Assembly (NCBI GenBank): GCA_018449715.1
Contig: JAAVVA010000001.1
Coordinates: 1,488,001 to 1,552,000, forward strand
DNA from: Acidobacteriaceae bacterium dw_441
GTDB taxonomy: Bacteria > Acidobacteriota > Terriglobia > Terriglobales > Acidobacteriaceae
DNA length: 64,000 nucleotides
Direction of reading: 5' to 3'
The notes beneath the pieces are model-generated. The model was not told where the DNA came from, made no database searches, and saw only the letters and a list, made by a program, of their open reading frames with translations. Positions 1 to 64,000 of the stretch are shown one piece after another (within the stretch, counting starts at the first letter, position 1; each line of letters begins with the position of its first letter). Both the position numbers and the translations under genes were made by a program.

Positions 1-1350
<1,350 letters not shown>

Positions 1351-1379
1351 GCCGTCGTTCTGCCTCTTATTCCGTTACG

Positions 1380-1507
1380 AGATTCTTCGCTCCGTCATTC
1401 TGAGCGCAGCGAAGAATCTCAGTATTTCGCTGGTACCGCCCAGACATCACCCTTCGTCACACCCCATCAAGCTTGTCATTCCGCAGCGCAGCGGAGGAAT
1501 CTGCTTC
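1380..1507. repeat. REP-like repeats after uvrA
   Basis: At 1394-1420 there is GTCATTCTGAGCGCAGCGAA followed by GAATCTC. Together with GATTCTTCGC at 1381-1390 it forms an inverted repeat (1380-1390 against 1409-1419). At 1475-1507 a second copy reads GTCATTCCGCAGCGCAGCGG followed by AGGAATCTGCTTC. Similar units in reverse orientation lie at 1648-1684, 2183-2215 and 15495-15530, always between genes. The rest of 1351-1739 holds a degraded copy starting at GTCATCCTGAGC (1558) and no gene that I can support. Confidence 0.75.
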
Positions 1508-1647
1508 GTTTTGCAGAATTCCCCGCAGCATCACAAACTCCGACCCTTTCACAAATTGTCATCCTGAGCATGAGCCTTTCGCCGTCTTATCGCGAAGAGG
1601 CTGCGGTTCCACTGCCTATCGATGCAGAGAGTCAAACATCCTGCAAC

Positions 1648-1684
1648 GAAAGCGGATTCCTTCGCTTCGCTACGGAATGACAAG
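1648..1684 (-). repeat. REP-like repeat copy, reverse orientation
   Basis: The plus strand reads GCGGATTCCTTCGC then TTCGCTACGGAATGACAAG. It is the reverse complement of the GTCATTCC...GGAATC unit seen at 1475-1507, with several changed bases in the middle. Confidence 0.65.
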
Positions 1685-1739
1685 TTCAATAGATAGGGGA
1701 GCGGGGCGAAATAGTGGCGGGATACAATCCTGCGTACCG

Positions 1740-2159
1740 ATGAGATGCTTCCTCACGACTGCTGCGCTTGTATCGGCTGCGCTCCTGCCCGCTCAATCCC
1801 CGCAGCCCCAGATCGATCTCGACAGCATCGACATCCTCATCCGCCGCCACATCGTCCCTCCCATACAGGAGCCCTGCGTTATCCAGGACTACCTTGGCCC
1901 CTCCGGTGCTGCACGTTACGTCAGCAAGTGCTCCATGCCGGTCCATGTCACCGTCGTGTTTGGGAATGTCGATGACGTCAAGCAGTTCGACCTTGCCCCG
2001 GCGAAGAACCACACCACGACCTTCGACATCGTCGACTATGCCAACCGCAAAGGCTCAAGCTGGTATGTCTGCCCCAAGGGTTATCAGGCGGTGGACGATA
2101 AAGGGCATCCCTTCAAGCGCCCCGTCTCGAACTATCTGTGCCGCGAGATCGGTTCTTGA
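1740..2159 (+). CDS. Small secreted protein of unknown function
   Basis: I do not recognise a family. The 139-residue product starts MRCFLTTAALVSAALLPAQ, a plausible signal peptide, so it is probably exported. The mature part has four spaced cysteines (EPCVIQ, SKCSMP, YVCPKG, YLCREI), which could form two disulfides in the periplasm. The ORF is open further upstream, but that part runs through REP repeats, so the ATG at 1740 next to the signal peptide is the likely start. The gene stands alone between repeat clusters; nothing around it suggests a job. Confidence 0.6.
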   Translation: MRCFLTTAALVSAALLPAQSPQPQIDLDSIDILIRRHIVPPIQEPCVIQDYLGPSGAARYVSKCSMPVHVTVVFGNVDDVKQFDLAPAKNHTTTFDIVDYANRKGSSWYVCPKGYQAVDDKGHPFKRPVSNYLCREIGS

Positions 2160-2182
2160 CCTGTACTCAGTCGCAAGAGAAA

Positions 2183-2215
2183 AGCAGATTCCTCCGCTAT
2201 GCTGCGGAATGACAA
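2183..2215 (-). repeat. REP-like repeat copy before pdxT
   Basis: The plus strand reads AGCAGATTCCTCCGCTATGC then TGCGGAATGACAA. It is the reverse complement of the 1475-1507 copy with only a few differences. It overlaps the apparent upstream extension of pdxT and therefore argues against a start there. Confidence 0.7.
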
Positions 2216-2345
2216 ATTCCAGGCGCAGACAGGGACTCTATACTGGATAAAGGAAAGCCCCTCCCGCCACAACACCACAAACGCGGAAGCACACGGCGAA
2301 CCAGTATCTTTTGAAGGCTTTGCACGACGAAGCACGGGAGAAACC

Positions 2346-2966
2346 TTGACTGCCAGCACGACAGAGACGACCGAACAGACACCGCTCACCATTGGCGTCC
2401 TCGCCCTTCAGGGAGCCTACGCTGCTCATGCCGAGACCATCCGTTCGCTGGGAGCGACCCCGAAGCTGGTCCGTCTTCCCTCCGACCTTGAAGGAATCGA
2501 CGGGCTCATTATGCCCGGTGGCGAGTCCACCACCATGCTCCGCTTCCTCGAGCACCGCAACTTCTTCGAGATCCTGAAGGACTTCGTCCACACGACCCCG
2601 ACCTTCGGAACCTGCGCCGGAGTCATCCTTCTCGCAAAGGATGTGACCAACCCCGCGCAAAAATCCCTTGGAGCGCTCGACATCACCGTGGAGCGCAACT
2701 CCTACGGTCGCCAGATCGACTCGACTATTCTTCAGGCGGAATCGAAGATTCCGGGCGGCCCGCTGGAGATGGTCTTCATCCGTGCCCCCCGCATCACCCG
2801 CACCGGAGCCGAGGTCGAAACCATCGCCACCCGCGCCGAAGACCCCGTGCTGGTCCGCGAAGGCCACCTCCTCGCCGCGACCTTCCACCCCGAACTGGGA
2901 CACGATCCACGCGTCCACCAGCTCTTTCTGGACATGGTACGCGAGGATAAAAAGAAGCGCGGCTAG
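2346..2966 (+). CDS. pdxT: PdxT, glutaminase subunit of pyridoxal 5'-phosphate synthase
   Basis: PdxT hydrolyses glutamine and passes ammonia to PdxS, which makes pyridoxal phosphate from ribose 5-phosphate and glyceraldehyde 3-phosphate. The 206-residue protein is a class I glutamine amidotransferase with the PdxT motif PGGES (about residues 57-61), the nucleophilic cysteine in FGTCAGV (Cys90) and the His/Glu pair in FHPEL (about H181/E183). The reading frame is open back to 2199, but that part lies in a REP repeat. A TTG at 2346 preceded by GGGAG fits both family length and the LTIGVLALQGAY start. pdxS is not in the window. No operon partner is visible; the next gene is convergent. Confidence 0.93.
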   Translation: MTASTTETTEQTPLTIGVLALQGAYAAHAETIRSLGATPKLVRLPSDLEGIDGLIMPGGESTTMLRFLEHRNFFEILKDFVHTTPTFGTCAGVILLAKDVTNPAQKSLGALDITVERNSYGRQIDSTILQAESKIPGGPLEMVFIRAPRITRTGAEVETIATRAEDPVLVREGHLLAATFHPELGHDPRVHQLFLDMVREDKKKRG

Positions 2967-3343
2967 CGGGAGCTGCGCCTGCTGACGCCCAGCCAGACCG
3001 CAATCGCGAGAAACTGGAGGCAGAGCGTCCACTCCACGGCAAGGTCCACCACAGAGCCCGAATTACCTCGTGTAGCCAGCGCAAGCAGGGCGAGGAACAG
3101 GAGCACCAGACCAATCCACGAGAGGGTTCTTCCATAGTGGCTCACCGGCTTCGCCGCCAATGGCTGGCGAGCAGGAACCTTCTCCGCGACCCTCGCCGCG
3201 AAATCGGACGGAATCACCGAGGAGAGATCAGAGGCGCGTTCCAGCTCCTGCACGATCTGAAGATCGAGGGCCCGAAGGCGAAGCTCAAGAGCCCGCTCTT
3301 CCCTCTCCTGCGCCGAAAGATTTACCGCTTCACCGTCGAGCAT
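2963..3343 (-). CDS. Membrane protein paired with an ECF sigma factor, possible anti-sigma factor
   Basis: The 126-residue product has a basic and acidic soluble N-terminus (1-70) and two hydrophobic segments, about residues 74-90 and 104-120, so it sits in the inner membrane. It overlaps the end of the sigma-factor gene by 22 bp and follows it in the same transcript, which is the usual place for an anti-sigma factor. I see no zinc-binding HxxxCxxC motif, so it is not a classical ZAS-type anti-sigma factor. The role is inferred from position only. The ATG at 3343 is preceded by AAAGGGGGG. Confidence 0.6.
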   Translation of the reverse strand: MLDGEAVNLSAQEREERALELRLRALDLQIVQELERASDLSSVIPSDFAARVAEKVPARQPLAAKPVSHYGRTLSWIGLVLLFLALLALATRGNSGSVVDLAVEWTLCLQFLAIAVWLGVSRRSSR

Positions 3344-3885
3344 AGCGCCCCCCTTTCCTGTTCCGCCTGCACCTGCAGACGCTCACGCAGCTTCTTTCTC
3401 CCTCGATGCAGATGCGTCCGGATGGTTCCGATCGGCATCCCTAAAGCTTCCGCAATCTGCTCATAGCTTCGCTCTTCCTGGTGATAGAGCACAAGCACCG
3501 CGCGCTCGACACCGCTCAACTCCTGCAATTGCTCCTCGACGCGAAGCCGAAACTCGCGCTCCACCATCTGCTGTTCGGCGTTGCGGTCGGGGTGCTCCAG
3601 CCGCTCCTCCCACGCCGAGGTCTCCTCCGAGATCGAGATGAGAGGACGGTCCAACCGCTTGCGGCGCTTCCACTCGTTCTGCGCGACGTTGACCGCGATG
3701 CGATAGAGATAGGTCGTCACCAGCGATTCGCCACGGAAGTTTGGAAGCGCACGGTAGAGCCGCAGAAAGACCTCTTGTGCCAAGTCCTCAAGATGCTCGC
3801 GGCTTCCCAGCAACCGATACAACGTGCGGAACACCATCCCCTGGTGTTCCTGCACGACCTGCTCGAAGCTGAGATCGACGCTCAC
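3322..3885 (-). CDS. ECF-type RNA polymerase sigma factor
   Basis: A sigma-70 family factor of the extracytoplasmic-function group, 187 residues. Region 2 spans about residues 8-80 (MVFRTLYRLLGSREHLEDLAQEVFLRLYRAL, then the -10 reading TTYLYRIAVN). Region 4 spans about 120-175 with the helix-turn-helix SYEQIAEALGMPIGTIRTHLHRGRKKL. A charged linker of about 35 residues joins them. It would direct RNA polymerase to stress-type promoters and is probably held by the membrane protein encoded just downstream. The start is a GTG without a clear ribosome binding site, so the exact N-terminus is uncertain. Confidence 0.92.
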   Translation of the reverse strand: MSVDLSFEQVVQEHQGMVFRTLYRLLGSREHLEDLAQEVFLRLYRALPNFRGESLVTTYLYRIAVNVAQNEWKRRKRLDRPLISISEETSAWEERLEHPDRNAEQQMVEREFRLRVEEQLQELSGVERAVLVLYHQEERSYEQIAEALGMPIGTIRTHLHRGRKKLRERLQVQAEQERGALCSTVKR

Positions 3886-3987
3886 GAAAGACGTTAGACC
3901 TCGCGATAGGACGAAAGTTTCACTATGAAGAATGAAACTTAAACGCAGCCTTATTGTCTAACGCTGGCAGAAAGAGAGGTGCAAGCT

Positions 3988-4437
3988 ATGGACGCCTTCC
4001 ACAGCCCATTCATCATCCCACTGGGAGCATTCGCCGTTACCATCGTCGCCATCGTCGGTGGCATCTGGTCCGATACACTCAACAAGCGAATCCGTGCCGA
4101 TCAGCGCATGGCCATGCTGGCACGCGGCATGTCCATCGACGATATAGAAAAGGTTCTCGGCAAGGTCAAGGAAGAGGAGCACCCTCCGAAAGACCCCCTG
4201 CGCAGTCTTGGAAATGCCCGTCGCGCCGGAATCCTGCTGGTCTCCTTCGGCATTGGAGTGATCTGCTTTTTCGTGACTCTCTGCGTCATCCTTGAGAAAC
4301 GCCCTGTCCTCGCAGGAGCCGCGGCAGGACTGGTTCCGCTCGCCATCGGCATTGGCTTCTTTGTCGATTACAACCTGCAGAAGCGCGAGTTGTCGCGCTT
4401 CGGCATGGAGATCGGAACGGACCAGCCTCTCAGTTGA
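3988..4437 (+). CDS. Small membrane protein resembling DUF6249
   Basis: The 149-residue product has a first membrane helix near residues 9-27 (PLGAFAVTIVAIVGGIW), a cytoplasmic helix RIRADQRMAMLARGMSIDDIEKVLGK, and two more hydrophobic segments around 81-124 (ILLVSFGIGVICFFVTLCVIL, AGAAAGLVPLAIGIGFFV). This layout matches small DUF6249-like membrane proteins that often accompany ECF sigma factors. The ATG at 3988 with AGAGAGG upstream is preferred to the GTG nine bases earlier. It is divergent from the sigma-factor gene, and its end overlaps the convergent SDR gene by 8 bp. Confidence 0.65.
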   Translation: MDAFHSPFIIPLGAFAVTIVAIVGGIWSDTLNKRIRADQRMAMLARGMSIDDIEKVLGKVKEEEHPPKDPLRSLGNARRAGILLVSFGIGVICFFVTLCVILEKRPVLAGAAAGLVPLAIGIGFFVDYNLQKRELSRFGMEIGTDQPLS

Positions 4438-5158
4438 GCCCCAGCCCGCCATCCACCGCGATCAGCTGCCCTGTGATGAACGAGGTCGCCGTCGCGAAGA
4501 ACAGCACGGCTTCGGCAACATCGGCGGCGGTCCCGTTCCGCTTCATCGGGGTCCTCTCCGCGAAGTGAACATATGCCTCGCCGACCTCGCCCTGCACGAT
4601 CATTCCCGGCGCAACACAGTTCACGCTGACTTCCGGGGCCCACGCCTTGGCCATCACCTGCGACAGCATGTGCAGCGCGGCCTTCGAGGTGCAGTAGTGG
4701 CCGTGCGTCGCCCACGGGTGCATCCCGCCCAGCGACCCTATGTTCACAATTCTTCCATTCGTAGCTCGAAGGTGAGGCAGCGCAGCCTTCGCGACGAGGA
4801 ACGGAGCGCGTGTGTTGGTCGCGAAGATGCGGTCCCACTGCTCGACGGTGATCTCTTCGAGAGCGACTGATTCAAATGCACCAGCGTTGTTCACCAGCAG
4901 GTCGAGCCGACCGAAGCGATCGGCGACCTCCGGCATCATCCGCTCGATGCTCGCCGGATCGCGAAGGTCACAGCGAACAGCAAAAGCTTCGGCCCCAAAG
5001 GCTGTCAGCTCCTCGACAGTCTGCTCCGCCTCCGCAGGCGAGTTGAGATACGTGATTGCAACGTCGGCCCCCTGCTCCGCGAGCGCAAGAGCGACGGTGC
5101 GGCCAATGCGCTTCGCCGCGCCAGTCACCAGCGCGGCCCTGCCCTTGAGCGGCTTCAT
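4430..5158 (-). CDS. SDR-family NAD(P)-dependent oxidoreductase
   Basis: A classical short-chain dehydrogenase of 242 residues. The nucleotide-binding motif TGAAKRIGR (12-20) resembles pteridine-reductase-type SDRs. NNAG is near 89-92, the catalytic serine lies in NIGSLGG, and YxxxK occurs as HYCTSKAAL (about 155). The C-terminal GQLIAVDGGLGL is typical. The substrate cannot be read from sequence; 3-oxoacyl or pteridine-type reduction are both possible. It ends convergently with the preceding membrane-protein gene and may share a transcript with the secreted protein gene upstream (12 bp gap). Confidence 0.88.
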   Translation of the reverse strand: MKPLKGRAALVTGAAKRIGRTVALALAEQGADVAITYLNSPAEAEQTVEELTAFGAEAFAVRCDLRDPASIERMMPEVADRFGRLDLLVNNAGAFESVALEEITVEQWDRIFATNTRAPFLVAKAALPHLRATNGRIVNIGSLGGMHPWATHGHYCTSKAALHMLSQVMAKAWAPEVSVNCVAPGMIVQGEVGEAYVHFAERTPMKRNGTAADVAEAVLFFATATSFITGQLIAVDGGLGLN

Positions 5159-5170
5159 GCGCGCCGATCT

Positions 5171-5743
5171 TTACTGTTGCGGAGCAGACGAGCTGCTCGG
5201 CGCTGGCTTCGAGGAGTCGGGCTTCGCGGAAGAATCAGGCTTCGCGTTCGGATCGGTCGACTTCGGACGGACCGGCTCCTGCACGCCAGCCTTGCGGCTC
5301 GATGCCTTACCCGAGTTGTCCACGTAGGAGGAGACCTGCTCGCGAGGACGCAGCATGGAAACATTGATCTCCTTCGTCGGCTCGTCCACCTGGAACTCCT
5401 GCGCGAAGGTCGCGTAGCCGGTCGCGATCACCTGCACGCGCACCAGAGAGCCGGTCGGGATGATGTCGATGGAGACCTTGCCATCAGGGTCGGTCTTCAC
5501 CTCGAGGTTGCCGATGTCCTTGCCGTCCTTGAAGGGGTTGAAGATGACGGCGGCGTTCATGATGGGCTTGCCGTTTGAATCCTTCTTCACCACCACCGTG
5601 ATCTTCGAGGTCTCCGGTGGGGGCTTGTACTTGCGGCCATGCCGTTCAGGCGACTGCTCGGCCAGCAGGCTGGACGCAGTCAATACGACACCGATGCAGA
5701 CGGGAGCGATACGGAAAAGGAGGTTACGGCGTGACGACATCAT
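5171..5743 (-). CDS. Secreted protein with carboxypeptidase-regulatory-like fold
   Basis: The product begins MMSSRRNLLFRIAPVCIGVVLTASSLLAEQ, a signal peptide, then a beta-sandwich-like segment (TVVVKKDSNGKPIMNAAVIF ... KTDPDGKVSIDIIPTGSLVRVQVIATGYATF). The latter has the repeat pattern of CarboxypepD_reg or Big-type domains used for carbohydrate or cell-surface contact. The last 60 residues are a low-complexity Ser/Pro/Ala/Lys tail. The frame is open upstream, but the ATG pair at 5743/5740 directly precedes the signal peptide. The role is unknown. It may be co-transcribed with the following SDR gene. Confidence 0.7.
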   Translation of the reverse strand: MMSSRRNLLFRIAPVCIGVVLTASSLLAEQSPERHGRKYKPPPETSKITVVVKKDSNGKPIMNAAVIFNPFKDGKDIGNLEVKTDPDGKVSIDIIPTGSLVRVQVIATGYATFAQEFQVDEPTKEINVSMLRPREQVSSYVDNSGKASSRKAGVQEPVRPKSTDPNAKPDSSAKPDSSKPAPSSSSAPQQ

Positions 5744-5812
5744 GGGACGTATTTTACGCCTCCATGAACCGAACCGTAACCTCCTCATTCAGAGCCAGTG
5801 ATTTCCGGAGAA

Positions 5813-6544
5813 TCACTTCCCGGTCGCGGGAAGCCTACGGATCTTGATGTCGCGGAAGCGAACGGTATCGCCGTGGTCCTGCAACAGGATGTGGCCGTCC
5901 GACGCTTCTCCGAAACCCTTGAAGTTATGGAACTTGCTCAGGGAGATGGCCTCGCGGAAGGAAGGGGCGGAACGGTCGTACTCCAGCACCTTCACGCCGT
6001 TGAGCCAATGCTCGCCGTGATTGCCACGCACGACGATGCGGGCCGTGTTCCACTCGCCGATGGGACGCACGGGCGTCTTCACCGTGGGCGGAAGAATGTC
6101 GTAGAGCGAGGCGGTCTTGCGGTCGCCGTTGCGTCCGAGCTTCGCATCGGGATGAACGTCGTCGTCAAGAAGCTGGTATTCAAAACCGATGACCGATTTG
6201 GCAGCCGCGTTGACCTGGTCGTTGACGAAGTACTTGACGCCGCTGTTGGCTCCACGCGTGAGTTGGAAGTCGACGGTCAACTCGAAGTTCTCGAAGATGT
6301 CGTCGGAGACGATGTCTCCGTGGTGCGAGGGAGACGAGAGCAGCGTGAGGACGCCGTCCTTAATTTCAGGCCCAGTTACGGGCTTCTGAGGATCTTCCGC
6401 GCTGTGCCATCCGCGCATGGTGGAACCATCCCACAGAAGCTTCCAGCCGGAAGACTTCTCCTGCGGGGAAAGGGTGTTGTTTTGTGCATGAACGGAGGGG
6501 ATCAGGGTGAAAAGGACTGCGCTGAAAAGGAAGAACGGCTTCAT
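5813..6544 (-). CDS. Secreted DUF1080 / 3-keto-disaccharide hydrolase domain protein
   Basis: After the signal peptide MKPFFLFSAVLFTLIPSVHAQ the protein is a single DUF1080 domain: GWKLLWDGSTMRGW, the core DIVSDDIFENFELTVDFQLTRGANSGVKYFV, then EYQLLDDD, GEWNTARIVVRGNHGEHWLNGVKVLEYD and HILLQDHGDTVRFRDIKIRRL. This beta-jelly-roll family is linked to hydrolysis of 3-keto-glycosides, but the substrate here is unknown. It acts in the periplasm or outside the cell. The frame is open 66 codons upstream; the ATG at 6544 is chosen because it starts the signal peptide. It faces nothing obviously related nearby. Confidence 0.88.
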   Translation of the reverse strand: MKPFFLFSAVLFTLIPSVHAQNNTLSPQEKSSGWKLLWDGSTMRGWHSAEDPQKPVTGPEIKDGVLTLLSSPSHHGDIVSDDIFENFELTVDFQLTRGANSGVKYFVNDQVNAAAKSVIGFEYQLLDDDVHPDAKLGRNGDRKTASLYDILPPTVKTPVRPIGEWNTARIVVRGNHGEHWLNGVKVLEYDRSAPSFREAISLSKFHNFKGFGEASDGHILLQDHGDTVRFRDIKIRRLPATGK

Positions 6545-6608
6545 GGAGGGAATACTACACGAAGCGCGTGTGATCAGAGTGATAACCCACGCCATAACAA
6601 CGGTATAT

Positions 6609-7007
6609 TCACGAAATATGCTCCTGCCGGAGAAGCTCCTCGACCCTGCTTCTGACCTCATTGCGTATTGCCCGGACTTCTTCGATGGGCAATCCTTTCG
6701 GATCGCGAAGCGGCCAGTCGTCGCGGCGCAGACCTGGAACATAAGGACATTGATCGCCGCATCCCATTGTGATGAGAAGCTGTGCGTCCTTTGCCAGTTC
6801 TTCCGTTAACTTCTGCGGCTTTGCGTTGCTGAGGTCGATGCCAGTCTCCTGCATCACCTGTTGCACCTCGGGATGGACGCGCTCTCCCGGCTGCGTGCCT
6901 GCTGAGATCGCCTCCGCCTTCTGCCGGTCCGCAAGTTGGTTGAAGAATGCCGCCGCCATCTGGGAGCGTCCGGCGTTGTGTATGCAGGCGAAGATTACTT
7001 TGAGCAA
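6609..7007 (-). CDS. arsC: Arsenate reductase, thioredoxin-coupled LMW phosphatase type
   Basis: Reduces arsenate to arsenite so that it can be exported or methylated. The 132-residue protein has the low-molecular-weight tyrosine phosphatase loop CIHNAGRS (Cys8, Arg14), the two further redox cysteines in MGCGDQCPY (Cys83, Cys87) and the DP loop (DWPLRDP). The triple-cysteine layout indicates the thioredoxin-dependent class rather than the glutaredoxin one. It lies 14 bp downstream of arsM in the same direction, so the two are probably one transcript. Confidence 0.94.
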   Translation of the reverse strand: MLKVIFACIHNAGRSQMAAAFFNQLADRQKAEAISAGTQPGERVHPEVQQVMQETGIDLSNAKPQKLTEELAKDAQLLITMGCGDQCPYVPGLRRDDWPLRDPKGLPIEEVRAIRNEVRSRVEELLRQEHIS

Positions 7008-7021
7008 GATGTTTCTCCGAT

Positions 7022-7924
7022 CTAAGAGCAGCAGCCCGGCGCACAGCAGGGTTCAGCATTCGCTTTTTCGGTTTTAGCCTTCGGTTTGATGGCGTAGATT
7101 TTTACACTCGCTGCGGCTGTGTTCACGTCGTACCTGCTGAGGAGCTCTGAAAGCTCTGCGTGCAGCGTGGGGTCGCCTGGAGATGTGCAGCAGGAGCTTT
7201 CTTCCATCGCCGGGGAGCAGCAACCCGATTGGCTCTCCACCTTCGCGTATGCGTTCAGGTCTGCACCGCTGTCCACGATCTCAACGTGCTCGAAGCCAGC
7301 GGCGAGCAGCCCGGACCGGTAGTCGTCCATGCGGATAGCTCCGGCGATGCAGCCCACATAGGCAGCCATGCTGCTGGCGACAGCTTCGGGCAGTTCTTTC
7401 TTGAGAGCAATGTCGCTTACTGCAAGACGTCCGCCGGGCTTGAGAATGCGGAAGATCTCCCGAAACACCGCAGGCTTGTCCGGCGCGAGATTCAGAACAC
7501 AGTTCGAGATCACGCAATCGACCGAAGCATCCGGCAGAGGAATGTTGTCGATGGTTGACTGGTGAAACTCCACGTTCGTATATCCAGCCGAGGCAGCGTT
7601 CGCTCTTGCGCGTTCAATCATGGCCGGGGTCATGTCAATGCCAATGGCTCGCCCCTGAGGCCCTACCTGCTTCGCCGCCAGAAATACGTCCAGGCCGCCG
7701 CCTGAGCCGAGGTCCACGACCACCTCACCCGCTCGGAGATGCGCCGTAGCCGTGGGATTGCCGCACGACAACCCCATGTTGGCCTCAGCCGGGATGGAGG
7801 TGAGCTCCTCTGCGGTGTACCCGAAGGCTTCCGCAAGAGCCTTTACTCCTTCATCGTTGCTGGAAAGGCCGCTCTCTGCCACTGCTCCATACTTCGAACG
7901 GACGGATTCAAGAATCGCTGTCAT
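7022..7924 (-). CDS. arsM: Arsenite S-adenosylmethionine methyltransferase
   Basis: Methylates arsenite with SAM to methylated and volatile arsenicals. The 300-residue protein has the SAM motif [13 protein letters not shown] (about 69-81) and the three conserved arsenic-binding cysteines of Ars[10 protein letters not shown] (Cys54), SNCVLNL (Cys142) and YVGCIAGA (Cys192). Extra cysteine pairs occur at GCCSP, SSCCTS and the C-terminal PCCAPGCC, which may bind metalloid. The ATG at 7924 has a strong GAGGTGAGG site. Its promoter lies in the shared arsM/arsR region; arsC follows. Confidence 0.95.
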
Positions 7925-7947
7925 GCCTCACCTCTCGACGAAATCAT

Positions 7948-8001
7948 ATTCGTCAAAGTGAATATATCCATTGCAAACAGATTCGTCAAAGCGTATATAT
8001 T
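7948..8001. promoter_or_regulatory. Divergent arsM/arsR promoters with two ArsR-type direct repeats
   Basis: Two direct repeats, ATTCGTCAAAGTG plus AATATAT (7948-7967) and ATTCGTCAAAGCG plus TATATAT (7981-8000), start exactly 33 bp apart, about three helical turns. On the minus strand TTGACG (7984-7989), a 17 bp spacer and TATATT (7961-7966) make a good arsM promoter. On the plus strand TTGCAA (7971-7976), 17 bp and TATATA (7994-7999) fit arsR. Each repeat covers a -10 box, so ArsR binding would silence both operons. The arsR ATG is 6 bp past its -10 box, without a Shine-Dalgarno site. Confidence 0.75.
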
Positions 8002-8005
8002 CTCT

Positions 8006-8419
8006 ATGCCACGTAAAGTCGCATTCGACATGCTGCAGTTCTTTCAGGCGCTGGGAGACAGCACCCGCCTCCGCCTGCTCAACCTGATGGGAGACCAGGA
8101 GGTCTGCGTCTGCTACTTCGTGGAGATTCTTGGAGCCCCGCAGCCAAAGATCTCGCGCCATCTTGCTTATCTGCGGAACTCCGGTGTCGTGTCGGCCCGG
8201 CGCGAGGGCAAGTGGATGCACTATCGCATTGTGATGCCTCCGCATGATGGCGCGGCGCAGATACTTCGGCAGACACTCGATTGGCTGAAGGACGACAAGG
8301 CGATGCAGGCGGACCGGGCGCGTCTTACAAAGGCCTGCTGCTCCCCCGCAAAGTATGCGCTGGATGGTGCTCCCGTTCCGACTGCCATCTCCGGGCAGTG
8401 CTGCGAGGCCTGCGCATGA
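8006..8419 (+). CDS. arsR: ArsR-family arsenic-responsive repressor
   Basis: A winged-helix metalloregulator of 137 residues that should release DNA on binding arsenite. The DNA-binding part reads [31 protein letters not shown] ... [17 protein letters not shown], with the ArsR metal-binding pair Cys34-x-Cys36 at the recognition-helix start. More cysteines sit in the C-terminus (KACCSPAK and QCCEACA). The frame is open upstream to 7739, but that part is antisense to arsM, and the ATG at 8006 gives the family start. It overlaps acr3 by ATGA, implying translational coupling. Confidence 0.93.
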
Positions 8420-9498
8420 ATACGACCGCGACGCAGGGTGGAACGTGCGCTCCGGCACAACGAAAACGGTTGTCGTTTCTGGACCGCTATCTCACCCTCT
8501 GGATCTTTCTTGCGATGGCGGCGGGTGTGAGCATCGGACACTTCTTCCCCGGCTCTTCCTCTTTCGTGAACCGCTTCCAGAGCGGGACGACGAATCTCCC
8601 CATCGCCATCGGACTGATCGTGATGATGTTTCCTCCGCTGGCCAAGGTACGCTACGAAAAGCTCGGAGAGGTCTTTCGCAACCGCCGCGTGCTGGGGCTG
8701 TCGCTGGTGCAGAACTGGATTGTCGGCCCAGTGCTGATGTTTGCGCTTGCAGTCGTCTTTCTGCGAAGCGAGCCGGCGTACATGCGCGGCCTGATCCTGA
8801 TCGGAATTGCACGGTGCATTGCGATGGTGCTGGTCTGGAACGAGCTTGCGGAGGGAGATACGGATTACGTCGCCGGGCTGGTTGCAATCAACAGCGTCTT
8901 CCAGGTTCTGTTTTACAGCGTCTATGCGTGGATCTTCCTGACTGTTCTGCCCGGTTGGCTTGGGCTTCCGGGAAGCGTTGTGCAGATTGGCATCGGACAG
9001 ATTGCGGAGAGTGTCGGGCTGTATCTCGGTGTGCCGTTCGTGGCGGGCTTCGTTACGCGATACGTGCTCCTCAAAGCCAAAGGCGAACAGTGGTACACAA
9101 CCCGTTTTGTGCCGCGCATTAGTCCCTTCACGCTGATTGCACTGCTCTTCACTATCCTGGTCATGTTCTCTCTCAAGGGCGACCTGATCGTGCGCCTGCC
9201 GCTGGACGTGGTGAAGATTGCCATCCCGCTGGCCATCTACTTCCTCATAATGTTTCTGGTGAGTTTCTTCATGGGGCGATGGCTGGGAGCGGACTACGCG
9301 CAGTCGGCCACGCTGTCGTTTACCGCTGCCGGGAACAACTTTGAGCTGGCGATTGCAGTCGCTGTTGCGGTCTTCGGGCTTAGCTCCGGCGAGGCCTTTG
9401 TCGGAGTTGTGGGACCGTTGATCGAGGTTCCAGCGCTCATCGGGCTGGTCAATGTCGCGTTCTGGCTGCGGAAGCGGATGCGCTGGTCAGCAGCGTAG
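8416..9498 (+). CDS. acr3: ACR3-type arsenite efflux permease
   Basis: Inner-membrane carrier that exports arsenite. The 360-residue protein has about ten hydrophobic segments starting at [24 protein letters not shown]. It carries the conserved ACR3 cysteine in [18 protein letters not shown] (Cys134) and the glutamate in the NNFELAIA motif needed for transport. The start overlaps the arsR stop codon. The gene ends 7 bp before the convergent diguanylate cyclase gene. With arsC, arsM and arsR it completes a reduction, methylation and efflux set. Confidence 0.95.
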
Positions 9499-9505
9499 CA
9501 GGAAG

Positions 9506-10654
9506 CTAAATCCAGTCGGCGACGATCCGGTTCTTCCCTGCCCTCTTGGCGGCGTACAGCAGATCATCCGCGCGTCGGAGCGCCTGCTCCAGACTCTCTC
9601 CGGCGTTGATCTCGACGACGCCGAAGCTTGCCGTCACGGTCCGCTCGTTGAGGTTTCCTTCTCCGAACTCCGTGCTGGCAATCTCTTCACGAAGCCCCTC
9701 CGCAGCCCTATATAGCTGGGACTGGTTGAGGCCGCTCAGAAGCACGGCGAACTCCTCTCCTCCGAAGCGGGCGACCGAGGCCGCATCAGCCTCGTGAACA
9801 AACTCCCGCAATAACGAGCCGATCTGAGACAGAACCGCATCTCCTCCGTGGTGTCCGTAGAGATCGTTGATCGATTTGAAGTCGTCGATATCGAAGAGAA
9901 TCAGACTCTGCACCTGGTCTTTTGCCTTCGCGGTTTGCCTCTCCGCAAGCTCTTCGAAGCCGCGCCGGTTCAAAAGTCCGGTCAGCGAGTCGGTCGTCGC
10001 CTTCTGATGCAGAGCAGCGATGATGTCAGCCCCAATAGCGGTCAACAACAGCAGACCGATCAGGACCATAAAGACGAGGAGGGAGAGGTTCAGCCAGACG
10101 GAAAATCGAAATTCCATCATCCTGCGGATGATGGCGATATCCTGCGTGTCTTCCAAGTGCTCGACGCTGAAGACCGTGCGCGGAAAAAACTGGAGAGCAA
10201 AGAGGAGAAGAGCCCAGAACAAGGAGCGATCGAGAAAGCGATGCGCCTCCTTTCTCATCCTCAGAGCTGTCACGAGCAGCAGGAAAGCCAACCCGAAGTT
10301 CAGCACGTAAACCCGGCCATCGAGCCAGAGAACGCCATAGTAGAAATAGGCGCTTCCGGCAACGATGAAGAGAGCCACTGCGAAGTTGAACAGGCGGTTC
10401 GACCGAAGTTCCAGGCGTCTTAGCACCCCTTCCGCAAATACCAGGGTCGCCGACGTATAAAAAACCGTGGAGACGACCGAATTGATTCCCAAATTACGAG
10501 GGATCAATAAAATCTGCGACAGAAACGCCACTCCGAACAACAGAAATGCAGATGCCAGCCACAAAAGATAGCGAAGCATCTTCCATCGCGTCCAGATTCC
10601 GAAAAAGAGCACGGAAAAGAAAAACGCAATGACGGGTACGGAAAATGCCAGCAC
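9506..10654 (-). CDS. Membrane-bound diguanylate cyclase (GGDEF)
   Basis: Makes cyclic di-GMP from GTP. The N-terminal 215 residues hold about seven hydrophobic segments forming an integral membrane sensor that I cannot name. The C-terminal 165 residues are a GGDEF domain starting at TDSLTGLLNRRGFEELAERQ, with the metal and substrate segment LILFDIDDFKSINDLYGHHGGD and the active-site loop ARFGGEEFAVLL. The inhibitory I-site RxxD, normally just before the loop, reads HEAD, so feedback inhibition is probably absent. It is convergent with acr3. Confidence 0.92.
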   Translation of the reverse strand: MLAFSVPVIAFFFSVLFFGIWTRWKMLRYLLWLASAFLLFGVAFLSQILLIPRNLGINSVVSTVFYTSATLVFAEGVLRRLELRSNRLFNFAVALFIVAGSAYFYYGVLWLDGRVYVLNFGLAFLLLVTALRMRKEAHRFLDRSLFWALLLFALQFFPRTVFSVEHLEDTQDIAIIRRMMEFRFSVWLNLSLLVFMVLIGLLLLTAIGADIIAALHQKATTDSLTGLLNRRGFEELAERQTAKAKDQVQSLILFDIDDFKSINDLYGHHGGDAVLSQIGSLLREFVHEADAASVARFGGEEFAVLLSGLNQSQLYRAAEGLREEIASTEFGEGNLNERTVTASFGVVEINAGESLEQALRRADDLLYAAKRAGKNRIVADWI

Positions 10655-10805
10655 ACGGATGCCTGTCGCTGGTGGAGAAGTCGCGATTTCCCATGCCTCC
10701 GGAAGGTCGTTCCTCTTCCATTCTAAGGGGATAGCCTCTGCGGAAAGCCTCGCTCAGCTTGACGGCACCTTGCGCGACTTTCACTCACATTTCATCTTCC
10801 GCAGG

Positions 10806-10835
10806 TTGACACGGCTAAGACCACTGGCCTATCGT
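10806..10835 (+). promoter_or_regulatory. groES-groEL promoter
   Basis: TTGACA at 10806-10811 and TATCGT at 10830-10835 with an 18 bp spacer form a sigma-70-like promoter. The CIRCE operator begins inside the -10 box. The 5' leader up to the groES ATG would be about 170 nt and includes a small perfect hairpin, GAGGCG-TTTG-CGCCTC, at 10929-10944. The rest of 10655-11015 shows no gene. Confidence 0.7.
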
Positions 10836-10861
10836 TAGCAATCGGAAGCATTGAGTGCTAA
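10835..10861 (+). promoter_or_regulatory. CIRCE element, HrcA operator
   Basis: TTAGCAATC (10835-10843), nine bases, then GAGTGCTAA (10853-10861). It matches the CIRCE consensus TTAGCACTC-N9-GAGTGCTAA with one changed base in the left arm. The position over the start of transcription predicts HrcA repression of the chaperonin operon. Confidence 0.92.
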
Positions 10862-11015
10862 CCTTTGCGTCTCCCTCCCGAAGTCCGGGGCGCAAGGGCT
10901 AGCGATTCCAACAATTTGCATCGGTTTAGAGGCGTTTGCGCCTCCCGGCCGATGTCCGGTTTCACCTCGGCGGAGACTCTCTGCCGGGCAAACAAATGCA
11001 ACAAGGAGAGTAATA

Positions 11016-11309
11016 ATGGCGAAGACATTTACACCGCTGCATGATCGCATCCTGGTCCGCCGCGTCGAAGAGGGCGAAACCCTTCGCGGCGGCATCATCA
11101 TCCCCGACTCTGCCAAGGAAAAGCCGCAGCAGGGTGAGGTGATCTCGGTTGGCAAGGGCAAGTCGAACGACGAGGGCAAGGTGTTCCCGCTCGACGTCAA
11201 GGCTGGCGACCAGATCCTCTTCGGCAAGTACTCCGGCACCGAGATCAAGCTCGACGGCGAAGAGTTCCTCATCATGCGCGAAGAGGAAGTCCTCGGCATC
11301 CTCAAGTAG
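11016..11309 (+). CDS. groES: Co-chaperonin GroES
   Basis: The 97-residue 10 kDa lid subunit of the chaperonin. The family pattern is complete: [42 protein letters not shown] with the mobile loop around residues 17-32, then [35 protein letters not shown]. The ATG at 11016 follows AAGGAG. groEL is 131 bp downstream; that gap contains two small GC-rich hairpins (TTCGCCGACGGCGAA and GGCGGCTTCGCCGC), which may adjust relative expression. Confidence 0.98.
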
Positions 11310-11368
11310 GTCCTTCGCCGACGGCGAATGGCGGCTTCGCCGCATTCCCGGCTGTGACAAGGATGTGA

Positions 11369-13111
<1,743 letters not shown>

Positions 13112-13150
13112 TCCTTCACGAACGGCGAAACGCGCCTTTGGCGCAAACCA

Positions 13151-13187
13151 GAACGGCCTCGGAAATTTCCGAGGCCGTTCCCTTTTT
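13151..13187 (+). terminator. Rho-independent terminator of groES-groEL
   Basis: A perfect 30-base palindrome (GAACGGCCTCGGAAA and its complement, 13151-13180) is followed by CCTTTTTAT. It lies 40 bp past the groEL stop codon. Confidence 0.92.
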
Positions 13188-13248
13188 ATCTCGCAAACTT
13201 CTATATCCTTATCGCGTAGAAATAAACCTTCCAAAGTGGAGTTTGAAG

Positions 13249-14355
13249 ATGACGATCTCGCGAAGAGAGTTCTCGAAGCTGGGTGCGTTGGGGATTGCGG
13301 CACATACACTGTCGTCGGTTCCTGTGTTGGGACAGGCGGCTCCGAGGAAGATTGGGTATTGCGTTATCGGGCTGGGGCGCATCGCAGACCATCACATGCG
13401 CGCGATTGCTCAGGGAACAAGCTCGAAGGTGACAGCGCTGGTGAGCGGGCATCGTGACAAGGCTGAGAGGATCGCGGCTCAGTATGGAGTACCGACGAGC
13501 TCCATCTACAACTACGAGAATATGGATCGTATCCGCGAGAACAAGGAGATCGATGCAGTCATCGTCTGTCTTCCGAACAGTATGCACGCGGAGTACACGA
13601 TTCGGTCGGCGAAGGCTGGGAAGCATGTGCTGTGTGAGAAGCCGATGTCGGTGACGGTCTCCGAGGCTGAGCAGATGATTGCGGCGTGCAAGGCGGCGAA
13701 CGTGAAGCTGTTGATTGCGTATCGTCTTCACTACGAGCCGACGAACCGGAAGGCGATCAAGATGATTCGTGATGGAGTGATCGGCAAAGTCGAGGTCATC
13801 GATAGCGCGAACGGTTTCAACATCGCTCCAGGAGAGTGGCGTTCGGATCGGAAGCTGGCGGGTGGCGGGCCGCTGATGGATGTGGGGATCTATTCGCTGA
13901 ACGCTACGCGCTACCTGACGGGCGAGGAGCCGGTGCAGTTTACGGCGATTGCAACGACGCCGGATCAGGACGGGCGCTTCAAGGGAGTCGAGGAGAATCT
14001 GGCGTGGACGATGCGCTTCCCTTCCGGTGCGTTGGCGAGTTGCTCGACGACTTACGGTGGTTCGATGGGGAGTTACTACAAGGTCTTCGGTTCAAAGGGA
14101 TGGCTGGAGGTCGGGTCGTTCAATTACGAGGGGCTGCGGTTGCAGGCGAGCTACCGGACCGCTCCGGGAGTTCCTCCGACGAAGATCGACGAGGCAAACA
14201 CGGAGAAGGATCCGATGCATTTTGTCCGGCAAGTCGATCACTTCAGCCGCTGCATCCTCGAGAACCGCACGCCGGACACTCCTGGTGAGGAGGGTCTGAC
14301 GGACATGCGGCACATCGAGTCGATCTACAAGGCAGCCGGTCTTACTCTTGGCTGA
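13249..14355 (+). CDS. Tat-exported Gfo/Idh/MocA-family oxidoreductase
   Basis: The 368-residue protein starts MTISRREFSKLGALGIAAHTLSSVPVLGQ, a twin-arginine signal, so it is exported already folded with its cofactor. The Rossmann motif is IGYCVIGLGRIADHHMRAI. The EKP motif (CEKPMSVT) and the C-terminal alpha/beta domain (GGGPLMDVGIYSLNATRYLTGEEP) follow, as in glucose-fructose oxidoreductase. It probably oxidises or isomerises a sugar in the periplasm. The ATG at 13249 starts the signal; the frame extends upstream into the groEL terminator. Its last 14 bp overlap the convergent VWA gene. Confidence 0.9.
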   Translation: MTISRREFSKLGALGIAAHTLSSVPVLGQAAPRKIGYCVIGLGRIADHHMRAIAQGTSSKVTALVSGHRDKAERIAAQYGVPTSSIYNYENMDRIRENKEIDAVIVCLPNSMHAEYTIRSAKAGKHVLCEKPMSVTVSEAEQMIAACKAANVKLLIAYRLHYEPTNRKAIKMIRDGVIGKVEVIDSANGFNIAPGEWRSDRKLAGGGPLMDVGIYSLNATRYLTGEEPVQFTAIATTPDQDGRFKGVEENLAWTMRFPSGALASCSTTYGGSMGSYYKVFGSKGWLEVGSFNYEGLRLQASYRTAPGVPPTKIDEANTEKDPMHFVRQVDHFSRCILENRTPDTPGEEGLTDMRHIESIYKAAGLTLG

Positions 14356-15298
14356 CGGCCTGCTGGGTTGCGGTGAGGCGGGTTCCGGGACGGACGTTGC
14401 CCGGAGCCTGCAGCTTGGTTGACTTGAGCGAGGTGGAAACTCTCAGGTCGACGAGGTTGTTGCCGTGCAGCGTGGCGGGGAAGGTCGCGACGTAGCTTTC
14501 GGCGAGAGCCTTCTTGAAGCGGTCGAAAAAGGGCGCGATCGAGACGGGACTCCAGGTTCCCTGCATGTAAGCGACTCCGCCGGTCTCGGCTCCGAGCTTG
14601 GTGAGGTAGCTCTGGCCGCTGAAGCTGGCCGCGCCGCCGCGGATTCCGGCGTCACCGTAGTAGATCGAGTAAACCGGCACTCCGGCTCGCTGGGCGTCGC
14701 GGATGGCGTTGTCTACGTAGGGGCTGCCCTGGTTCATCGGGCTGACGCTTCCGTTATAAGGATCGACACCGTTGGTCAGCATGATGACGAAGCGGGCCTT
14801 CGGGGTGCGGATGGCTCCTTCGGAGGCAGAGCCGCCGGGCCAGTTCTTGACGAAGTCGGAGAGACAAAAGTAGGGACTGGCGCTGATGCCGGGGGCGCCC
14901 ATCGGCATCCTCAGGTTCTGCGCGGCGGCGGCGTGGTCGGTGGTGAAGGGCTGGGCAGCGACGACGCGGCCGTTCTGCATGTAGCCGATGAGGACGGCGA
15001 CTCCATCGGGGAGGGTTTGGATGAAGCTGCGGATGTCGCCGAGCTGGCGTCCGACCGAGGTGCGGAGGCCGTCGTCGATGAGCAGGGCGATCTCGGCCCC
15101 CTGAGGGGCGACCGGGGCGACGGAGGCGAGCTGGGCGTCGTGGCCGCCGACCTTCACCTTGAGGTTCTGGGTGGTGAGGGGCTGCGGAGACTTCGAGTCG
15201 ACGGCGACGATGGCCTGGGTCGGCACGGGGCCTTCCTGGGCGTAGAGGAGCGGGGAGGCAAAAATGGTACTCGCAAGGAATAGTGTTCGGATGGTCAT
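14342..15298 (-). CDS. Secreted VWA-like domain protein
   Basis: A family common in Acidobacteria, often annotated as VWFA-related. The signal peptide MTIRTLFLASTIFASPLLYAQ is followed by a short beta domain and a von Willebrand A-like fold (AEIALLIDDGLRTSVGRQLGDIRSFIQTL ... RFVIMLTNGVDPYNG ... AGVPVYSIYYGDAG). The metal-ion-dependent adhesion motif is degenerate (DDGLRTS for DxSxS). Function is unknown; protein contact or surface adhesion is a guess from the fold. The ATG at 15298 has AAAGG eight bases upstream and is preferred to 15304. Confidence 0.75.
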   Translation of the reverse strand: MTIRTLFLASTIFASPLLYAQEGPVPTQAIVAVDSKSPQPLTTQNLKVKVGGHDAQLASVAPVAPQGAEIALLIDDGLRTSVGRQLGDIRSFIQTLPDGVAVLIGYMQNGRVVAAQPFTTDHAAAAQNLRMPMGAPGISASPYFCLSDFVKNWPGGSASEGAIRTPKARFVIMLTNGVDPYNGSVSPMNQGSPYVDNAIRDAQRAGVPVYSIYYGDAGIRGGAASFSGQSYLTKLGAETGGVAYMQGTWSPVSIAPFFDRFKKALAESYVATFPATLHGNNLVDLRVSTSLKSTKLQAPGNVRPGTRLTATQQAVSQE

Positions 15299-15494
15299 GG
15301 CCATATCCTTTCTTCTCCTTCTTTAGACGCGTCTTCGGGGGATAGGACTCTTACCTGTACCTAAGCAAGACCTTGGAAGGAAAGATTTTAGTGTGGCGCT
15401 TCCCTTTCCATGATCGATCTATCTTGCACCCTGCAACCCCACATCTGACAATAAGGCCGCGAGATATGGGGCCCCACACTGATGACGGTTTGGA

Positions 15495-15530
15495 GAAGCA
15501 GATTTCTCCGCTGCGCTGTGGAATGACAAG
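15495..15530 (-). repeat. REP-like repeat copy in the 15.3-15.7 kb gap
   Basis: GAAGCAGATTTCTCCGCTGC then GCTGTGGAATGACAAG is the reverse complement of the REP unit after uvrA. A weaker related stretch follows at about 15593-15620. The rest of 15305-15656 contains no gene I can support. Confidence 0.65.
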
Positions 15531-15656
15531 TTCGTGAGGTAAGGGTGACAGGGAAATTACAAGGGAGCACAGGCGAAATGCGTGATTCTTCCCTTCGCGT
15601 CGCTCGACGGTCAGAATGACGGGTGAAGTGTGGGCGGAACGACGGTTGGTGCAAAA

Positions 15657-15684
15657 AGAGGCTCCGGTTTTGTCCGGAACCTCT
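15657..15684 (-). terminator. Terminator of the BtuB-like receptor gene
   Basis: Arms AGAGG-C-TCCGG and CCGGA-A-CCTCT with a TTTTGT loop form a hairpin. Read on the minus strand it is followed by TTTTTGCAC. It starts 27 bp after the receptor stop codon. Confidence 0.8.
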
Positions 15685-15710
15685 TCCCTTTCTTCATTTG
15701 CCTGACGCTT

Positions 15711-18182
15711 CTAGTTGTTGCCTCCCACGCGGAGCTTGAGGCCCGTGCGGAAGGTGAACGGAAGCGACGTGTAGCCGATGGGGCCGATGTGCTGCTGTGA
15801 AAGCAGATTCCCCAGATCGGCGAAGACGGTGACGTGGCGATTGACCACATAGGTTCCATAGGCGTCGAGTTTGGCAAAGCCGTGGTCGAGGTTGCGGTTG
15901 GGCAGCAGCAGCGTGTTGCCTCCGTCCTGATCGGAGAAGGAGAGGAAGGTCGAGTCGTCGGAGCGACTGGCGAAGGCTCCTTTGAACGCTGCTGAGAACT
16001 TCGTCGTGGTGTACTGGGCGGCGAAGAAGCCGGTCTGCGGAGGACGGCGGAAGGGGCGCTGTCCCACCAGAGCGTACGAAGAGCCGATGGGGACGCCAGG
16101 GAGGTTGGGATTCTCGACGGCGGTTCCGTTGGCGATGGCGTCCGACGAGAAGGACTGCTCGACCAGGGAGGCAAGGTAGGTGTAGCCGCCGCGTACCAGA
16201 ATGCTACGCGTGGGGGCGAACTGAAGCTCGCCTTCAAAGCCCTGCGCACGGTAGGCGAGGGTGTTCAGCAGAGCGCCGAAGAGCTGTGCGGTACTGGTGT
16301 CGATGCCGAAGACCTGTTTCAGCGTGCCGGAATCGACGAAGTCCATCTGGTGGCTGAACTGGTTGTGGAAGTATCCCGCCTTGAGGATGAGTTTCTCGGA
16401 GAGGATGTTCTGATCGACGCCAACGTCAAAGGTGCGGGAGCGCAGAGCCTGAAGAGGCTTGACGTTGTAGGCAGTGATGAGGTCGGTGGAACCGGCGTCA
16501 GAGAGTTCCTTATATAGAGACTGAAATTCGCTCGAGAGCGAAGGCTCCTGCACGCCGGTCGCGGCGTTGGCACGGAGCTTGGTTCCGTGAAGGAAGCCGG
16601 GGCCGGGACGCACGGGAACCCATGCGAGGCCGAAGCGCGGAGTTCCGGCAGTTCCGTAGAGGTTGTTGCGCTGGATGGCTCCCCCGAGAGAGTAGAAGAG
16701 CCGGTTCTTCACATCGCCCTGGAACTGGAGGGTGTACTGGAAGTTGGTCCGCTGGGTCTTATCGAAGGTGAAGAAGGCGGGATTGTTGGAAGAGCCGCGT
16801 TCGTCCTCGTAGCGAAAACCGAAGAGCCCGATGAAGTGCGGCGAGAAAGTGTAATCGGACTGGAAGTACAGCTCATCGCGGAGAGATGCAAGATCGTTGC
16901 CGGTGGGAAAGCTGGTTCCATTGAGGAAGGAGGCGCGGCCCGTGGCGGTGTATCCGTTGGCTCCGCGGATGGTGACGGTGTTGCCGTAGTAGTCCGGGAA
17001 GGGGCCGAAGGAGGAGGGCACCATCAGAAGCTCTCCGACGGGCTGGAAGAGGACAAGCTGCTCGCGCTTGCGGGCGATGCCGTAGCGGACGAGATTGTGC
17101 CAGTTATTGTGGCGATTCTCGATCGTCGCTCCGGAGTAGAGATCCTGGTCGGCCTGCTTGCCATCGGAGGAGACGAGGTAAAGCTCGTGCGCGCCGGGGA
17201 CACCGGTGGCCGAGACTCCGTTGCGGATGGTGAAGCGCAGCGAGGTGTTCGCCGTGAAGTTGAAGCCGAGGTTCGCCGCGCTGGTGGCCGCGTGGAAGCG
17301 GTCGAGCGGGAGCGAGTTCGAAGAGTCGAAGCGCGAGAAGGCTCCGTAGTAATCGAGACGGTTGTGCGCACCGCCGAGGGTGACCTCGTTGCGGTAGGTG
17401 TGGAAGTTTCCGGCGTCGCCCGAGTAGTTAAGGATGGCGCGCGGAGTGGCTCCGCGAGGAGTGGTCAGGTTCACGACCGAGGCGAGGGCGTCGGAGCCGT
17501 AAAGGACGCTGTTGGGACCGCGGTAGGCCTCGAAGCCGTCGAGGGCGGTAGAGGAGACGGTGCCGAAGTCGAAGCGTCCTCCAACGTCTTCGGCAGTGAT
17601 GCCGTCGACCATGACCTTGTTGGCGTCGGAGTTTCCGCCGCGCACAAAGAGCGAGGTGACTCCACCGTACTGGCCGGTCTGAACGGCGGCGATGCCGGGA
17701 GACTGGCGGAGGTCGTCGGTGATGCCAACGCGCGCCTGGAGGACGCTGAACGGAACGAGGCTGATGGCGGAGCTGGCCTGCTGGATCGGCGTGGGGATGC
17801 CGGTCGCGGTGACGGTCATCTGCGCGGTGACGGAGGCGATCTCAAGTGTGACGTTGCGTGTGACGAGGTCGGTGCGTCCACCGTAGAAGGCCTGGCCAAT
17901 GCCGGAGGTGAAGGTGGGCGCAGTGGTCAGGAGAAGGAAGCGACCGGTGGCGGTGCTGCGGATCTCAAAGGAGCCGTCTGAGCCGCTGCGAGCGCTGCCG
18001 ACGATCTGCTTGTTCTGGATGAGTTGAACGGCTGCTCCGGGGACGGCTGCTCCGAGAGGATCGGTGACAGTGCCGCGGACGATGACGGCTTCGGAGGAGA
18101 CGGCGGCGAAGGAAAGGATTGCGGCGGCAAAAAAGCGGCGAAGGACGTGCGAGGCCGCAGAGGGACGCTCGGGTGCGTGCAT
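15711..18182 (-). CDS. TonB-dependent outer-membrane receptor, probable cobalamin transporter (BtuB-like)
   Basis: The 823-residue protein has a signal peptide (residues 1 to about 32), a carboxypeptidase-regulatory fold (VIVRGTVTDPLGAAVPGAAVQL) typical of acidobacterial receptors, a plug domain (DDLRQSPGIAAVQTGQYGGVTSLFVRGGNSDANKVMVDGI ... YRGPNSVLYGSDALASVVNLTT) and a beta barrel ending TFRTGLKLRVGGNN. The upstream cobalamin riboswitch is the main reason to propose corrinoid import. The frame is open to 18263, but that part is the riboswitch. The ATG at 18182, nine bases after GAGGAG, is the true start. A terminator follows. Confidence 0.88.
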   Translation of the reverse strand: MHAPERPSAASHVLRRFFAAAILSFAAVSSEAVIVRGTVTDPLGAAVPGAAVQLIQNKQIVGSARSGSDGSFEIRSTATGRFLLLTTAPTFTSGIGQAFYGGRTDLVTRNVTLEIASVTAQMTVTATGIPTPIQQASSAISLVPFSVLQARVGITDDLRQSPGIAAVQTGQYGGVTSLFVRGGNSDANKVMVDGITAEDVGGRFDFGTVSSTALDGFEAYRGPNSVLYGSDALASVVNLTTPRGATPRAILNYSGDAGNFHTYRNEVTLGGAHNRLDYYGAFSRFDSSNSLPLDRFHAATSAANLGFNFTANTSLRFTIRNGVSATGVPGAHELYLVSSDGKQADQDLYSGATIENRHNNWHNLVRYGIARKREQLVLFQPVGELLMVPSSFGPFPDYYGNTVTIRGANGYTATGRASFLNGTSFPTGNDLASLRDELYFQSDYTFSPHFIGLFGFRYEDERGSSNNPAFFTFDKTQRTNFQYTLQFQGDVKNRLFYSLGGAIQRNNLYGTAGTPRFGLAWVPVRPGPGFLHGTKLRANAATGVQEPSLSSEFQSLYKELSDAGSTDLITAYNVKPLQALRSRTFDVGVDQNILSEKLILKAGYFHNQFSHQMDFVDSGTLKQVFGIDTSTAQLFGALLNTLAYRAQGFEGELQFAPTRSILVRGGYTYLASLVEQSFSSDAIANGTAVENPNLPGVPIGSSYALVGQRPFRRPPQTGFFAAQYTTTKFSAAFKGAFASRSDDSTFLSFSDQDGGNTLLLPNRNLDHGFAKLDAYGTYVVNRHVTVFADLGNLLSQQHIGPIGYTSLPFTFRTGLKLRVGGNN

Positions 18183-18191
18183 GAAGATCAA

Positions 18192-18215
18192 CTCCTCGTT
18201 CCCCCCTCGGGAACG
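18192..18215 (-). promoter_or_regulatory. Hairpin next to the ribosome binding site of the BtuB-like gene
   Basis: CGTTCCC and GGGAACG (18197-18215) form a hairpin whose 3' side abuts GAGGAG (18192-18197), the likely ribosome binding site. It is a plausible expression platform for translational control by the riboswitch. Confidence 0.5.
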
Positions 18216-18229
18216 TGGCTGTTGTGCGA

Positions 18230-18403
18230 CAACGGAACCGGTCTCCTGACTGTCGCGTTTCATGCCTGCCGGATGTGGCGGCTCCCTTCCCGATTGGTCA
18301 GTGGGGGCGGCCGGGCGGCGTTCGCCTCGCTAGCGCGAAGGCGCGCGAGTCACAGTTGCGGGGCAGTGGCGGGGTTTCACCGCGCTTCCCGAACATTCCG
18401 TTG
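18230..18403 (-). ncRNA. Cobalamin riboswitch
   Basis: Read on the minus strand, the conserved parts come in the right order: GGGAAGCGCGGTGAAA, then CCACTGCCCCGCAACTGTGA, then CCCACTGACC with GGGAAGG, and the B12 box AGTCAGGAGACC. The outer stem CAACGGAA/TTCCGTTG (18396-18403 with 18230-18237) is a perfect 8 bp helix closing the element. It controls the BtuB-like receptor gene, which starts 47 bp further on. High cobalamin should turn the gene off. Between the riboswitch and the CobN-like gene (18404-18572) I see only a hairpin. Confidence 0.95.
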
Positions 18404-18524
18404 CGGTACAAGTATGTGTCGGCGGCTCGGGAGGCTCTTGAAGGCTCGAGCCGCAGGTTAATGCTGTGTTTCAAGTTTGAGGCATGGGAGGGGCGAAGTC
18501 AAAAGACGGTCGACGAAGTTCTCA

Positions 18525-18562
18525 GGCCATACCAAATCCCTCGATCCGTTCTCGGTATGGCC
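18525..18562 (-). terminator. Hairpin after the CobN-like gene
   Basis: GGCCATACC (18525-18533) and GGTATGGCC (18554-18562) can pair. It lies just past the stop of the minus-strand CobN-like gene. There is no T-run on that strand, so termination by it is only possible. Confidence 0.4.
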
Positions 18563-18572
18563 CGGTTTTATC

Positions 18573-21500
18573 TCAACGCGGCATCAACTGGATGAAGGTA
18601 TGGCGTATCCAACGCCGGCGCGCAAATCCAAGCCCAATGCCTGCAAGAATCGACGCGCACCAGAAGATAATCAATGATGTCATGTGCTCTCTGGCCAGTT
18701 GACGATAGGAACGCGCCATCTCCGCAACTCGGACATAGGTTACCTTGTATCCGTTGAGATAGTTGGGAAGAGCTGTCTTCGACACCTTTGGCTGAGAGGC
18801 CGGAACCGCAGGTGAGGGTTTTGGCTTCGAGGTCGCTTTCTTGTAGACCTGATCGAACTGCTTTATCTCTTTTGTGCTGAGATGAGATCGCGGCAACTCC
18901 TTCGCATCCGAAACCACCTGCCGGGCAAGCTTCTGGTTGCCGCAGATGTTCGCGGAGCACGCTACCCCGTGCGTAGCAACATTCTTCACAAACTCCTTCA
19001 GGAGCTGCTGCTTTTCTTCCGGAGCAAACTTATAGACGCCCTGACGATCCACCTCAAGAAGACGCCCGAGAAGCGCCTGGCGAGCAGCAGGGTTCGATTG
19101 CTCCATAAATTTCTGGACCCCGAGTTTGTACTCGTCCGCGACATAGACGTCGTACATCTTCTTCCAGACCTCAGGCGATACCGTCTCGGGCGCAGTCGCC
19201 TGCCAGCCATAAAGGTTTTCGGTAGCCTTCATCATCTCGCGTGCTCCCGAGTAGCCTTCTTTCTGCATCTCTTCGATCCACTTCGGATTCCAGTTGCGAG
19301 CATTCAGCTCGGTTGCGATGAACTCCTTCGCACCCTGAACCTTCTCCTGCCCAGGGTGACGGAGATCATTGAACATCAACTCTGGCTTAGCTCCTGTTGT
19401 GGCGGAGGCAATTCGCAGTCCCCCCATGTACTGGTAAACATCATCGTTGTCCACAGAGCCATAGAGGTTAGAAGAACGACTGTGAAGGATCGTCTGATTG
19501 CCCTTGAGCTGTTCCTGTAAAAGTTTGGGAACTGTGGCGCCCCAGGTCTTCTCCGAGTAGACATAGTTCATCTTGCTCAAATAAAGCTCCGCCATCGTCT
19601 CTGGCTCATCCTTGTCCCGGCTCTGTTCTACCATGTTGCTCAAACCGAAGCCATAGGAACCTGGAGCGGAAGCGAAAACCCTGGCTCCCGCCAGTTCTTT
19701 TGCCTGATCCGCAGGCACACCATTTGCAAGTAATGCCTGCTCGACCGCTTTCGTCTGTCGACTGATGGGATTGTCGCCAGCTGAGGCCGCGAGACGAGAG
19801 GCTCGATCCAGCATGACGATCTTCTCCGCTAAACCATCGCGATAGAGTCCGCTTGCGGTAAAGACGACGTTGACGCGTGGGTGCCCAAGTTGCGCGTCAG
19901 GAATGAGACTCATCCGATCGACCACTCCGCGACCATTCCACTCAGGCTGAACGCCCATCAGGTACATGGCCTCTGCCTCCATCGCGCCCTGATTCCTGCC
20001 GGTCTCCCCCTGCCAGAGGATCATGGAGATGTGATCCGGAAGGGTGCCGTGTGCTTTCTTGTAAGCGGCAAGAAGCTTGTCGCCCATCTTCTTGCCAAGC
20101 TCCCATGCTGCGCGCGTTGGAAGTTGCGCCGGATCTCCCTGATGCAGATCTCTTCCGCTGGGCAAGGCATCTGGCACTCCAAGCGGATCTCCCACCGGAC
20201 CACTCGGCAGATACTCCGCCTGAAGCACCTTCGGAAGTTCCGCTAGTTCTCTCGCAGGAGAGAGGTGAAGATCCTGAAGCCACTTCTGAGCATCCTTGAT
20301 TGCCTGAAGGCTCTTATTCCGTATCCTGGGATCAAGTGACTGCGGCACGTCGGGCATCTGTCCGGCGAAGATTTCGTCGTTCCACGATTGCAGATAGGAC
20401 TCAACCTGCTTCTTCTCATCGGGCATAAAACTATTCCCGAGAAACGAAAGCAGTCCAGCCCTCTGCCGATCTTCCGAAGGCATCTGGCCCAGGGTTGGCA
20501 ACCCAAGGGGGATCGGGGCTTCTTCTACCGAATCCAGAAATGCGATCGCTCTTTCCATGCAGTCGTCTGGCTTCGAAGGATCGAGTGAGAGTTGTTTGGT
20601 GAGCCCCAGGTGATCCAGCTCTGCCAGTGCCTTTGTTTCGTACTCCTGTGCAAGCGCGGGAGCCGTCTCGTGCGTCTGCTCCCACTGACCGAGCAGATCG
20701 TTCAGGGGAAGGAAACGGGGCTCAAGACCAGCGCGAACAAGGATGGGAGTGAGGTGAGAGATCAGGACAGCGGCAGAGCGACGTCTTGCCTGAAGCGCTT
20801 CACCGCCACCATCCATAATGTAGTAGTTCACATTCGGAAGATCGCCGAGCAAGACCTCAGAGGTATCACTTCCCGACTGTCCAGCATTCTTTCCCGGCAA
20901 CCATTCCAGGGTTCCGTGACGCCCCATGTGAATCACCGCATCCGCTCCAAAGGCATGCCTGTACCAAAGATAGGAAGCTACATAGCCGTGATGGGGAGGC
21001 AGAGTCGAGCTATGCTGCACGGCCGTGTATTCGGCGAAAGAAGATCGCAACAGCTGCGGGCCAAGAAAAACATTTCCTAGATGGATGCCAGGGATCACGA
21101 AGAACTTCTCTCCCTTCGCGTTCTTCCATGTCATCAGCGTTGCGTCTTCGGGCTTTCCCCAACGCTCATTGATCGCATCCTGAAACTGCTTCGGAGTCTC
21201 GCGGAACCACTTCTCGTACTCTCGCACAGGCAACAAAGTAGCTCCCCCCTTGCGGACCATCGCATCCAATTCGCCCGGAGCCCAGTTCTCTACATTGCGT
21301 CCTACTTTGTCCAGCTGAGCAAGGATCTCTTCAGAAGCTGGAATGGTCTCTCCAGTCTTATACCCAGCATCGTGCAGCGTCTGCAGCACAGCTCGAATGC
21401 TGGGAGCGAGATTAAGATAACTGGCTCCGAGGTTTCCTTTGCCCGGAGGGTTGTTGTAATAAAGGACCGCGAGCTTCTTCTCTGCATTCGACTTCTCAGC

Positions 21501-22562
21501 GAGAGTGACCCAGCGTTTCGCTCTAAGCGCTGCAGCATGAACTCGCTCTTCAATGGGTGCGTTCACGGTCAAACCTGTCTTCGAATCATTCTCGGTCGTC
21601 GACACAAGAATCGGCTCTGTTGCGCCATTCATCTCAGGCATGCTGAGCATCGTCGCAATTCGATCCGGTGTAACTCCCTTGTCCGCCTTCTCCCACTCTT
21701 TACGACTCTGACGAGTCGTCATCAAATCCATTACATGGATATTCTGTTTTTCGAGATAGACGCGATCTTCGGGCTTTGCGAGAGCAAGCGTGAACATCAT
21801 CATCACCCGTACCGGATCCGTTGAGGGCTGATTGAAGACAGGAACAAGGGAGCTATGCGGCGTTCCATAGACGCCAGCCGCAGCTAGCCCTTGCCTCTCA
21901 AGCTCGCGCAACAGCGCATCGATGACCGAGGTGTCCTGATCCTTCAGGTAGGTGTAGAAGAAGTTGACGGTAACAAGCGCCCCCTGATGAGGCTTCGCCT
22001 GCCTGTACCACTTCAAATACTCGTCAAGATTTGAGAATGGATGAGGAGCATCCGGGTGATAGACCCCCATCCTGGCAACCTGCTCGAGTGGAGGAACGGG
22101 CGTGTCCCTGGGGCCGCCACCAGCGACATAGAGAAGAGTAAGCATCCCTAACAAATTCCGCTCGCCTCCGTTATTCCAGTAAGGCATCAGCTTTGCGGTC
22201 AGGGGCATCGCTGGTGCGATCCCCCAACCGCGATCGAGAAACTCCGGAACATCGGTGGACACCTTCATTCCACGCTTCACCGCATCGAGCCCAGCATCCT
22301 TCATCCGATCCAGGAATTCGGAAGATGGATGCTGGAAGAAGACAGCTCTTGCCTGCGAAAGTCGCTGCGGAGTCACCTCCTCCTCACGGAGAACCTCACA
22401 GCTACAGGCCTCCTTCCCGAACTTCTCCTCAAACGCTTTCAATGCAATTGGAAGCACCTGGGAGTTGTGGACGACCACCATTACATTCGGCTTCGAGGCC
22501 TGCCCAAAAGCAGCTACCGTGAGCAAGACATGCAGGATAAGCGTGTTGAACCGTAGTCTCAT
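18573..22562 (-). CDS. Exported, membrane-anchored CobN-like chelatase
   Basis: The 1329-residue protein is homologous to the large subunit of cobalt and magnesium chelatases (CobN/BchH). The family segments YYNNPPGKGNLGASYLN (about 368-384) and HMGRHGTLEWLPGKNAGQSG (about 545-564) are clear. Unlike cytoplasmic CobN it begins with a signal peptide (residues 1-21, ending FGQA) and ends with one membrane helix (SLIIFWCASILAGIGLGF) and a basic tail, so the catalytic part should face the periplasm. No CobS/CobT or ChlI/ChlD ATPase is nearby. It starts 8 bp after the TonB receptor gene. CobN relatives called HmuS occur in haem-uptake loci of Bacteroidetes, where iron removal from haem has been proposed. 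A similar dechelation or metal-exchange job is my inference; cobalt insertion is the alternative. Confidence 0.85.
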   Translation of the reverse strand: MRLRFNTLILHVLLTVAAFGQASKPNVMVVVHNSQVLPIALKAFEEKFGKEACSCEVLREEEVTPQRLSQARAVFFQHPSSEFLDRMKDAGLDAVKRGMKVSTDVPEFLDRGWGIAPAMPLTAKLMPYWNNGGERNLLGMLTLLYVAGGGPRDTPVPPLEQVARMGVYHPDAPHPFSNLDEYLKWYRQAKPHQGALVTVNFFYTYLKDQDTSVIDALLRELERQGLAAAGVYGTPHSSLVPVFNQPSTDPVRVMMMFTLALAKPEDRVYLEKQNIHVMDLMTTRQSRKEWEKADKGVTPDRIATMLSMPEMNGATEPILVSTTENDSKTGLTVNAPIEERVHAAALRAKRWVTLAEKSNAEKKLAVLYYNNPPGKGNLGASYLNLAPSIRAVLQTLHDAGYKTGETIPASEEILAQLDKVGRNVENWAPGELDAMVRKGGATLLPVREYEKWFRETPKQFQDAINERWGKPEDATLMTWKNAKGEKFFVIPGIHLGNVFLGPQLLRSSFAEYTAVQHSSTLPPHHGYVASYLWYRHAFGADAVIHMGRHGTLEWLPGKNAGQSGSDTSEVLLGDLPNVNYYIMDGGGEALQARRRSAAVLISHLTPILVRAGLEPRFLPLNDLLGQWEQTHETAPALAQEYETKALAELDHLGLTKQLSLDPSKPDDCMERAIAFLDSVEEAPIPLGLPTLGQMPSEDRQRAGLLSFLGNSFMPDEKKQVESYLQSWNDEIFAGQMPDVPQSLDPRIRNKSLQAIKDAQKWLQDLHLSPARELAELPKVLQAEYLPSGPVGDPLGVPDALPSGRDLHQGDPAQLPTRAAWELGKKMGDKLLAAYKKAHGTLPDHISMILWQGETGRNQGAMEAEAMYLMGVQPEWNGRGVVDRMSLIPDAQLGHPRVNVVFTASGLYRDGLAEKIVMLDRASRLAASAGDNPISRQTKAVEQALLANGVPADQAKELAGARVFASAPGSYGFGLSNMVEQSRDKDEPETMAELYLSKMNYVYSEKTWGATVPKLLQEQLKGNQTILHSRSSNLYGSVDNDDVYQYMGGLRIASATTGAKPELMFNDLRHPGQEKVQGAKEFIATELNARNWNPKWIEEMQKEGYSGAREMMKATENLYGWQATAPETVSPEVWKKMYDVYVADEYKLGVQKFMEQSNPAARQALLGRLLEVDRQGVYKFAPEEKQQLLKEFVKNVATHGVACSANICGNQKLARQVVSDAKELPRSHLSTKEIKQFDQVYKKATSKPKPSPAVPASQPKVSKTALPNYLNGYKVTYVRVAEMARSYRQLAREHMTSLIIFWCASILAGIGLGFARRRWIRHTFIQLMPR

Positions 22563-22570
22563 CGTTCACC

Positions 22571-24865
22571 TTAGAAGTGCACTCTCGTGCCGATAAACAG
22601 TGATCGACCGAGCGAGTTGTAATAGAGGAAGTACTTTCTGTCCAGCATGTTGTCCGCGTTGGCGACGATAGAGATATGGCGCGTCGCCTCGTAGGTCACG
22701 GTGCCATCCATCTCGAAGAAGAGATCGTAACTTCCGGGAACGTTGTGGACCGTGTCCGTATTGGTGTCGGTCGAGTACACAGGACTTACATAGCGTCCAG
22801 TCCAGTTGAAGATGAAATGCTTCGGTGTCGCGGTCGCCTGATAACTCAACATGTGCGCCGGAACATAAGGAAGGCTCTTCCCTACTGTCGTCGGCAGACT
22901 TGGATTACTCAGGATGATCGAGTTGGTATAGGCGTACCCTTGTTGCAGCTGCAGCCAGTTGAAGACTCGTTCCTTCGTCGAGAACTCCGTCCCCCAGGTA
23001 CGACTCATTCCTGCATTCGTCAGGATCTTCGTTGCTCCGGTCGGATCGGTCAGGTCCGTTGTGCGATAGATCAGGTCTTTGACGCGGTTGGTGTAGCCTG
23101 TCGCCTCGATGGAATAGCGATTCGCAAATGTCTTGACGACGCCAGCCTCATACGCAGCAAGATGCTCAGGCCGCTCGTTAGGATTGGCAACATAGCGCGT
23201 GCTGGACAACACAAAGTTGTAGTAGAGTTCGTAGACCGATGGCCCACGGAATGCATTCCCAGCGCTTGCCCTGAGATGCCAGTCCTTTGGAAGTCTGTAG
23301 TTGACGGCGATCTTTCCGGTAAAGGCTTGCGCCGAACGATCCCCGTATGCAAGAGGCGTCGCTGTGGCAGAGGCACGGTTCCCTCCGTTATAGGTCCGCC
23401 AGTAGTCATACCTGCCTCCGGCCACGATATTCAGTCGATCCCAAAAACTACCCTGGTACTGTCCATACCCGGACTGGTCGATCGTTTTGCCAAAAGCATT
23501 CAACGTGACCGGCCCAATATTTGTTCGATCACGAAAGTTTGAAAGGCTGAAGGTATTCGTCGTTGCGCGGTCGCCTCGGGTCTCCGTACCAAAGAGAAAC
23601 GTCTGACCGTGAGCAGTGCGACTTACCAGAATATTTCCGTAGAGCGATTGTCCAAACTGAACGTTATATGTGCCCACTCCCCCCGCATAAGCGGCTGCCG
23701 CGCCAGCCTGTGTGTACCAGAGCGTTGGATTATTATTCAGTCCCGCAGTGACACGGATCATCCAGGCAGGAGTGACTTGCGCGTGGATCTGGCCATGATA
23801 GAAGTTAGTCGTTGAGCCAGAGGGCGTCCCAATAAAACTTGAAGGAGATACGCTCAGTTGACGGACCGTCCCCGAGTTATCAACAAAACGATAGCTTCCA
23901 CTATCAACCGTCGCGCCCTCCGAGGTCCTCAAGGCGCTGCGGTACGGTCCATAATCGTCCCCTCGTTGCATGTGCATGAACTGCAGGTATCCAAAGATCT
24001 TTGGGGAGAAGGTGTACTCTGCGCGAGCGCGAAATGCAGCGCTTTTGAACCACTCGGTTCCACGACGTCCAACCTGATACTGCACTCCACCACTGCTTGT
24101 TGGCAGCTGCGTTACGCCTGCAACAAAAGGAGCAGAGCCTCCCGCAAGCGCCGAACTGACATAGGTTCCCTGTGGAGAGTAGCCACCTGTCTTATAGCCG
24201 GTATATCCAATCGTTACTCCAAGCCGATCAAAGTAGCGATCCGTCAGATGCGCACTGTAGTTATCAGTTGCGCGACTTCCGTACTGATAGAAGAAGTCTC
24301 CATGCCTGCCGTCCGGTCTGCGGCTGATGAGATTAATGACTCCTCCCATCGCGTTTCCTCCATAGAGCGAGGAGAACGGGCCGCGCGCGATCTCGACACG
24401 CTCCAGATCCTGGGGCGAGAACATGCTCCAGTTCACGGAGCCATTAAACGAATTGTTGATCGGCTGATCGTCGAGCAGGATTAGAGTACGCACCTGTCCA
24501 CCACGTCCCGCAAAACCGCGCAGGCCAAGGCCAAAGTCATTGTCGGAAGCTCCGCGGGCCCTAAGACTGATGACACCAGGAATGCCTTCGATCGCCTTGT
24601 CGATCATACGAATGTCGCGCTGTTCGAGTTCTCGACGTGAAACAAGGGCACTGGACACAGGGGAACTCTCGATCTCAATTGGAGTACGAGTACCAGTAAC
24701 CGTAACCTCCGCCTTCACTGGGCTGATTCTGGTATCCGCTTCTGACTTCGTCTGCTGTTGTGCTGAAGCGGGGGCGTCCTGGGCATGAAGTGAGTTCGTA
24801 AGCGCAGAGGCAAAAACGACCGAGGCTAAAGAGAGGCTCAGGTTGAGAAATTTTCTAACTAACAT
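22571..24865 (-). CDS. TonB-dependent outer-membrane receptor paired with the CobN-like protein
   Basis: The 764-residue protein has a signal peptide (MLVRKFLNLSLSLASVVFASALTNSLHAQ), a TonB-box-like VTVTGTRT, a plug domain (RMIDKAIEGIPGVISLRARGASDNDFGLGLRGFAGRGGQVRTLILLDDQPINNSF ... GPFSSLYGGNAMGGVINLISRRP) and a barrel ending SLFIGTRVHF. No carboxypeptidase-regulatory N-terminus is present, unlike the BtuB-like receptor. The ligand is not readable. Tight coupling to the CobN-like gene suggests a metal chelate such as haem or another tetrapyrrole. No riboswitch precedes it. Its control probably lies further upstream, before the small His/Cys membrane-protein gene. Confidence 0.9.
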   Translation of the reverse strand: MLVRKFLNLSLSLASVVFASALTNSLHAQDAPASAQQQTKSEADTRISPVKAEVTVTGTRTPIEIESSPVSSALVSRRELEQRDIRMIDKAIEGIPGVISLRARGASDNDFGLGLRGFAGRGGQVRTLILLDDQPINNSFNGSVNWSMFSPQDLERVEIARGPFSSLYGGNAMGGVINLISRRPDGRHGDFFYQYGSRATDNYSAHLTDRYFDRLGVTIGYTGYKTGGYSPQGTYVSSALAGGSAPFVAGVTQLPTSSGGVQYQVGRRGTEWFKSAAFRARAEYTFSPKIFGYLQFMHMQRGDDYGPYRSALRTSEGATVDSGSYRFVDNSGTVRQLSVSPSSFIGTPSGSTTNFYHGQIHAQVTPAWMIRVTAGLNNNPTLWYTQAGAAAAYAGGVGTYNVQFGQSLYGNILVSRTAHGQTFLFGTETRGDRATTNTFSLSNFRDRTNIGPVTLNAFGKTIDQSGYGQYQGSFWDRLNIVAGGRYDYWRTYNGGNRASATATPLAYGDRSAQAFTGKIAVNYRLPKDWHLRASAGNAFRGPSVYELYYNFVLSSTRYVANPNERPEHLAAYEAGVVKTFANRYSIEATGYTNRVKDLIYRTTDLTDPTGATKILTNAGMSRTWGTEFSTKERVFNWLQLQQGYAYTNSIILSNPSLPTTVGKSLPYVPAHMLSYQATATPKHFIFNWTGRYVSPVYSTDTNTDTVHNVPGSYDLFFEMDGTVTYEATRHISIVANADNMLDRKYFLYYNSLGRSLFIGTRVHF

Positions 24866-25027
24866 GTACGTGTCCTGTGTCTTGTGCTGGTTGCAAAGAA
24901 AAGCATCGACCTGTCGGTTCGCTTAAAGAGAGAAACCACGAGAAGATGAGGCACAAGGATCGAAGACAGCAAAACTTCGCTACACCGATCCAGTGCGACT
25001 TAGAAGAGAAGACTTAGAGATGAAGAG

Positions 25028-25309
25028 TTAGAGCGCCGGTGGAGGACGCACGAAAGGAAGCCAGATAATCTCTCGCTGCTGTACTGAAAACTCCCAGATA
25101 CGGATAAATTCTCTCCGTATTCCTGCAGAAAACAGGCTAACAACGACGACACAAAAGGCAAGGAGATGGCTCAGATGCAGACAGGCACCACAATGCTCAT
25201 TTTGCGATTGGCTAGATATATGACGGTGGAGGTGAGCAGCGCCCGCAATGCTGATCAGCAACACACACAAGACGAGCACCATCACAAGGAAAGCGCGACG
25301 GCTCATCAT
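25028..25309 (-). CDS. Small membrane protein with His/Cys motif, DUF2946-like
   Basis: The product (about 93 residues from the ATG at 25309) has one hydrophobic segment MVLVLCVLLISIAGAAHL, then HLHRHISSQSQNEHCGACLHLSHLL, a second hydrophobic stretch and a C-terminus ending PPPAL. The HLHRH...HCGAC arrangement and Pro-rich end resemble DUF2946-type proteins found beside TonB receptors and metal genes. A metal-binding role is inferred from the residues. The frame is open to 25393, but the presumed promoter and inverted repeat lie inside that part; ATGs at 25333 or 25345 are alternatives. Confidence 0.55.
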   Translation of the reverse strand: MMSRRAFLVMVLVLCVLLISIAGAAHLHRHISSQSQNEHCGACLHLSHLLAFCVVVVSLFSAGIRREFIRIWEFSVQQREIIWLPFVRPPPAL

Positions 25310-25342
25310 CTCGTGTTGCGCTGCGACTGTCATATGATTTCT

Positions 25343-25374
25343 CATTCTATCCTTAAATGAGAATAGAATGTCAA
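25343..25374 (-). promoter_or_regulatory. Inverted repeat and -35-like box before the receptor/CobN-like genes
   Basis: CATTCTAT (25343-25350) and ATAGAATG (25363-25370) form perfect 8 bp arms around 12 bases. On the minus strand TTGACA (25369-25374) overlaps the outer arm, and AT-rich DNA follows. This looks like an operator-promoter for the DUF2946-like, receptor and CobN-like genes. A Fur-family protein is encoded 124 bp upstream, but the site is not a textbook Fur box. Confidence 0.45.
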
Positions 25375-25497
25375 TAACAAGAGGAAACAGCAAGGCGTGA
25401 GTCAGATCATTCTGTGATCAAACCCATTCCTGATATTTTTGTTCGATGAAAGATTGCGAGAGTGCAGCGAGCCCATGAAAGGAGCAGCTACATAAAA

Positions 25498-25890
25498 CTA
25501 AGCGTGAGCGTTTGCTCCTGAATTGCAGGTAGCGCAGTTCCCATAAAGAAAGAACTCGTGCCCGGTTGTACTGAATCCCCGCGGCAACTTAGGCTTGGCC
25601 TGCGCTATACACCCCTTGAGATCAAAGACCTTTCCACACGTATTGCAGTGAAAGTGATGATGGTGCTCTTTCCCTGCAAGCTCATAACGAGCTGGCTGCC
25701 CTGGAATCTCAACAGAGATGAGCCACCCTTCCTCGAGCAAGGCCTGGATATTACGGTAGATCGTCGCAATCCCGATCGATGGATGAAATTCAAGGGCGCA
25801 CGCCAGCGCTTCCTCGGGAGAGAGGGGACGCCCCGCCTCGGCAAATGCCTCCCGAATAGCGGTCTTCTGCTTGGTATTTCTCTTATCCAT
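25498..25890 (-). CDS. Fur-family metalloregulator
   Basis: A 130-residue Fur/Zur/PerR-type repressor. The winged helix spans about residues 1-75 (KQKTAIREAFAEAGRPLSPEEALACALEF ... SIGIATIYRNIQALLEEGWL). The dimerisation domain has the His-rich metal site EHHHHFHCNTCGKVFDL and a second CxxC in YGNCATC, giving the four-cysteine structural zinc site. The segment between them (LPRGFSTTGHEFFLYG) is short. The sensed metal is not certain: neighbours allow iron or zinc. A GTG at 25893 directly precedes the ATG at 25890. It probably regulates the flanking receptor, chelatase and ABC genes. Confidence 0.9.
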   Translation of the reverse strand: MDKRNTKQKTAIREAFAEAGRPLSPEEALACALEFHPSIGIATIYRNIQALLEEGWLISVEIPGQPARYELAGKEHHHHFHCNTCGKVFDLKGCIAQAKPKLPRGFSTTGHEFFLYGNCATCNSGANAHA

Positions 25891-26023
25891 CACTAATAAG
25901 ATTAGCTTCTCAGGATTAGAGATTCAAGTACTCCCCCAAAAGTCCTCAAGCTGGCTGGATTTTGGGGATAACACTCGATAACGGCCATAAGAACCGCTCC
26001 CCATCCCTTTCTCTCGAGAATAG

Positions 26024-27280
26024 TTACGAACCAGAGTTGAGTCCATCGGCTAATGAGTTTCGGTAGGCGCGCCATGCAGGTACTCCTCCTAGAATGACCG
26101 CCCCTAGAACTGTTGCCAGCGCATAGATCTCAACGCGTACAGAAAGACCTACCAGGGAAATTGGCAGCCCAAGGCGGCTTTCTATGATGTTGCGCATAAG
26201 GAAGAGGAGGATATAGGTGGCGGCAATTCCAAACACCGTTCCCGCAATTGCAATCAGCATAGCTTCTGTGAGAATCAGCAGGATGATCTGCCGCATGCGA
26301 AGCCCCACAACACGCAGGACTGCGATCTCTTTGCGCCGCTCATTCAGAGATGTATAGAGCGCAATCAACATGGAAAGCAGACCTGTCACAAGCACTGCAA
26401 TCGAGACGATGGAGAGTCCCTGATCCGCATAATCAAGAATGCTCCAGAGTTCCTGCAGGGTGAAGGCTGGGATGATGGCTGTCAACGGTTCGGGCTTGTA
26501 TGAATTAATTTCGCGTTGAAGGCTCAGCGTGCTGATGCGAGACTTGGTTCCCAGAAGAAACGAGGTGATTGCTGTCACTTTCAGCTTGCGCGGATCCAGC
26601 TTTGGAAGAGATTCACCGATGGCTGGAGGCGTGCCATCTTCCCAGCCATAGTGCATCGCCTCATCGCCCAGAAGAGTCATGTAGAGAGCTCGGTCAACAG
26701 GCGTAGCAGTAGGAGCAAGAATACCGACCACCGTAAAAGGCACGTTGGTGTGGTTCAGGATGGAATGCTCTTCGATACCGTGAGCCAGCGTGATCTGTTG
26801 CCCCAGATGGTAGTTAAGCGAAGAGGCCACCTGGGCTCCAAGAGCAATCTCAAACAGAGAAGATGGCTCGCGCCCCTGAGCGAAACCAAGGTGATGATTA
26901 CTCCTGTACTGGTAATACCTGTAAAAGTTCTCATCCGTGGCAACGACACGATAGCCCCGGTGGGAATCGCCCATCGAGATAGGAATGGTCCACGCGACTG
27001 CGGGATGATGCGCAAAGTATTGATAAGTATCCGACGAGATTTCGTTGGAAGCATTGCCCAGATGGAAGACCGTCGATAAAAGCAACGGAAGATCTCCTCC
27101 GCGAGCACCCACAATAAGATCGGTATGAGAGAGTGTGCCTGCAAAACCTTCCTGCGCCGCATAGCGCAAACGATCGACTCCGGTCAGCAACGTAACGGAA
27201 AGCGCTATCGAAAAGATTGTCAGCGTGGTCGTAAGAGCTCGACTACGCAGCGACTTCCATGCGAGAAGGATCAGCATCAT
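26024..27280 (-). CDS. ABC transporter permease, FtsX/MacB type
   Basis: A 418-residue permease with one N-terminal helix, a long periplasmic domain (about residues 40-270) and three C-terminal helices with the FtsX pattern (LSIVSIAVLVTGLLSMLIALYTSLNERRKEIAVLRVVGLRMRQIILLILTEAMLIAIAGTVFGIAATYILLFLM). This is the MacB/LolCDE type, which moves lipids, peptides or other periplasmic molecules using cytoplasmic ATP rather than importing metals. The ATG at 27280 overlaps the stop of the ATPase gene (ATGA). With the ATPase and the DUF3299 gene it forms one transcription unit. Confidence 0.88.
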   Translation of the reverse strand: MMLILLAWKSLRSRALTTTLTIFSIALSVTLLTGVDRLRYAAQEGFAGTLSHTDLIVGARGGDLPLLLSTVFHLGNASNEISSDTYQYFAHHPAVAWTIPISMGDSHRGYRVVATDENFYRYYQYRSNHHLGFAQGREPSSLFEIALGAQVASSLNYHLGQQITLAHGIEEHSILNHTNVPFTVVGILAPTATPVDRALYMTLLGDEAMHYGWEDGTPPAIGESLPKLDPRKLKVTAITSFLLGTKSRISTLSLQREINSYKPEPLTAIIPAFTLQELWSILDYADQGLSIVSIAVLVTGLLSMLIALYTSLNERRKEIAVLRVVGLRMRQIILLILTEAMLIAIAGTVFGIAATYILLFLMRNIIESRLGLPISLVGLSVRVEIYALATVLGAVILGGVPAWRAYRNSLADGLNSGS

Positions 27281-27984
27281 GCCTTTTCCTCCTGCACGCA
27301 ACGGTTGATCGACGGCAGAGAGAGCGACTCCTGAAAGTGGCGCACTAGGGTAAGATCGTGCGAAACAAAGAGCAACGTGCTTTGCGTTTCAGCAACCATC
27401 TCCGTCAAAAGGCTTAGAAAGTCGTCACGCCGCTCATGGTCAAGAGAAGAAGTCGGTTCATCCGCGATGACCAGAGGCGGAGAACCGATGATCGCACGCG
27501 CGATGGCCACACGCTGCTGCTGCCCCATTGAAAGCTGGCGCACGGAGGTGTTCAACTTACTGCGAATGCCCAGGCGGTCGGCGATGCGATGTGCTTCTTC
27601 GCTTAGCGTCGCTGCGCGAATGCGTCGTCCCCGTTCTTCATGCAGCATGCACGAAAGCATGATGTTCTCTCCCACACTCAGGTAAGGGATCAGGTTGAAG
27701 GATTGAAAGATATAACCGATATCGCGACCACGCATCGTATCTCGCGCAGAGGCAGACAGCTTCCGCAAGTCCTGCCCCAACACGCGAACCTCGCCACCTT
27801 GTGGAACAAGAACGCCCGAGATCAGCGAGAGCAACGTCGTCTTTCCACTGCCCGAAGGACCGTGCAGAAACACGCTACGCCCGGACGAAATCTCCAGGGA
27901 GTCTATCTTCAGAACAGGTTCTCCCTGCCTGTAGTAAAAAGAGACATCCTTCAACAGGATGGCTGGCATCACGTTATTGCTCAT
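27277..27984 (-). CDS. ABC transporter ATP-binding protein, LolD/MacB type
   Basis: The ATPase partner of the FtsX-type permease downstream, about 235 residues. Walker A is [15 protein letters not shown], the Q-loop [20 protein letters not shown], the signature [16 protein letters not shown], Walker [14 protein letters not shown] and the H-loop FVSHDLTLV. The Q-loop sequence FQSFNLIP is typical of LolD/MacB ATPases. The frame is open to 28050, but the ATG at 27984 overlaps the end of the DUF3299 gene and fits family length; an ATG at 27969 is also possible. Confidence 0.9.
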
Positions 27985-28396
27985 AGGGCTGTACGACATC
28001 GGCATCCATGTTGTAGGAGATATCTCCGTAGGGACTTTGCACGGTGGCAATGTGAAGCGTTCCCATCACCAGGATTGGGTCTGTGAAGGACATCTTTGCC
28101 TTCTGGTTACGAGTCAGCTTCACATAAATCATCTGGTTAGGAGGAGGGGGAGGAACGTGGATGCAGGCACCTGCAAATGGTACAAGAATGAACTCCGTCA
28201 CCTGGTCCGCATCGTCTTCAAGCGGAACCATAAATCCCGGAACAGCAACCCTTTTTCCATTCAGCGCACGTGCCGGAGAGCTCACCTGCGAGGAAGTCAA
28301 CGTCTTCAATGTCGACCACGTTACAGTAGCTGCAGCATCCTCTTTGTTGCCGCCCAACAACGCGAAGATAAATAGAAAAAGGGCCAAAGAGTTCAT
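27974..28396 (-). CDS. DUF3299 exported protein of a metal-linked ABC operon
   Basis: The 140-residue product has a signal-like N-terminus (MNSLALFLFIFALLGG) and a DUF3299 core: NGKRVAVPGFMVPLEDDADQVTEFILVPFAGACIHVPPPPPNQMIYVKL. The family function is unknown. In some gammaproteobacteria similar DUF3299 plus MacB-like ABC sets belong to zinc-responsive operons, which is recalled knowledge rather than something shown here. The ATG at 28396 is preferred to a TTG at 28459 because it begins the signal segment and has GGAAGG upstream. It overlaps the ATPase gene. Confidence 0.82.
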   Translation of the reverse strand: MNSLALFLFIFALLGGNKEDAAATVTWSTLKTLTSSQVSSPARALNGKRVAVPGFMVPLEDDADQVTEFILVPFAGACIHVPPPPPNQMIYVKLTRNQKAKMSFTDPILVMGTLHIATVQSPYGDISYNMDADVVQPYEQ

Positions 28397-28494
28397 CGCA
28401 GAAACAACCTTCCAACGGGTAGAAGCTTTCTTAAGGTCTTCGGCCTGACAGGTCGCCAACGCACAGGCGAGCTAGGCTCACCATCCGAGAAGAA

Positions 28495-29907
28495 CTACTG
28501 AGGCTTCCCTCCTTCAGCAGCCTTACGCTGGGAAGGAGGAATCCACGAAGGCCAGCGCGAGCTGCGTTGAGAGCCGAAAGGTCGCTCGTCAAACACTGTC
28601 CAGTGACCGGCAAGCGCCGGATCAGAGCTGTGCTTGGGAGCATCCCATTGATCGAACTCGATTGCGTTGAGGTCATACACAATCTTGCCGCCCTTGATCG
28701 TCAGTTCGCACACGAGCTTGGTATGACCGACATCCTTGGCGCCGAACATGTCGAAAAAGCCGAAGGTGCCATGTTCTTCAGAAAAGACTGCGACGTCCGC
28801 GATAGCACCTACAGAAAGATTGCCCAGTTGATCCTGCTTGATTTCGTGCGCGGGGTTCGCTGTCATTTGGGCAAAGACCTCAGGAATCGTCTCTCCCAGC
28901 AGGATCATCTTATCGGCAACATTCAGGATGTCTTTCATACTGCCATTCATCGAGGTGATATGAAGATCCGTTGAGATGGAGTCAGGGTGATATCCCGAAG
29001 CCATAATCGGAGCCGCGACAGAGAAAGCGAAGGAACCGCCTCCGTGGCCGATATCGCAGTAGACACCACGCTTTCTCATATCGATAAGCGCTTTCGAAGG
29101 ACCACCAGTATTAGCGTCCTGCTCTCCACGGTTTCCAGAGAAGCAATGCGTATAGATATCTCCAGGACGCAAATACTTCGTGACCAGATCATAGAGCGGA
29201 CGCTCGATCCGGCGTGATCCATAGTCGATCATTACAGGAATGTGGGCGATGTTACCGGCGACAACTGCCTGCTCATAAGGCTTCCACTCTGGCCCCGTAA
29301 AGTGAGCGCTCTTGATGCCGACGACAACGCCTGGATACTTCAGCGCAAACTCTCCGGTCGCCTTGCCATCCATATCGTCCAGATTATTTTCGTAGTTACC
29401 GCCTCGCATTCCAGAGCCAACAATATTGAGCTCAACAAGAACACGGGTAATCGAACGATCCACTACCTTATCTTTGAAATCAGGAAAGTTTTTCCATCCA
29501 GAAGAGCCCGCATCGACAATCGTTGTAACACCGTTACGAAGCGTAAAGCCATCAGGATAAACAGAGTTATCACCGGCATAGGAGCCGCGTTCTCCCGTGC
29601 CCGCATAGACATGGGTGTGCAGGTCGATCAGCCCTGGAGTTACCCAAAACCCGTGCACATCGATCGTCTTCAGAGCGTCCTTAGTATCGAGATGCTCCCC
29701 TACGGCTGCAATTCGACCATCTTTAATCGCAACATCTTCGACACCGTCGATATTATTTTTCGCATCAACAATATGCCCTCCCTGCAACAACAAGTCATAA
29801 GGCAAGGGATTCGGTGGAAGAACAGGTCCGCTTCTCCTCTGCGCCATTCCAATGGAGCAGCAAAGGACAAGCAATACGTAAGGCAGGCTTTTTAAACTAT
29901 TCATCAT
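28495..29907 (-). CDS. Exported metal-dependent amidohydrolase/deacetylase
   Basis: A binuclear amidohydrolase of the dihydroorotase/D-aminoacylase type, 470 residues, with signal peptide MMNSLKSLPYVLLVLCCSIGMAQ. Metal ligands are visible: GLIDLHTHVY, the likely carbamylated lysine in VVGIKSAHF, IYTHCFSG, a histidine in CDIGHGGG and the aspartate in SISTDLH. Relatives remove acyl groups from amino acids or sugars. The substrate here is unknown. It precedes the DUF3299 gene in the same direction (98 bp to the chosen start), so it may head that operon. The ATG at 29907 follows AGGGA. Confidence 0.88.
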   Translation of the reverse strand: MMNSLKSLPYVLLVLCCSIGMAQRRSGPVLPPNPLPYDLLLQGGHIVDAKNNIDGVEDVAIKDGRIAAVGEHLDTKDALKTIDVHGFWVTPGLIDLHTHVYAGTGERGSYAGDNSVYPDGFTLRNGVTTIVDAGSSGWKNFPDFKDKVVDRSITRVLVELNIVGSGMRGGNYENNLDDMDGKATGEFALKYPGVVVGIKSAHFTGPEWKPYEQAVVAGNIAHIPVMIDYGSRRIERPLYDLVTKYLRPGDIYTHCFSGNRGEQDANTGGPSKALIDMRKRGVYCDIGHGGGSFAFSVAAPIMASGYHPDSISTDLHITSMNGSMKDILNVADKMILLGETIPEVFAQMTANPAHEIKQDQLGNLSVGAIADVAVFSEEHGTFGFFDMFGAKDVGHTKLVCELTIKGGKIVYDLNAIEFDQWDAPKHSSDPALAGHWTVFDERPFGSQRSSRWPSWIPPSQRKAAEGGKPQ

Positions 29908-30006
29908 CGTCACATCCCTGGCATGGAGAACACATTCTGCTTCAGCAACGCTAGTCAACGCGGCTTGCGCCTGGATTCGTCCCAGGCTCACAGCTCATTT
30001 CGTTAA

Positions 30007-30036
30007 TGTATATGGTTTACCATTACTAATAGTCAA
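30007..30036 (-). promoter_or_regulatory. Promoter of the amidohydrolase gene
   Basis: On the minus strand TTGACT (30031-30036) and TATACA (30007-30012) with an 18 bp spacer. The spacer contains ATGGTAAACCAT (30012-30023), with arms ATGG/CCAT, a possible operator core. The leader to the ATG at 29907 is about 95 nt. Confidence 0.5.
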
Positions 30037-30059
30037 GGCCCTTGGAATTCCAAGGGCCT
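30036..30059 (-). terminator. Hairpin after the flavodoxin gene
   Basis: AGGCCCTTGGAA and its exact complement form a 24-base palindrome 46 bp past the flavodoxin stop. No long T-run follows on the minus strand, so its strength as a terminator is uncertain. It touches the -35 box of the next gene. Confidence 0.55.
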
Positions 30060-30105
30060 ATCTCTTCTTCCACGAAGAATGGATTGAGGAGCAACAGTTC
30101 GAGAA

Positions 30106-30618
30106 TTAACTCTCCAGCTGGTATAGAACTTCCTGGGCTTTTAGCTGCGCGACCCATGAAGTAATCCGCTCGTCGGTTTCAGACGACTGATTATCTACAT
30201 CCAGTGCGAGTCCTACAAACTTCTCATCGCGCACAGCGAGAGAGCTGAAGAAATCGTAGCCGGTGGTCGGCGTAGCGCCTACCACCGAGGCACCCTGTTC
30301 TGCGACCTCGTCGTAAAGCAATCCCATCGCATCGACGAAGGTATCAGCATAAGTGATCTGGTCTCCCAGGCCGAACAAAGCGACTTTCTTCCCGGAGAGG
30401 CTTGCTTCCTTGAGAACGCTTAGCCGACTATCCCAGTCGGGCTGAAGATCCCCGTAGCCGCAGGTCGATGTCCCCAAAATCAGGAGGTCACAATCCTCGA
30501 AGTCCGAGCTGTTGGCTGATGATATTTCAATCAGCTTGCCGTCGAACTCTGATGCGATCTGAGTGGCAATATCGCGCGTGTTGCCATTGTCTGTACCGTA
30601 GATAATTGTTACTTTCAT
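30106..30618 (-). CDS. Flavodoxin
   Basis: A small FMN-binding electron carrier, 170 residues, that usually replaces ferredoxin when iron is short. The phosphate loop is IIYGTDNGNTRDIA (about 5-18), and the isoalloxazine loops are GTSTCGYGDLQPDW and LGDQITYADTFVDAMG. The 20-residue insert in the last strand (TGYDFFSSLAVRDEKFVGLALD) marks the long-chain type, as in IsiB and FldA. The ATG at 30618 follows AAGGGA. The upstream region contains the motif shared with the siderophore-receptor promoter, which fits iron control. Confidence 0.95.
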   Translation of the reverse strand: MKVTIIYGTDNGNTRDIATQIASEFDGKLIEISSANSSDFEDCDLLILGTSTCGYGDLQPDWDSRLSVLKEASLSGKKVALFGLGDQITYADTFVDAMGLLYDEVAEQGASVVGATPTTGYDFFSSLAVRDEKFVGLALDVDNQSSETDERITSWVAQLKAQEVLYQLES

Positions 30619-30993
30619 CTCTTGTCCCTTCACGAACAGGCGTGAGATCTCGTCGTATCGCGATTTTCCAATTGAATAACGCAGGGAGACTCGCAACGAT
30701 TACTGTTTTCAGAGCTTCACTCAGCCAATTCGAAGAGACCTATCCACGAATCGAGGTGGGATAGTAACGCAACAAATTCCCGTTTTGTGCGAACACATAC
30801 AGCCCGAAAGTTCACCAGGAAAAGTTGCGAATAGTAACATCGCCAGCCTTCGGTTCTCGATCTCCGAACTCCGATACCGCTTCGCCAAAAGACAAGTCTC
30901 GGGGTCCGTCTGAATCAGTTCAAATGAAGTTCATCCGATACATCAAAACTCTCTTCCATCATTTGGAAGTGAGCCGAAGATTTCACGCACATC

Positions 30994-31026
30994 CACAATA
31001 TACGACCAATATAGTCGCCTTTTGTG
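30994..31026 (-). promoter_or_regulatory. Rrf2/IscR-like site before flavodoxin
   Basis: The plus strand has GACC-AATAT-AGTC at 31004-31016, followed by CGCCTTTTGTG (31017-31026 and one more base). Read on the minus strand the core is GACT-ATATT-GGTC, close to the IscR type-1 core GACT-RWWWY-AGTC. Almost the same sequence occurs at 35846-35868 before the siderophore receptor. The rest of 30619-31100 holds no gene I can support; AT-rich stretches around 31020-31050 could contain the promoter. Confidence 0.5.
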
Positions 31027-31100
31027 TTTTTTTGTCACAAATATTTTCCAACCGAAGACCTTTTGGCTTTTTCCCTTCCCCAGAGGCGGCCATTTTAGGG

Positions 31101-31559
31101 TCAATGGATGATCGTGATCAGGCTCTCTTCAGTCCCCGTGCGTTTACCTTCCGTCCTCAAAAGATCAGCGAGGCTGATGCTATGCAGGAGGCTCCTGATT
31201 TTGTCGTTGATCTCCAGTAAAGGCTCTTGAACGGCGCAGTGTCCTATCATCTCGCAGCTGCCATGCACGGTCATGCAGCTTGTAATCACCAGGGGACCAT
31301 CGAATGCATTGATCACGTCAAGAGCGCTGATCTCGCGCGCCGGACGCGCCAGTATGTATCCACCCGTCGAGCCATATTGAGAGATCACCAGCGCAGCTTT
31401 GGACAGAGCGTGAAGTGTCTTCGCCAGCACAGGCAGTGGGAGTTTGCAGGCATCGGCGATATCCCTTGCAGAGTGAGGTCTATCGTTCCCATGCTGGGTT
31501 AGATAGCGCATCGCCATCATGCCGTAATCTGCTCGTTTTGTAAGCTTCAGCAACCCCAT
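31101..31559 (-). CDS. Rrf2-family Fe-S sensing regulator (SUF-regulator-like)
   Basis: A 152-residue winged-helix regulator. The HTH part reads MGLLKLTKRADYGMMAMRYLTQHGNDRPHSARDIADACKLPLPVLAKTLHALSKAALV. Three cysteines, Cys95-x6-Cys102-x5-Cys108 (SCMTVHGSCEMIGHC), give the cluster-ligand spacing of the SUF-system regulator subgroup rather than the x5/x5 of IscR. It likely reports Fe-S or iron status. No suf or isc assembly genes are in the window. It follows piuC by 53 bp and is probably the last gene of the receptor operon. Candidate target sites lie before flavodoxin and before the receptor. Confidence 0.9.
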   Translation of the reverse strand: MGLLKLTKRADYGMMAMRYLTQHGNDRPHSARDIADACKLPLPVLAKTLHALSKAALVISQYGSTGGYILARPAREISALDVINAFDGPLVITSCMTVHGSCEMIGHCAVQEPLLEINDKIRSLLHSISLADLLRTEGKRTGTEESLITIIH

Positions 31560-31612
31560 GATCTATACACCTTCCCGCATGCAAAGAAAATCGCCTGTGC
31601 TTGTGGGCGACA

Positions 31613-32293
31613 TCAGACCTCTGCCCACTCCCGCAATAGATTGTGGTAAACGCTTGTAAATTCAAGAAGAGAAGCATGTCCCGGAAGATCCTGCGCAACC
31701 TGTTGAATTGCTACATCAAGACTCAGCAGAAGATTGCGTTGGGCATCCCTGCGCACCATGCTCTGAAGCCAGAAAAATGAACTTACACGACTTCCGCGAG
31801 TAACCGGCAGCACACGATGAAGGCTGCTTGATGGATAAAGCACCAGGTGACCTGCGGGCAGTTTGACCGAATGTGCTCCATAGGTGTCGTCGATGATTAA
31901 TTCGCCGCCGTCGTACTCCTCTGGGCTGCTAAGAAAAAGCGTCACGGAAAGGTCTGTTCTCACAAGCTCTGCCGTAGCCGGGACACGTCGAATGCTGTTA
32001 TCGACGTGATTGCCAAACGAATGGCCACCATCATAACGATTAAATAATGGAGGAAAGATTTTGGCGGGCAGAGCCGCAGAGACAAACAGAGGATTGATCT
32101 CAAGAGCCCGGAGAATTTTTCTCCCGAGATCAATCGCTACCGGATTACTTTCCGGAAGCTGCATATTGTCCTTCACCTGAGCAGACTGATGGCCTGCCGT
32201 AACCTTTCCATCCACCCAGTTCGTGTTGTCGAGTTCTTTACGGAACTGAACCACTTCTTCCTGGCTCAGTACATCGGGAATCGTAATCAGCAT
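31613..32293 (-). CDS. piuC: PKHD-type Fe(II)/2-oxoglutarate dioxygenase PiuC
   Basis: A 226-residue 2-oxoglutarate-dependent hydroxylase of the PiuC group found beside siderophore receptors. The iron triad is H96-x-D98 (FGNHVDNS) and H159 (SSSLHRV), and Arg169 binds 2-oxoglutarate (TRGSRVSS). The N-terminus [14 protein letters not shown] and [14 protein letters not shown] are typical. It may modify a siderophore or receptor component; the actual substrate of the family is not known. It sits between the Sel1 and Rrf2 genes in one transcript. Confidence 0.93.
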
Positions 32294-32368
32294 CGTGCTA
32301 CCTCAAATAAAATTGCGACTACAGGATCAAAGCCTGTTGCTTGTCCTCAAACGCAGTTTTGTGAAACA

Positions 32369-33052
32369 TCAGTGTTGGCATTCTCTGAGCGTCACAGCAA
32401 AATCGTTAATCTCTCGATAAGGCAGTGCGGTTAAAAAATTCTTCATCTTATCGATAAATGCAGGCGTCGCAGTCTCTGGAACCTTGCGAAGCCAATGCAG
32501 CGCACCAATAAGATCGCCTTCCTGAATCAGGAAGCGTGCATAGTTAAACTGTCCACGAAAATCGCCACCATCAGCTGCCCTGCGATAGTAGTCGCGAGCT
32601 ACCGCGCGATCAGACTGTACAACCCATCCATCTTCATAAAAACCACCGATGAGATTGATTGATTTCGCGTGGCCCAATTCAGAAGCCTTGCGCAGCCAAT
32701 AAAGCCCCAGGAGACGGTCCTCGGAGACTCCTCGACCGAGGATCAGCAGGGTGGCATAGTTGTACATTCCCCAATCGAGTCCACGCTCGGCTGCCTTGAG
32801 GAACCAGGGCGCGGCCAGATGAGGACTGGCAGCGACTCCCCATCCCTGGTCAAGACAGCGACCAACCATATTGATCGCCATCACGTTTCCGCCTTTTGCG
32901 GCACGTTCAAACCACGAAAATGCAGCAGCAGCATTGCGCTCGATCACCTTGCCGTCGAGCAGCATCTGGCCATAAATAAGCTGGGCCTCGGCCACGCCGC
33001 GAAAAGCCGCGGCACGGACGAGGTCCAGCGAGTTGGGATCCTGTTCCTCCAT
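32369..33052 (-). CDS. Sel1-repeat protein of the siderophore-receptor operon
   Basis: The 227-residue protein is built from about five Sel1 (TPR-like) repeats, for example EAQLIYGQMLLDGKVIERNAAAAFSWFERAAKGG, MYNYATLLILGRGVSEDRLLGLYWLRKASELGH and SINLIGGFYEDGWVVQSDRAVARDYYRRAADGG. There is no signal peptide, so it is likely cytoplasmic. The order receptor, Sel1 protein, PiuC is conserved in many iron-uptake loci, where this protein is an accessory of unknown function. It starts 5 bp after the receptor gene. Confidence 0.9.
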   Translation of the reverse strand: MEEQDPNSLDLVRAAAFRGVAEAQLIYGQMLLDGKVIERNAAAAFSWFERAAKGGNVMAINMVGRCLDQGWGVAASPHLAAPWFLKAAERGLDWGMYNYATLLILGRGVSEDRLLGLYWLRKASELGHAKSINLIGGFYEDGWVVQSDRAVARDYYRRAADGGDFRGQFNYARFLIQEGDLIGALHWLRKVPETATPAFIDKMKNFLTALPYREINDFAVTLRECQH

Positions 33053-33057
33053 CTTTT

Positions 33058-35715
33058 CTAGAACCGAACGGTAAGGGTTACACGCCCCGTACGACCAGGA
33101 GCAAGCGTGGCGTAGTGCGTTGTGTAAGCATTCGAGAAGTAAATCTTGTCACCCACATTCAACAGATTGCCTTGAATATCAAGGTGTTTGTTGACGTTGT
33201 AGGTACCATACAGATCGACGCGGGTATAGCCCGGAACCCACTTATTCGTGGACTCATTGCCCCACACCTTCGTCATTCCGTAGAGACCTCCGCCGAAGTT
33301 GACATGGCGCGTCATGAAGTACGAAGCAGTGATGCTGAAGCTGTGAGGAGGTGTGTTCGGGAAGTGTGTTCCATTCTGAAGACCGTTCGCAGCGCCAGCA
33401 CCACCGGCATTCGTCAGGATCGCGTTCATAAAGGTATAACCGCCAAACACCCTCAACTTCCTGCCCAGATCACCGGTAAGACCAAGGTCAAGACCGCGAT
33501 TGCGCCGTGTACCAGCTGCTGCGACGGTGCTATCAGCCAGCGTGATGCGGACGTTCTCAGTGTTTGACTGGAAGAAAGCAGCGTTTGCCAGTGCTCGCCC
33601 TCCGAAAAGATCAAACTTGGTTCCAACTTCTACCGAGCGGGTCTTTTCCGGTTGCAGATTCGCATTAATGGCACTGTTGAGAGCCGAGCTGTCGCTGCCC
33701 TGCGCCAGTGAATTTCCAGTTGGGACCGAAGCCGAACTGACTGAGCCGTAAATGCTGACAGACTGCTTTGGCTTATAGGTCACGCCTGCCTGGTAATTCA
33801 ACAGATCGTCCGTGCGCGAGTATTCCGTGCGAGTGCCGTTCGTGATCGCCGACTTGAAGTTGGAACCATAGTGGTCATAACGAATGCCCAGCGTCGTCTG
33901 AAGCTGCGGAAGGAACCGGATGGTGTCGAACGCGTAGAGCGAACGCGTTCCAGTGCGCGAAGACGTAGGGTTGTTGTTCTTCGTAATCCTGTTCAACCCA
34001 CTGTTCAACCACGGGTCGTTCGGAGTCGGGTTGAACAGGTCCGTGCAGTTATATCCGCTGGCAGCACCCGGCCCATACGGACACAGACTCGCAGTCTTTG
34101 TGGTATCGGGGTTATAAATCGTCAGCGTGTAGCTGTTGTTCCAGCCCCGCTCGAGAGAAAATTCCGCACCAGCGGCATAGGTGTGCTCGACGGAGCCCGT
34201 CTTCCCATGTCCAGAAAGATCTGTCTGGTTGATGGATGTGTTCACCGCCGTATTACGGTTCAGGTTACGGCGCCACATCAGACCGTAATAGATATTGCCC
34301 TGGCTATCGTCCGCCTGTGTGTAGACATAGTCCTGATTCGACTTGCCAAAGCGATACGTATTACGCAGCGTCGCGCCTTCCCACAGGTCAACCTCCACGC
34401 GTCCAAACCCTGTCTTCACCTTTTCAAGTCGGTAGTCACGGTTCGTAAGTCCGAAGAATGCCTTGCGGTTGATAACCAGTGGCTGTCCGTCTCCAGTCTC
34501 GAAGACACGAGCACGATCATCAGTGCGCGGGCGGAAGGTCGGGTTGTTATACGGCATACCCGGATCTGGAAGATCATTCGACATAAGGTGGTAATAGTTC
34601 AGGTTGAGCCGAGCACGTCTGGCAATATTGAACGTAGTCGCCGGAGCGAATCCGTAGCGATCGCTTTTCACATAGTCACGTCCCGCAACGTCGGCTGAAT
34701 GCCACAGGCCATTCATACGGCCAGACATCCAGTCCGTGAACTTCATATTTCCATCAAGGGTTCCGCGATAGAAGCTACTCGAACCGGGGCTGAAGGTGCC
34801 GCTCAGAAACTTTTCCCTGCGCGCCATCTTCGTATTCAGGTTCAAGCTGCCACCCGAAGTGCCGCGGCCCCCATAAGAACCACTTGGTCCCTTGGCGACT
34901 TCCACGGACTCCAGATCGAAGACCTCGCGCGACTGTGAGCCAATGTCACGCATACCATCGACAAACGTGCTGGCCTGCGAATCCACACCACGGATGAACG
35001 GGCGGTCACCGATCGGGTTGCCGCCCTCGCCCGCACCGAACGTAATGCCCGGCACAGTACGCAGTGCCTCAACAAGGCTGGTCGAAGCCGTCGTCTGCAA
35101 TACTTCCTGAGGAATCACGCTGATGGTCTGCGGCAGGTCGCGCAGTGGAGCAGTGTACTTCGGCGAGGCCAAAAGATCAGCGGTAACATCGACAGAAGCC
35201 GTGTCGCCCGTAAGAAAGAGTGCGGCCCTGTCCGCGCTCTCGAAACGAGCCGAGATTCCGGTGTTTTCCAGAACGCGAGTCAACGCCTCCTCCACCGTCA
35301 GCACGCCGGTCACACCAGGCGACTGGACCGTGCCGATCTTGTCCTGCGAGAAAGCAAAGGTGATGCCGGTTTCCTTTCCAAGCGTGGCGAGAACCTCGCT
35401 CAATGTCCCTGCGGGGATCTTGAAATCGTGTACCGTTTGGGATGGATTTGCCTGCCCCTCCGCACCGGGAACAGACGGTCTTTCCGGGCTGGGAGTGTCC
35501 TTCGCGCCGTCAACAGTTGTCGCCGCCTCCGCGTTGTGCGGTGTGAGGCTGGCAAGCGCAAGTGCCGCCATCGCAAACAGCGAGCGACGCTTTCCAAGAG
35601 CTGCCGCTGAGGGCTGGATGCTTTCCAAGCCCTTACCAAAGAGAACCGATGTACCGCGTGGTGTAGCTAGAGAAATTTCGTCGGACCGCTTACCTGTTGC
35701 CGATTCCTTACTCAC
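33058..35715 (-). CDS. TonB-dependent siderophore receptor with STN domain (PiuA/Fiu-like)
   Basis: The 885-residue receptor has an N-terminal extension and export region (residues 1 to about 65, SLFAMAALALASLTPHNAEA). A secretin/TonB short N-terminal domain follows (FKIPAGTLSEVLATLGKETGITFAFSQDKIG ... VEEALTRVLENTGI). Then come the plug (RDLPQTISVIPQEVLQTTASTSLVEALRTVPGITFGAGEGGNPIGDRPFIRGVDSQASTFVDGMRDIG) and a barrel ending in F. The plug pattern matches catecholate and Fiu/PiuA receptors. The STN domain often signals to a periplasmic partner, but no FecR-type gene is near. It heads the operon with Sel1, piuC and the Rrf2 gene; a two-component system lies directly upstream. Confidence 0.92.
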   Translation of the reverse strand: MSKESATGKRSDEISLATPRGTSVLFGKGLESIQPSAAALGKRRSLFAMAALALASLTPHNAEAATTVDGAKDTPSPERPSVPGAEGQANPSQTVHDFKIPAGTLSEVLATLGKETGITFAFSQDKIGTVQSPGVTGVLTVEEALTRVLENTGISARFESADRAALFLTGDTASVDVTADLLASPKYTAPLRDLPQTISVIPQEVLQTTASTSLVEALRTVPGITFGAGEGGNPIGDRPFIRGVDSQASTFVDGMRDIGSQSREVFDLESVEVAKGPSGSYGGRGTSGGSLNLNTKMARREKFLSGTFSPGSSSFYRGTLDGNMKFTDWMSGRMNGLWHSADVAGRDYVKSDRYGFAPATTFNIARRARLNLNYYHLMSNDLPDPGMPYNNPTFRPRTDDRARVFETGDGQPLVINRKAFFGLTNRDYRLEKVKTGFGRVEVDLWEGATLRNTYRFGKSNQDYVYTQADDSQGNIYYGLMWRRNLNRNTAVNTSINQTDLSGHGKTGSVEHTYAAGAEFSLERGWNNSYTLTIYNPDTTKTASLCPYGPGAASGYNCTDLFNPTPNDPWLNSGLNRITKNNNPTSSRTGTRSLYAFDTIRFLPQLQTTLGIRYDHYGSNFKSAITNGTRTEYSRTDDLLNYQAGVTYKPKQSVSIYGSVSSASVPTGNSLAQGSDSSALNSAINANLQPEKTRSVEVGTKFDLFGGRALANAAFFQSNTENVRITLADSTVAAAGTRRNRGLDLGLTGDLGRKLRVFGGYTFMNAILTNAGGAGAANGLQNGTHFPNTPPHSFSITASYFMTRHVNFGGGLYGMTKVWGNESTNKWVPGYTRVDLYGTYNVNKHLDIQGNLLNVGDKIYFSNAYTTHYATLAPGRTGRVTLTVRF

Positions 35716-35845
35716 TCTTTATCTCCTTCTGAACAGAGGCTTTGAACTTGCACACCCCGCATCGACAAGGGCATACCGATACCAGGGCGCCATACAGAGC
35801 AGGTTGAGTGCCGCTGTATCGCACCAGATTCAACGCACAAAAGGG

Positions 35846-35868
35846 GACCAAAATGGTCGCATTTTGTG
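35846..35868 (-). promoter_or_regulatory. Rrf2/IscR-like site before the siderophore receptor
   Basis: GACC-AAAAT-GGTC (35846-35858), then CGCATTTTGTG. Compared with the flavodoxin-promoter copy at 31004-31026 only three of 23 positions differ. Outer CACAAAA (35836-35842) and TTTTGTG also form an inverted repeat around the core. It is about 130 bp upstream of the receptor start. Confidence 0.55.
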
Positions 35869-35903
35869 ACGCAATTATGGAACTGAACAAGCTTCAATTA
35901 GCA

Positions 35904-37340
35904 CTATGAAGGGTGAATCTGAAAATTATCCGAAAATCCGACACTTTCGGTCGGATTTATTTTAGGAAACTTCAAAATGAAGGAACTTCCTTTTCCGGGC
36001 ACGCTTTCGACGGTGATCGTTCCGTGATGCCTCCGAACAATCTGATTCGCAATCGACAGCCCCAATCCGACACCGCCTTCCGCACGCGAGCGTACTTTAT
36101 CCGCTCTCCAGAAGCGGTGGAAGATGTAAGACAGTTCAGACGATTCAATTCCTATTCCCGTATCGGCCACCGTAACCATGGCAAAATCGGGTTCTTCTGT
36201 AAGCGTGATCCGTACTACCCCAGCATCCGTATATTTAAGCGCGTTGTCCGCAAGAATATGGAGCAGGCGCTGTAGGTCTGAAGCAATGCCGTTGATCCGC
36301 ATACTCGTATCCGGCAGCTCCACCTCAAAGTGGATACCTTTGGCAGAAAAGTACATTGTCCTTTGCTCGAAGACCTCGTGAATCACCACTGCAAGATTGA
36401 CGGCTTCGCCACGGCCCTTGTCGTGTTGCACATCTCCGCGTGCCAGGGTAAGCAGGTTTTCGATGAGTGTTGTCATCCGCCGCGCCTCTCTCAGAATCTT
36501 GCCCATCGCCTCCCTGGTTTCTTCAGGAGATCGTTGTCGACGCAGACTGACATCGCCGGTGGTGATAATGAAGGCCAGCGGTGCGCGCAGTTCATGAGAG
36601 GCATCCGCCGTAAATTGCTCCACAGAACGAAAACCAGCTTCAATTCTCGACAACATGGAATTAAGCGTCTGCGCCAGCCTGCTTAGCTCATCGTTGCTCT
36701 CAGGAATCGCCAGACGGGTTGTAAGGTCTGTCGGATCGATTGCATCCGCTTCCTGACGAATTTGTTCTACAGGAGCAAGGGCCAACCGGCTGATCCAGTA
36801 CCCTGCAGCCGCGGTCAGAGCCAATGCCGTTGGAATCATCAAGAAGAGATACATCGCAAGCTCATGGAGCGAGTTCAGCGTGTCCTTCAACGGTTCCACC
36901 ACATGAACATAGAGGACGATATTATCTACAACCACTTGCTGGCTAGCGACTCGAACGGTCCAACCGTGTTCATTCGCAACACTCCACGAAATACTCCCGT
37001 CCGCATTTGGAGCTGCAAAGGTTGTTATGTCATGCGATGTCAGGACATCTGACTGATACAGCATGGTGGACTTACTGTCCGTGATCTGCAGAAATACACC
37101 GACGACAAATGAGCCCGGCGCATTGTCGAGTGACCGATCGAAATCCTCGACCGTATTGAGAGAATGACTTCTCAGAAAAGGAACAACCGCTTTCATTCGA
37201 TAACTAAGATCGCGGTCGATGGAGTCGTACATGCTCGACTTCATCGCATACCAGCAGCCAGCAGCAAAGAGCGTGACGATGATTACGAGACTGCACAGAT
37301 AGTAGGCCGTCAGCCGAGCATGAATGGGCAAGCGCTTCAA
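35904..37340 (-). CDS. Sensor histidine kinase
   Basis: A 478-residue membrane kinase. Helix 1 is about residues 12-32, a periplasmic sensor covers about 33-160, helix 2 about 163-186, and a HAMP linker follows (LAPVEQIRQEADAIDPTDLTTRLAIPESNDELSRLAQTLNSML). The phosphorylated histidine is H249 in DASHELRAPL. ATP-binding boxes are ADNALKYT, DTGIGIE and GGVGLGLSIANQIV. It overlaps the response regulator gene by 4 bp and ends 188 bp before the siderophore receptor, so it may sense iron or envelope metal status. The signal itself is unknown. Confidence 0.94.
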   Translation of the reverse strand: MKRLPIHARLTAYYLCSLVIIVTLFAAGCWYAMKSSMYDSIDRDLSYRMKAVVPFLRSHSLNTVEDFDRSLDNAPGSFVVGVFLQITDSKSTMLYQSDVLTSHDITTFAAPNADGSISWSVANEHGWTVRVASQQVVVDNIVLYVHVVEPLKDTLNSLHELAMYLFLMIPTALALTAAAGYWISRLALAPVEQIRQEADAIDPTDLTTRLAIPESNDELSRLAQTLNSMLSRIEAGFRSVEQFTADASHELRAPLAFIITTGDVSLRRQRSPEETREAMGKILREARRMTTLIENLLTLARGDVQHDKGRGEAVNLAVVIHEVFEQRTMYFSAKGIHFEVELPDTSMRINGIASDLQRLLHILADNALKYTDAGVVRITLTEEPDFAMVTVADTGIGIESSELSYIFHRFWRADKVRSRAEGGVGLGLSIANQIVRRHHGTITVESVPGKGSSFILKFPKINPTESVGFSDNFQIHPS

Positions 37341-38044
37341 AATAATTCCTGGAGGGTATACCCAATGCCACGTTTCGTATGGATCAGGCGCGGCATATTA
37401 GGCAGGTCTACCTTATGCCGAAGAAAGCGAATGAAGGTGTCGAGATTGTCCCGGGAAATATCCTGATCGGGCCATACATACTCGATGATTCGCTCTCTGC
37501 GTGCCACGCGTCCAGCCGATCTCATGAGGCACTCCAGGATGGCAAACTCCGTGCGCGTCAGGTCGAGCGTTTGTCCAGCTCGTATGGCTACGCATCGGGT
37601 TGTATCCAGCGTAAGATCCGCAAAGCGTAACTTCTCCTGGTTGCTTCCCATGAGAAAACGCATCCTTGCCTGAATTCGCGCGATCAGAACTTCGAAATCA
37701 AACGGCTTGGTAAGGTAGTCATCCGCACCGGCATTGAGCCCTTGCACGACATCCTTCGTCGCATCGAGCCCTGTCAGCAACACAATAGGAACTCGAACTC
37801 CCTGCAGCCGAAGACGTTTTGTAACTTCAAAGCCGTCCAGAACCGGAAGCATGACGTCCAGCAGCAGGATGTCATAGGCATGCATCTCCGCCTGGCGAAG
37901 GCCAGTACCACCATCGAAACAGAGATTGACGGCGCATCCTTCGTCTTCCAGACCGGTCTGCATGGAAGCGGCAAACTCCTTGTCGTCTTCCACAACAAGC
38001 ACTTTAAGGCCAGGCAACGATGGCTCGAACTCCATCTCTTTCAT
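37337..38044 (-). CDS. OmpR-family response regulator
   Basis: The 235-residue partner of the kinase. The receiver domain has the acidic pair ED-D (20-21), phospho-acceptor Asp63 in LLLDVMLP and Lys113 in LTKPF. The C-terminal winged helix (about 140-235) ends with DNLDTFIRFLRHKVDLPNMPRLIHTKRGIGYTL. It should bind DNA as a dimer. A perfect inverted repeat at 38180-38200 lies upstream of its own start and could be an autoregulatory site. Confidence 0.95.
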   Translation of the reverse strand: MKEMEFEPSLPGLKVLVVEDDKEFAASMQTGLEDEGCAVNLCFDGGTGLRQAEMHAYDILLLDVMLPVLDGFEVTKRLRLQGVRVPIVLLTGLDATKDVVQGLNAGADDYLTKPFDFEVLIARIQARMRFLMGSNQEKLRFADLTLDTTRCVAIRAGQTLDLTRTEFAILECLMRSAGRVARRERIIEYVWPDQDISRDNLDTFIRFLRHKVDLPNMPRLIHTKRGIGYTLQELF

Positions 38045-38179
38045 CGAGTTGCACGTCTCCTTCCACGGGGATGCACCAGCAGCAATCCTGTGTTTGCGGG
38101 AATCGAACTATGCAGGAAGAGAAACCATAACCGGAAGGAATCGAGAGAGATAAAACTTCCCACACACTCAAGCACCAAA

Positions 38180-38200
38180 ATAAGACAGTTTTAGTCTTAT
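38180..38200. promoter_or_regulatory. Inverted repeat upstream of the two-component genes
   Basis: Arms ATAAGAC (38180-38186) and GTCTTAT (38194-38200) flank AGTTTTA. The GAC-N7-GTC core has the same spacing as the two Rrf2-like sites. Apart from this repeat I see nothing clear in 38045-38415. Confidence 0.4.
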
Positions 38201-38415
38201 ATCAAGTTCTGAGAACAACGCGTTCCCCGCTTCCATGGACAAGAGAGGATTTGGCTCCCCAGGAGGATCCAATCTGAAACACCACTGCAAGTCGTTGCAC
38301 AGTCTGTTGGATCTTCTCCATAAGAGGGTCGGATTTTATCCCTTGCAGCAAGCGCATTAGAATGAAGGGACTCGGGCCCGCTTAACAATTTATTTTTCCT
38401 GGAACGAAACGGATC

Positions 38416-39426
38416 ATGACAAATACAAAAGAACGTCAGGAGCATGGCAAGCGGATGCAGGAGCTGTCATCGCTGCTCGATGTATGTCTGCCAGCATTGA
38501 AGGGTGATCTCGTGTTCCTCGATTACCCCGTTTACGACAACGTCGGCGACCTGCTGATCTGGGCCGGCGAGAAAGCATTCTTCAAGCGCAACCGCTGCAG
38601 AGTCATCAGCCAATACAGCATCGGCAACATTGGTCAGCGAGCGCGACGCGACCTTGACCGGTGTTCCACGATCTGTTTTCAGGGTGGAGGAAACTTCGGA
38701 GACCTTTGGCCACAGTTCCAGAAGGTGCGCGAGGAGATCGTGCAGCAGTATCCGCACAAGAGAATCGTCATCATGCCGCAGAGCGTTCACTTCGAGAGCT
38801 CAGAGGAGTTCGAGAGGTCGAGCACAGTGCTCCGCGCCCATCCTGACCTGCACATCTTCGTACGGGACAAGGAATCCCTGCGGCTGCTCGCAGAGAAGGG
38901 CTTTCCGAATGTAAAGCTGTCGCCGGATATGGCGCACGCTCTGTGGGGAAGGCTCTCCCCGGACAAGGCCTCCTCGAACGAGCCGTTCTATCTCCTGCGC
39001 CGCGACAAGGAACGAGCCTACCTGCCGCCGGAGCTTGAGGCGGTAGAGCCGCAGTCGATTGACTGGCGCGATCTGCGGACAACTCCTATCATGGGACGCG
39101 CTTACTGGTATGGCGTTCGGCTGAATGCCTTCGACGGCGGTTCGAAGATAAACAACAGGATGCCAGCGCTAACGATGTGGAACGCGGTCTCTGACGCGAT
39201 GATCCGCAAGGCAGTACGCCTGATGAGCCGGCACGAACATGTGGTGACGAACCGGCTTCATGCGATGATCCTTGCTTCCCTGCTCGAGCGGAAGGTAATC
39301 GCCTACGACAACTCATATGGAAAGCTCTCGAACTACGTGGACTCGTGGATGAGTGAGCTGCCAGGCATCGAGCTGCGCTGGAGCGTGCCGAAGTCCCATG
39401 AAGAAGCTATAGAGCCTGTTAAATAG
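38416..39426 (+). CDS. Polysaccharide pyruvyl transferase family protein
   Basis: The 336-residue protein matches the family that adds pyruvate ketals to exopolysaccharide sugars: FLDYPVYDNVGDLLIWAGEKAFF at the start, TICFQGGGNFGDLWPQFQKVREEIVQQYPHKRIVIMPQSVHF in the middle, and HEHVVTNRLHAMILASLLERKVIAYDNSYGKLSNY near the end. The NxGDxLI, GGGNFGD and NRLHA motifs are intact. It stands alone, without glycosyltransferases around, so the acceptor is unknown. A role in capsule or surface polysaccharide is inferred. Confidence 0.88.
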   Translation: MTNTKERQEHGKRMQELSSLLDVCLPALKGDLVFLDYPVYDNVGDLLIWAGEKAFFKRNRCRVISQYSIGNIGQRARRDLDRCSTICFQGGGNFGDLWPQFQKVREEIVQQYPHKRIVIMPQSVHFESSEEFERSSTVLRAHPDLHIFVRDKESLRLLAEKGFPNVKLSPDMAHALWGRLSPDKASSNEPFYLLRRDKERAYLPPELEAVEPQSIDWRDLRTTPIMGRAYWYGVRLNAFDGGSKINNRMPALTMWNAVSDAMIRKAVRLMSRHEHVVTNRLHAMILASLLERKVIAYDNSYGKLSNYVDSWMSELPGIELRWSVPKSHEEAIEPVK

Positions 39427-39503
39427 AGATCAATGGGGTGGGCGGCACGGTGAGAAATGGACCAGAAGACTAACACCGAGCCCCCCCAACGCTTTGCTGG
39501 AGA

Positions 39504-40358
39504 TCACACAAGCGATTTGACTTCGATCCTTCTGAACCAGATTTCAGCAAACTCTATCTCTATCGCAATCTTCCCTTTTGATAGAGGAATGTACTCTCCA
39601 GGATTTTGAGGATTCGGCTGCTGAAGAGAGGTGATGACATTTACCGTTCGACCATTCACGATGTGAGCAGCCCGATCTCCCTGCCATATCACCTCCACTA
39701 GGTTCCAATCGTTTAGATTCTCAAAATCGCCATCCTTGATCATTCGCCCTCCAACAGGTTCACGAACGGGCGTGTTTCTTTTCTTCTGGGCGTCAAGATA
39801 GGATTGTGACCAACCGCTCGGCTCAAGCCCCTGCCCAAAGATTCCGTTACCATGCTCGGACTGAATGCCTCGGATACCGTCGACAAGGTAAGCATCGCCT
39901 ACGTCATTCTCTTCAATTTGGCACTCCGCGCACCTGGGCCAGACTTTGTCTGGTCCTACGAGGCCATAAAGGATTCCGTTATCTCGTTTAGCCATGGACC
40001 GTGGAGAGAACCGTTTGACGCCCCATTTGTACTCCACACGGATATGAACGTTTTCGTACTCCTGCAGTGTGGAGATATATCCCGGCTCCGCAATATCCTG
40101 CCCAATCTCGTTCCCCATGATGTGAAGCATTCCCTGCTCGATAACCACCATCTTTTTCTGTTCAGCAACTCCCTTACCGGATTTCTCCAGCATGGTGTAC
40201 CACCCGTCCAGGCTGTGACCATTCAGAAGCGACACCCAGCCGTCGCTCCCCGGAGCTGACATGCTCGTTCGTGACATCTGCCCCGAAGCTTCCCGCAACA
40301 GACTCCAGGGACTGGCTGAAATCGCTATTCCCGCCTTCAGAAGATTGCGACGATTCAC
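39504..40358 (-). CDS. Tat-exported DUF1080 / 3-keto-disaccharide hydrolase domain protein
   Basis: The N-terminus MNRRNLLKAGIAISASPWSLLREASG is a twin-arginine signal. The rest is one DUF1080 domain: DGWVSLLNGHSLDGWYTMLEK, YISTLQEYENVHIRVEYKWGVKRF, AECQIEENDVGDAYLVDG, DWNLVEVIWQGDRAAHIVNGRTVNVI, ending in EIEFAEIWFRRIEVKSL. The family is linked to 3-keto-sugar glycosides. A TAGTTC-type operator at 40506-40523 and a TTGACT box (40474-40479) lie upstream on the same strand, so it likely belongs to the local sugar regulon. Confidence 0.87.
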   Translation of the reverse strand: MNRRNLLKAGIAISASPWSLLREASGQMSRTSMSAPGSDGWVSLLNGHSLDGWYTMLEKSGKGVAEQKKMVVIEQGMLHIMGNEIGQDIAEPGYISTLQEYENVHIRVEYKWGVKRFSPRSMAKRDNGILYGLVGPDKVWPRCAECQIEENDVGDAYLVDGIRGIQSEHGNGIFGQGLEPSGWSQSYLDAQKKRNTPVREPVGGRMIKDGDFENLNDWNLVEVIWQGDRAAHIVNGRTVNVITSLQQPNPQNPGEYIPLSKGKIAIEIEFAEIWFRRIEVKSLV

Positions 40359-40505
40359 TGCTCACCTCATCGTTTGGATTCCCAATTGAACTATAAGAAT
40401 AAACAGCAAAATCGGGGTAGATTTTACGAACCCACTTCATTCAATAAACCTGAATATACTTCTAACGAATAACAGTCAAGCCGCAAGCATGAAGGATGAG
40501 CGATA

Positions 40506-40523
40506 AAGTTCCTGATAGAACTC
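40506..40523 (-). promoter_or_regulatory. AGTTC-N6-GAACT palindrome, site 1
   Basis: AAGTTC-CTGATA-GAACTC. It lies between the heptaheme-TPR stop and the DUF1080 gene start. The likely -35 TTGACT for the DUF1080 gene is 26 bp downstream on the minus strand. Confidence 0.6.
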
Positions 40524-40531
40524 ATACGACA

Positions 40532-42826
40532 CTATTGCACACCCAACTTCTGAAGAGCGTGGCTTGCCGGGCCAGAGATAGCAGGGTTGGAATCGCTCGC
40601 TGCAATTCGAAGGTGCTCGATTGCCTCCGTGCGATCTCCCCGAGAGTACAGCAACAGTCCAAGATTGAGTTGAACTCTCATCATTCCAGGTCGGACCGCA
40701 ATCGCCTGTCGATATTCATTGATCCCTAACTCCATCTGTTTCTCTCTTACGTAAAGAGCTCCCAATACCTCGTGCGCTTCCGCATAGCTGGGATCTGCCT
40801 GAATAGCAGCCTGCACCTGGGTCTTCGCTTCGTCATACTGACCCGCCTGGACGAGAGCCAGAGCATGATCATAGAGATACGGTGGATAGCCCGGGCGAAG
40901 ATGGACTGCCTTCTGGAAGTTATAAAGCGCCCCTGCTATATCTCGCTTTGTGGCCATTACCTGGCCTGACAGATCATATGCAGCCGCATCGTACGGATCG
41001 ACAACAAGCGACCTGATGAGTGCCGGTTCCGCTTCCTGTATTCTGCCGCTCTGTATAAGGAGATTTGCAAGGTTGAAGTCTCCTTCGGGGAGATCGGGAT
41101 TTATCTCAAGCGCCTTCTGCAACCACACAAGGGCTTCCTCACGCCTACCACTCTGCGCTTCAAGAAGACCATATTGATACAGAATGTTCGGTTCGAGCGG
41201 AGTCTCATGGAGTGCCCGATCAAGTGTCTCTCTGGCTCGTGTCGCATCTCCCTGCTGTAACTGAACACGCGCCAGACCACTAAAAGCAATAAGGGAACCA
41301 CCGCTAAGTTTCAATGCTTGCTCATAAGCGCTTGCAGCCTTCTTTGCCTCCCCGGTGTTTGCCCACGCATCGCCAAGCGTCGTGTAAAACTCAGGGCGAA
41401 GTCGTGGATTCTGAGCTATCTGTCGACTCAACACCTCCACACCTTTCACCAGATTATTCTGCAGCAGGACCTGCGCTACCGACCTGTACAGATTGTTCTC
41501 GGTGGTCGGTGCGGGCTGCGCCGGATAATACGGAAGAACCTCACCGTGGTAATCATCGGACTCGGGAATGTGGAGTTCCGTCAATTCGGCCAGCAGGTTC
41601 CTGTTCAGCGGCTTTCTCTGAATCAAATGATCTGTAATAACCACATGCACGACATCCTCGGTGCGACGCTTCGGCATGTGGCACGAGATGCAATCAATAG
41701 ATGCGGTATGTTGACCCGCTGCGATCTTCTGGGCTAGTACCGGCTCATGACACTTGCGACATGCGCTGGCATAAAACTGTACGGCCTCCTGTCCGGAAGG
41801 GAGGACTCGATGCGGATCGTGGCAGTTAAGGCATGTCATCGTTCCCTTGCTTTCAAGAAAGCAGCGCGATTTCCGAAAACGGTATGCTGCACTTACAATC
41901 TGGAATCGATCGTCATAACCCTTCCCTTCCGGATAATCAAAATATCGAACGAAGTCTTCAAGAGGCTGTCCGGGGATATAAGAAAACGGATCGCGGTCAA
42001 ACTTACGGATAATTGAGGGCAGGTGTCCACTTGTCGGCTCAAGATGGCACTGCATGCACACTTCCATCTGTCGCTGGGGCTCGAGTTTGGCGGGATTTAC
42101 GATCGTTCTTCTGAACTCATCCGATGAGGGGTTTGGACCTTGAATAACATGGACGTGCTGACCGCCAGGGCCATGACATCTCTGGCAGTCGATACCCTCC
42201 GCCAGCTTCCCGACAAAGACCGGATCGATTGTCTGCGACATTGCCTTCTCTGAAACCTGCGGATATCCCGTATGGCAGAAGAGGCATTCATAAGAGACCA
42301 TCCGCCTGGTCTGCGGATGCTTCGAATCGAATCCAGGACTCAAGGCCCAATATCCGCCACGCTCGGAATACCATCCCAGAGGAAGCTCGATCAGAGTGTC
42401 TCTTGATGTTCGATGAAGGTAAGAGCGCGCTTCATCTCCTGATCCCAGAACGTAATCGACCTTCATCTCCTCGACATTGGTCTCGATGCCATTAAGTCCA
42501 ACCTGCCAGCGACGCTGGTAGTAAACACCGTCGCGAACAATCATCGCGTAGTGAGTGTCCGAGAGAGAGGAGGAGTAGTGATTTTTGTTCTTATAATCCT
42601 CGATAGTGTTTGAGGGCGCAGGCCGATAAAAAGATCTTCCCATACCTGTCTGTCGATAGCTCTCGTAGATCTGGCGATGACAACCCGCACACATGCTTGG
42701 ATCGACATATGAATTGGTAGCCGGAGCACGCTGTGGACTCTGACTCGCAACTGCTGAGATCAAACAGCCAGCGATTGCCAGTGGACCCGATAGGATTGCA
42801 ACCCGTAATGCGGCTCTCCACAACAT
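40532..42826 (-). CDS. Multiheme cytochrome c with TPR domain (seven CxxCH)
   Basis: An exported 764-residue protein. The N-terminus has a hydrophobic segment with a possible lipobox (LAIAGC). Seven haem c motifs follow: CAGCH, CLFCH, CQRCH, CMQCH, CLNCH, CRKCH and CISCH, within about residues 45-385. The C-terminal half consists of TPR repeats (for example LITFSGLARVQLQQGD-type and PNILYQYGLLEAQSGRREEALVWLQKALEINPDLPEGDFNLANLLIQSG). This architecture suggests a periplasmic electron carrier that docks proteins through its TPRs. It may take electrons from the PQQ dehydrogenases nearby. GTG 42829 and ATG 42826 are both possible; GGGAAGG precedes them. Confidence 0.88.
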   Translation of the reverse strand: MLWRAALRVAILSGPLAIAGCLISAVASQSPQRAPATNSYVDPSMCAGCHRQIYESYRQTGMGRSFYRPAPSNTIEDYKNKNHYSSSLSDTHYAMIVRDGVYYQRRWQVGLNGIETNVEEMKVDYVLGSGDEARSYLHRTSRDTLIELPLGWYSERGGYWALSPGFDSKHPQTRRMVSYECLFCHTGYPQVSEKAMSQTIDPVFVGKLAEGIDCQRCHGPGGQHVHVIQGPNPSSDEFRRTIVNPAKLEPQRQMEVCMQCHLEPTSGHLPSIIRKFDRDPFSYIPGQPLEDFVRYFDYPEGKGYDDRFQIVSAAYRFRKSRCFLESKGTMTCLNCHDPHRVLPSGQEAVQFYASACRKCHEPVLAQKIAAGQHTASIDCISCHMPKRRTEDVVHVVITDHLIQRKPLNRNLLAELTELHIPESDDYHGEVLPYYPAQPAPTTENNLYRSVAQVLLQNNLVKGVEVLSRQIAQNPRLRPEFYTTLGDAWANTGEAKKAASAYEQALKLSGGSLIAFSGLARVQLQQGDATRARETLDRALHETPLEPNILYQYGLLEAQSGRREEALVWLQKALEINPDLPEGDFNLANLLIQSGRIQEAEPALIRSLVVDPYDAAAYDLSGQVMATKRDIAGALYNFQKAVHLRPGYPPYLYDHALALVQAGQYDEAKTQVQAAIQADPSYAEAHEVLGALYVREKQMELGINEYRQAIAVRPGMMRVQLNLGLLLYSRGDRTEAIEHLRIAASDSNPAISGPASHALQKLGVQ

Positions 42827-43112
42827 CACAGCCTTCCCGAGCGGTCTATAGTCTGCTCAACGTTATAAAGTTCGTTCGTTCTTCAGGAACGTATTGTGAA
42901 ACGTTGGATTGTCGCATAGATAAATAGCAGTTGCCCAGAACAGAACGTCCAACCTCAATCCCCCCGGATTCCTACAGCGACTATTACAAGCGGCGATCTT
43001 CATCCAGAGTTATTTCTACTCTTGACATCAAGACTGGTTTTCGCAGCGGCAGCCACTTCGGCTGGCCTGGCATTCTGTACAGCCCTAAACATAACTTCAA
43101 AAACCATACGCC

Positions 43113-43130
43113 TAGTTCAATCAGGAACTA
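43113..43130 (+). promoter_or_regulatory. TAGTTC-N6-GAACTA palindrome, site 2
   Basis: A perfect TAGTTC-AATCAG-GAACTA. It ends 17 bp before a TTGACA box (43148-43153), which has TATCAA (43172-43177) 18 bp further on. The operator centre is near -62 of the expected start, an activator-like position. Confidence 0.7.
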
Positions 43131-43147
43131 ATATTCCAGAAGAAGTC

Positions 43148-43177
43148 TTGACACTCCTCCGAGCGTGAGCGTATCAA
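43148..43177 (+). promoter_or_regulatory. Promoter in the 42.8-43.5 kb divergent gap
   Basis: TTGACA (43148-43153), 18 bp, TATCAA (43172-43177). It points to the FG-GAP protein gene and leaves a leader of about 280 nt, which contains a further operator-like palindrome. Otherwise the 640 bp gap shows no gene that I can support. Confidence 0.55.
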
Positions 43178-43221
43178 ATGCATAACAATTGGGATTATCA
43201 AATAAAATGAGAGTTCATGCT

Positions 43222-43239
43222 CTGTTCATTACAGAACTA
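43222..43239 (+). promoter_or_regulatory. GTTC-N6-GAACTA palindrome, site 3
   Basis: CTGTTC-ATTACA-GAACTA, with one half-site complete and the other matching at GTTC. It is the second copy in front of the FG-GAP gene. Confidence 0.5.
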
Positions 43240-43465
43240 AACACGCTGAATTATCTACTTTTTGACTTGTTTTGGAGAGTGAGATCTAAGGCATGAAGTT
43301 CACCTTCCCCTTTATGCTCTGTATGCGCACAAGCGACATCGGATCACATTCTGAATGCGAGCAAAAAGCCTCAGTCTTGGCTCACCTCATTTAGTCTGGT
43401 CAATTGAGTCTTCGTAATGTCCCTTCAAAAAAACACTGAATAACTGAATGTTGAAAGGTTTCACG

Positions 43466-45424
43466 ATGAGTCGTCACCTGCGCTTCTCCTATATTGCCTG
43501 TCTCGTCTTCAGTAGTCTGTGCGGGGCGGTTTCAGCCCAGACGACCGTTGCAGATGGCTCCAACCTCCGCGGACCCAGCTTTGCCGCCGGCACAAAATTT
43601 ACAGGCTCCGGAATTAACGGCTGGCACACACTTGGCGATGCCCAATGGGCTGCGAATGCCGGAGTCATCACAGGCAAAGCGAGCGGTGCTTCTGGATGGC
43701 TGGTACTCGATCATTCCTATCAGGACATTGGTTTCTACAGTGGGTTTCGTTGCGCTGGCGATTGCGAGACAGGCATACTGACACGACTCTGCAAAACCAG
43801 CGATGGCTTGACCGGAACATTTGTGTCAATCCACGACGGCAATATAGATGCTGAGAAGATTGCTCTAAACAACAGCGGCGAGATCACCCGCCGCAACAAA
43901 CTGCGCGATGCGAGCGGCACAATTCGATTCGCCCTGTCGCCATCCGATCCAAATGCCGTATTACGGCGCCCACAACCAGTTCCCTCACCTGTCGGCGTTA
44001 CGATGCCAATTGTTCTACCGCAAAATGCATTCCGTCCCGGCACCTGGAACGAGATCGAGATCCTACTGGCCTCGGATATTGTTCGAGGCTATTTGAACGA
44101 TAGTTCGTTCAGTCAGAAAGGTACTCTCAGCGCAGCAACGGACGACAGCGATAACGACTTCGGTCCTATCGCTCTCTACGTTGGTAAGAACACCAGCGTA
44201 AGCTTCAAAAATATCGTCTACAAAGATCTCGCCCTCATCGAATCACCGAAGGATGAAGTAGGAAAAAGGTTCCACATCCAACGACTCACACCGTACTACT
44301 ACAACTGGTCGGCGGTTGCCGCCGATTTCAACAAAGACGGCAAGATCGATATCGCCTCCGGACCCTACATCTACTATGGTCCGGACTTTACGACCAAGCG
44401 AGAGATCTACGCTGCGCAAACAGTAAACCCTTCCAACAATTACGCGACCTTCGTTCAGCATGTCACAGACTTCAACGGAGATGGTTGGCCTGACATTGTG
44501 GCCACAAACCTTGGCAGCAGTGGTGCCACTCTTTATCTCAACCCTGGTCCGGAGCCGCGTCGCTGGAAACAGTATCATGTCATTCCGTCAGTGCAGAGCG
44601 AAAACAGCTTATTGAGTGATGTAGATGGAGACGGAAAACCTGAACTCGTTTATATCGCGGAAAATTTCATACGTTATGCAAAACCTAATCCAGCCAATCC
44701 AACGATCCCATGGCAGGTTCATACTGTTTCCGAGAAAGGTCCCTGGTCTGTTCATGGAATTGGAGTAGGGGATGTGAATGGAGACAAGCTCGTCGATATA
44801 GTGGGAGCCGACGGTTGGTGGGAACATCCTGCCGCAGGGGATGCCTCATTGACTTGGAAGTACCATCCCGTATCCTTTGGACGCTGGGGAAGGATCGGGG
44901 AAGGTGGCGCGACGATAGGCATCTATGACATCAATGGAGATGGCCTGAATGACGTCATCACATCGCTGGAAGCTCACGGTTGGGGCTTGGCCTGGTTTGA
45001 ACAGAAACGTACCGCAGACGGGACCATCTCCTTCGTTGAACACGTGGTCATGGACAATCACAATACTTCCAACGCTGGCGGAGTAGCCTTCTCAGAGCTG
45101 CATGGGGCGACCATCGCCGATGTCGACGGGGATGGCATTCCGGACTTCATCGTTGGAAAGCGCGTCTGGTCTCACAACGACAATAATTTCGACCCCGACG
45201 CCTATGGTCCAGCGGTTCTCTACTGGTATCGCACCGTTCGCGATCGTCAAGCCCCAGGCGGTGCCCGATTCGCTCCTGAGCTCATAGACAACAGCTCAGG
45301 CGCCGGTTCCGATGTTCTCGCCTATGACATCAATGCTGACGGCGTAATGGACATCGTCACCGCTACCAAGCGCGGAGCCTACATATACTGGGGCACCAAG
45401 CAACCAGCAAAGTCGCTACGATAA
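43466..45424 (+). CDS. Secreted protein with DUF1080-like domain and FG-GAP/VCBS repeats
   Basis: The signal peptide MSRHLRFSYIACLVFSSLCGAVSAQ is followed by a DUF1080-like jelly roll (about residues 35-255: GINGWHTLGDAQWAANAGVITGKASG ... NEIEILLASDIVRGYLND). A beta-propeller with seven Ca-binding loops of the type DxDxDG follows: DFNKDGKID, DFNGDGWPD, DVDGDGKPE, DVNGDKLVD, DINGDGLND, DVDGDGIPD and DINADGVMD. It probably binds or acts on a glycan outside the cell. The ATG at 43466 has GAAAGG upstream and begins the signal. Two operator palindromes lie in its promoter region. Confidence 0.85.
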   Translation: MSRHLRFSYIACLVFSSLCGAVSAQTTVADGSNLRGPSFAAGTKFTGSGINGWHTLGDAQWAANAGVITGKASGASGWLVLDHSYQDIGFYSGFRCAGDCETGILTRLCKTSDGLTGTFVSIHDGNIDAEKIALNNSGEITRRNKLRDASGTIRFALSPSDPNAVLRRPQPVPSPVGVTMPIVLPQNAFRPGTWNEIEILLASDIVRGYLNDSSFSQKGTLSAATDDSDNDFGPIALYVGKNTSVSFKNIVYKDLALIESPKDEVGKRFHIQRLTPYYYNWSAVAADFNKDGKIDIASGPYIYYGPDFTTKREIYAAQTVNPSNNYATFVQHVTDFNGDGWPDIVATNLGSSGATLYLNPGPEPRRWKQYHVIPSVQSENSLLSDVDGDGKPELVYIAENFIRYAKPNPANPTIPWQVHTVSEKGPWSVHGIGVGDVNGDKLVDIVGADGWWEHPAAGDASLTWKYHPVSFGRWGRIGEGGATIGIYDINGDGLNDVITSLEAHGWGLAWFEQKRTADGTISFVEHVVMDNHNTSNAGGVAFSELHGATIADVDGDGIPDFIVGKRVWSHNDNNFDPDAYGPAVLYWYRTVRDRQAPGGARFAPELIDNSSGAGSDVLAYDINADGVMDIVTATKRGAYIYWGTKQPAKSLR

Positions 45425-45499
45425 TGAAGACTTATGATCCATCTACACATCAAGACCAGACAAAGCGTTGCAGCTTTACCTGGCCTTCGATCTTGATCC

Positions 45500-47071
45500 C
45501 TATTGAGCCCGCACCTTCAGTAGGACTACGCCATGCTTCGGCACCAGCGCTGTATACTGATCGCCTTTGGTGGGAACATCACGATGCAGCCATAGATCGC
45601 GCATCTTCAGCTTCTTTCCTGCAAAACCTGGAATCTTGCTCAACTGAAGATTCGAGGTCGCAATATCTTCACCGCGATTAAAAACTCCGACGATAATCGA
45701 GCCATCCGCCATCGGACGCCACAGCGTCTCGACCTTGCTTACCGATGCCAATACCTGCACAGGCTTTGCTGCAGCATCCTGGTCGACAGCAATCACCTCT
45801 TTATTCATCAGAATTGACTTGGTCTCATCGCTCATGGAGCGGAGATCATTCCCTGCAATCAAAGGCGCAGCAAGCATTGACCATAGGCTCATATGCGTGC
45901 GGTACTCATCACCGGTCATACCGCCATTGCCGATCTCCAGCATGTCCGGATCATTCCAGTGCCCTGGACGCGTATAGGACGAGATTGCAATCTGACTGAA
46001 TCCGATGCGATCCATCGACTCCCATTTATCACTGATGTCGCCCGTCGTACGCCAAAGGTTACCGCCCGTCTCAGTCCCCCACTTCCAGGGATCATTCTCG
46101 CCATACTGACAAAGACTGAAGACGATAGGCCTGCCGGACTGCTGCAGAGCTTCCCCCATCTTCTGATATAGACCGCGATGATTCTCCTCGTTGGAGGAAT
46201 AAATTGTGCGTGCACCACACAGATCGTATTTGAGATAGTCGATACCCCATGCCGCATACGTCTTCGCATCCTGCACCTCGTGCCCGAAGCTTCCCTCATA
46301 CCCTGCGCAGGTAGTCGGCCCAGGTGAAGAATAGATCCCAACTTTCAGGCCCTTGGAATGAACATAATCGACCAATGCCTTCATGTCCGGAAACTTGCGG
46401 TTCGTTGTTATATTTCCCTGGGCGTCACGGCCGGCTTCCCATGTGTCATCGATATTGACGTAAACGTAGCCGAGCTTATCCATGCCTGTTGCCACGATCG
46501 CATCAGCCATACCGCGCACATCCTCAGCAGTCACCTTACCGGCAAACTTGTTCCAGCTATTCCATCCCATCGGAGGAGTCCGCACCAGGTTGTTATCCGG
46601 TAGATTACGCAGCGGCGGCAGAGGTAACGCAGCAGGAGGGGTAGCAGCTTCCTTCGTCGTGCGCTCAGCCATGCCTTTGAGCTTGCGGTTCACATTCTCA
46701 AGCTCTATTTTGTCGCCTTCGATCTTGCCCTCGAACACCACGGCGCGATACTGAATGTCATTCGGTGGAGTCCCCGCCTCGCGCACTGGTGGCACTGTCT
46801 CAAAATGAACGGTCCCATCCTTCACTGTGCCTTTGATAAGCGTGCCCTGGATGTTCCTCCCGAAAAGCTTTCCGGTTAACGTCTCTCCGTTTTGCTCAAA
46901 CTGAAAGTATGTGTTTCGGAAGGTGCCGTCCTCATTAGAGACCTTCATATCCCAGTAACCGGTCAAGCCTGATTTGGAGGAGGTACAGGAAACAGATGCC
47001 AACGCGAGACATGACGCCAATGCTGCGAGCAGAATTCTTTGAGACAAGCCACCTGCGATGCTTCGCTTCAT
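45500..47071 (-). CDS. GH27 alpha-galactosidase, predicted lipoprotein
   Basis: The N-terminus has a lipobox (ALASVSC, Cys29), so the enzyme is membrane anchored. Residues 35-135 form a small beta domain (GYWDMKVSNEDGTFRNTYFQFEQNG). The GH27 barrel starts at RTPPMGWNSWNKFAGKVTAEDV. The catalytic nucleophile is the Asp in YLKYDLCGA and the acid/base Asp is in GHWNDPDMLEIGNGGMT. It should release alpha-linked galactose or a related sugar. It follows the DUF6807 gene by 62 bp and may belong to the cytochrome/PQQ transcript. Confidence 0.94.
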   Translation of the reverse strand: MKRSIAGGLSQRILLAALASCLALASVSCTSSKSGLTGYWDMKVSNEDGTFRNTYFQFEQNGETLTGKLFGRNIQGTLIKGTVKDGTVHFETVPPVREAGTPPNDIQYRAVVFEGKIEGDKIELENVNRKLKGMAERTTKEAATPPAALPLPPLRNLPDNNLVRTPPMGWNSWNKFAGKVTAEDVRGMADAIVATGMDKLGYVYVNIDDTWEAGRDAQGNITTNRKFPDMKALVDYVHSKGLKVGIYSSPGPTTCAGYEGSFGHEVQDAKTYAAWGIDYLKYDLCGARTIYSSNEENHRGLYQKMGEALQQSGRPIVFSLCQYGENDPWKWGTETGGNLWRTTGDISDKWESMDRIGFSQIAISSYTRPGHWNDPDMLEIGNGGMTGDEYRTHMSLWSMLAAPLIAGNDLRSMSDETKSILMNKEVIAVDQDAAAKPVQVLASVSKVETLWRPMADGSIIVGVFNRGEDIATSNLQLSKIPGFAGKKLKMRDLWLHRDVPTKGDQYTALVPKHGVVLLKVRAQ

Positions 47072-47133
47072 ATGTCCCCCCGATGATAAGTTTCTAAGCG
47101 GTCACGATAATAGCTCACCGTTGAATAGCAACC

Positions 47134-48192
47134 TTACCTGGCGATGCCAGCGGCCTGCGTGGCGAAGGGATCACCCTTCATTCCCCGCCATTCCACTGAA
47201 AGCTTCTGGATCGTCTCTGTAGGCGGCGGCCCGTCATGGACGACAACGCGATATCGCAAAACCTGCGGCGCATTTGGGTGAATCGTCTGCGGACCAAAAG
47301 TGGTTGTGCAGGGGTTTACCATCCAAAGCGTATTGTGCCATCGAGTCGGCGGATTCATCGGGTGATCAAGAATAGCCACGCCCACCAGCTTACCGTCGCT
47401 CTTTAGCTTGATCGAATAGTCATACCACGGCTCCGAGGGCCAGTCCGAATCCGGCAGAGAGTAGTGTGGTCCGGGCAGATCGGTTACCTTTCCGGAAGCG
47501 TTGCTGTAGTACGACTCGCCATATTTCTGTGCCTGAAAAACGAACCCTCCAAAGGCAGTCTGATCCAACACAAAGTCAACAAGGGGAGCCATTCGATAGG
47601 CCAAGTCGATAACGAAGACACCATCCCGTTCCGTGATGGTTACTTCGTTTGTCTCCACCAGCATCTTCTTGTCCTCGACTAACCAGTCGTTGATGATCTC
47701 CAGATGCGCATGTTTTTCATCCGCCGATATAAGACGGATGTCACGATTCTTAATGACTCTCCCTTCGCGTGGAGCATACAGCCCCCAGGCCCAGAAGTCT
47801 GCACGTTTTATGCTGTACGCTCCTTCAAGGTGGTTGGGAGGAGCCTTGGATGTATCGACAGGGGTCCGAAACTCAGAAGCCAGAATTCCAAGAAAAATTC
47901 CACGATGCCACGGATGATCATCCGGTCCGGCATTCGACACCCGTTCGCCAGAGGGCGTATTCACGGGATCAAAGTAAGCTGCACTCGGAGACTGCACATT
48001 GGCGGGAATCTTTGTCTTGTACTCCAAAACTACGCGACCGTCCGGTGTTTTGACCTGCATTCCTTCACTGGTGGGAGTCAGCGTGAAGGCTGGCGCAGCC
48101 ATGACATCTTTTGCGAAGAGCATAGCGGCCATTGTGATGCCAACCCTGGCAAAACGCAGTGCAGCACGAGATGAAGTTACAGGCCAAGTCAA
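47134..48192 (-). CDS. Exported DUF6807 (PmoA-like) protein
   Basis: The 352-residue product has a signal peptide (ARVGITMAAMLFAKDVMA) and the DUF6807 pattern: VLEYKTKIP, PSAAYFDPVNTPSGERVSNAGPDDHPWHRGIFLG, a middle beta region and PMNPPTRWHNTLWMVNPCTTTFGP. Such proteins are common in sugar-use clusters of Acidobacteria and Planctomycetes. Their biochemical role is not established. The start is a TTG with a perfect AAGGAGG six bases upstream. It follows the PQQ dehydrogenase by 65 bp in the same direction. Confidence 0.83.
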   Translation of the reverse strand: MTWPVTSSRAALRFARVGITMAAMLFAKDVMAAPAFTLTPTSEGMQVKTPDGRVVLEYKTKIPANVQSPSAAYFDPVNTPSGERVSNAGPDDHPWHRGIFLGILASEFRTPVDTSKAPPNHLEGAYSIKRADFWAWGLYAPREGRVIKNRDIRLISADEKHAHLEIINDWLVEDKKMLVETNEVTITERDGVFVIDLAYRMAPLVDFVLDQTAFGGFVFQAQKYGESYYSNASGKVTDLPGPHYSLPDSDWPSEPWYDYSIKLKSDGKLVGVAILDHPMNPPTRWHNTLWMVNPCTTTFGPQTIHPNAPQVLRYRVVVHDGPPPTETIQKLSVEWRGMKGDPFATQAAGIAR

Positions 48193-48257
48193 GGAAAGCC
48201 TCCTTAGATATCTTTTATCGATCCGTTATTTGTAGGTCTGTGCCCAAGGCTTCAACG

Positions 48258-49901
48258 CTACTTCGCTGCCTTCATCTCGGGTAAACCAAAGACATATAGC
48301 GCGCTCCCTGCACACACGGCAACATATTGCTGTCCGTTGACGGAGTACGTCATGGGACCGCTGGCGACAGTGCCCCCCATTCCCGCTTTCCATAGACTCT
48401 CTCCAGACCTCCCATCCAGGGCAAAAAAGTTTCCTTCTTTACCCCCGGAGAACACAAGGTCCGAAGCTGTGCTTAGTACACCGGCGTCTGTATAGTCCAC
48501 CATCTTGAACTCCCACTTCTTCTCGCCCGTCTTCGGGTCGAGCGCAATCACTGCGCCGTACCCCTCCGATTCTTTTTTGAATAAAGGTGCATTCGGAGGT
48601 GTTCGCGTCCAATCGGGTTTCTTCGGCTTTCCCACACCGGTATAACGCTCGCCTTCTTTCCACGTCGCATCCGCCTTTGCAGAGATGGCGGAATAATTCT
48701 GCCATGAAGATACATAGAACAGCCCGGTCCGGGGACTGTAAGACGGCGAATACCAGTTCGTCCCGCCTTGCACTCCAGGCTGAATGAAGGTTCCGTCATA
48801 GGTGGCAATGTGACCCGGCGCCTTTGCAGGACGCCCCTTCGCGTCAAAGCCTACATTCCAATTCTGTTTCACAAAAGCACTGCCATGAAGAAATTCGCCA
48901 GTAGTTCTGTCCAGTACATAGAAGAATCCGTTGCGATTTGCCCACAACATCAGCTTGCGCGGCTTCCCTTTCCAGTCCATATTCACCAGCACAGGTACCT
49001 GCACAGAATCCCAGTCAAACTCATCATTCGGCGTGAATTGATAAAACCACTTCAATTTCCCCGTATCGGTATCAAGCGCCACAACAGAGTCGGAATAAAG
49101 ATTGTCGCCTGGACTACGCACATCCCCGTTCCATCCTGGATTCGGGTTGCCAGTTCCCCAGTAGGTCAGATTCGTCTCAGGATCGTAAGAACCGGTAACC
49201 CAGATCGGCGATCCCCCGTGAATCCAGGAGTTGCCCGCCCACGTATTGCCATTCGGTTCATCTGGCTTTGGGACGGTATCGAAGCGCCACAACTCCTCGC
49301 CGGTCTCGACGTCATAAGCCGCAACCCAGCAGTTAGCTCCTTCTTCATTCGTTGCCGGTCCAAGAATCACCTTGTTCTTCACGACCAGCGGTGCAACATT
49401 CAGTTGATACCCCTTCTGCCATACTGCAACCACCTTGTCCCAGAGCGGGTGACCGTTCTTCGCATCGACAGCAATCAGGTGTCCATCGAGGGTTGCCCAA
49501 AAGAGGCGATTGCCCGAGATCGCAAGCCCCTTGAGCATTGGAAGCACAAACACACCTCGTGGATCGACGGTATGGTTATAGCTCCAGTATGTGCGGCCTG
49601 TCACCGCATCCACAGCGGAGATCTGGCTTGTATCGCCGAGATACATAATGCCATCGACAACCAGTGGCGTATTCTCGACCTTCTGAAGCGTACGGAATTG
49701 ATGAACCCACTTCAGCTGCAGCGTGCCCACATTCTCTTTCGTAATCTGGGACAGCGTGCTGTAACGGTGGCTCGCATAATCTCCCCCGTAGGTCAACCAG
49801 TTTTGCGGCTCGTGATCAGCATTGAGCATGCGATCATACGTCACCTGCGCACTCAACGAACTGCCTGCAAGAAGCAGTAGTGCGAGTATTGATCTTTTCA
49901 C
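48258..49901 (-). CDS. PQQ-dependent dehydrogenase (quinoprotein), small type
   Basis: A 547-residue eight-bladed propeller dehydrogenase that oxidises alcohols or sugars in the periplasm and passes electrons to cytochrome c. Seen: signal peptide VKRSILALLLLAGSSLSAQ, NWLTYGGDYASHRYSTLSQITKENVGTLQLKWVHQF, propeller blades with the W-docking pattern (AVDAVTGRTYWSY, AVDAKNGHPLWDK, YDVETGEELWRF, ALDPKTGEKKWEF), TYWGTGNPNPGWNGD and GGTNWYSPSYSPRTGLFYV. The adjacent-cysteine disulfide of methanol dehydrogenases is absent. The GTG at 49901 with GAAAGGA begins the signal. The diheme cytochrome gene is directly upstream. Confidence 0.93.
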   Translation of the reverse strand: MKRSILALLLLAGSSLSAQVTYDRMLNADHEPQNWLTYGGDYASHRYSTLSQITKENVGTLQLKWVHQFRTLQKVENTPLVVDGIMYLGDTSQISAVDAVTGRTYWSYNHTVDPRGVFVLPMLKGLAISGNRLFWATLDGHLIAVDAKNGHPLWDKVVAVWQKGYQLNVAPLVVKNKVILGPATNEEGANCWVAAYDVETGEELWRFDTVPKPDEPNGNTWAGNSWIHGGSPIWVTGSYDPETNLTYWGTGNPNPGWNGDVRSPGDNLYSDSVVALDTDTGKLKWFYQFTPNDEFDWDSVQVPVLVNMDWKGKPRKLMLWANRNGFFYVLDRTTGEFLHGSAFVKQNWNVGFDAKGRPAKAPGHIATYDGTFIQPGVQGGTNWYSPSYSPRTGLFYVSSWQNYSAISAKADATWKEGERYTGVGKPKKPDWTRTPPNAPLFKKESEGYGAVIALDPKTGEKKWEFKMVDYTDAGVLSTASDLVFSGGKEGNFFALDGRSGESLWKAGMGGTVASGPMTYSVNGQQYVAVCAGSALYVFGLPEMKAAK

Positions 49902-49981
49902 GCGAGTAAGTCCTTTCCCTGACGAGAGAAGCCCGTAAGATAACTCCTCACATCGATCATTGCTGTTGTGGGATTGCACAT

Positions 49982-50767
49982 TTACTTCCCCGGTTCGGCA
50001 AGAGAGCTTAGGTAGCGCACCAGGTCGTCGAGATCCTGACCGGTGATCTTATTCCCGAATGATGGCATTGGATTCGTATCTATGATCGAGAACTCGCGCA
50101 GGCCGGACTTCGAATAGGTCGCCAGTTTGCCCGTCGCATCGACCATCTGCACGCTGTACCCATCCTGGTTAAGAATCTTGCCGACAATCGTCTTACCATC
50201 GTGCTGCACCAGTCGTACCTGCCTGTTTTCAGGTTGCACCTGCGGCTGGGGCGCCACAATCGCAGCACGAATCTCGTCAGCCTTACGACGTGTTCCTACA
50301 TCGTCCAGATTTGGCCCGATGTAAGATCCTTCATCTCCCACACGATGGCATGCCACACATCCGTTCTGAGCGATCACACGCTTTGCATTCGCGATCGCCG
50401 AGGGACTCAGCGCGATGGCCGGTGCAGTTTGGGTCGGGGCGGACGGTGCGGGTGCCTGCGTGAACGAGGGAGCCGCACCTTTGGCCGGGCCGAAGTTCGT
50501 CGAAAGGTAGAGCACTACATTGTCGATATCCGACTGCGAGCCTTGCGCACCACGAGAGACCATATCGTTCACAAGGCTCCTCCACTCGTCGGCAGTATTT
50601 CTGAGCCGTGTCACCATGGACGTTGTATGACAGTTTGAACAAATCCGTTCAAACTCCGCCTTTCCCTTACCGTCGGGAAGAGCCTGCCCAAAGGCGACTT
50701 TTGACAGGGTGAAACAGGAAAGTAAGGCAAAACTGGCGATATGGCTTACTCTGTGTCGTTGATCCAT
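49982..50767 (-). CDS. Diheme cytochrome c, electron acceptor of the PQQ dehydrogenase
   Basis: The 261-residue exported protein has two haem c sites, CSNCH (43-47) and CVACH (137-141), joined by an Ala/Pro-rich linker. A C-terminal beta segment resembles the end of Pirellula-type haem-binding domains (VQPENRQVRLVQHDGKTIVGKILNQDGYSVQMVDATG ... GLREFSIIDTNPMPSFGNKITGQDLDDLVRYLSSL). The methionine axial ligand is probably in NPMPSFG. It lies immediately before the PQQ dehydrogenase and probably takes its electrons. An AGTTC-type palindrome overlaps its promoter. Confidence 0.9.
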   Translation of the reverse strand: MDQRHRVSHIASFALLSCFTLSKVAFGQALPDGKGKAEFERICSNCHTTSMVTRLRNTADEWRSLVNDMVSRGAQGSQSDIDNVVLYLSTNFGPAKGAAPSFTQAPAPSAPTQTAPAIALSPSAIANAKRVIAQNGCVACHRVGDEGSYIGPNLDDVGTRRKADEIRAAIVAPQPQVQPENRQVRLVQHDGKTIVGKILNQDGYSVQMVDATGKLATYSKSGLREFSIIDTNPMPSFGNKITGQDLDDLVRYLSSLAEPGK

Positions 50768-50813
50768 TCAGCAACCGATCTCGAACGCGCAGGGTTTCGG
50801 GTTATAAATCATT

Positions 50814-50831
50814 AAGTTCTTATTAGAACTA
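50814..50831 (-). promoter_or_regulatory. AGTTC-N6-GAACT palindrome, site 4
   Basis: AAGTTC-TTATTA-GAACTA in the gap between the two divergent PQQ-dehydrogenase units. On the minus strand a TATAAC box (50801-50806) follows at -10 distance, and the palindrome would overlap the -35 region of the cytochrome/PQQ operon. Confidence 0.65.
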
Positions 50832-51070
50832 CAAAAGCGAACGCACACCTTCTCTTTGCCACTAAAAAGTCAGGTCACTAGATATATCCGCAGCCTAACG
50901 AGTGTCAACGATTCTTTAATTTGCAGTTCAATATGGAACTTCTGAGAATCTTATCCTGAGCTAACTAATTTCGACAGCGATAAGAAGAACAAGATGAATG
51001 ACCTTTTCCTCTTACAAGCCAGAAGTTCGTCGCTGCATTACTCCACTGTAAAACCAGGTCAAGAACTAAT

Positions 51071-51088
51071 TAGTTCTTGACTGAACTA
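51071..51088 (+). promoter_or_regulatory. TAGTTC-N6-GAACTA palindrome, site 5
   Basis: A perfect TAGTTC-TTGACT-GAACTA, directly after another palindrome (GAACTAATTAGTTC, 51063-51076). It ends 17 bp before TTGACA (51106-51111), exactly as site 2 does. Confidence 0.75.
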
Positions 51089-51105
51089 AAAAATATGGAT
51101 TTCTC

Positions 51106-51135
51106 TTGACACTTCCTAATACCGCGGCATATCTA
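51106..51135 (+). promoter_or_regulatory. Promoter of the second PQQ dehydrogenase gene
   Basis: TTGACA (51106-51111), 18 bp, TATCTA (51130-51135). The leader to the ATG at 51264 is about 120 nt. The rest of the 500 bp divergent gap contains no gene I can support. Confidence 0.6.
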
Positions 51136-51263
51136 CTTGCTTCGACTTTAAATCTGGAGCTCCTCCACGAGTCAAAACAATTTTCAGATGGGGACTTTTA
51201 CCCATTTCACATCGCTGTGCATATTAGCCGGATTTTGGGATCGATTCCAAGGAGAACACTTTG

Positions 51264-53108
51264 ATGCATCTGTCGAGATCTTTCGTATTGAAAATGGCGA
51301 GTTCCATCAGCAGGTATTCAGCAGTGTTGGCGTTCGCGGCCTGCGTCGCCCCTCCGCAGGCTACCGCCCAGGCACCTGCAGCTCCCAAGGTGAACCCGGC
51401 CACCGGAACGCCTGTGCAAACGCCAACGCCGCAGCGACCACGACGCCCAATGGATTCGCCATACGCCAAAGCCGCATATGCCGCCATGCAGGCGCCGCTC
51501 AATCGTCTGACTCCGGTGACCGACGAGATGCTGCGCAACCCTCCACCGGGTGACTGGCTCAACTGGCGACGCACATACGATGGTTGGGCTTACAGCCCGC
51601 TGACACAGATCAATCGCAAAAACGTAAAGGACCTGAAGGTAGCGTGGACCTTCAGCATGGCTTCGCAAGACGACGCCGTCAACGAGACCACACCGATTGT
51701 GCACGACGGAGTTATGTTCCTATGGAACTTCGGCGAAACGATTCAGGCACTTGATGCGAAGACCGGCACCCTCCTCTGGCAATTCGACTATTCGTTGCCG
51801 AGTGACTACCCATCACTGCCGGGCTTCTACCGGACGAAGCGAAGCCTCGCAATCGGCGGCAATAAGCTCATCGTCGGAACGATCGACATGCACCTTATTG
51901 CACTGGACATCAAGACCGGCAAAAAAGTGTGGGATGTTGTTACCGATGATTACAAGAGCGAGCGCACCTACAACAGCGGCCCGCTGGTCGTGAAGGACAA
52001 AGTACTCATCGGCGCCGGCAACTGTTCGCCGGGGAGCGCCAACCGGGAAGGCGGTAAAGTGGCGGGCTACTTCCCTCCTGGGGGATGCTTTATCACCGGT
52101 CACGATCTCGAAACAGGAAAAGAACTGTGGCGGCTCAACACGGTCGCGCACACGAACGAACCGGGAGGCAACACCTGGAACAATCTGCCGGATGACAAAC
52201 GCGGTGGCAGCGCCATCTGGGAGGTTGGCCAGTACGATCCGGAGTTAAATCTTACCTATTGGGGTACCGGCTCCCCTTCGCCGTGGTCGACGGTAACCCG
52301 CGGAACCTTCGGTGCGACCGGACTCTACATGAACTCCACGCTAGCGATTAATCCCGACACCGGCAAGCTCGTTTGGTACTACCAGCACATCCCGTCCGAT
52401 CCGTACGACATGGACTATGCCTTCGAGCATATCCTTGCGCCGGTAACTGTCCGCGGAGAACGCCACAAAGCGTTGATCACTGCTGGAAAGCCAGCAATCT
52501 TCGAGGCGTTGGATGCAGCAACCGGTAAGTTCCTGTTCGCGGTCGATCCGGGTGCGCAGAACGTCGCCACCGCGATTGATCCAGTGACAGGGTTCAAGAC
52601 GCTGCTTCCTGAACCACCTCCTCCCGGTGTCACCCGATGCCCGACCAACGCTGGTGCCAGAAACTTCCCGGCTGGCGCATACAGTCCCTCGACGAACCGC
52701 TACTACCTGCCGATCAACGACACGTGCATGGAGAAAATGGGTGACACACCAGCTCGTTTTCTGGCGCTTGACCTGAATACACAAAAGTTGGTGTGGGATA
52801 TTCGCTCACGTGTCCCGCAATCCTCCGGCCAGCTCACAACCGCGGGAGGTCTGGTGTTCTCCGCGACTCCAGATCGCTACTTTCGCGCGTTCGACGACCA
52901 TGACGGTAAGGTGTTATGGGAGAGTGGGCGACTGAACGACATCCCGAATGCTTTTCCGATCACCTACATGGTCGATGGCAAGCAGTACATCGCCATGCCA
53001 GTAGGAAATCCTGGGCTCCAGGGCAACACCGCGTTGTACGCCGCGCCAGAGAACGGCGTCGTGCGAGGTGCGAAATCATCGGTCCTGTGGGTGTGGGAAC
53101 TGCCCTGA
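51264..53108 (+). CDS. PQQ-dependent alcohol/sugar dehydrogenase
   Basis: A 614-residue quinoprotein. A signal region (SAVLAFAACVAPPQATAQA) and a Pro-rich linker precede the propeller: GDWLNWRRTYDGWAYSPLTQINRKNVKDLKVAWTF, IQALDAKTGTLLWQFDYSLPS, ALDIKTGKKVWDVVTDD, GHDLETGKELWRLNTV, TYWGTGSPSPWSTV and SGQLTTAGGLVFSATPDRYFRAFDDHDGKVLWESG. Cysteines at GNCSPGS and GGCFITGH could form a disulfide. The annotated family includes methanol/ethanol and polyol dehydrogenases; the substrate is not certain. The ATG at 51264 follows AGGAGA. It is divergent from the cytochrome/PQQ operon and carries its own operator. Confidence 0.93.
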   Translation: MHLSRSFVLKMASSISRYSAVLAFAACVAPPQATAQAPAAPKVNPATGTPVQTPTPQRPRRPMDSPYAKAAYAAMQAPLNRLTPVTDEMLRNPPPGDWLNWRRTYDGWAYSPLTQINRKNVKDLKVAWTFSMASQDDAVNETTPIVHDGVMFLWNFGETIQALDAKTGTLLWQFDYSLPSDYPSLPGFYRTKRSLAIGGNKLIVGTIDMHLIALDIKTGKKVWDVVTDDYKSERTYNSGPLVVKDKVLIGAGNCSPGSANREGGKVAGYFPPGGCFITGHDLETGKELWRLNTVAHTNEPGGNTWNNLPDDKRGGSAIWEVGQYDPELNLTYWGTGSPSPWSTVTRGTFGATGLYMNSTLAINPDTGKLVWYYQHIPSDPYDMDYAFEHILAPVTVRGERHKALITAGKPAIFEALDAATGKFLFAVDPGAQNVATAIDPVTGFKTLLPEPPPPGVTRCPTNAGARNFPAGAYSPSTNRYYLPINDTCMEKMGDTPARFLALDLNTQKLVWDIRSRVPQSSGQLTTAGGLVFSATPDRYFRAFDDHDGKVLWESGRLNDIPNAFPITYMVDGKQYIAMPVGNPGLQGNTALYAAPENGVVRGAKSSVLWVWELP

Positions 53109-53248
53109 GAACGTGGAGAGTGCCGCTCGTAAACAGATCTGCTCGCGCAGCGGCCCTCTTACTTTGCTATACGGACGGTTGAAAACACCTGATACATCCG
53201 CCTTCCGGATTAGTATGGGAACGTTCTAAGAAACCGAGGCTCTTATCT

Positions 53249-54244
53249 ATGAGGCATCTTCGTAGCACGGTATGCATTCTTTACACTTGCCTCTTCTCTG
53301 CTGCCGCCTTGGCACAGAAGACGGGCACGCTTCTTGTCGCGAACCAGAAAGACCGCACTCTTTCGCTCATCAACATAGAGACAACAAGCCAGATAGCAAT
53401 TCCAGAAGAGCACGTCACTGGACACGAAGTTGCGGCTTCCCCGGATGGCCGCACCGCCTATGTCCCCATCTATGGAAATGCTGGGGTTGGCCATCCAGGA
53501 ACCGATGGTCAGGAGATGCTCGTCATTGATGTTTCATCGCACAAGGTAGTCGGAACGGTCGACTTTGGACATCCTGTCCGGCCACATAAACCTGTGTATG
53601 ACGCAAAACGCAATGTTCTCTACGTCACGACGGAACTCGACAATACGGTCACTGCAATTGATCCTCGTACATTGAAGATTCTTTACAGCATTCCTACCGG
53701 TGCCATTGAATCCCACATGCTTGCCCTCTCTCATGACGACAGGCTGGGCTACACCGCCAATGTTTCCCCCGGTTCCGTCTCCGTCCTTGACCTTTCCACT
53801 CACAAGAATCTTGCCGTAATTCCGGTCGCACCACATGTGCAGCGCATTTCCGTCTCCAACGATGACAAATTTGTTTTCACCTCGGATTCTTCAGCTCCAA
53901 GGCTTGCGGTCATCGATGCATCTGCAAGAAAGGTCAAGACTTGGATCGATCTACCCGCGAAAGGTTATGGCAGCGCACCCACCCCCGACGGGCATTTCCT
54001 TATCCTCGCTCTACCTGCAGCGGCAAAGGTAGCAATCATCAACCTGGCGGACTTTACCATTACAAAGACCATCGATGTCCCCAAGTCTCCGCAGGAGGTG
54101 CTCATTCGTCCTGACGGAAAAGTTGCTTATGTCTCCTGCAACTCCAGCCATCAGATTGCTGCTATCGATCTCTCAAATTGGAGCGTCACTCTGCTGGAAG
54201 CAGGTGAAGGAGCCGATGGACTCGCATGGGCAAATAATAGATAA
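53249..54244 (+). CDS. Secreted YVTN/YncE-type beta-propeller protein
   Basis: The 331-residue product has a signal peptide (STVCILYTCLFSAAALAQ) and seven propeller repeats such as TLLVANQKDRTLSLINIETTSQIA, NVLYVTTELDNTVTAIDPRTLKILYSIPTG, GYTANVSPGSVSVLDLSTHKNLAVIPV and VAYVSCNSSHQIAAIDLSNW. YncE-like proteins bind partners or small ligands in the periplasm and are frequent beside PQQ dehydrogenases. No enzyme residues are recognised. It follows the PQQ dehydrogenase by 140 bp and may be read from the same promoter. Confidence 0.87.
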   Translation: MRHLRSTVCILYTCLFSAAALAQKTGTLLVANQKDRTLSLINIETTSQIAIPEEHVTGHEVAASPDGRTAYVPIYGNAGVGHPGTDGQEMLVIDVSSHKVVGTVDFGHPVRPHKPVYDAKRNVLYVTTELDNTVTAIDPRTLKILYSIPTGAIESHMLALSHDDRLGYTANVSPGSVSVLDLSTHKNLAVIPVAPHVQRISVSNDDKFVFTSDSSAPRLAVIDASARKVKTWIDLPAKGYGSAPTPDGHFLILALPAAAKVAIINLADFTITKTIDVPKSPQEVLIRPDGKVAYVSCNSSHQIAAIDLSNWSVTLLEAGEGADGLAWANNR

Positions 54245-54285
54245 ATGGGCGGCTCACGATCGATAGCATGAAGGATGGGGGGAGT

Positions 54286-54891
54286 CTATTTTCTTTGTGC
54301 CGCCACAGCGAATGAAACGTCATACGCTCTCATACCTGCTCTCCTGGCGGACTCCATACCTTCTGGAGAATCTTCAAATACGACACACAACTCCGGATCT
54401 ACACTCAATCTTCTCGCTGCTTCAAGGTATAGGTCTGGCGCAGGCTTTCCATGAGCTACAGCTTCCCTTCCAACGATGACATCAAACAATGGCAGCAAAT
54501 CTGCCTTTGCCAGGCTCGCGATAACATGATCGCTATTGCCGTTCGACGCCACAGCCATTGGCAGCTTCTTACGGCACGTCCGTGCAAGCTCCGCCACAAG
54601 CGTCACCTCACGGATGAGAGCCAGGTTCTCGTGAAACGAGTTCGCATAAATCATCATGGCTCGATCGATGTCGAGAGGTACCTCAAACTCCTTCGCAAAA
54701 ATCAGCAAAAGGTCACGGGCCGGAATTCCAAGGCGAGAGCTGTACCACTCCCACGACATCACTTTTCCATACTCGGCCAGACTAGCGTTATATCCAGCCA
54801 GATGGACAGGAGCGCTGTCTACCAGGGTTCCGTCGCAATAAAAAATCAGGGCCGCACAGGATTCATCCGGGGAAAATTTAAGTTCGCTCAT
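54286..54891 (-). CDS. HAD-family hydrolase (beta-phosphoglucomutase-like) lacking the nucleophile
   Basis: A 201-residue HAD protein with an alpha-helical cap. Motif I normally reads DxDGT, but here it is FYCDGTLVDS: the nucleophilic aspartate is Tyr18, encoded by TAT where GAT is expected, while Asp20 is kept. Other motifs are intact: AVASNGNSDHV (motif II), HGKPAPDLYLEAARRL (Lys, motif III) and VVFEDSPEGMESARRAG (motif IV). Without the nucleophile it should not hydrolyse or transfer phosphate. It could be a recent loss, a binding protein or a sequence error. It is on the opposite strand to both neighbours. Confidence 0.85.
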   Translation of the reverse strand: MSELKFSPDESCAALIFYCDGTLVDSAPVHLAGYNASLAEYGKVMSWEWYSSRLGIPARDLLLIFAKEFEVPLDIDRAMMIYANSFHENLALIREVTLVAELARTCRKKLPMAVASNGNSDHVIASLAKADLLPLFDVIVGREAVAHGKPAPDLYLEAARRLSVDPELCVVFEDSPEGMESARRAGMRAYDVSFAVAAQRK

Positions 54892-55041
54892 AAGAAGTCA
54901 GGACTTGAGGGAAACATTCTAAGAGGACAAAAAGTGAAATTTATCAGGATGCCTTGTTCTCTCTCTCATTCTTACGGTATCATTCCGCGACATCTCGATT
55001 ATTGAACTTTTTTCAACAGGGAATAATTCGAAAGGATACTC

Positions 55042-55899
55042 ATGAGCGCAGACAATAGCTATACGCCCCCAAACGAGATGCCTCCGGCTCCTATTCATCA
55101 GGTGCTGGTCGGACAAAAGGCTCTTGTGACAGGCGCCAGCAAGGGCCTGGGACAGGCAATGGCTATCGGCTTTGCCCGTGCGGGCGCAGATGTACTCGTG
55201 AACTACAGCACGGATCTGGTTGGTGCAGAAGAAACCGTCCGCATTATCGAGAGTCTGGGTAAGCAAGCCACGATCTTCAAAGCAAATGTCTCAAAAGAAG
55301 ATGAGGTGCAGGCCATGTTTCAGCACATGTTCGACACCTTCGGCAGAATAGACATCTGCGTTCCCAATGCAGCCATTCAACTCAACGCGCGAGTCGACGA
55401 GATGACACTCCAGCAATGGCAGGAGGTCATCAATGTCAACCTGACAGGAATGTTTCTGTGCGCTCGCGAGTCGGTCCGAGCATTCAAGCATCAGGGGATC
55501 GATCGTTCCATCTCGTACGCCTGCGGCAAGCTTATCTTCATCAGCTCGGTTCACGACATCATTCCGTGGGAAGGTCACGCAAACTACGCTGCCGCTAAGG
55601 GCGGCCTTATGCTCTTCATGAAAAGCCTGGCGCAGGAGGTGGCTCACCTTCGCATCCGCGTCAACTCCATCTCGCCTGGAGCGATTCGAACTCCCATGAA
55701 TGTGGAGAAGCTCACCAGTCCTGAAATGTTCGAAGCCACACTTCTCAATCTCATCCCTTCTAAGCGTATTGGAGAACCGGAAGATGTCTCGCGCCTGGCA
55801 GTATGGCTGGCCTCGGACGAATCCGACTATGTTCAAGGCACGACAATTTATGTGGATGGTGGCATGACTCTCTATCCCGGCTTCATTGGTGCCGGTTGA
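55042..55899 (+). CDS. SDR oxidoreductase, glucose 1-dehydrogenase-like
   Basis: A 285-residue classical SDR with an N-terminal extension of about 24 residues. The motifs are TGASKGLGQAMAIGF, PNAAIQLNA (in place of NNAG), the catalytic serine in IFISSVHDIIPWEGH, YAAAK and the end VQGTTIYVDGGMTLYPGF. This pattern is typical of bacterial glucose 1-dehydrogenases and related sugar oxidoreductases in the cytoplasm. The ATG follows AAAGGA. The M24 peptidase-like gene begins 36 bp downstream, so the two are likely one unit. Confidence 0.9.
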   Translation: MSADNSYTPPNEMPPAPIHQVLVGQKALVTGASKGLGQAMAIGFARAGADVLVNYSTDLVGAEETVRIIESLGKQATIFKANVSKEDEVQAMFQHMFDTFGRIDICVPNAAIQLNARVDEMTLQQWQEVINVNLTGMFLCARESVRAFKHQGIDRSISYACGKLIFISSVHDIIPWEGHANYAAAKGGLMLFMKSLAQEVAHLRIRVNSISPGAIRTPMNVEKLTSPEMFEATLLNLIPSKRIGEPEDVSRLAVWLASDESDYVQGTTIYVDGGMTLYPGFIGAG

Positions 55900-55935
55900 T
55901 TGGTAGAACTGGAATAAAAAGAAAGGTGAGTTCAA

Positions 55936-57114
55936 TTGCCTGATCAGGAACGCTTACATCGGATGCGCACGGCGATGGAGGCAGCGCAGTTTGATGCGCT
56001 CGTACTTCGTCTGCCCGAGAATGTACTTTTGCTAAGTGGCTTTTGGCCAATGATCGGCGCCTCCTTTCTCGTCTTTCCACTTGATGGAAAGCCTGTCTGC
56101 ATCATTCCCGATTGTTATAGAGCAGAGGCCCTATCAGCGCTGCGCTCAGTACAGCCCATCTTCTTTCCCTATGGTCTGGTTGACTCCCCTCCTCCAAACA
56201 ATGCCATTCGAAAACTTCTTAGCGGCCTGTCCGGCGCAACAAGCTGGCGGCGAATCGGCTATGAGGCAAGCTTCGAGGCAATTGCCCCTTCATGGAACAG
56301 TGCCGAGTCTTTAGTTCCTGCTGCCGGAACAGTATCGCTACTGCAATCCGCCTTCCCTAAATCTCTCCTTGTGGATGCTTCAGATCTTATAAAGAAGGAA
56401 CGCCGCACGAAGACTGAGTATGAGATCTTGCGCCTTGAGATTGCCAGCGAGATCTCCGCTATCGGTCTCGAGGCTTTTCAACATGCAGTGGACGTCGGAA
56501 AAACAGGTGTAGAGCTTGCCGCTGACGTGGAGCGGGAAATCATGGTGCGGGGTACGGGGTATCGCGGCACCGTGCGAGTTCGCGCCTATGCCCAGGTCAC
56601 CGTCGGCCCGGAAGAGACTTCTCTCGGCTACCGTCCGAACGTCATATCAACAACGCAACGACTTCAACGCGGTGAGATCGCTCTCCTGGAACTCGGTCTC
56701 GTCGCCGATGGCTATTGGGCCGACCGTACCCGTGCTCGGGTTGCTGGGACTCCCAGCGAACTGCAGCAGGCTTACTTCGATACGGTTGTCCGTGCCCAGG
56801 AGGCTTCCATCGCGGTTATCAAACCCGGGATCGCCGCCTCTGCCGTCGATACAGCTGCCCGTTCCATTATTGAGTCGGCTGGCTACACAGATTTCTTTCC
56901 TCACATCACCGGTCATGGGCTCGGATTTGGCTATCACGAATCGTCCCCCATCCTCGGGCCTCGCTCGGAAGACGTGCTTGAAGCCGGAATGCTGACATCC
57001 GTCGAGCCCGGCGTCTACGACAGATCGTTCGGTGGCATCCGTATTGAGGACGATGTTCTGGTTACCTCCAGCGGATCGAGGATCCTGGGCCCTTACCTTA
57101 AATCTTTAGCCTGA
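55936..57114 (+). CDS. M24-family metallopeptidase (Xaa-Pro aminopeptidase/creatinase-like)
   Basis: A 392-residue pita-bread-fold protein. The N-terminal creatinase-like domain (1 to about 160) precedes the M24 domain. Metal ligands are visible: LVADGYWADRTRA (two Asp), GHGLGFGYHE (His), TSVEPGVYD (Glu) and GGIRIEDDVLV (Glu). It should cleave prolyl-type peptides or a C-N bond. Its place among sugar oxidoreductases is unexplained. The start is a TTG at 55936 with AAAGGTGAG six bases before it. Confidence 0.9.
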   Translation: MPDQERLHRMRTAMEAAQFDALVLRLPENVLLLSGFWPMIGASFLVFPLDGKPVCIIPDCYRAEALSALRSVQPIFFPYGLVDSPPPNNAIRKLLSGLSGATSWRRIGYEASFEAIAPSWNSAESLVPAAGTVSLLQSAFPKSLLVDASDLIKKERRTKTEYEILRLEIASEISAIGLEAFQHAVDVGKTGVELAADVEREIMVRGTGYRGTVRVRAYAQVTVGPEETSLGYRPNVISTTQRLQRGEIALLELGLVADGYWADRTRARVAGTPSELQQAYFDTVVRAQEASIAVIKPGIAASAVDTAARSIIESAGYTDFFPHITGHGLGFGYHESSPILGPRSEDVLEAGMLTSVEPGVYDRSFGGIRIEDDVLVTSSGSRILGPYLKSLA

Positions 57115-57301
57115 TCCGAAAAGAAACCGACTCCCCTGCTCTCGCAGTGCTGCGAGATCGTCTTCCCGGTGTGGTGCGTCTCTCGTGCGGGCAAGAAACT
57201 TCGCATAATTGCGACGACCTAAAACTAAAGCAGGCCCCCTACACAGATCACTTGCCAACCATGTAGCCGCGCACTATAGTACATTTCAGAACATTTGAAA
57301 A

Positions 57302-57319
57302 TAGTTCCTAATTGAACTA
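57302..57319 (+). promoter_or_regulatory. TAGTTC-N6-GAACTA palindrome, site 6
   Basis: ATAGTTC-CTAATT-GAACTAT, with perfect 7 bp arms (57301-57320 with flanks). ATGACA (57334-57339) and TACAGT (57356-57361) could be the promoter it controls. It precedes the small ORF, alcohol dehydrogenase and transaldolase genes. The remaining 57115-57300 shows nothing further. Confidence 0.7.
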
Positions 57320-57383
57320 TACAACTTGAAGTCATGACACGCAGTTCTGCTGTTTACAGTGACTGTTCTTCGAGGGTGGGATT

Positions 57384-57584
57384 ATGTCGGTGAGTCAATC
57401 GGAAGCAATGAGCTTTGCTTGCAGCAAATGGATTCATCAAAGAAAGCCAGAAACATTCGAGGCTTTCAATCCCGCCTCTATAAATACGATCGTGCGATTT
57501 GCTGGCACAAAGGAGCAGCCCACAAACGACGTGATCGAAGAGTGCTTCAGGCTTTTGGTCGAACAACTCAAAAATAATCGATAG
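57384..57584 (+). CDS. Small protein of unknown function (66 residues)
   Basis: I do not recognise it. The product is acidic-basic mixed, with no signal or membrane helix; its end (VIEECFRLLVEQLKNNR) looks helical. A good ribosome binding site (GAGGGTGGG) precedes the ATG. It lies between the operator palindrome and the alcohol dehydrogenase gene, 11 bp before the latter, so it is probably translated as the first gene of that operon. Confidence 0.5.
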   Translation: MSVSQSEAMSFACSKWIHQRKPETFEAFNPASINTIVRFAGTKEQPTNDVIEECFRLLVEQLKNNR

Positions 57585-57595
57585 AGAAATAACGA

Positions 57596-58627
57596 ATGAA
57601 AGCTCTAGTTAAATACGCCCCGGGTGAAGGCAATGTTGGAATCAGAGATATTGCCGAACCGATTTGTGGCGACACGGACGTCAAAATCGAAATTGCATTC
57701 TGCGGTGTGTGCGGAACAGATATTCATGTACTGCACGATACCTTTCGCAATTTCCCCCCTGTCACCCTTGGTCACGAGTTCGCCGGAACCGTCGTTGAAG
57801 TAGGTAAGAGCGTTCAGGGCGTGCAGATTGGTGAACGCATCACAGGGCTCGGCGCAACTGCCGTCACCTGTGGTCAATGCCGGTACTGCCGATCCGGCTA
57901 CTTCATCTTTTGTGCCAATCGGCGCGGGATGGGGCATGGCGTCAATGGCGCCTTTACCCGTTATGTTCTCTTGCGGCCCGACCAGTTATATCGAATACCC
58001 GCGAATTTGACACTCGAGGAAGCTGCGATGAGCGAGCCCTTCGCGGCAGCTGTTCAGGCCGTAACGGAGATTGCCCGCATCGCCATCGGTGACACGGTGC
58101 TTGTCTCAGGTCCTGGACCTATCGGATTGCTCTGCTTAAAGCTTCTAGTCGCACAGGGCATCAAGACCATCGTCGTCGGTGCTCCTGGCGATGGAGATCG
58201 CCTTGAGGCCGCCAAGCATTTTGGAGCCTTCGCCACTGTCGATTTAGGCACCCAGAAACTCCAAGACGCAATTAGCGAACATACGAAAGGCCAGGGTGTT
58301 GATGTTGCTTTCGAATGTGCTGGGGTTTCCGCCTCGGTGAGGGGATGCCTCGACTCTCTTCGTCCAATGGGACAGCATGTTCAGGTCGCGATCTGCGGTA
58401 AAGATATTCAGTTTCCGATTGATCGCATCTTCTACAAGCAGCTCACCATGTCGGGATCTGTCTGCTACACCTCCAACACCTGGGACCGCATGATGAGGAT
58501 CTATGCTGGCGGCAAAATCAGTCTTAAGGAGATGATCAGCATTAAACTCCCCATCTCCGATTGGCAAACGGCCTTTGATCTTTGCACAACCAGAAAAGCC
58601 CTGAAAGTTCTGATGCATCCGGAATAA
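57596..58627 (+). CDS. Zinc-dependent medium-chain dehydrogenase (polyol/sugar type)
   Basis: A 343-residue MDR enzyme. The catalytic zinc ligands are FCGVCGTDIH (Cys) and GHEFAGTV (His-Glu), with the sorbitol-dehydrogenase-like glutamate in AAMSEPFAAAV. Structural zinc cysteines are TCGQCRYCRSGYFIFC. NAD binding is by VLVSGPGPIGLLCLKL. The family oxidises polyols such as sorbitol or sugar acids. It is cytoplasmic. The small ORF is upstream and the transaldolase gene follows by 66 bp. Confidence 0.92.
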   Translation: MKALVKYAPGEGNVGIRDIAEPICGDTDVKIEIAFCGVCGTDIHVLHDTFRNFPPVTLGHEFAGTVVEVGKSVQGVQIGERITGLGATAVTCGQCRYCRSGYFIFCANRRGMGHGVNGAFTRYVLLRPDQLYRIPANLTLEEAAMSEPFAAAVQAVTEIARIAIGDTVLVSGPGPIGLLCLKLLVAQGIKTIVVGAPGDGDRLEAAKHFGAFATVDLGTQKLQDAISEHTKGQGVDVAFECAGVSASVRGCLDSLRPMGQHVQVAICGKDIQFPIDRIFYKQLTMSGSVCYTSNTWDRMMRIYAGGKISLKEMISIKLPISDWQTAFDLCTTRKALKVLMHPE

Positions 58628-58693
58628 CGTATCGGGCCCTAACTGAACATAGTTTGCTGAATACAAACCAATGATCCTTTCGATGAGGAAATT

Positions 58694-59800
58694 ATGAGCA
58701 GCGCCACCCAGACACCAGCATCCTACAAGAGCCCGCTTCACGAGATGACACAGACCACCTGCACCTCTTTGTGGAATGACTCTGCAACGCTCTCCGAGCT
58801 TACCTATTCGATCGAGCATGGTGCCGTCGGCGCCACCTGCAACCCTGTCATCGTTCTGGACGCTCTCAAGCGCGAGCCGCAGCTCTGGAACGATCACATT
58901 CGAACACTTGCGAAAGAGATGCCTACGGCAACGGAGGACCAGATTGGCTGGAAGCTCGTTGAAGGCATCTCAGCGACACGAGCAACTCTGCTGCATTCTG
59001 TATTTGAAAAATACAAAGGCAAAAACGGTCGTCTTTCCATCCAGACCGATCCACGTTTTTATCGCGATGTCGACGCGCTGACGAAGCAGGCCCTGCATTT
59101 TAATAAGTTGGGTCCAAATATGATCATCAAAATTCCCGTCACACAGGCTGGAATCGCTGCCATCGAAGAAGCAACGTATGCAGGAATCACCATCAATGCA
59201 ACCGCCTGCTTCACCCTCCCTCAATCTGTTGCCGTAGCGGAGGCAGTCGAACGCGGCCTGACCCGGCGCGAAAAAGAGGGTAAGGACATCTCCACCATGG
59301 GGCCAGTCTGCACGATTATGGTGGGTCGCCTGGACGATTGGCTCAAAGTAGTTGCCGAGAAAAAAAATATTACCCTTGACCCTGGATATCTGGAATGGGC
59401 TGGCGTCGCCGTCTTCAAGAAGACATATCAACTATTTCAGCAGCGCGGCTTTCGCCTTCGCCTCCTCTCTGCCGCATTCCGCAATCACATGCATTGGAGC
59501 GAATTCATCGGCGGCGATGTTGTCATCTCCCCGCCGTACAAATGGCAGTTAAGGTTCAACGCCAGCGACATTGCGGTCGTTCCTCGCATCGACAAGCCCG
59601 TCAACCCTGAAATTGTGAATACGCTCCTCGACAGGTTTGAAGATTTTGGTCGCGCCTACCGCGAAGGTGGCCTAGCCATTCATGAGTTCGATCACTATGG
59701 CCCAACCGCGCGCACCCTGCGACAGTTCCTCGAAGCCGGCCAGGAACTTTCCGTCCGTGTACGCGATATCATGTTGCCGAGCCCTGATGCACTGCTCTGA
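58694..59800 (+). CDS. Transaldolase-family protein
   Basis: A 368-residue TIM barrel. The N-terminus TTCTSLWNDSATLSELTYSIEHGAVGATCNPVIVLDAL contains the family TSNP-like loop, here TCNP. The Schiff-base lysine is in MIIKIPVTQAGIAAIEEATYAGITINATACFTLPQ, and the phosphate site segment is near HWSEFIGGD. Transaldolases exchange dihydroxyacetone units between sugar phosphates. The protein is longer than the short TalA-like and MipB-like forms. Together with the dehydrogenases this supports conversion of an unusual sugar into pentose-phosphate intermediates. ATG after GAGGAAA. Confidence 0.88.
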   Translation: MSSATQTPASYKSPLHEMTQTTCTSLWNDSATLSELTYSIEHGAVGATCNPVIVLDALKREPQLWNDHIRTLAKEMPTATEDQIGWKLVEGISATRATLLHSVFEKYKGKNGRLSIQTDPRFYRDVDALTKQALHFNKLGPNMIIKIPVTQAGIAAIEEATYAGITINATACFTLPQSVAVAEAVERGLTRREKEGKDISTMGPVCTIMVGRLDDWLKVVAEKKNITLDPGYLEWAGVAVFKKTYQLFQQRGFRLRLLSAAFRNHMHWSEFIGGDVVISPPYKWQLRFNASDIAVVPRIDKPVNPEIVNTLLDRFEDFGRAYREGGLAIHEFDHYGPTARTLRQFLEAGQELSVRVRDIMLPSPDALL

Positions 59801-59863
59801 TCATCTGGGTGTCCAAATTGCCTTGTCGCCGATGCCCCAGAAGTGGTGCTAATATGAGGCACA

Positions 59864-60973
59864 ATGAAGAGCAAATCGCCGGCGAAGCAAAACGAGCCCT
59901 CGAGAAAAATTGATAAGTATTGGATCCCGATTGTTGCTAAGACTCTTGATCTGCTGGATTGCTTCAGCTCCGTCAATGAGACGCTAACACTTGAAGAGGT
60001 CGTTCGACGCACAGGTATACCCCATACCAGTGCCTTTCGCATTCTCCATACCCTCGTGGTTCGCGACTACCTTAGCCAATCCGGACGGCATTATCGGCTT
60101 AGTCGACTGCGCAAGAAATTGAAGTTCGGCTTTGCAAATCTTTCGAAGCATATCCAGCTCGCGGTCGAGATTCAGACGAGCCTTGAAAAGGCCGCTGCCG
60201 CGGCAGGCGTCAATCTTGTCGTGTGGGACAACGACCGCAACGCAGATGCCGCTGTACGGAATGCGGAACTTATGGTCGCTGAAAAAGTTGATCTTGCAAT
60301 CGAATTTCAGCTTTTCGAGCAGGTCGCACCCGTGATCTCCGACATTTTCGCTCGTGCCGGAATTCCTCTTATCTCCTTGGTCAACCCGCATCACGGGACT
60401 GTTTACTTTGGCGTAAATAATTATCGTGCCGGATTGACTGCCGGTTTAGCCCTCGCGGAACACGCTGTCAACCAGTGGCGCTCGAAATTCGATGCTCTCG
60501 TCCTCCTCGATTCCCCTCTCGCAGGAAGAACCACGCAAAGCCGCAGCGTGGGGGTACTCAAAGGCATAGAGGAACGGCTTGGAAAGCCTCCGGAGAACAT
60601 CATCCATCATTTGGATGGAGGCGGAGATAAAGCAACCTCAAAAGCAGCCCTAGCAAACTTTCTCAAGTCCACGCGACCGTCAAGCAGGATACTCCTCGCG
60701 GGTATCAACGACGAAAGCGCGATCGGCGCAGTGGAAGCCGTAAATGCGACGAAGGGGCGGAATCAGATTGCAATCGTCGGCCACGGCGGAAGCGCGGAGA
60801 TCCTGGATATCATCAAGGATCCCAAGAGCCCCTGCATTGGAGTTGTCTCCTTCAATGCCGACCGTTATGGAGCCGAACTATTCAACTTTACCTTGCCCAT
60901 TGTTCAGGGACGATCGGCTCCCACGGGGCACTATGTCGCGCACAAATTCATCAGCCGAGCTGCAACAAAGTAG
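59864..60973 (+). CDS. Chimeric regulator: IclR-type HTH fused to a periplasmic-binding-protein-like sugar sensor
   Basis: A 369-residue cytoplasmic regulator. Residues about 24-83 are an IclR N-terminal winged helix (VAKTLDLLDCFSSVNETLTLEEVVRRTGIPHTSAFRILHTLVVRDYLSQSGRHYRL). The usual IclR GAF-like effector domain is missing. From about 98 to 360 there is a type 1 periplasmic-binding fold as in RbsB and LacI (QTSLEKAAAAAGVNLVVWDNDRNADAAVRNAELM, GIPLISLVNPHHGTVYFGVNNYRAGLTAGLALAEHAV, SRILLAGINDESAIGAVEAV, IVGHGGSAEILDII). It likely senses a sugar and is the only DNA-binding candidate among the operator-bearing sugar genes. Confidence 0.88.
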   Translation: MKSKSPAKQNEPSRKIDKYWIPIVAKTLDLLDCFSSVNETLTLEEVVRRTGIPHTSAFRILHTLVVRDYLSQSGRHYRLSRLRKKLKFGFANLSKHIQLAVEIQTSLEKAAAAAGVNLVVWDNDRNADAAVRNAELMVAEKVDLAIEFQLFEQVAPVISDIFARAGIPLISLVNPHHGTVYFGVNNYRAGLTAGLALAEHAVNQWRSKFDALVLLDSPLAGRTTQSRSVGVLKGIEERLGKPPENIIHHLDGGGDKATSKAALANFLKSTRPSSRILLAGINDESAIGAVEAVNATKGRNQIAIVGHGGSAEILDIIKDPKSPCIGVVSFNADRYGAELFNFTLPIVQGRSAPTGHYVAHKFISRAATK

Positions 60974-61067
60974 CACTTCCTACATGTAAAAAATCCAGCC
61001 TGCACGTGGCCATTGGCTTTCCGAAATTCCTCGTCTTCGCTGTCGCCCTTGTTGACAGAACTATTCC

Positions 61068-61097
61068 TTGACAATGGCATTTCGCCAAAGATATACA
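61068..61097 (+). promoter_or_regulatory. Promoter upstream of the TIM-barrel gene
   Basis: TTGACA (61068-61073), 18 bp, TATACA (61092-61097). The operator palindrome at 61121-61138 would lie about 26 bp downstream of the start, a repressor-like position. A half-site GAACTA is at 61058-61063. Confidence 0.6.
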
Positions 61098-61120
61098 CGT
61101 ACGTAATTAGATTTTGAAAG

Positions 61121-61138
61121 AAGTTCTTATAGGAACTA
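61121..61138 (+). promoter_or_regulatory. AGTTC-N6-GAACT palindrome, site 7
   Basis: AAGTTC-TTATAG-GAACTA, 62 bp before the start of the Tat-exported TIM-barrel gene and downstream of a good promoter. Confidence 0.65.
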
Positions 61139-61199
61139 TAAGAGAATCCTTGCTGCGAACTTCTTAAAATTTCTCACGTCATCGTACGGAGTATCCGGA

Positions 61200-62096
61200 A
61201 TGGCGATTTCAAGACGCTGTTTTTTGCAACAGGCCTTTGCCGCTGGTGTTGCTGCAGGCGCTGCTAAAGCCTTTGCCGACCCTCTGGATATGCCTATCGG
61301 CTTTCAGGGCTACGATGCCAGATTTCTGCTGATCAAGGATTGGGATTCTGGTTGGCAGACGATGCGAGACATGGGGTATCAGTCTGTCGATCTTGTCTCC
61401 GTTCGCGGATACGGCTTTGAAAAGTCTTCTGTTGCAAACAAGACTGCGAAGGAAATTCGTACCAAGCTCGAATCGATCGGCATGACCTATGAGAATTGCC
61501 AGTTCAGCTATGCGGAGCTTCATACCGACTTTAGCAGGACCATCGACTTCTGCCATGAACTCAAACTTAAAAACATCATCTGCGCCCCAGAGTCACAGCA
61601 CACAAAATCAATCGATGGATGGAAGTGGCAGGCGGATCAGTTGAATCAGCTTGCCGTACGCTTGAAGCCCGAAGGTTTTCGTCTCGGCTATCACAACCAC
61701 GATCTCGAATTTATCGATGTCGATGGCATTACTCCATACGACGTTCTGATGGAGAATACGGATCCTAAACTCGTCTCATTCCAGATCGATGTGGGCAACC
61801 TTACTTTTGCAGGAAAAGACGCCATCTCTTATATCAAGAAGTACCCTCAACGATACTTCTCCATGCACGCCAAAGACTATAAACCGGGACTTACCAGCGT
61901 TCCGGTAGGACAAGGCATTCTTGACTGGAAGGCTATCTTCGCCATTGTCAAAACGACCCCGGTCCAGAACTATTTTGCGGAGGTTGCCGCGTACGGCATC
62001 GGAACCCTGAACCACATGCCAGCCAGTGCGTGGCCCACTGATTCTGTGGACCAGCTAAGGCAGAGCTACGTTTATCTTCATAAGCTTCGAGCGTGA
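61200..62096 (+). CDS. Tat-exported sugar isomerase/epimerase-like TIM barrel
   Basis: The N-terminus MAISRRCFLQQAFAAGVAAGAAKAFA is a twin-arginine signal, so the folded enzyme acts in the periplasm. The rest is a xylose-isomerase-like TIM barrel: GYDARFLLIKDWDSGWQTMRDMGYQSVDLVSV, RLGYHNHDLEFIDVDGITPYDVLMENTDPKLVSFQIDVGNL, YFSMHAKDYKPG and NYFAEVAAYG. Metal-binding residues (Glu, Asp, His, Glu) appear kept. Relatives epimerise or dehydrate 3-keto sugars. Operator site 7 is in front. It could handle 3-keto sugars produced nearby; that is inference. Confidence 0.88.
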   Translation: MAISRRCFLQQAFAAGVAAGAAKAFADPLDMPIGFQGYDARFLLIKDWDSGWQTMRDMGYQSVDLVSVRGYGFEKSSVANKTAKEIRTKLESIGMTYENCQFSYAELHTDFSRTIDFCHELKLKNIICAPESQHTKSIDGWKWQADQLNQLAVRLKPEGFRLGYHNHDLEFIDVDGITPYDVLMENTDPKLVSFQIDVGNLTFAGKDAISYIKKYPQRYFSMHAKDYKPGLTSVPVGQGILDWKAIFAIVKTTPVQNYFAEVAAYGIGTLNHMPASAWPTDSVDQLRQSYVYLHKLRA

Positions 62097-62161
62097 ATTG
62101 TCCATATCGAAATTTATGCGTTGGAGTATCCGTATTGGTGTAATGCGAAAAAGGAGCACTT

Positions 62162-62605
62162 ATGAAAGGCGTTTCGCTCGTCTTCTCCATCTTCCTCGGC
62201 ATCATCCTTGCCCTGCATCTTTCCATGAATGGCAAAGTAGGTGCTTCCCTTGGAAATCCACGCGTCGCAAACGCTGTCTTCTGGTGTATCGGAGCATTTG
62301 TAGCGCTCCTTATCGGAGCTACAGGATGGCAGTCAGGAGTGCTTAGTGGCTTGAAGGGAGTTAGTCCCTGGCTACTCACCGCTGGTGGTCTCGGGGCCTG
62401 CCTGGTATTCGCAATTGCATGGCTGCTTCCGGATGTTGGCGCGAGAGCCATGTTCATCAGCCTCATCGCGGGTCAGGTTCTTGGCGGAATGATCATCTCT
62501 CATTTTGGATGGTTAGGGTCGCCAACCCAACGAATCACACCTCTCAACACAATCGGTGCGCTGGTCATGCTGGCCGGCGTCGCCCTAGCAACCTACAGCA
62601 AATAG
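62162..62605 (+). CDS. DMT-superfamily small transporter (YdcZ/DUF606-like)
   Basis: A 147-residue membrane protein with about five helices: VFSIFLGIILALHLSMNGKVG, VFWCIGAFVALLIGATGW, WLLTAGGLGACLVFAIAWLL, AMFISLIAGQVLGGMIISHFGW and TIGALVMLAGVALATYS. The pattern, including LNGxxG-like SMNGKVG and GQVLGGMIISHFG, matches the single-domain DUF606/YdcZ group, which may form dimers. It could export or import a small metabolite of the sugar pathway. It follows the TIM-barrel gene by 65 bp and precedes the aldo/keto reductase by 33 bp. AAAGGAG precedes the ATG. Confidence 0.85.
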   Translation: MKGVSLVFSIFLGIILALHLSMNGKVGASLGNPRVANAVFWCIGAFVALLIGATGWQSGVLSGLKGVSPWLLTAGGLGACLVFAIAWLLPDVGARAMFISLIAGQVLGGMIISHFGWLGSPTQRITPLNTIGALVMLAGVALATYSK

Positions 62606-62638
62606 AACATAGCTTTTACCGTTACAAAACAGGAAACC

Positions 62639-63613
62639 ATGCAAAAAGCAAAATTAGGTAAGACCGATCTTCAGGTCAGCACGCTGGCAATGGGTAGCGA
62701 TGTTCTTGGAAGCAAGATCGACCAGGACACGACCTTTTCCCTGCTCGATTACTATGTCGGAGAAGGCGGCAACTTCATCGACACTGGAAACTTTTACGCA
62801 AGCTGGCTCCCCGGATGCAAGGGTGGAGAAAGTGAAACCGTCATCGGTGCATGGATGAAGGCACGTGGTAATCGAGACAGGGTCATCGTCTCTTCAAAGC
62901 TGGCCTTTGACTATCCCGGCTGTGAAGGCGGCCTCAGCGCTGCGGAGATTGAGCGCGAATGCGAGAAGAGCCTTCGACGTCTTCAGACGGATCGGCTCGA
63001 TCTTTACTACGCTCATCGTGACGACCGCGAAGTACCCCAGGAAGAAACGATGGCCGCATTCGATCGCCTGATTAAAGCTGGCAAGGTCCGTGCCCTCGGG
63101 GCCAGCAATCTTGCCGTCTGGCGCATAGCCCAGGCAAACACTATTGCGAAAGCTAATGGCGTCACACCTTACACGGTCGTACAACAGCGATACACCTATC
63201 TTCGACCTCGACACGGAGCAGATTTCGGCCCCCAGATCGTCATCGGAACGGAGCTAAAAGATTTCGCCCTCAGTGAAGATGTGGCACTCATTGCTTACTC
63301 CGTTTTATTGCAAGGGACTTACACCCGCGCGGAGCGCGAACTTCCTGCTCAGTTCGCTGGCCCCGAGTCAGATGAACGCCTCGATGCACTTCGAACTGTT
63401 GCGAAAGATACTGGACGCAATGCCAATCAAGTCATCATCGCCTGGATGCGCCAGAGCAAGCCCGCGGTACTTCCTATTATTGCTGGCAGCAAGATCGATC
63501 AATTGAAAGAAAACATAGCCGCTCTCGATTTGACTCTCGATGAGGAACAGATGCAGAAACTCAATACCGCGGGAGATCCTGTTATCAGGCAGGCCTGGAT
63601 ACAATCCACATAG
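62639..63613 (+). CDS. Aldo/keto reductase
   Basis: A 324-residue NAD(P)H-dependent reductase with a TIM-barrel fold. The catalytic tetrad is visible: Asp and Tyr in GGNFIDTGNFYASW, Lys in VIVSSKLAF and His in YYAHRDDREVP. NADP contacts are in the C-terminal VLPIIAGSKIDQLKENIAALDLTL. The substrate is likely a sugar or sugar-derived aldehyde or ketone, judged from neighbours only. It is the last gene of the run TIM barrel, transporter, reductase, and its end is convergent with a partial Gfo/Idh/MocA gene. Confidence 0.92.
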   Translation: MQKAKLGKTDLQVSTLAMGSDVLGSKIDQDTTFSLLDYYVGEGGNFIDTGNFYASWLPGCKGGESETVIGAWMKARGNRDRVIVSSKLAFDYPGCEGGLSAAEIERECEKSLRRLQTDRLDLYYAHRDDREVPQEETMAAFDRLIKAGKVRALGASNLAVWRIAQANTIAKANGVTPYTVVQQRYTYLRPRHGADFGPQIVIGTELKDFALSEDVALIAYSVLLQGTYTRAERELPAQFAGPESDERLDALRTVAKDTGRNANQVIIAWMRQSKPAVLPIIAGSKIDQLKENIAALDLTLDEEQMQKLNTAGDPVIRQAWIQST

Positions 63614-63670
63614 GTAAAACGACAGCGTGGCAATGAAGAAACGATCGCTGCCTCTTTCTGAGCTGCGCTG

Positions 63671-64000
63671 CTATATCGAAACCCAAGCCTGCTGTCTCGA
63701 GCTCTCGAGAACAGCATCTACAAGAAACAGTTGCCGTAAGCCGTCCTCGAAGGTCGGGTATTCGACCGGCGACGTACGATCTTCCACCGTGCGGTAGAAG
63801 CGCCGGAATGTCTGCTTGAAGGTTGCGTCGTAACCTTCACTATGTCCACCAGGAAGATCGGAATAGCTTTGCGCAGCGACTGGAAAGATTGTGGAATCCT
63901 TGATCAGCAGCTCGCTCGATTCGTTTCTATGTCCAATCCACAGCTCCTCAGGACGCTCCCCATCCCACACCGCCGATGCCTTCGTCCCATACACTTCGAG
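63671..64000 (-). CDS. Gfo/Idh/MocA-family oxidoreductase, C-terminal part (continues outside window)
   Basis: The frame runs on to the right edge of the window; the translated edge reads LEVYGTKASAVWDGERPEELWIGHR, which is the strand after the active site in this family. The C-terminal segment SDLPGGHSEGYDATFKQTFRRFYRTV ... FEDGLRQLFLVDAVLESSRQQAWV is typical of sugar dehydrogenases that act on inositol or 3-keto sugars. The Rossmann domain and EKP motif lie outside the window, so completeness cannot be judged. It is convergent with the aldo/keto reductase gene. Confidence 0.88.
   Translation of the reverse strand, partial: LEVYGTKASAVWDGERPEELWIGHRNESSELLIKDSTIFPVAAQSYSDLPGGHSEGYDATFKQTFRRFYRTVEDRTSPVEYPTFEDGLRQLFLVDAVLESSRQQAWVSI

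Follow-up and report, generated by a model that had tools for sequence, protein, structure and literature searches.

Why does a CobN-like protein, of a kind best known from cobalt insertion, appear to be exported, tethered to the membrane and encoded 8 bp from a TonB-dependent receptor? The window analysed here (the whole stretch of DNA, 64,000 nucleotides long) carries such a gene at 18573..22562 on the minus strand, encoding an exported, membrane-anchored CobN-like protein (PF02514) of 1329 aa with the signatures HMGRHGTLEW and DNDDVYQ. An earlier note had proposed that this protein faces the periplasm and there removes or exchanges the metal of an imported tetrapyrrole, with haem utilization by HmuS as the precedent.

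An exported CobN-like protein and its receptor

The open reading frame matches PF02514 over profile positions 3–1088 of 1090 (928 bits, profile search). Against solved structures the sequence match is full length, the closest PDB sequence being HmuS (9d26) at 438 bits vs. 375 bits for CobN. The N-terminus, MRLRFNTLILHVLLTVAAFGQA, has a signal-peptide-like start (export was judged by eye and hydropathy only), and the C-terminal helix, SLIIFWCASILAGIGLGFA, is followed by ARRRWIRH; read from charge, the body of the protein would lie outside and the tail inside. The signal-like N-terminus, the hydropathy and the flanking charge thus lend support, as far as sequence can, to the signal peptide, the C-terminal membrane helix and the periplasm-facing orientation claimed earlier. 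Measured as a 19-residue mean, C-terminal hydropathy is at least 1.63, in a long C-terminal tail, in all 21 rows of the subclade to which the window protein belongs. It reaches 1.6 in 32 of 38 exported rows (minimum 1.13; tails of 132–214 residues), compared with at most 0.29 in ten CobN/BchH rows, whose tails have 45–65 residues. N-terminal hydropathy, with the upstream frame included, separates the groups less cleanly: the window scores 1.38 and G815a 0.66, and two cytoplasmic CobN rows score 1.17 and 1.47. The Sulfurimonas row has no start for this measure.

The receptor gene (22571..24865, minus strand; Plug and beta-barrel domains) comes first, and the gap ahead of the ATG of the CobN-like gene, GGTGAACG, is 8 bp, as the earlier note had it. 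Comparison of the gene neighbourhoods of relatives, one of its proposed checks, finds that the coupling recurs: in 16 of 21 window-subclade rows the gene immediately upstream, on the same strand, encodes a receptor (G779 and Bryobacterales F-183, with an identical receptor, count once). Because of this recurrence we regard the coupling as real and not due to chance. Separate genome-wide tallies at strict E-values, in which the best two candidates of each genome were scored, give lower bounds. One genome, G918, holds two paralogous pairs and has kept the matched partner in each; identity between its own pairs is 0.41 for the receptors and 0.44 for the CobN-like proteins, vs. 0.70/0.69 and 0.73/0.77 (receptor/CobN-like) when the two pairs are compared with other genomes. 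A scan of named genomes gave just two loci, and there was no Pseudomonas among the 60 of 159 plasmid records listed.

Phylogeny and residue signatures

The simplest proposal would be a second biosynthetic cobaltochelatase for B12, which could draw on the full-length PF02514 match and on the adjacent cobalamin riboswitch and BtuB-like gene. We reject it as scarcely credible. The window protein scores 546 bits against TIGR02257, below the cut-off of 822, whereas the CobN encoded on contig C7 of the same genome scores 1115 bits and adjoins a ChlI/ChlD-type (ChlID-type) ATPase gene and B12 genes. The window protein also appears to be exported and groups away from CobN, and the neighbours scanned (15711–32293) include neither a ChlI/ChlD- nor a CobS/CobT-type gene that could supply an ATPase partner. 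Two further claims of the earlier note, the lack of such an ATPase nearby and a role outside B12 biosynthesis, therefore stand, the biosynthetic-type CobN of this genome being the separate C7 gene.

The phylogeny that had been suggested as a check, against CobN, BchH and HmuS, gives no clustering with true CobN. A first tree places the window protein in an HmuS-type exported clade of 22 rows, with HmuS and apart from CobN/BchH (support 100/100), and a second tree, with 38 exported rows, again sets the exported clade apart (SH-aLRT 100). The window subclade is separate from the HmuS subclade in both. The trees omit G944 (gene cut by the contig end) and G964 (split frames), and the second also omits AcidoG272, a near copy of AcidoG391.

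At the column of HmuS His-1209, the window subclade has Asp in 18 of 21 rows and Glu in the other three. Asp also occupies this column in 7 of 8 CobN rows and in 22 further CobN copies of the order, as opposed to His in all three HmuS and both BchH rows. By alignment, then, the active-site column of the window protein is the acidic residue of corrin chelatases and not the His of porphyrin enzymes. Where HmuS has LSLDHxxEFMGG, the window reads SVDNDDVYQYMGG, with His-1209 changed to Asp and Glu-1212 to Gln; HmuS HFG(T/A)HG becomes HMGRHG, so that His-538 is kept and Thr/Ala is replaced by Arg. The Arg-His pair of this active-site loop is kept in 21/21 window-subclade rows, and the GRHG signature is found in all 21 and in 0/27 other rows. 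HGR 254–256 of HmuS, which includes the haem ligand His-254 (head/neck), is absent from the window protein. The column of the haem ligand Met-79 holds Pro, in a region where the alignment is weak and one HmuS row also lacks Met. The methionine-rich insertion of domain IV is missing as well: the window has 80 residues with three Met, and the same region in three HmuS rows has 148, 253 and 337 residues with 8, 31 and 10 Met. Together, an acidic residue in place of His at the one column and an Arg beside the catalytic His at the other could serve as a signature for telling corrin users from porphyrin users in the family.

Cobalamin- and zinc-related neighbours

A cobalamin riboswitch (18219..18415, minus strand; 58.6 bits, cut-off 31.5) separates the CobN-like gene from the next receptor gene. 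The latter gene, downstream of the riboswitch (15711..18182, minus strand), encodes a BtuB-like TonB receptor that shares 35% identity with the one encoded at the genome's B12 locus; ATG at 18182 is its likelier start, since the listed TTG/ATG at 18263 falls inside the riboswitch. The riboswitch reads towards this downstream receptor, and B12-riboswitch control of the window pair is rejected. It is downstream of the pair, not upstream as in some exported members; in G815b, Trichlorobacter and a Comamonadaceae plasmid, riboswitches immediately precede exported CobN-like genes or their operons. None was found upstream of the window pair or in the stretches of nine other innermost-clade loci. In Cupriavidus the gene order is cobN-like–cobW–cobN–ChlID-like. 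Within 5 kb of 20 loci, a distance set after seeing the data, three riboswitches were observed vs. 0.13 expected (p about 3e-4), or two vs. 0.10 without the window genome (p about 0.005), the genome scan being of the best 81 candidates per genome.

On the other side of the pair, the gene at 25028..25393 (minus strand) encodes a small membrane protein in which HLHRH and EHCGAC stand out by eye as a possible metal-binding motif. It matches no Pfam family at E 0.001; in G043 (L031:14464-14757) and G073 (L032:5394-5684) a counterpart lies upstream of the receptor, and G732 (L142) has a 32% match. Next to it is a Fur-family regulator (25498..25893, minus strand) that is probably Zur, judging from orthologue neighbourhoods: in four of seven genomes, picked non-randomly from 20 other genomes with a match, the orthologue adjoins ZIP (two) or COG0523 (two) genes or lies no more than 1.4 kb from them. 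Near the other three, viewed without a Pfam scan, no metal gene was recognised. The regulator's top PDB match is a Fur (65.7 bits), with a zinc FurB behind it (45.4 bits), and against NCBIfam it matches no Zur model, PerR and Fur scoring best and all below cut-off. The regulator may place the window pair under Zur control. The window is the only one of 21 subclade loci in which a Fur/Zur-family gene adjoins the pair; the stretches around the other 20 rows hold none, and a search of the whole G043 and G073 genomes at E 1e-20 gave no match to the window regulator. Palindrome scans brought out no shared regulatory box: they found no shared Zur-box-like palindrome upstream of 12 regions and no common motif in 21 upstream regions that included the zinc genes of relatives.

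Further along the minus strand is a Zrg-like block: an FtsX/MacB-type permease (26024..27301), of which a 69% identical copy lies near the G073 pair; an ABC ATPase (27277..28050, start codon as listed mechanically); and a ZrgE-type DUF3299 protein (27974..28459), recognised by domain scan and by a match to a DUF3299-type solved structure (4hsp). An amidohydrolase/deacetylase-type metallohydrolase of uncertain role (28495..29991, minus strand), common to G073, heads the same-strand block. The Zrg-like block is near the pair in 2 of 21 subclade loci, the window and G073, and in G073 it adjoins the pair together with a CDF gene.

Flavodoxin and PiuC-type genes lie 5–7 kb from the window pair. PepSY_TM genes, which are often linked to iron chelates, occur near several relatives (L131, L132, L135, L142, L058, L059, L060).

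Candidate substrates and known systems

The evidence suggests that the window protein acts outside the cytoplasm, on the metal of an imported ring resembling B12 and not on haem iron. The best explanation, plausible though tentative, is an exported relative of the chelatases, of BtuS type, that would move the metal of a corrin-like ligand; the setting here is probably zinc or cobalt limitation. What the TonB receptor brings to the periplasm would be a macrocycle carrying a metal, with a corrin-like ring more probable than haem. The CobN-like body would bind this macrocycle and release or exchange its metal with no AAA+ partner from the cytoplasm; the role in this genome would probably lie in zinc limitation, perhaps as cobalt for zinc. 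We infer the ligand class, the metal and the direction of the reaction; residues and neighbours appear to favour corrinoid, cobalt and zinc over haem iron. A narrower version, a zinc-sparing device in which zinc shortage leads to corrinoid import by the dedicated receptor and an ATP-independent periplasmic corrin metal-exchange enzyme takes the cobalt (or zinc) for zinc sites, is quite improbable. Metal removal from cobalt-corrins is said to be very hard, which counts against the best explanation. Removal from Ni-corrins is also described as very hard in passages of one paper (PMC7693184), and this weighs in the same direction.

A haem de-chelatase like HmuS, with haem imported by the receptor, iron removed in the periplasm and protoporphyrin left, is somewhat unlikely. 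HmuS is the closest PDB sequence and lies in the same exported clade, the essential His-538 is kept, and PepSY_TM near some relatives and the iron-starvation type genes (flavodoxin, PiuC) are consistent with haem. The case is weak nonetheless, because the protein has an acidic active-site column and lacks His-1209, HGR and the methionine-rich insert, and its locus lacks the hmu gene set; the change of Glu-1212 and, with the reservations given above, the Pro at the Met-79 column also speak against it, as do the lack of HmuY among the neighbours scanned and of DUF2149 in the genome. The haem substrate drawn in the earlier note from the analogy with HmuS is accordingly not supported.

Corrinoid repair would put cobalt into salvaged corrinoids that lack a metal, or correct the metal of those carrying the wrong one, in the periplasm before further uptake. 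It fits the CobN-like acidic column and the riboswitch and cob-gene neighbours of relatives, and passages of PMC7693184 describe a metal-free cobalamin ligand from a Chromatium strain that yields B12 upon cobalt insertion. We consider it unlikely: CobN-type insertion depends on an AAA+ ATPase, a partner that should not function beyond the cytoplasm, and repair alone would not predict the adjoining zinc regulator. Rather unlikely, too, is a non-catalytic carrier, whose part would be just to keep a macrocycle or chelate bound in the periplasm until an importer of the inner membrane takes it over. The absence of DUF2149 from the window genome would suit a carrier, and so would a B. fragilis btuS1 btuS2 double mutant that, in the part of PMC6460266 consulted, still made protoporphyrin from haem; yet the Arg-His of the active-site loop is kept throughout the subclade (21/21), and HmuS is reported in excerpts of PMC12583661 to be catalytic.

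On the quite improbable zinc-sparing version given above, the wider exported family would have specialised by metal: haem iron in HmuS, cobalt in the riboswitch members, nickel in members at NikR and hyp loci and zinc in Zur members. A MotA/DUF2149 proton-driven motor would then replace, in most other lineages sampled, the AAA+ motor that cytoplasmic chelatases use, the window subclade being mostly without it; DUF2149 is missing from 16 of 18 genomes searched.

Among known systems, HmuS of the Bacteroidota hmu operon resembles the window protein as an exported, membrane-anchored CobN relative with a TonB receptor gene upstream and an equivalent of His-538, but differs in its His-1209, HGR and methionine-rich insert and in its subclade. 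Of the hmuYRSTUV set the window has the receptor and CobN-like gene only; HmuY is not nearby and DUF2149 is not in the genome. A BtuS family within the CobN-like proteins goes back to a 2003 proposal (Rodionov; as cited in PMC6460266), and passages of PMC6460266 present BtuS as a third CobN-related kind with a predicted role in metalloporphyrin salvage, exported as BtuS1/BtuS2 in B. fragilis. The window protein would be of the exported BtuS type, having PF02514, a signal-like start, an anchor, a position outside CobN/BchH and an adjacent TonB receptor; unlike the family at large, its subclade is marked by GRHG. Annotations of exported CobN relatives, for example in plasmid records, commonly read cobaltochelatase, yet the sole enzyme activity of such a relative that we met in print here is that of HmuS. 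A Trichlorobacter (Geobacter) lovleyi plasmid encodes a TonB receptor with 31% identity across 97% of the query and a CobN-like protein with 32% identity, in a cluster described, in passages of PMC3403914, as lacking CobS/CobT; it differs in having two tandem cobalamin riboswitches upstream and genes for DUF2162, MotA and DUF2149. The earlier note's extension of the idea beyond Bacteroidetes is thus not new in kind, given BtuS (PMC6460266) and a Pseudomonas aeruginosa pair (PMC4542158), as parts of those papers describe them; a literature search of titles and abstract openings in one library returned nothing on this pair in Acidobacteria or on BtuS with Zur.

The window block, with DUF3299, ABC ATPase and permease, is like ZrgABCDE of Vibrio, whose zrg operon is Zur-regulated, and like PA4063–PA4066, but has no ZrgA (DUF2796) among the neighbours scanned. 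PA4066 we take to be a DUF3299 protein, its solved match, 4hsp, being listed merely as a hypothetical protein. The passages on Zrg systems describe no adjacency to a TonB receptor/CobN-like pair. The closest setting is PA1922–PA1925 of P. aeruginosa, likened here by its published description: a Zur-regulated TonB receptor, CobN-like, ExbD-type and DUF2149 (the label given to PA1925 in a passage of PMC9431628). PA1922–PA1923 share with the window the adjacent receptor and CobN-like genes and the zinc-starvation setting, and transcripts of the pair rose 147-fold and 122-fold in a znuA mutant, according to passages of PMC4542158. An ExbD-type gene is absent from the window neighbours scanned, and DUF2149 from the genome, which makes the locus a compact test case of a receptor and one enzyme, free of the DUF2149 motor. 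Periplasmic removal or swapping of a corrin's metal, if true, would help explain the presence of CobN-like genes in zinc regulons, for which the P. aeruginosa papers, in the passages seen, leave the reason open (PMC4542158).

An exported relative of CobN

The CobN-like gene (18573-22562, minus strand) matches PF02514 end to end, and 8 bp (GGTGAACG) ahead of its ATG separate it from the TonB-receptor gene (22571-24865, minus strand). By eye and by hydropathy, the protein has a signal-peptide-like start and a stop-transfer-helix-like C-terminus; the earlier note's account of the pair, its spacing, and both protein ends holds. Among solved structures, the closest sequence match is HmuS, the Bacteroidota haem de-chelatase (438 bits), ahead of CobN (375) and ChlH (362). 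The phylogeny proposed in that note places the protein apart from CobN and BchH, in an exported clade. A 32-row tree splits 22 exported proteins from 10 CobN/BchH rows at 100/100, and groups the window protein with those of Bryobacterales F-183, two other relatives (G043 and G073), and two Cupriavidus proteins. With 48 rows in the tree, SH-aLRT is 100 both for the exported clade (38 rows) and for the window subclade (21 rows), and HmuS falls elsewhere in the exported clade, outside the subclade. The C-terminal tail is long throughout the 38 exported rows, with a best 19-residue hydropathy of at least 1.6 in 32 and 1.13–1.57 in the other six (at least 1.63 in 21/21 subclade rows); the 10 CobN/BchH rows have short tails, at most 0.29. 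The window protein is a variant of the known exported CobN-like kind that comprises HmuS and the proposed BtuS family.

That the window gene is the genome's biosynthetic-type CobN is ruled out: a second PF02514 gene, on contig C7, passes TIGR02257 (1115 bits, cut-off 822), and the window protein, at 546 bits, fails it. The C7 gene has beside it a gene for a ChlID-type ATPase, which falls short of the TIGR02442 cut-off, and around it are CobB (above cut-off), CobD-like, BtuF-like, and BtuC/BtuD-like genes (below theirs), and cobalamin riboswitches.

Distribution and loci of relatives

Full-length matches occur in 3/150 genomes of the order, window genome included; 25/150 pass E 1e-50, the other 22 being partial 31%–32% matches with the GKHG of ordinary CobN. 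Further tallies, from overlapping samples that count the window's own genome, gave at least 4/398 genomes for the family (E 1e-150), 32/399 for the class (E 1e-120), and 8/396 for the phylum (E 1e-90), all lower bounds because two candidates were scored per genome. A same-strand receptor gene lies directly upstream in 16 of the 21 subclade rows, the exceptions being G878 (divergent), G922, G815b, and two Cupriavidus loci. The receptors of G786, G896, and G1031 match references at only 23%–25%. Receptor and CobN-like identities correlate over 14 pairs (r 0.94), which shared descent alone could yield, and G918 has two paralogous pairs, each of which is closer, in both its members, to pairs of other genomes than to the second G918 pair.

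Cobalamin riboswitches lie directly 5' of the exported CobN-like gene or operon in G815b (L141), Trichlorobacter (a tandem pair), and a Comamonadaceae plasmid; none was found in the stretches around the nine other innermost-clade loci. The 18 genomes with subclade-like members (17 represented in the tree, G964 not) hold 40 such riboswitches above cut-off; three of them are 5 kb or less, a distance set post hoc, from one of 20 loci, where 0.13 would be expected (p ~3e-4); without the window genome, the figures are two and 0.10 (p ~0.005). The Cupriavidus order (L036/L035) is exported-type cobN-like, cobW, ordinary cobN, ChlID-like, so that two CobN paralogues flank cobW; cobC-, cobS-, cobT-, and cobD-like genes lie near G918a on the opposite strand; and cbiB and adenosyltransferase genes lie near G896. 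An Azospirillum plasmid (L038) has a riboswitch after the CobN-like operon and nikR at the locus's far end, and a Runella plasmid (L043) carries its exported CobN-like gene within a hyp (hydrogenase-maturation) cluster, hinting at nickel-linked members.

In B. finegoldii, Prevotella, and Aureibacter, HmuS is linked to HmuY. Records labelled plasmids from Bacteroides finegoldii (L042) and Prevotella nigrescens (L061) carry Hmu-type operons made up of genes for HmuY, a receptor, a CobN-like protein, one hypothetical protein, MotA, and DUF2149. DUF2149 is present in 2/18 of the genomes with subclade-like members, adjoining the CobN-like gene in both. Excerpts of PMC10100974 describe Bacteroides Hmu-like operons with a cobalamin riboswitch. 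In a Sulfurimonas MAG (L034) and G964 (L136), exported CobN-like or receptor genes are in split frames, possibly through sequencing error or decay.

Cobalamin and putative zinc and iron neighbours

Downstream of the pair are a cobalamin riboswitch (18219-18415, minus strand) and then the gene of a BtuB-like receptor. The start listed for that gene (18263) falls inside the riboswitch; an ATG at 18182 is the probable true start. Upstream on the same strand are genes for a small His/Cys membrane protein (matched in G043 and G073, more weakly in G732), a Fur-family regulator, an FtsX permease, an ABC ATPase, DUF3299, and an amidohydrolase. PA4066 of P. aeruginosa we take to be a DUF3299 protein. 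The zinc-starvation zrg block comprises DUF3299, ABC, and permease genes (PMC9817125, in part), and pyochelin-cobalt export is reported for the MacB-type block PA4063-PA4066 (PMC11481552, in part). G073 has a Zrg-like block downstream of its pair, with a CDF gene between. A group resembling an iron-starvation response (30106-35715) adjoins the zinc-like group. It consists of flavodoxin and PiuC-type dioxygenase genes and two genes identified by eye alone, one for an Rrf2-like regulator at 31101-31559 and one for a TonB receptor of the siderophore type at 33058-35715.

The regulator is likely, though not certainly, a Zur, because its paralogue and four of its orthologues lie near ZIP, CDF, or COG0523 genes. 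The own-genome paralogue (78%) has ZIP and CDF genes no more than 6 kb away; of the seven orthologues examined, out of 20 other genomes with a match, two are beside ZIP, two have a COG0523 gene adjacent or at most 1.4 kb distant, and three are near no recognised metal gene. Fur ranks first in PDB, and the PerR and Fur models top NCBIfam, below cut-off. Palindrome searches found no Zur-type box. A 20-kb stretch of contig C1 (L097, 772000-791900) holds two Zur-like paralogues (78%, 54%), ZIP, an ArsR-type regulator, CDF, and a NicO-like gene. Two results speak against a general zinc link: among the other 20 rows of the subclade, no nearby Fur/Zur-family gene was found, and neither the G043 nor the G073 genome matches the regulator at E 1e-20.

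A published parallel is the P. aeruginosa TonB receptor PA1922 with the CobN-like PA1923, Zur-regulated and up 147-fold and 122-fold, respectively, in a znuA mutant (PMC4542158). Zur binds their promoter, one of a group that the authors tie to cobalt, even without added metal (PMC8531726, in part), and cobalt is described as easing zinc starvation (PMC13083405, in part).

Active site and proposed reaction

HmuS features are taken from part of PMC12583661. The residue preceding the His-538 equivalent is Arg in 21/21 subclade rows and 0/27 others. At the His-1209 column, the subclade has Asp (18) or Glu (3), and Asp is found in 7/8 CobN rows and 22 further CobN copies of the order (8/30 ORFs scanned yielded no pattern); His is found in 3/3 HmuS and 2/2 BchH rows. 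The other exported rows have His in G851, G887, AcidoG480, and Azospirillum, and Asp in the remainder. From these alignments, an acidic residue may mark corrin users and His porphyrin users; we know of no Asp-signature member with a demonstrated reaction.

Import by the receptor and a periplasmic location follow from the anatomy. The CobN-like protein would bind a corrin-like ligand and move its metal, and the pair would serve zinc or cobalt limitation. No AAA+ partner gene lies near the pair and the genome has no DUF2149, which argues for a motor-free reaction, such as exchange or downhill release. The earlier reading, ATP-independent demetallation or exchange of an imported tetrapyrrole on the HmuS precedent, is borne out in part: export and TonB coupling are supported, and haem is a less likely substrate. 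Compared with HmuS, the window protein keeps the His-538 equivalent, lacks the HGR and methionine-rich insert, and belongs to a subclade with Asp or Glu in place of His-1209.
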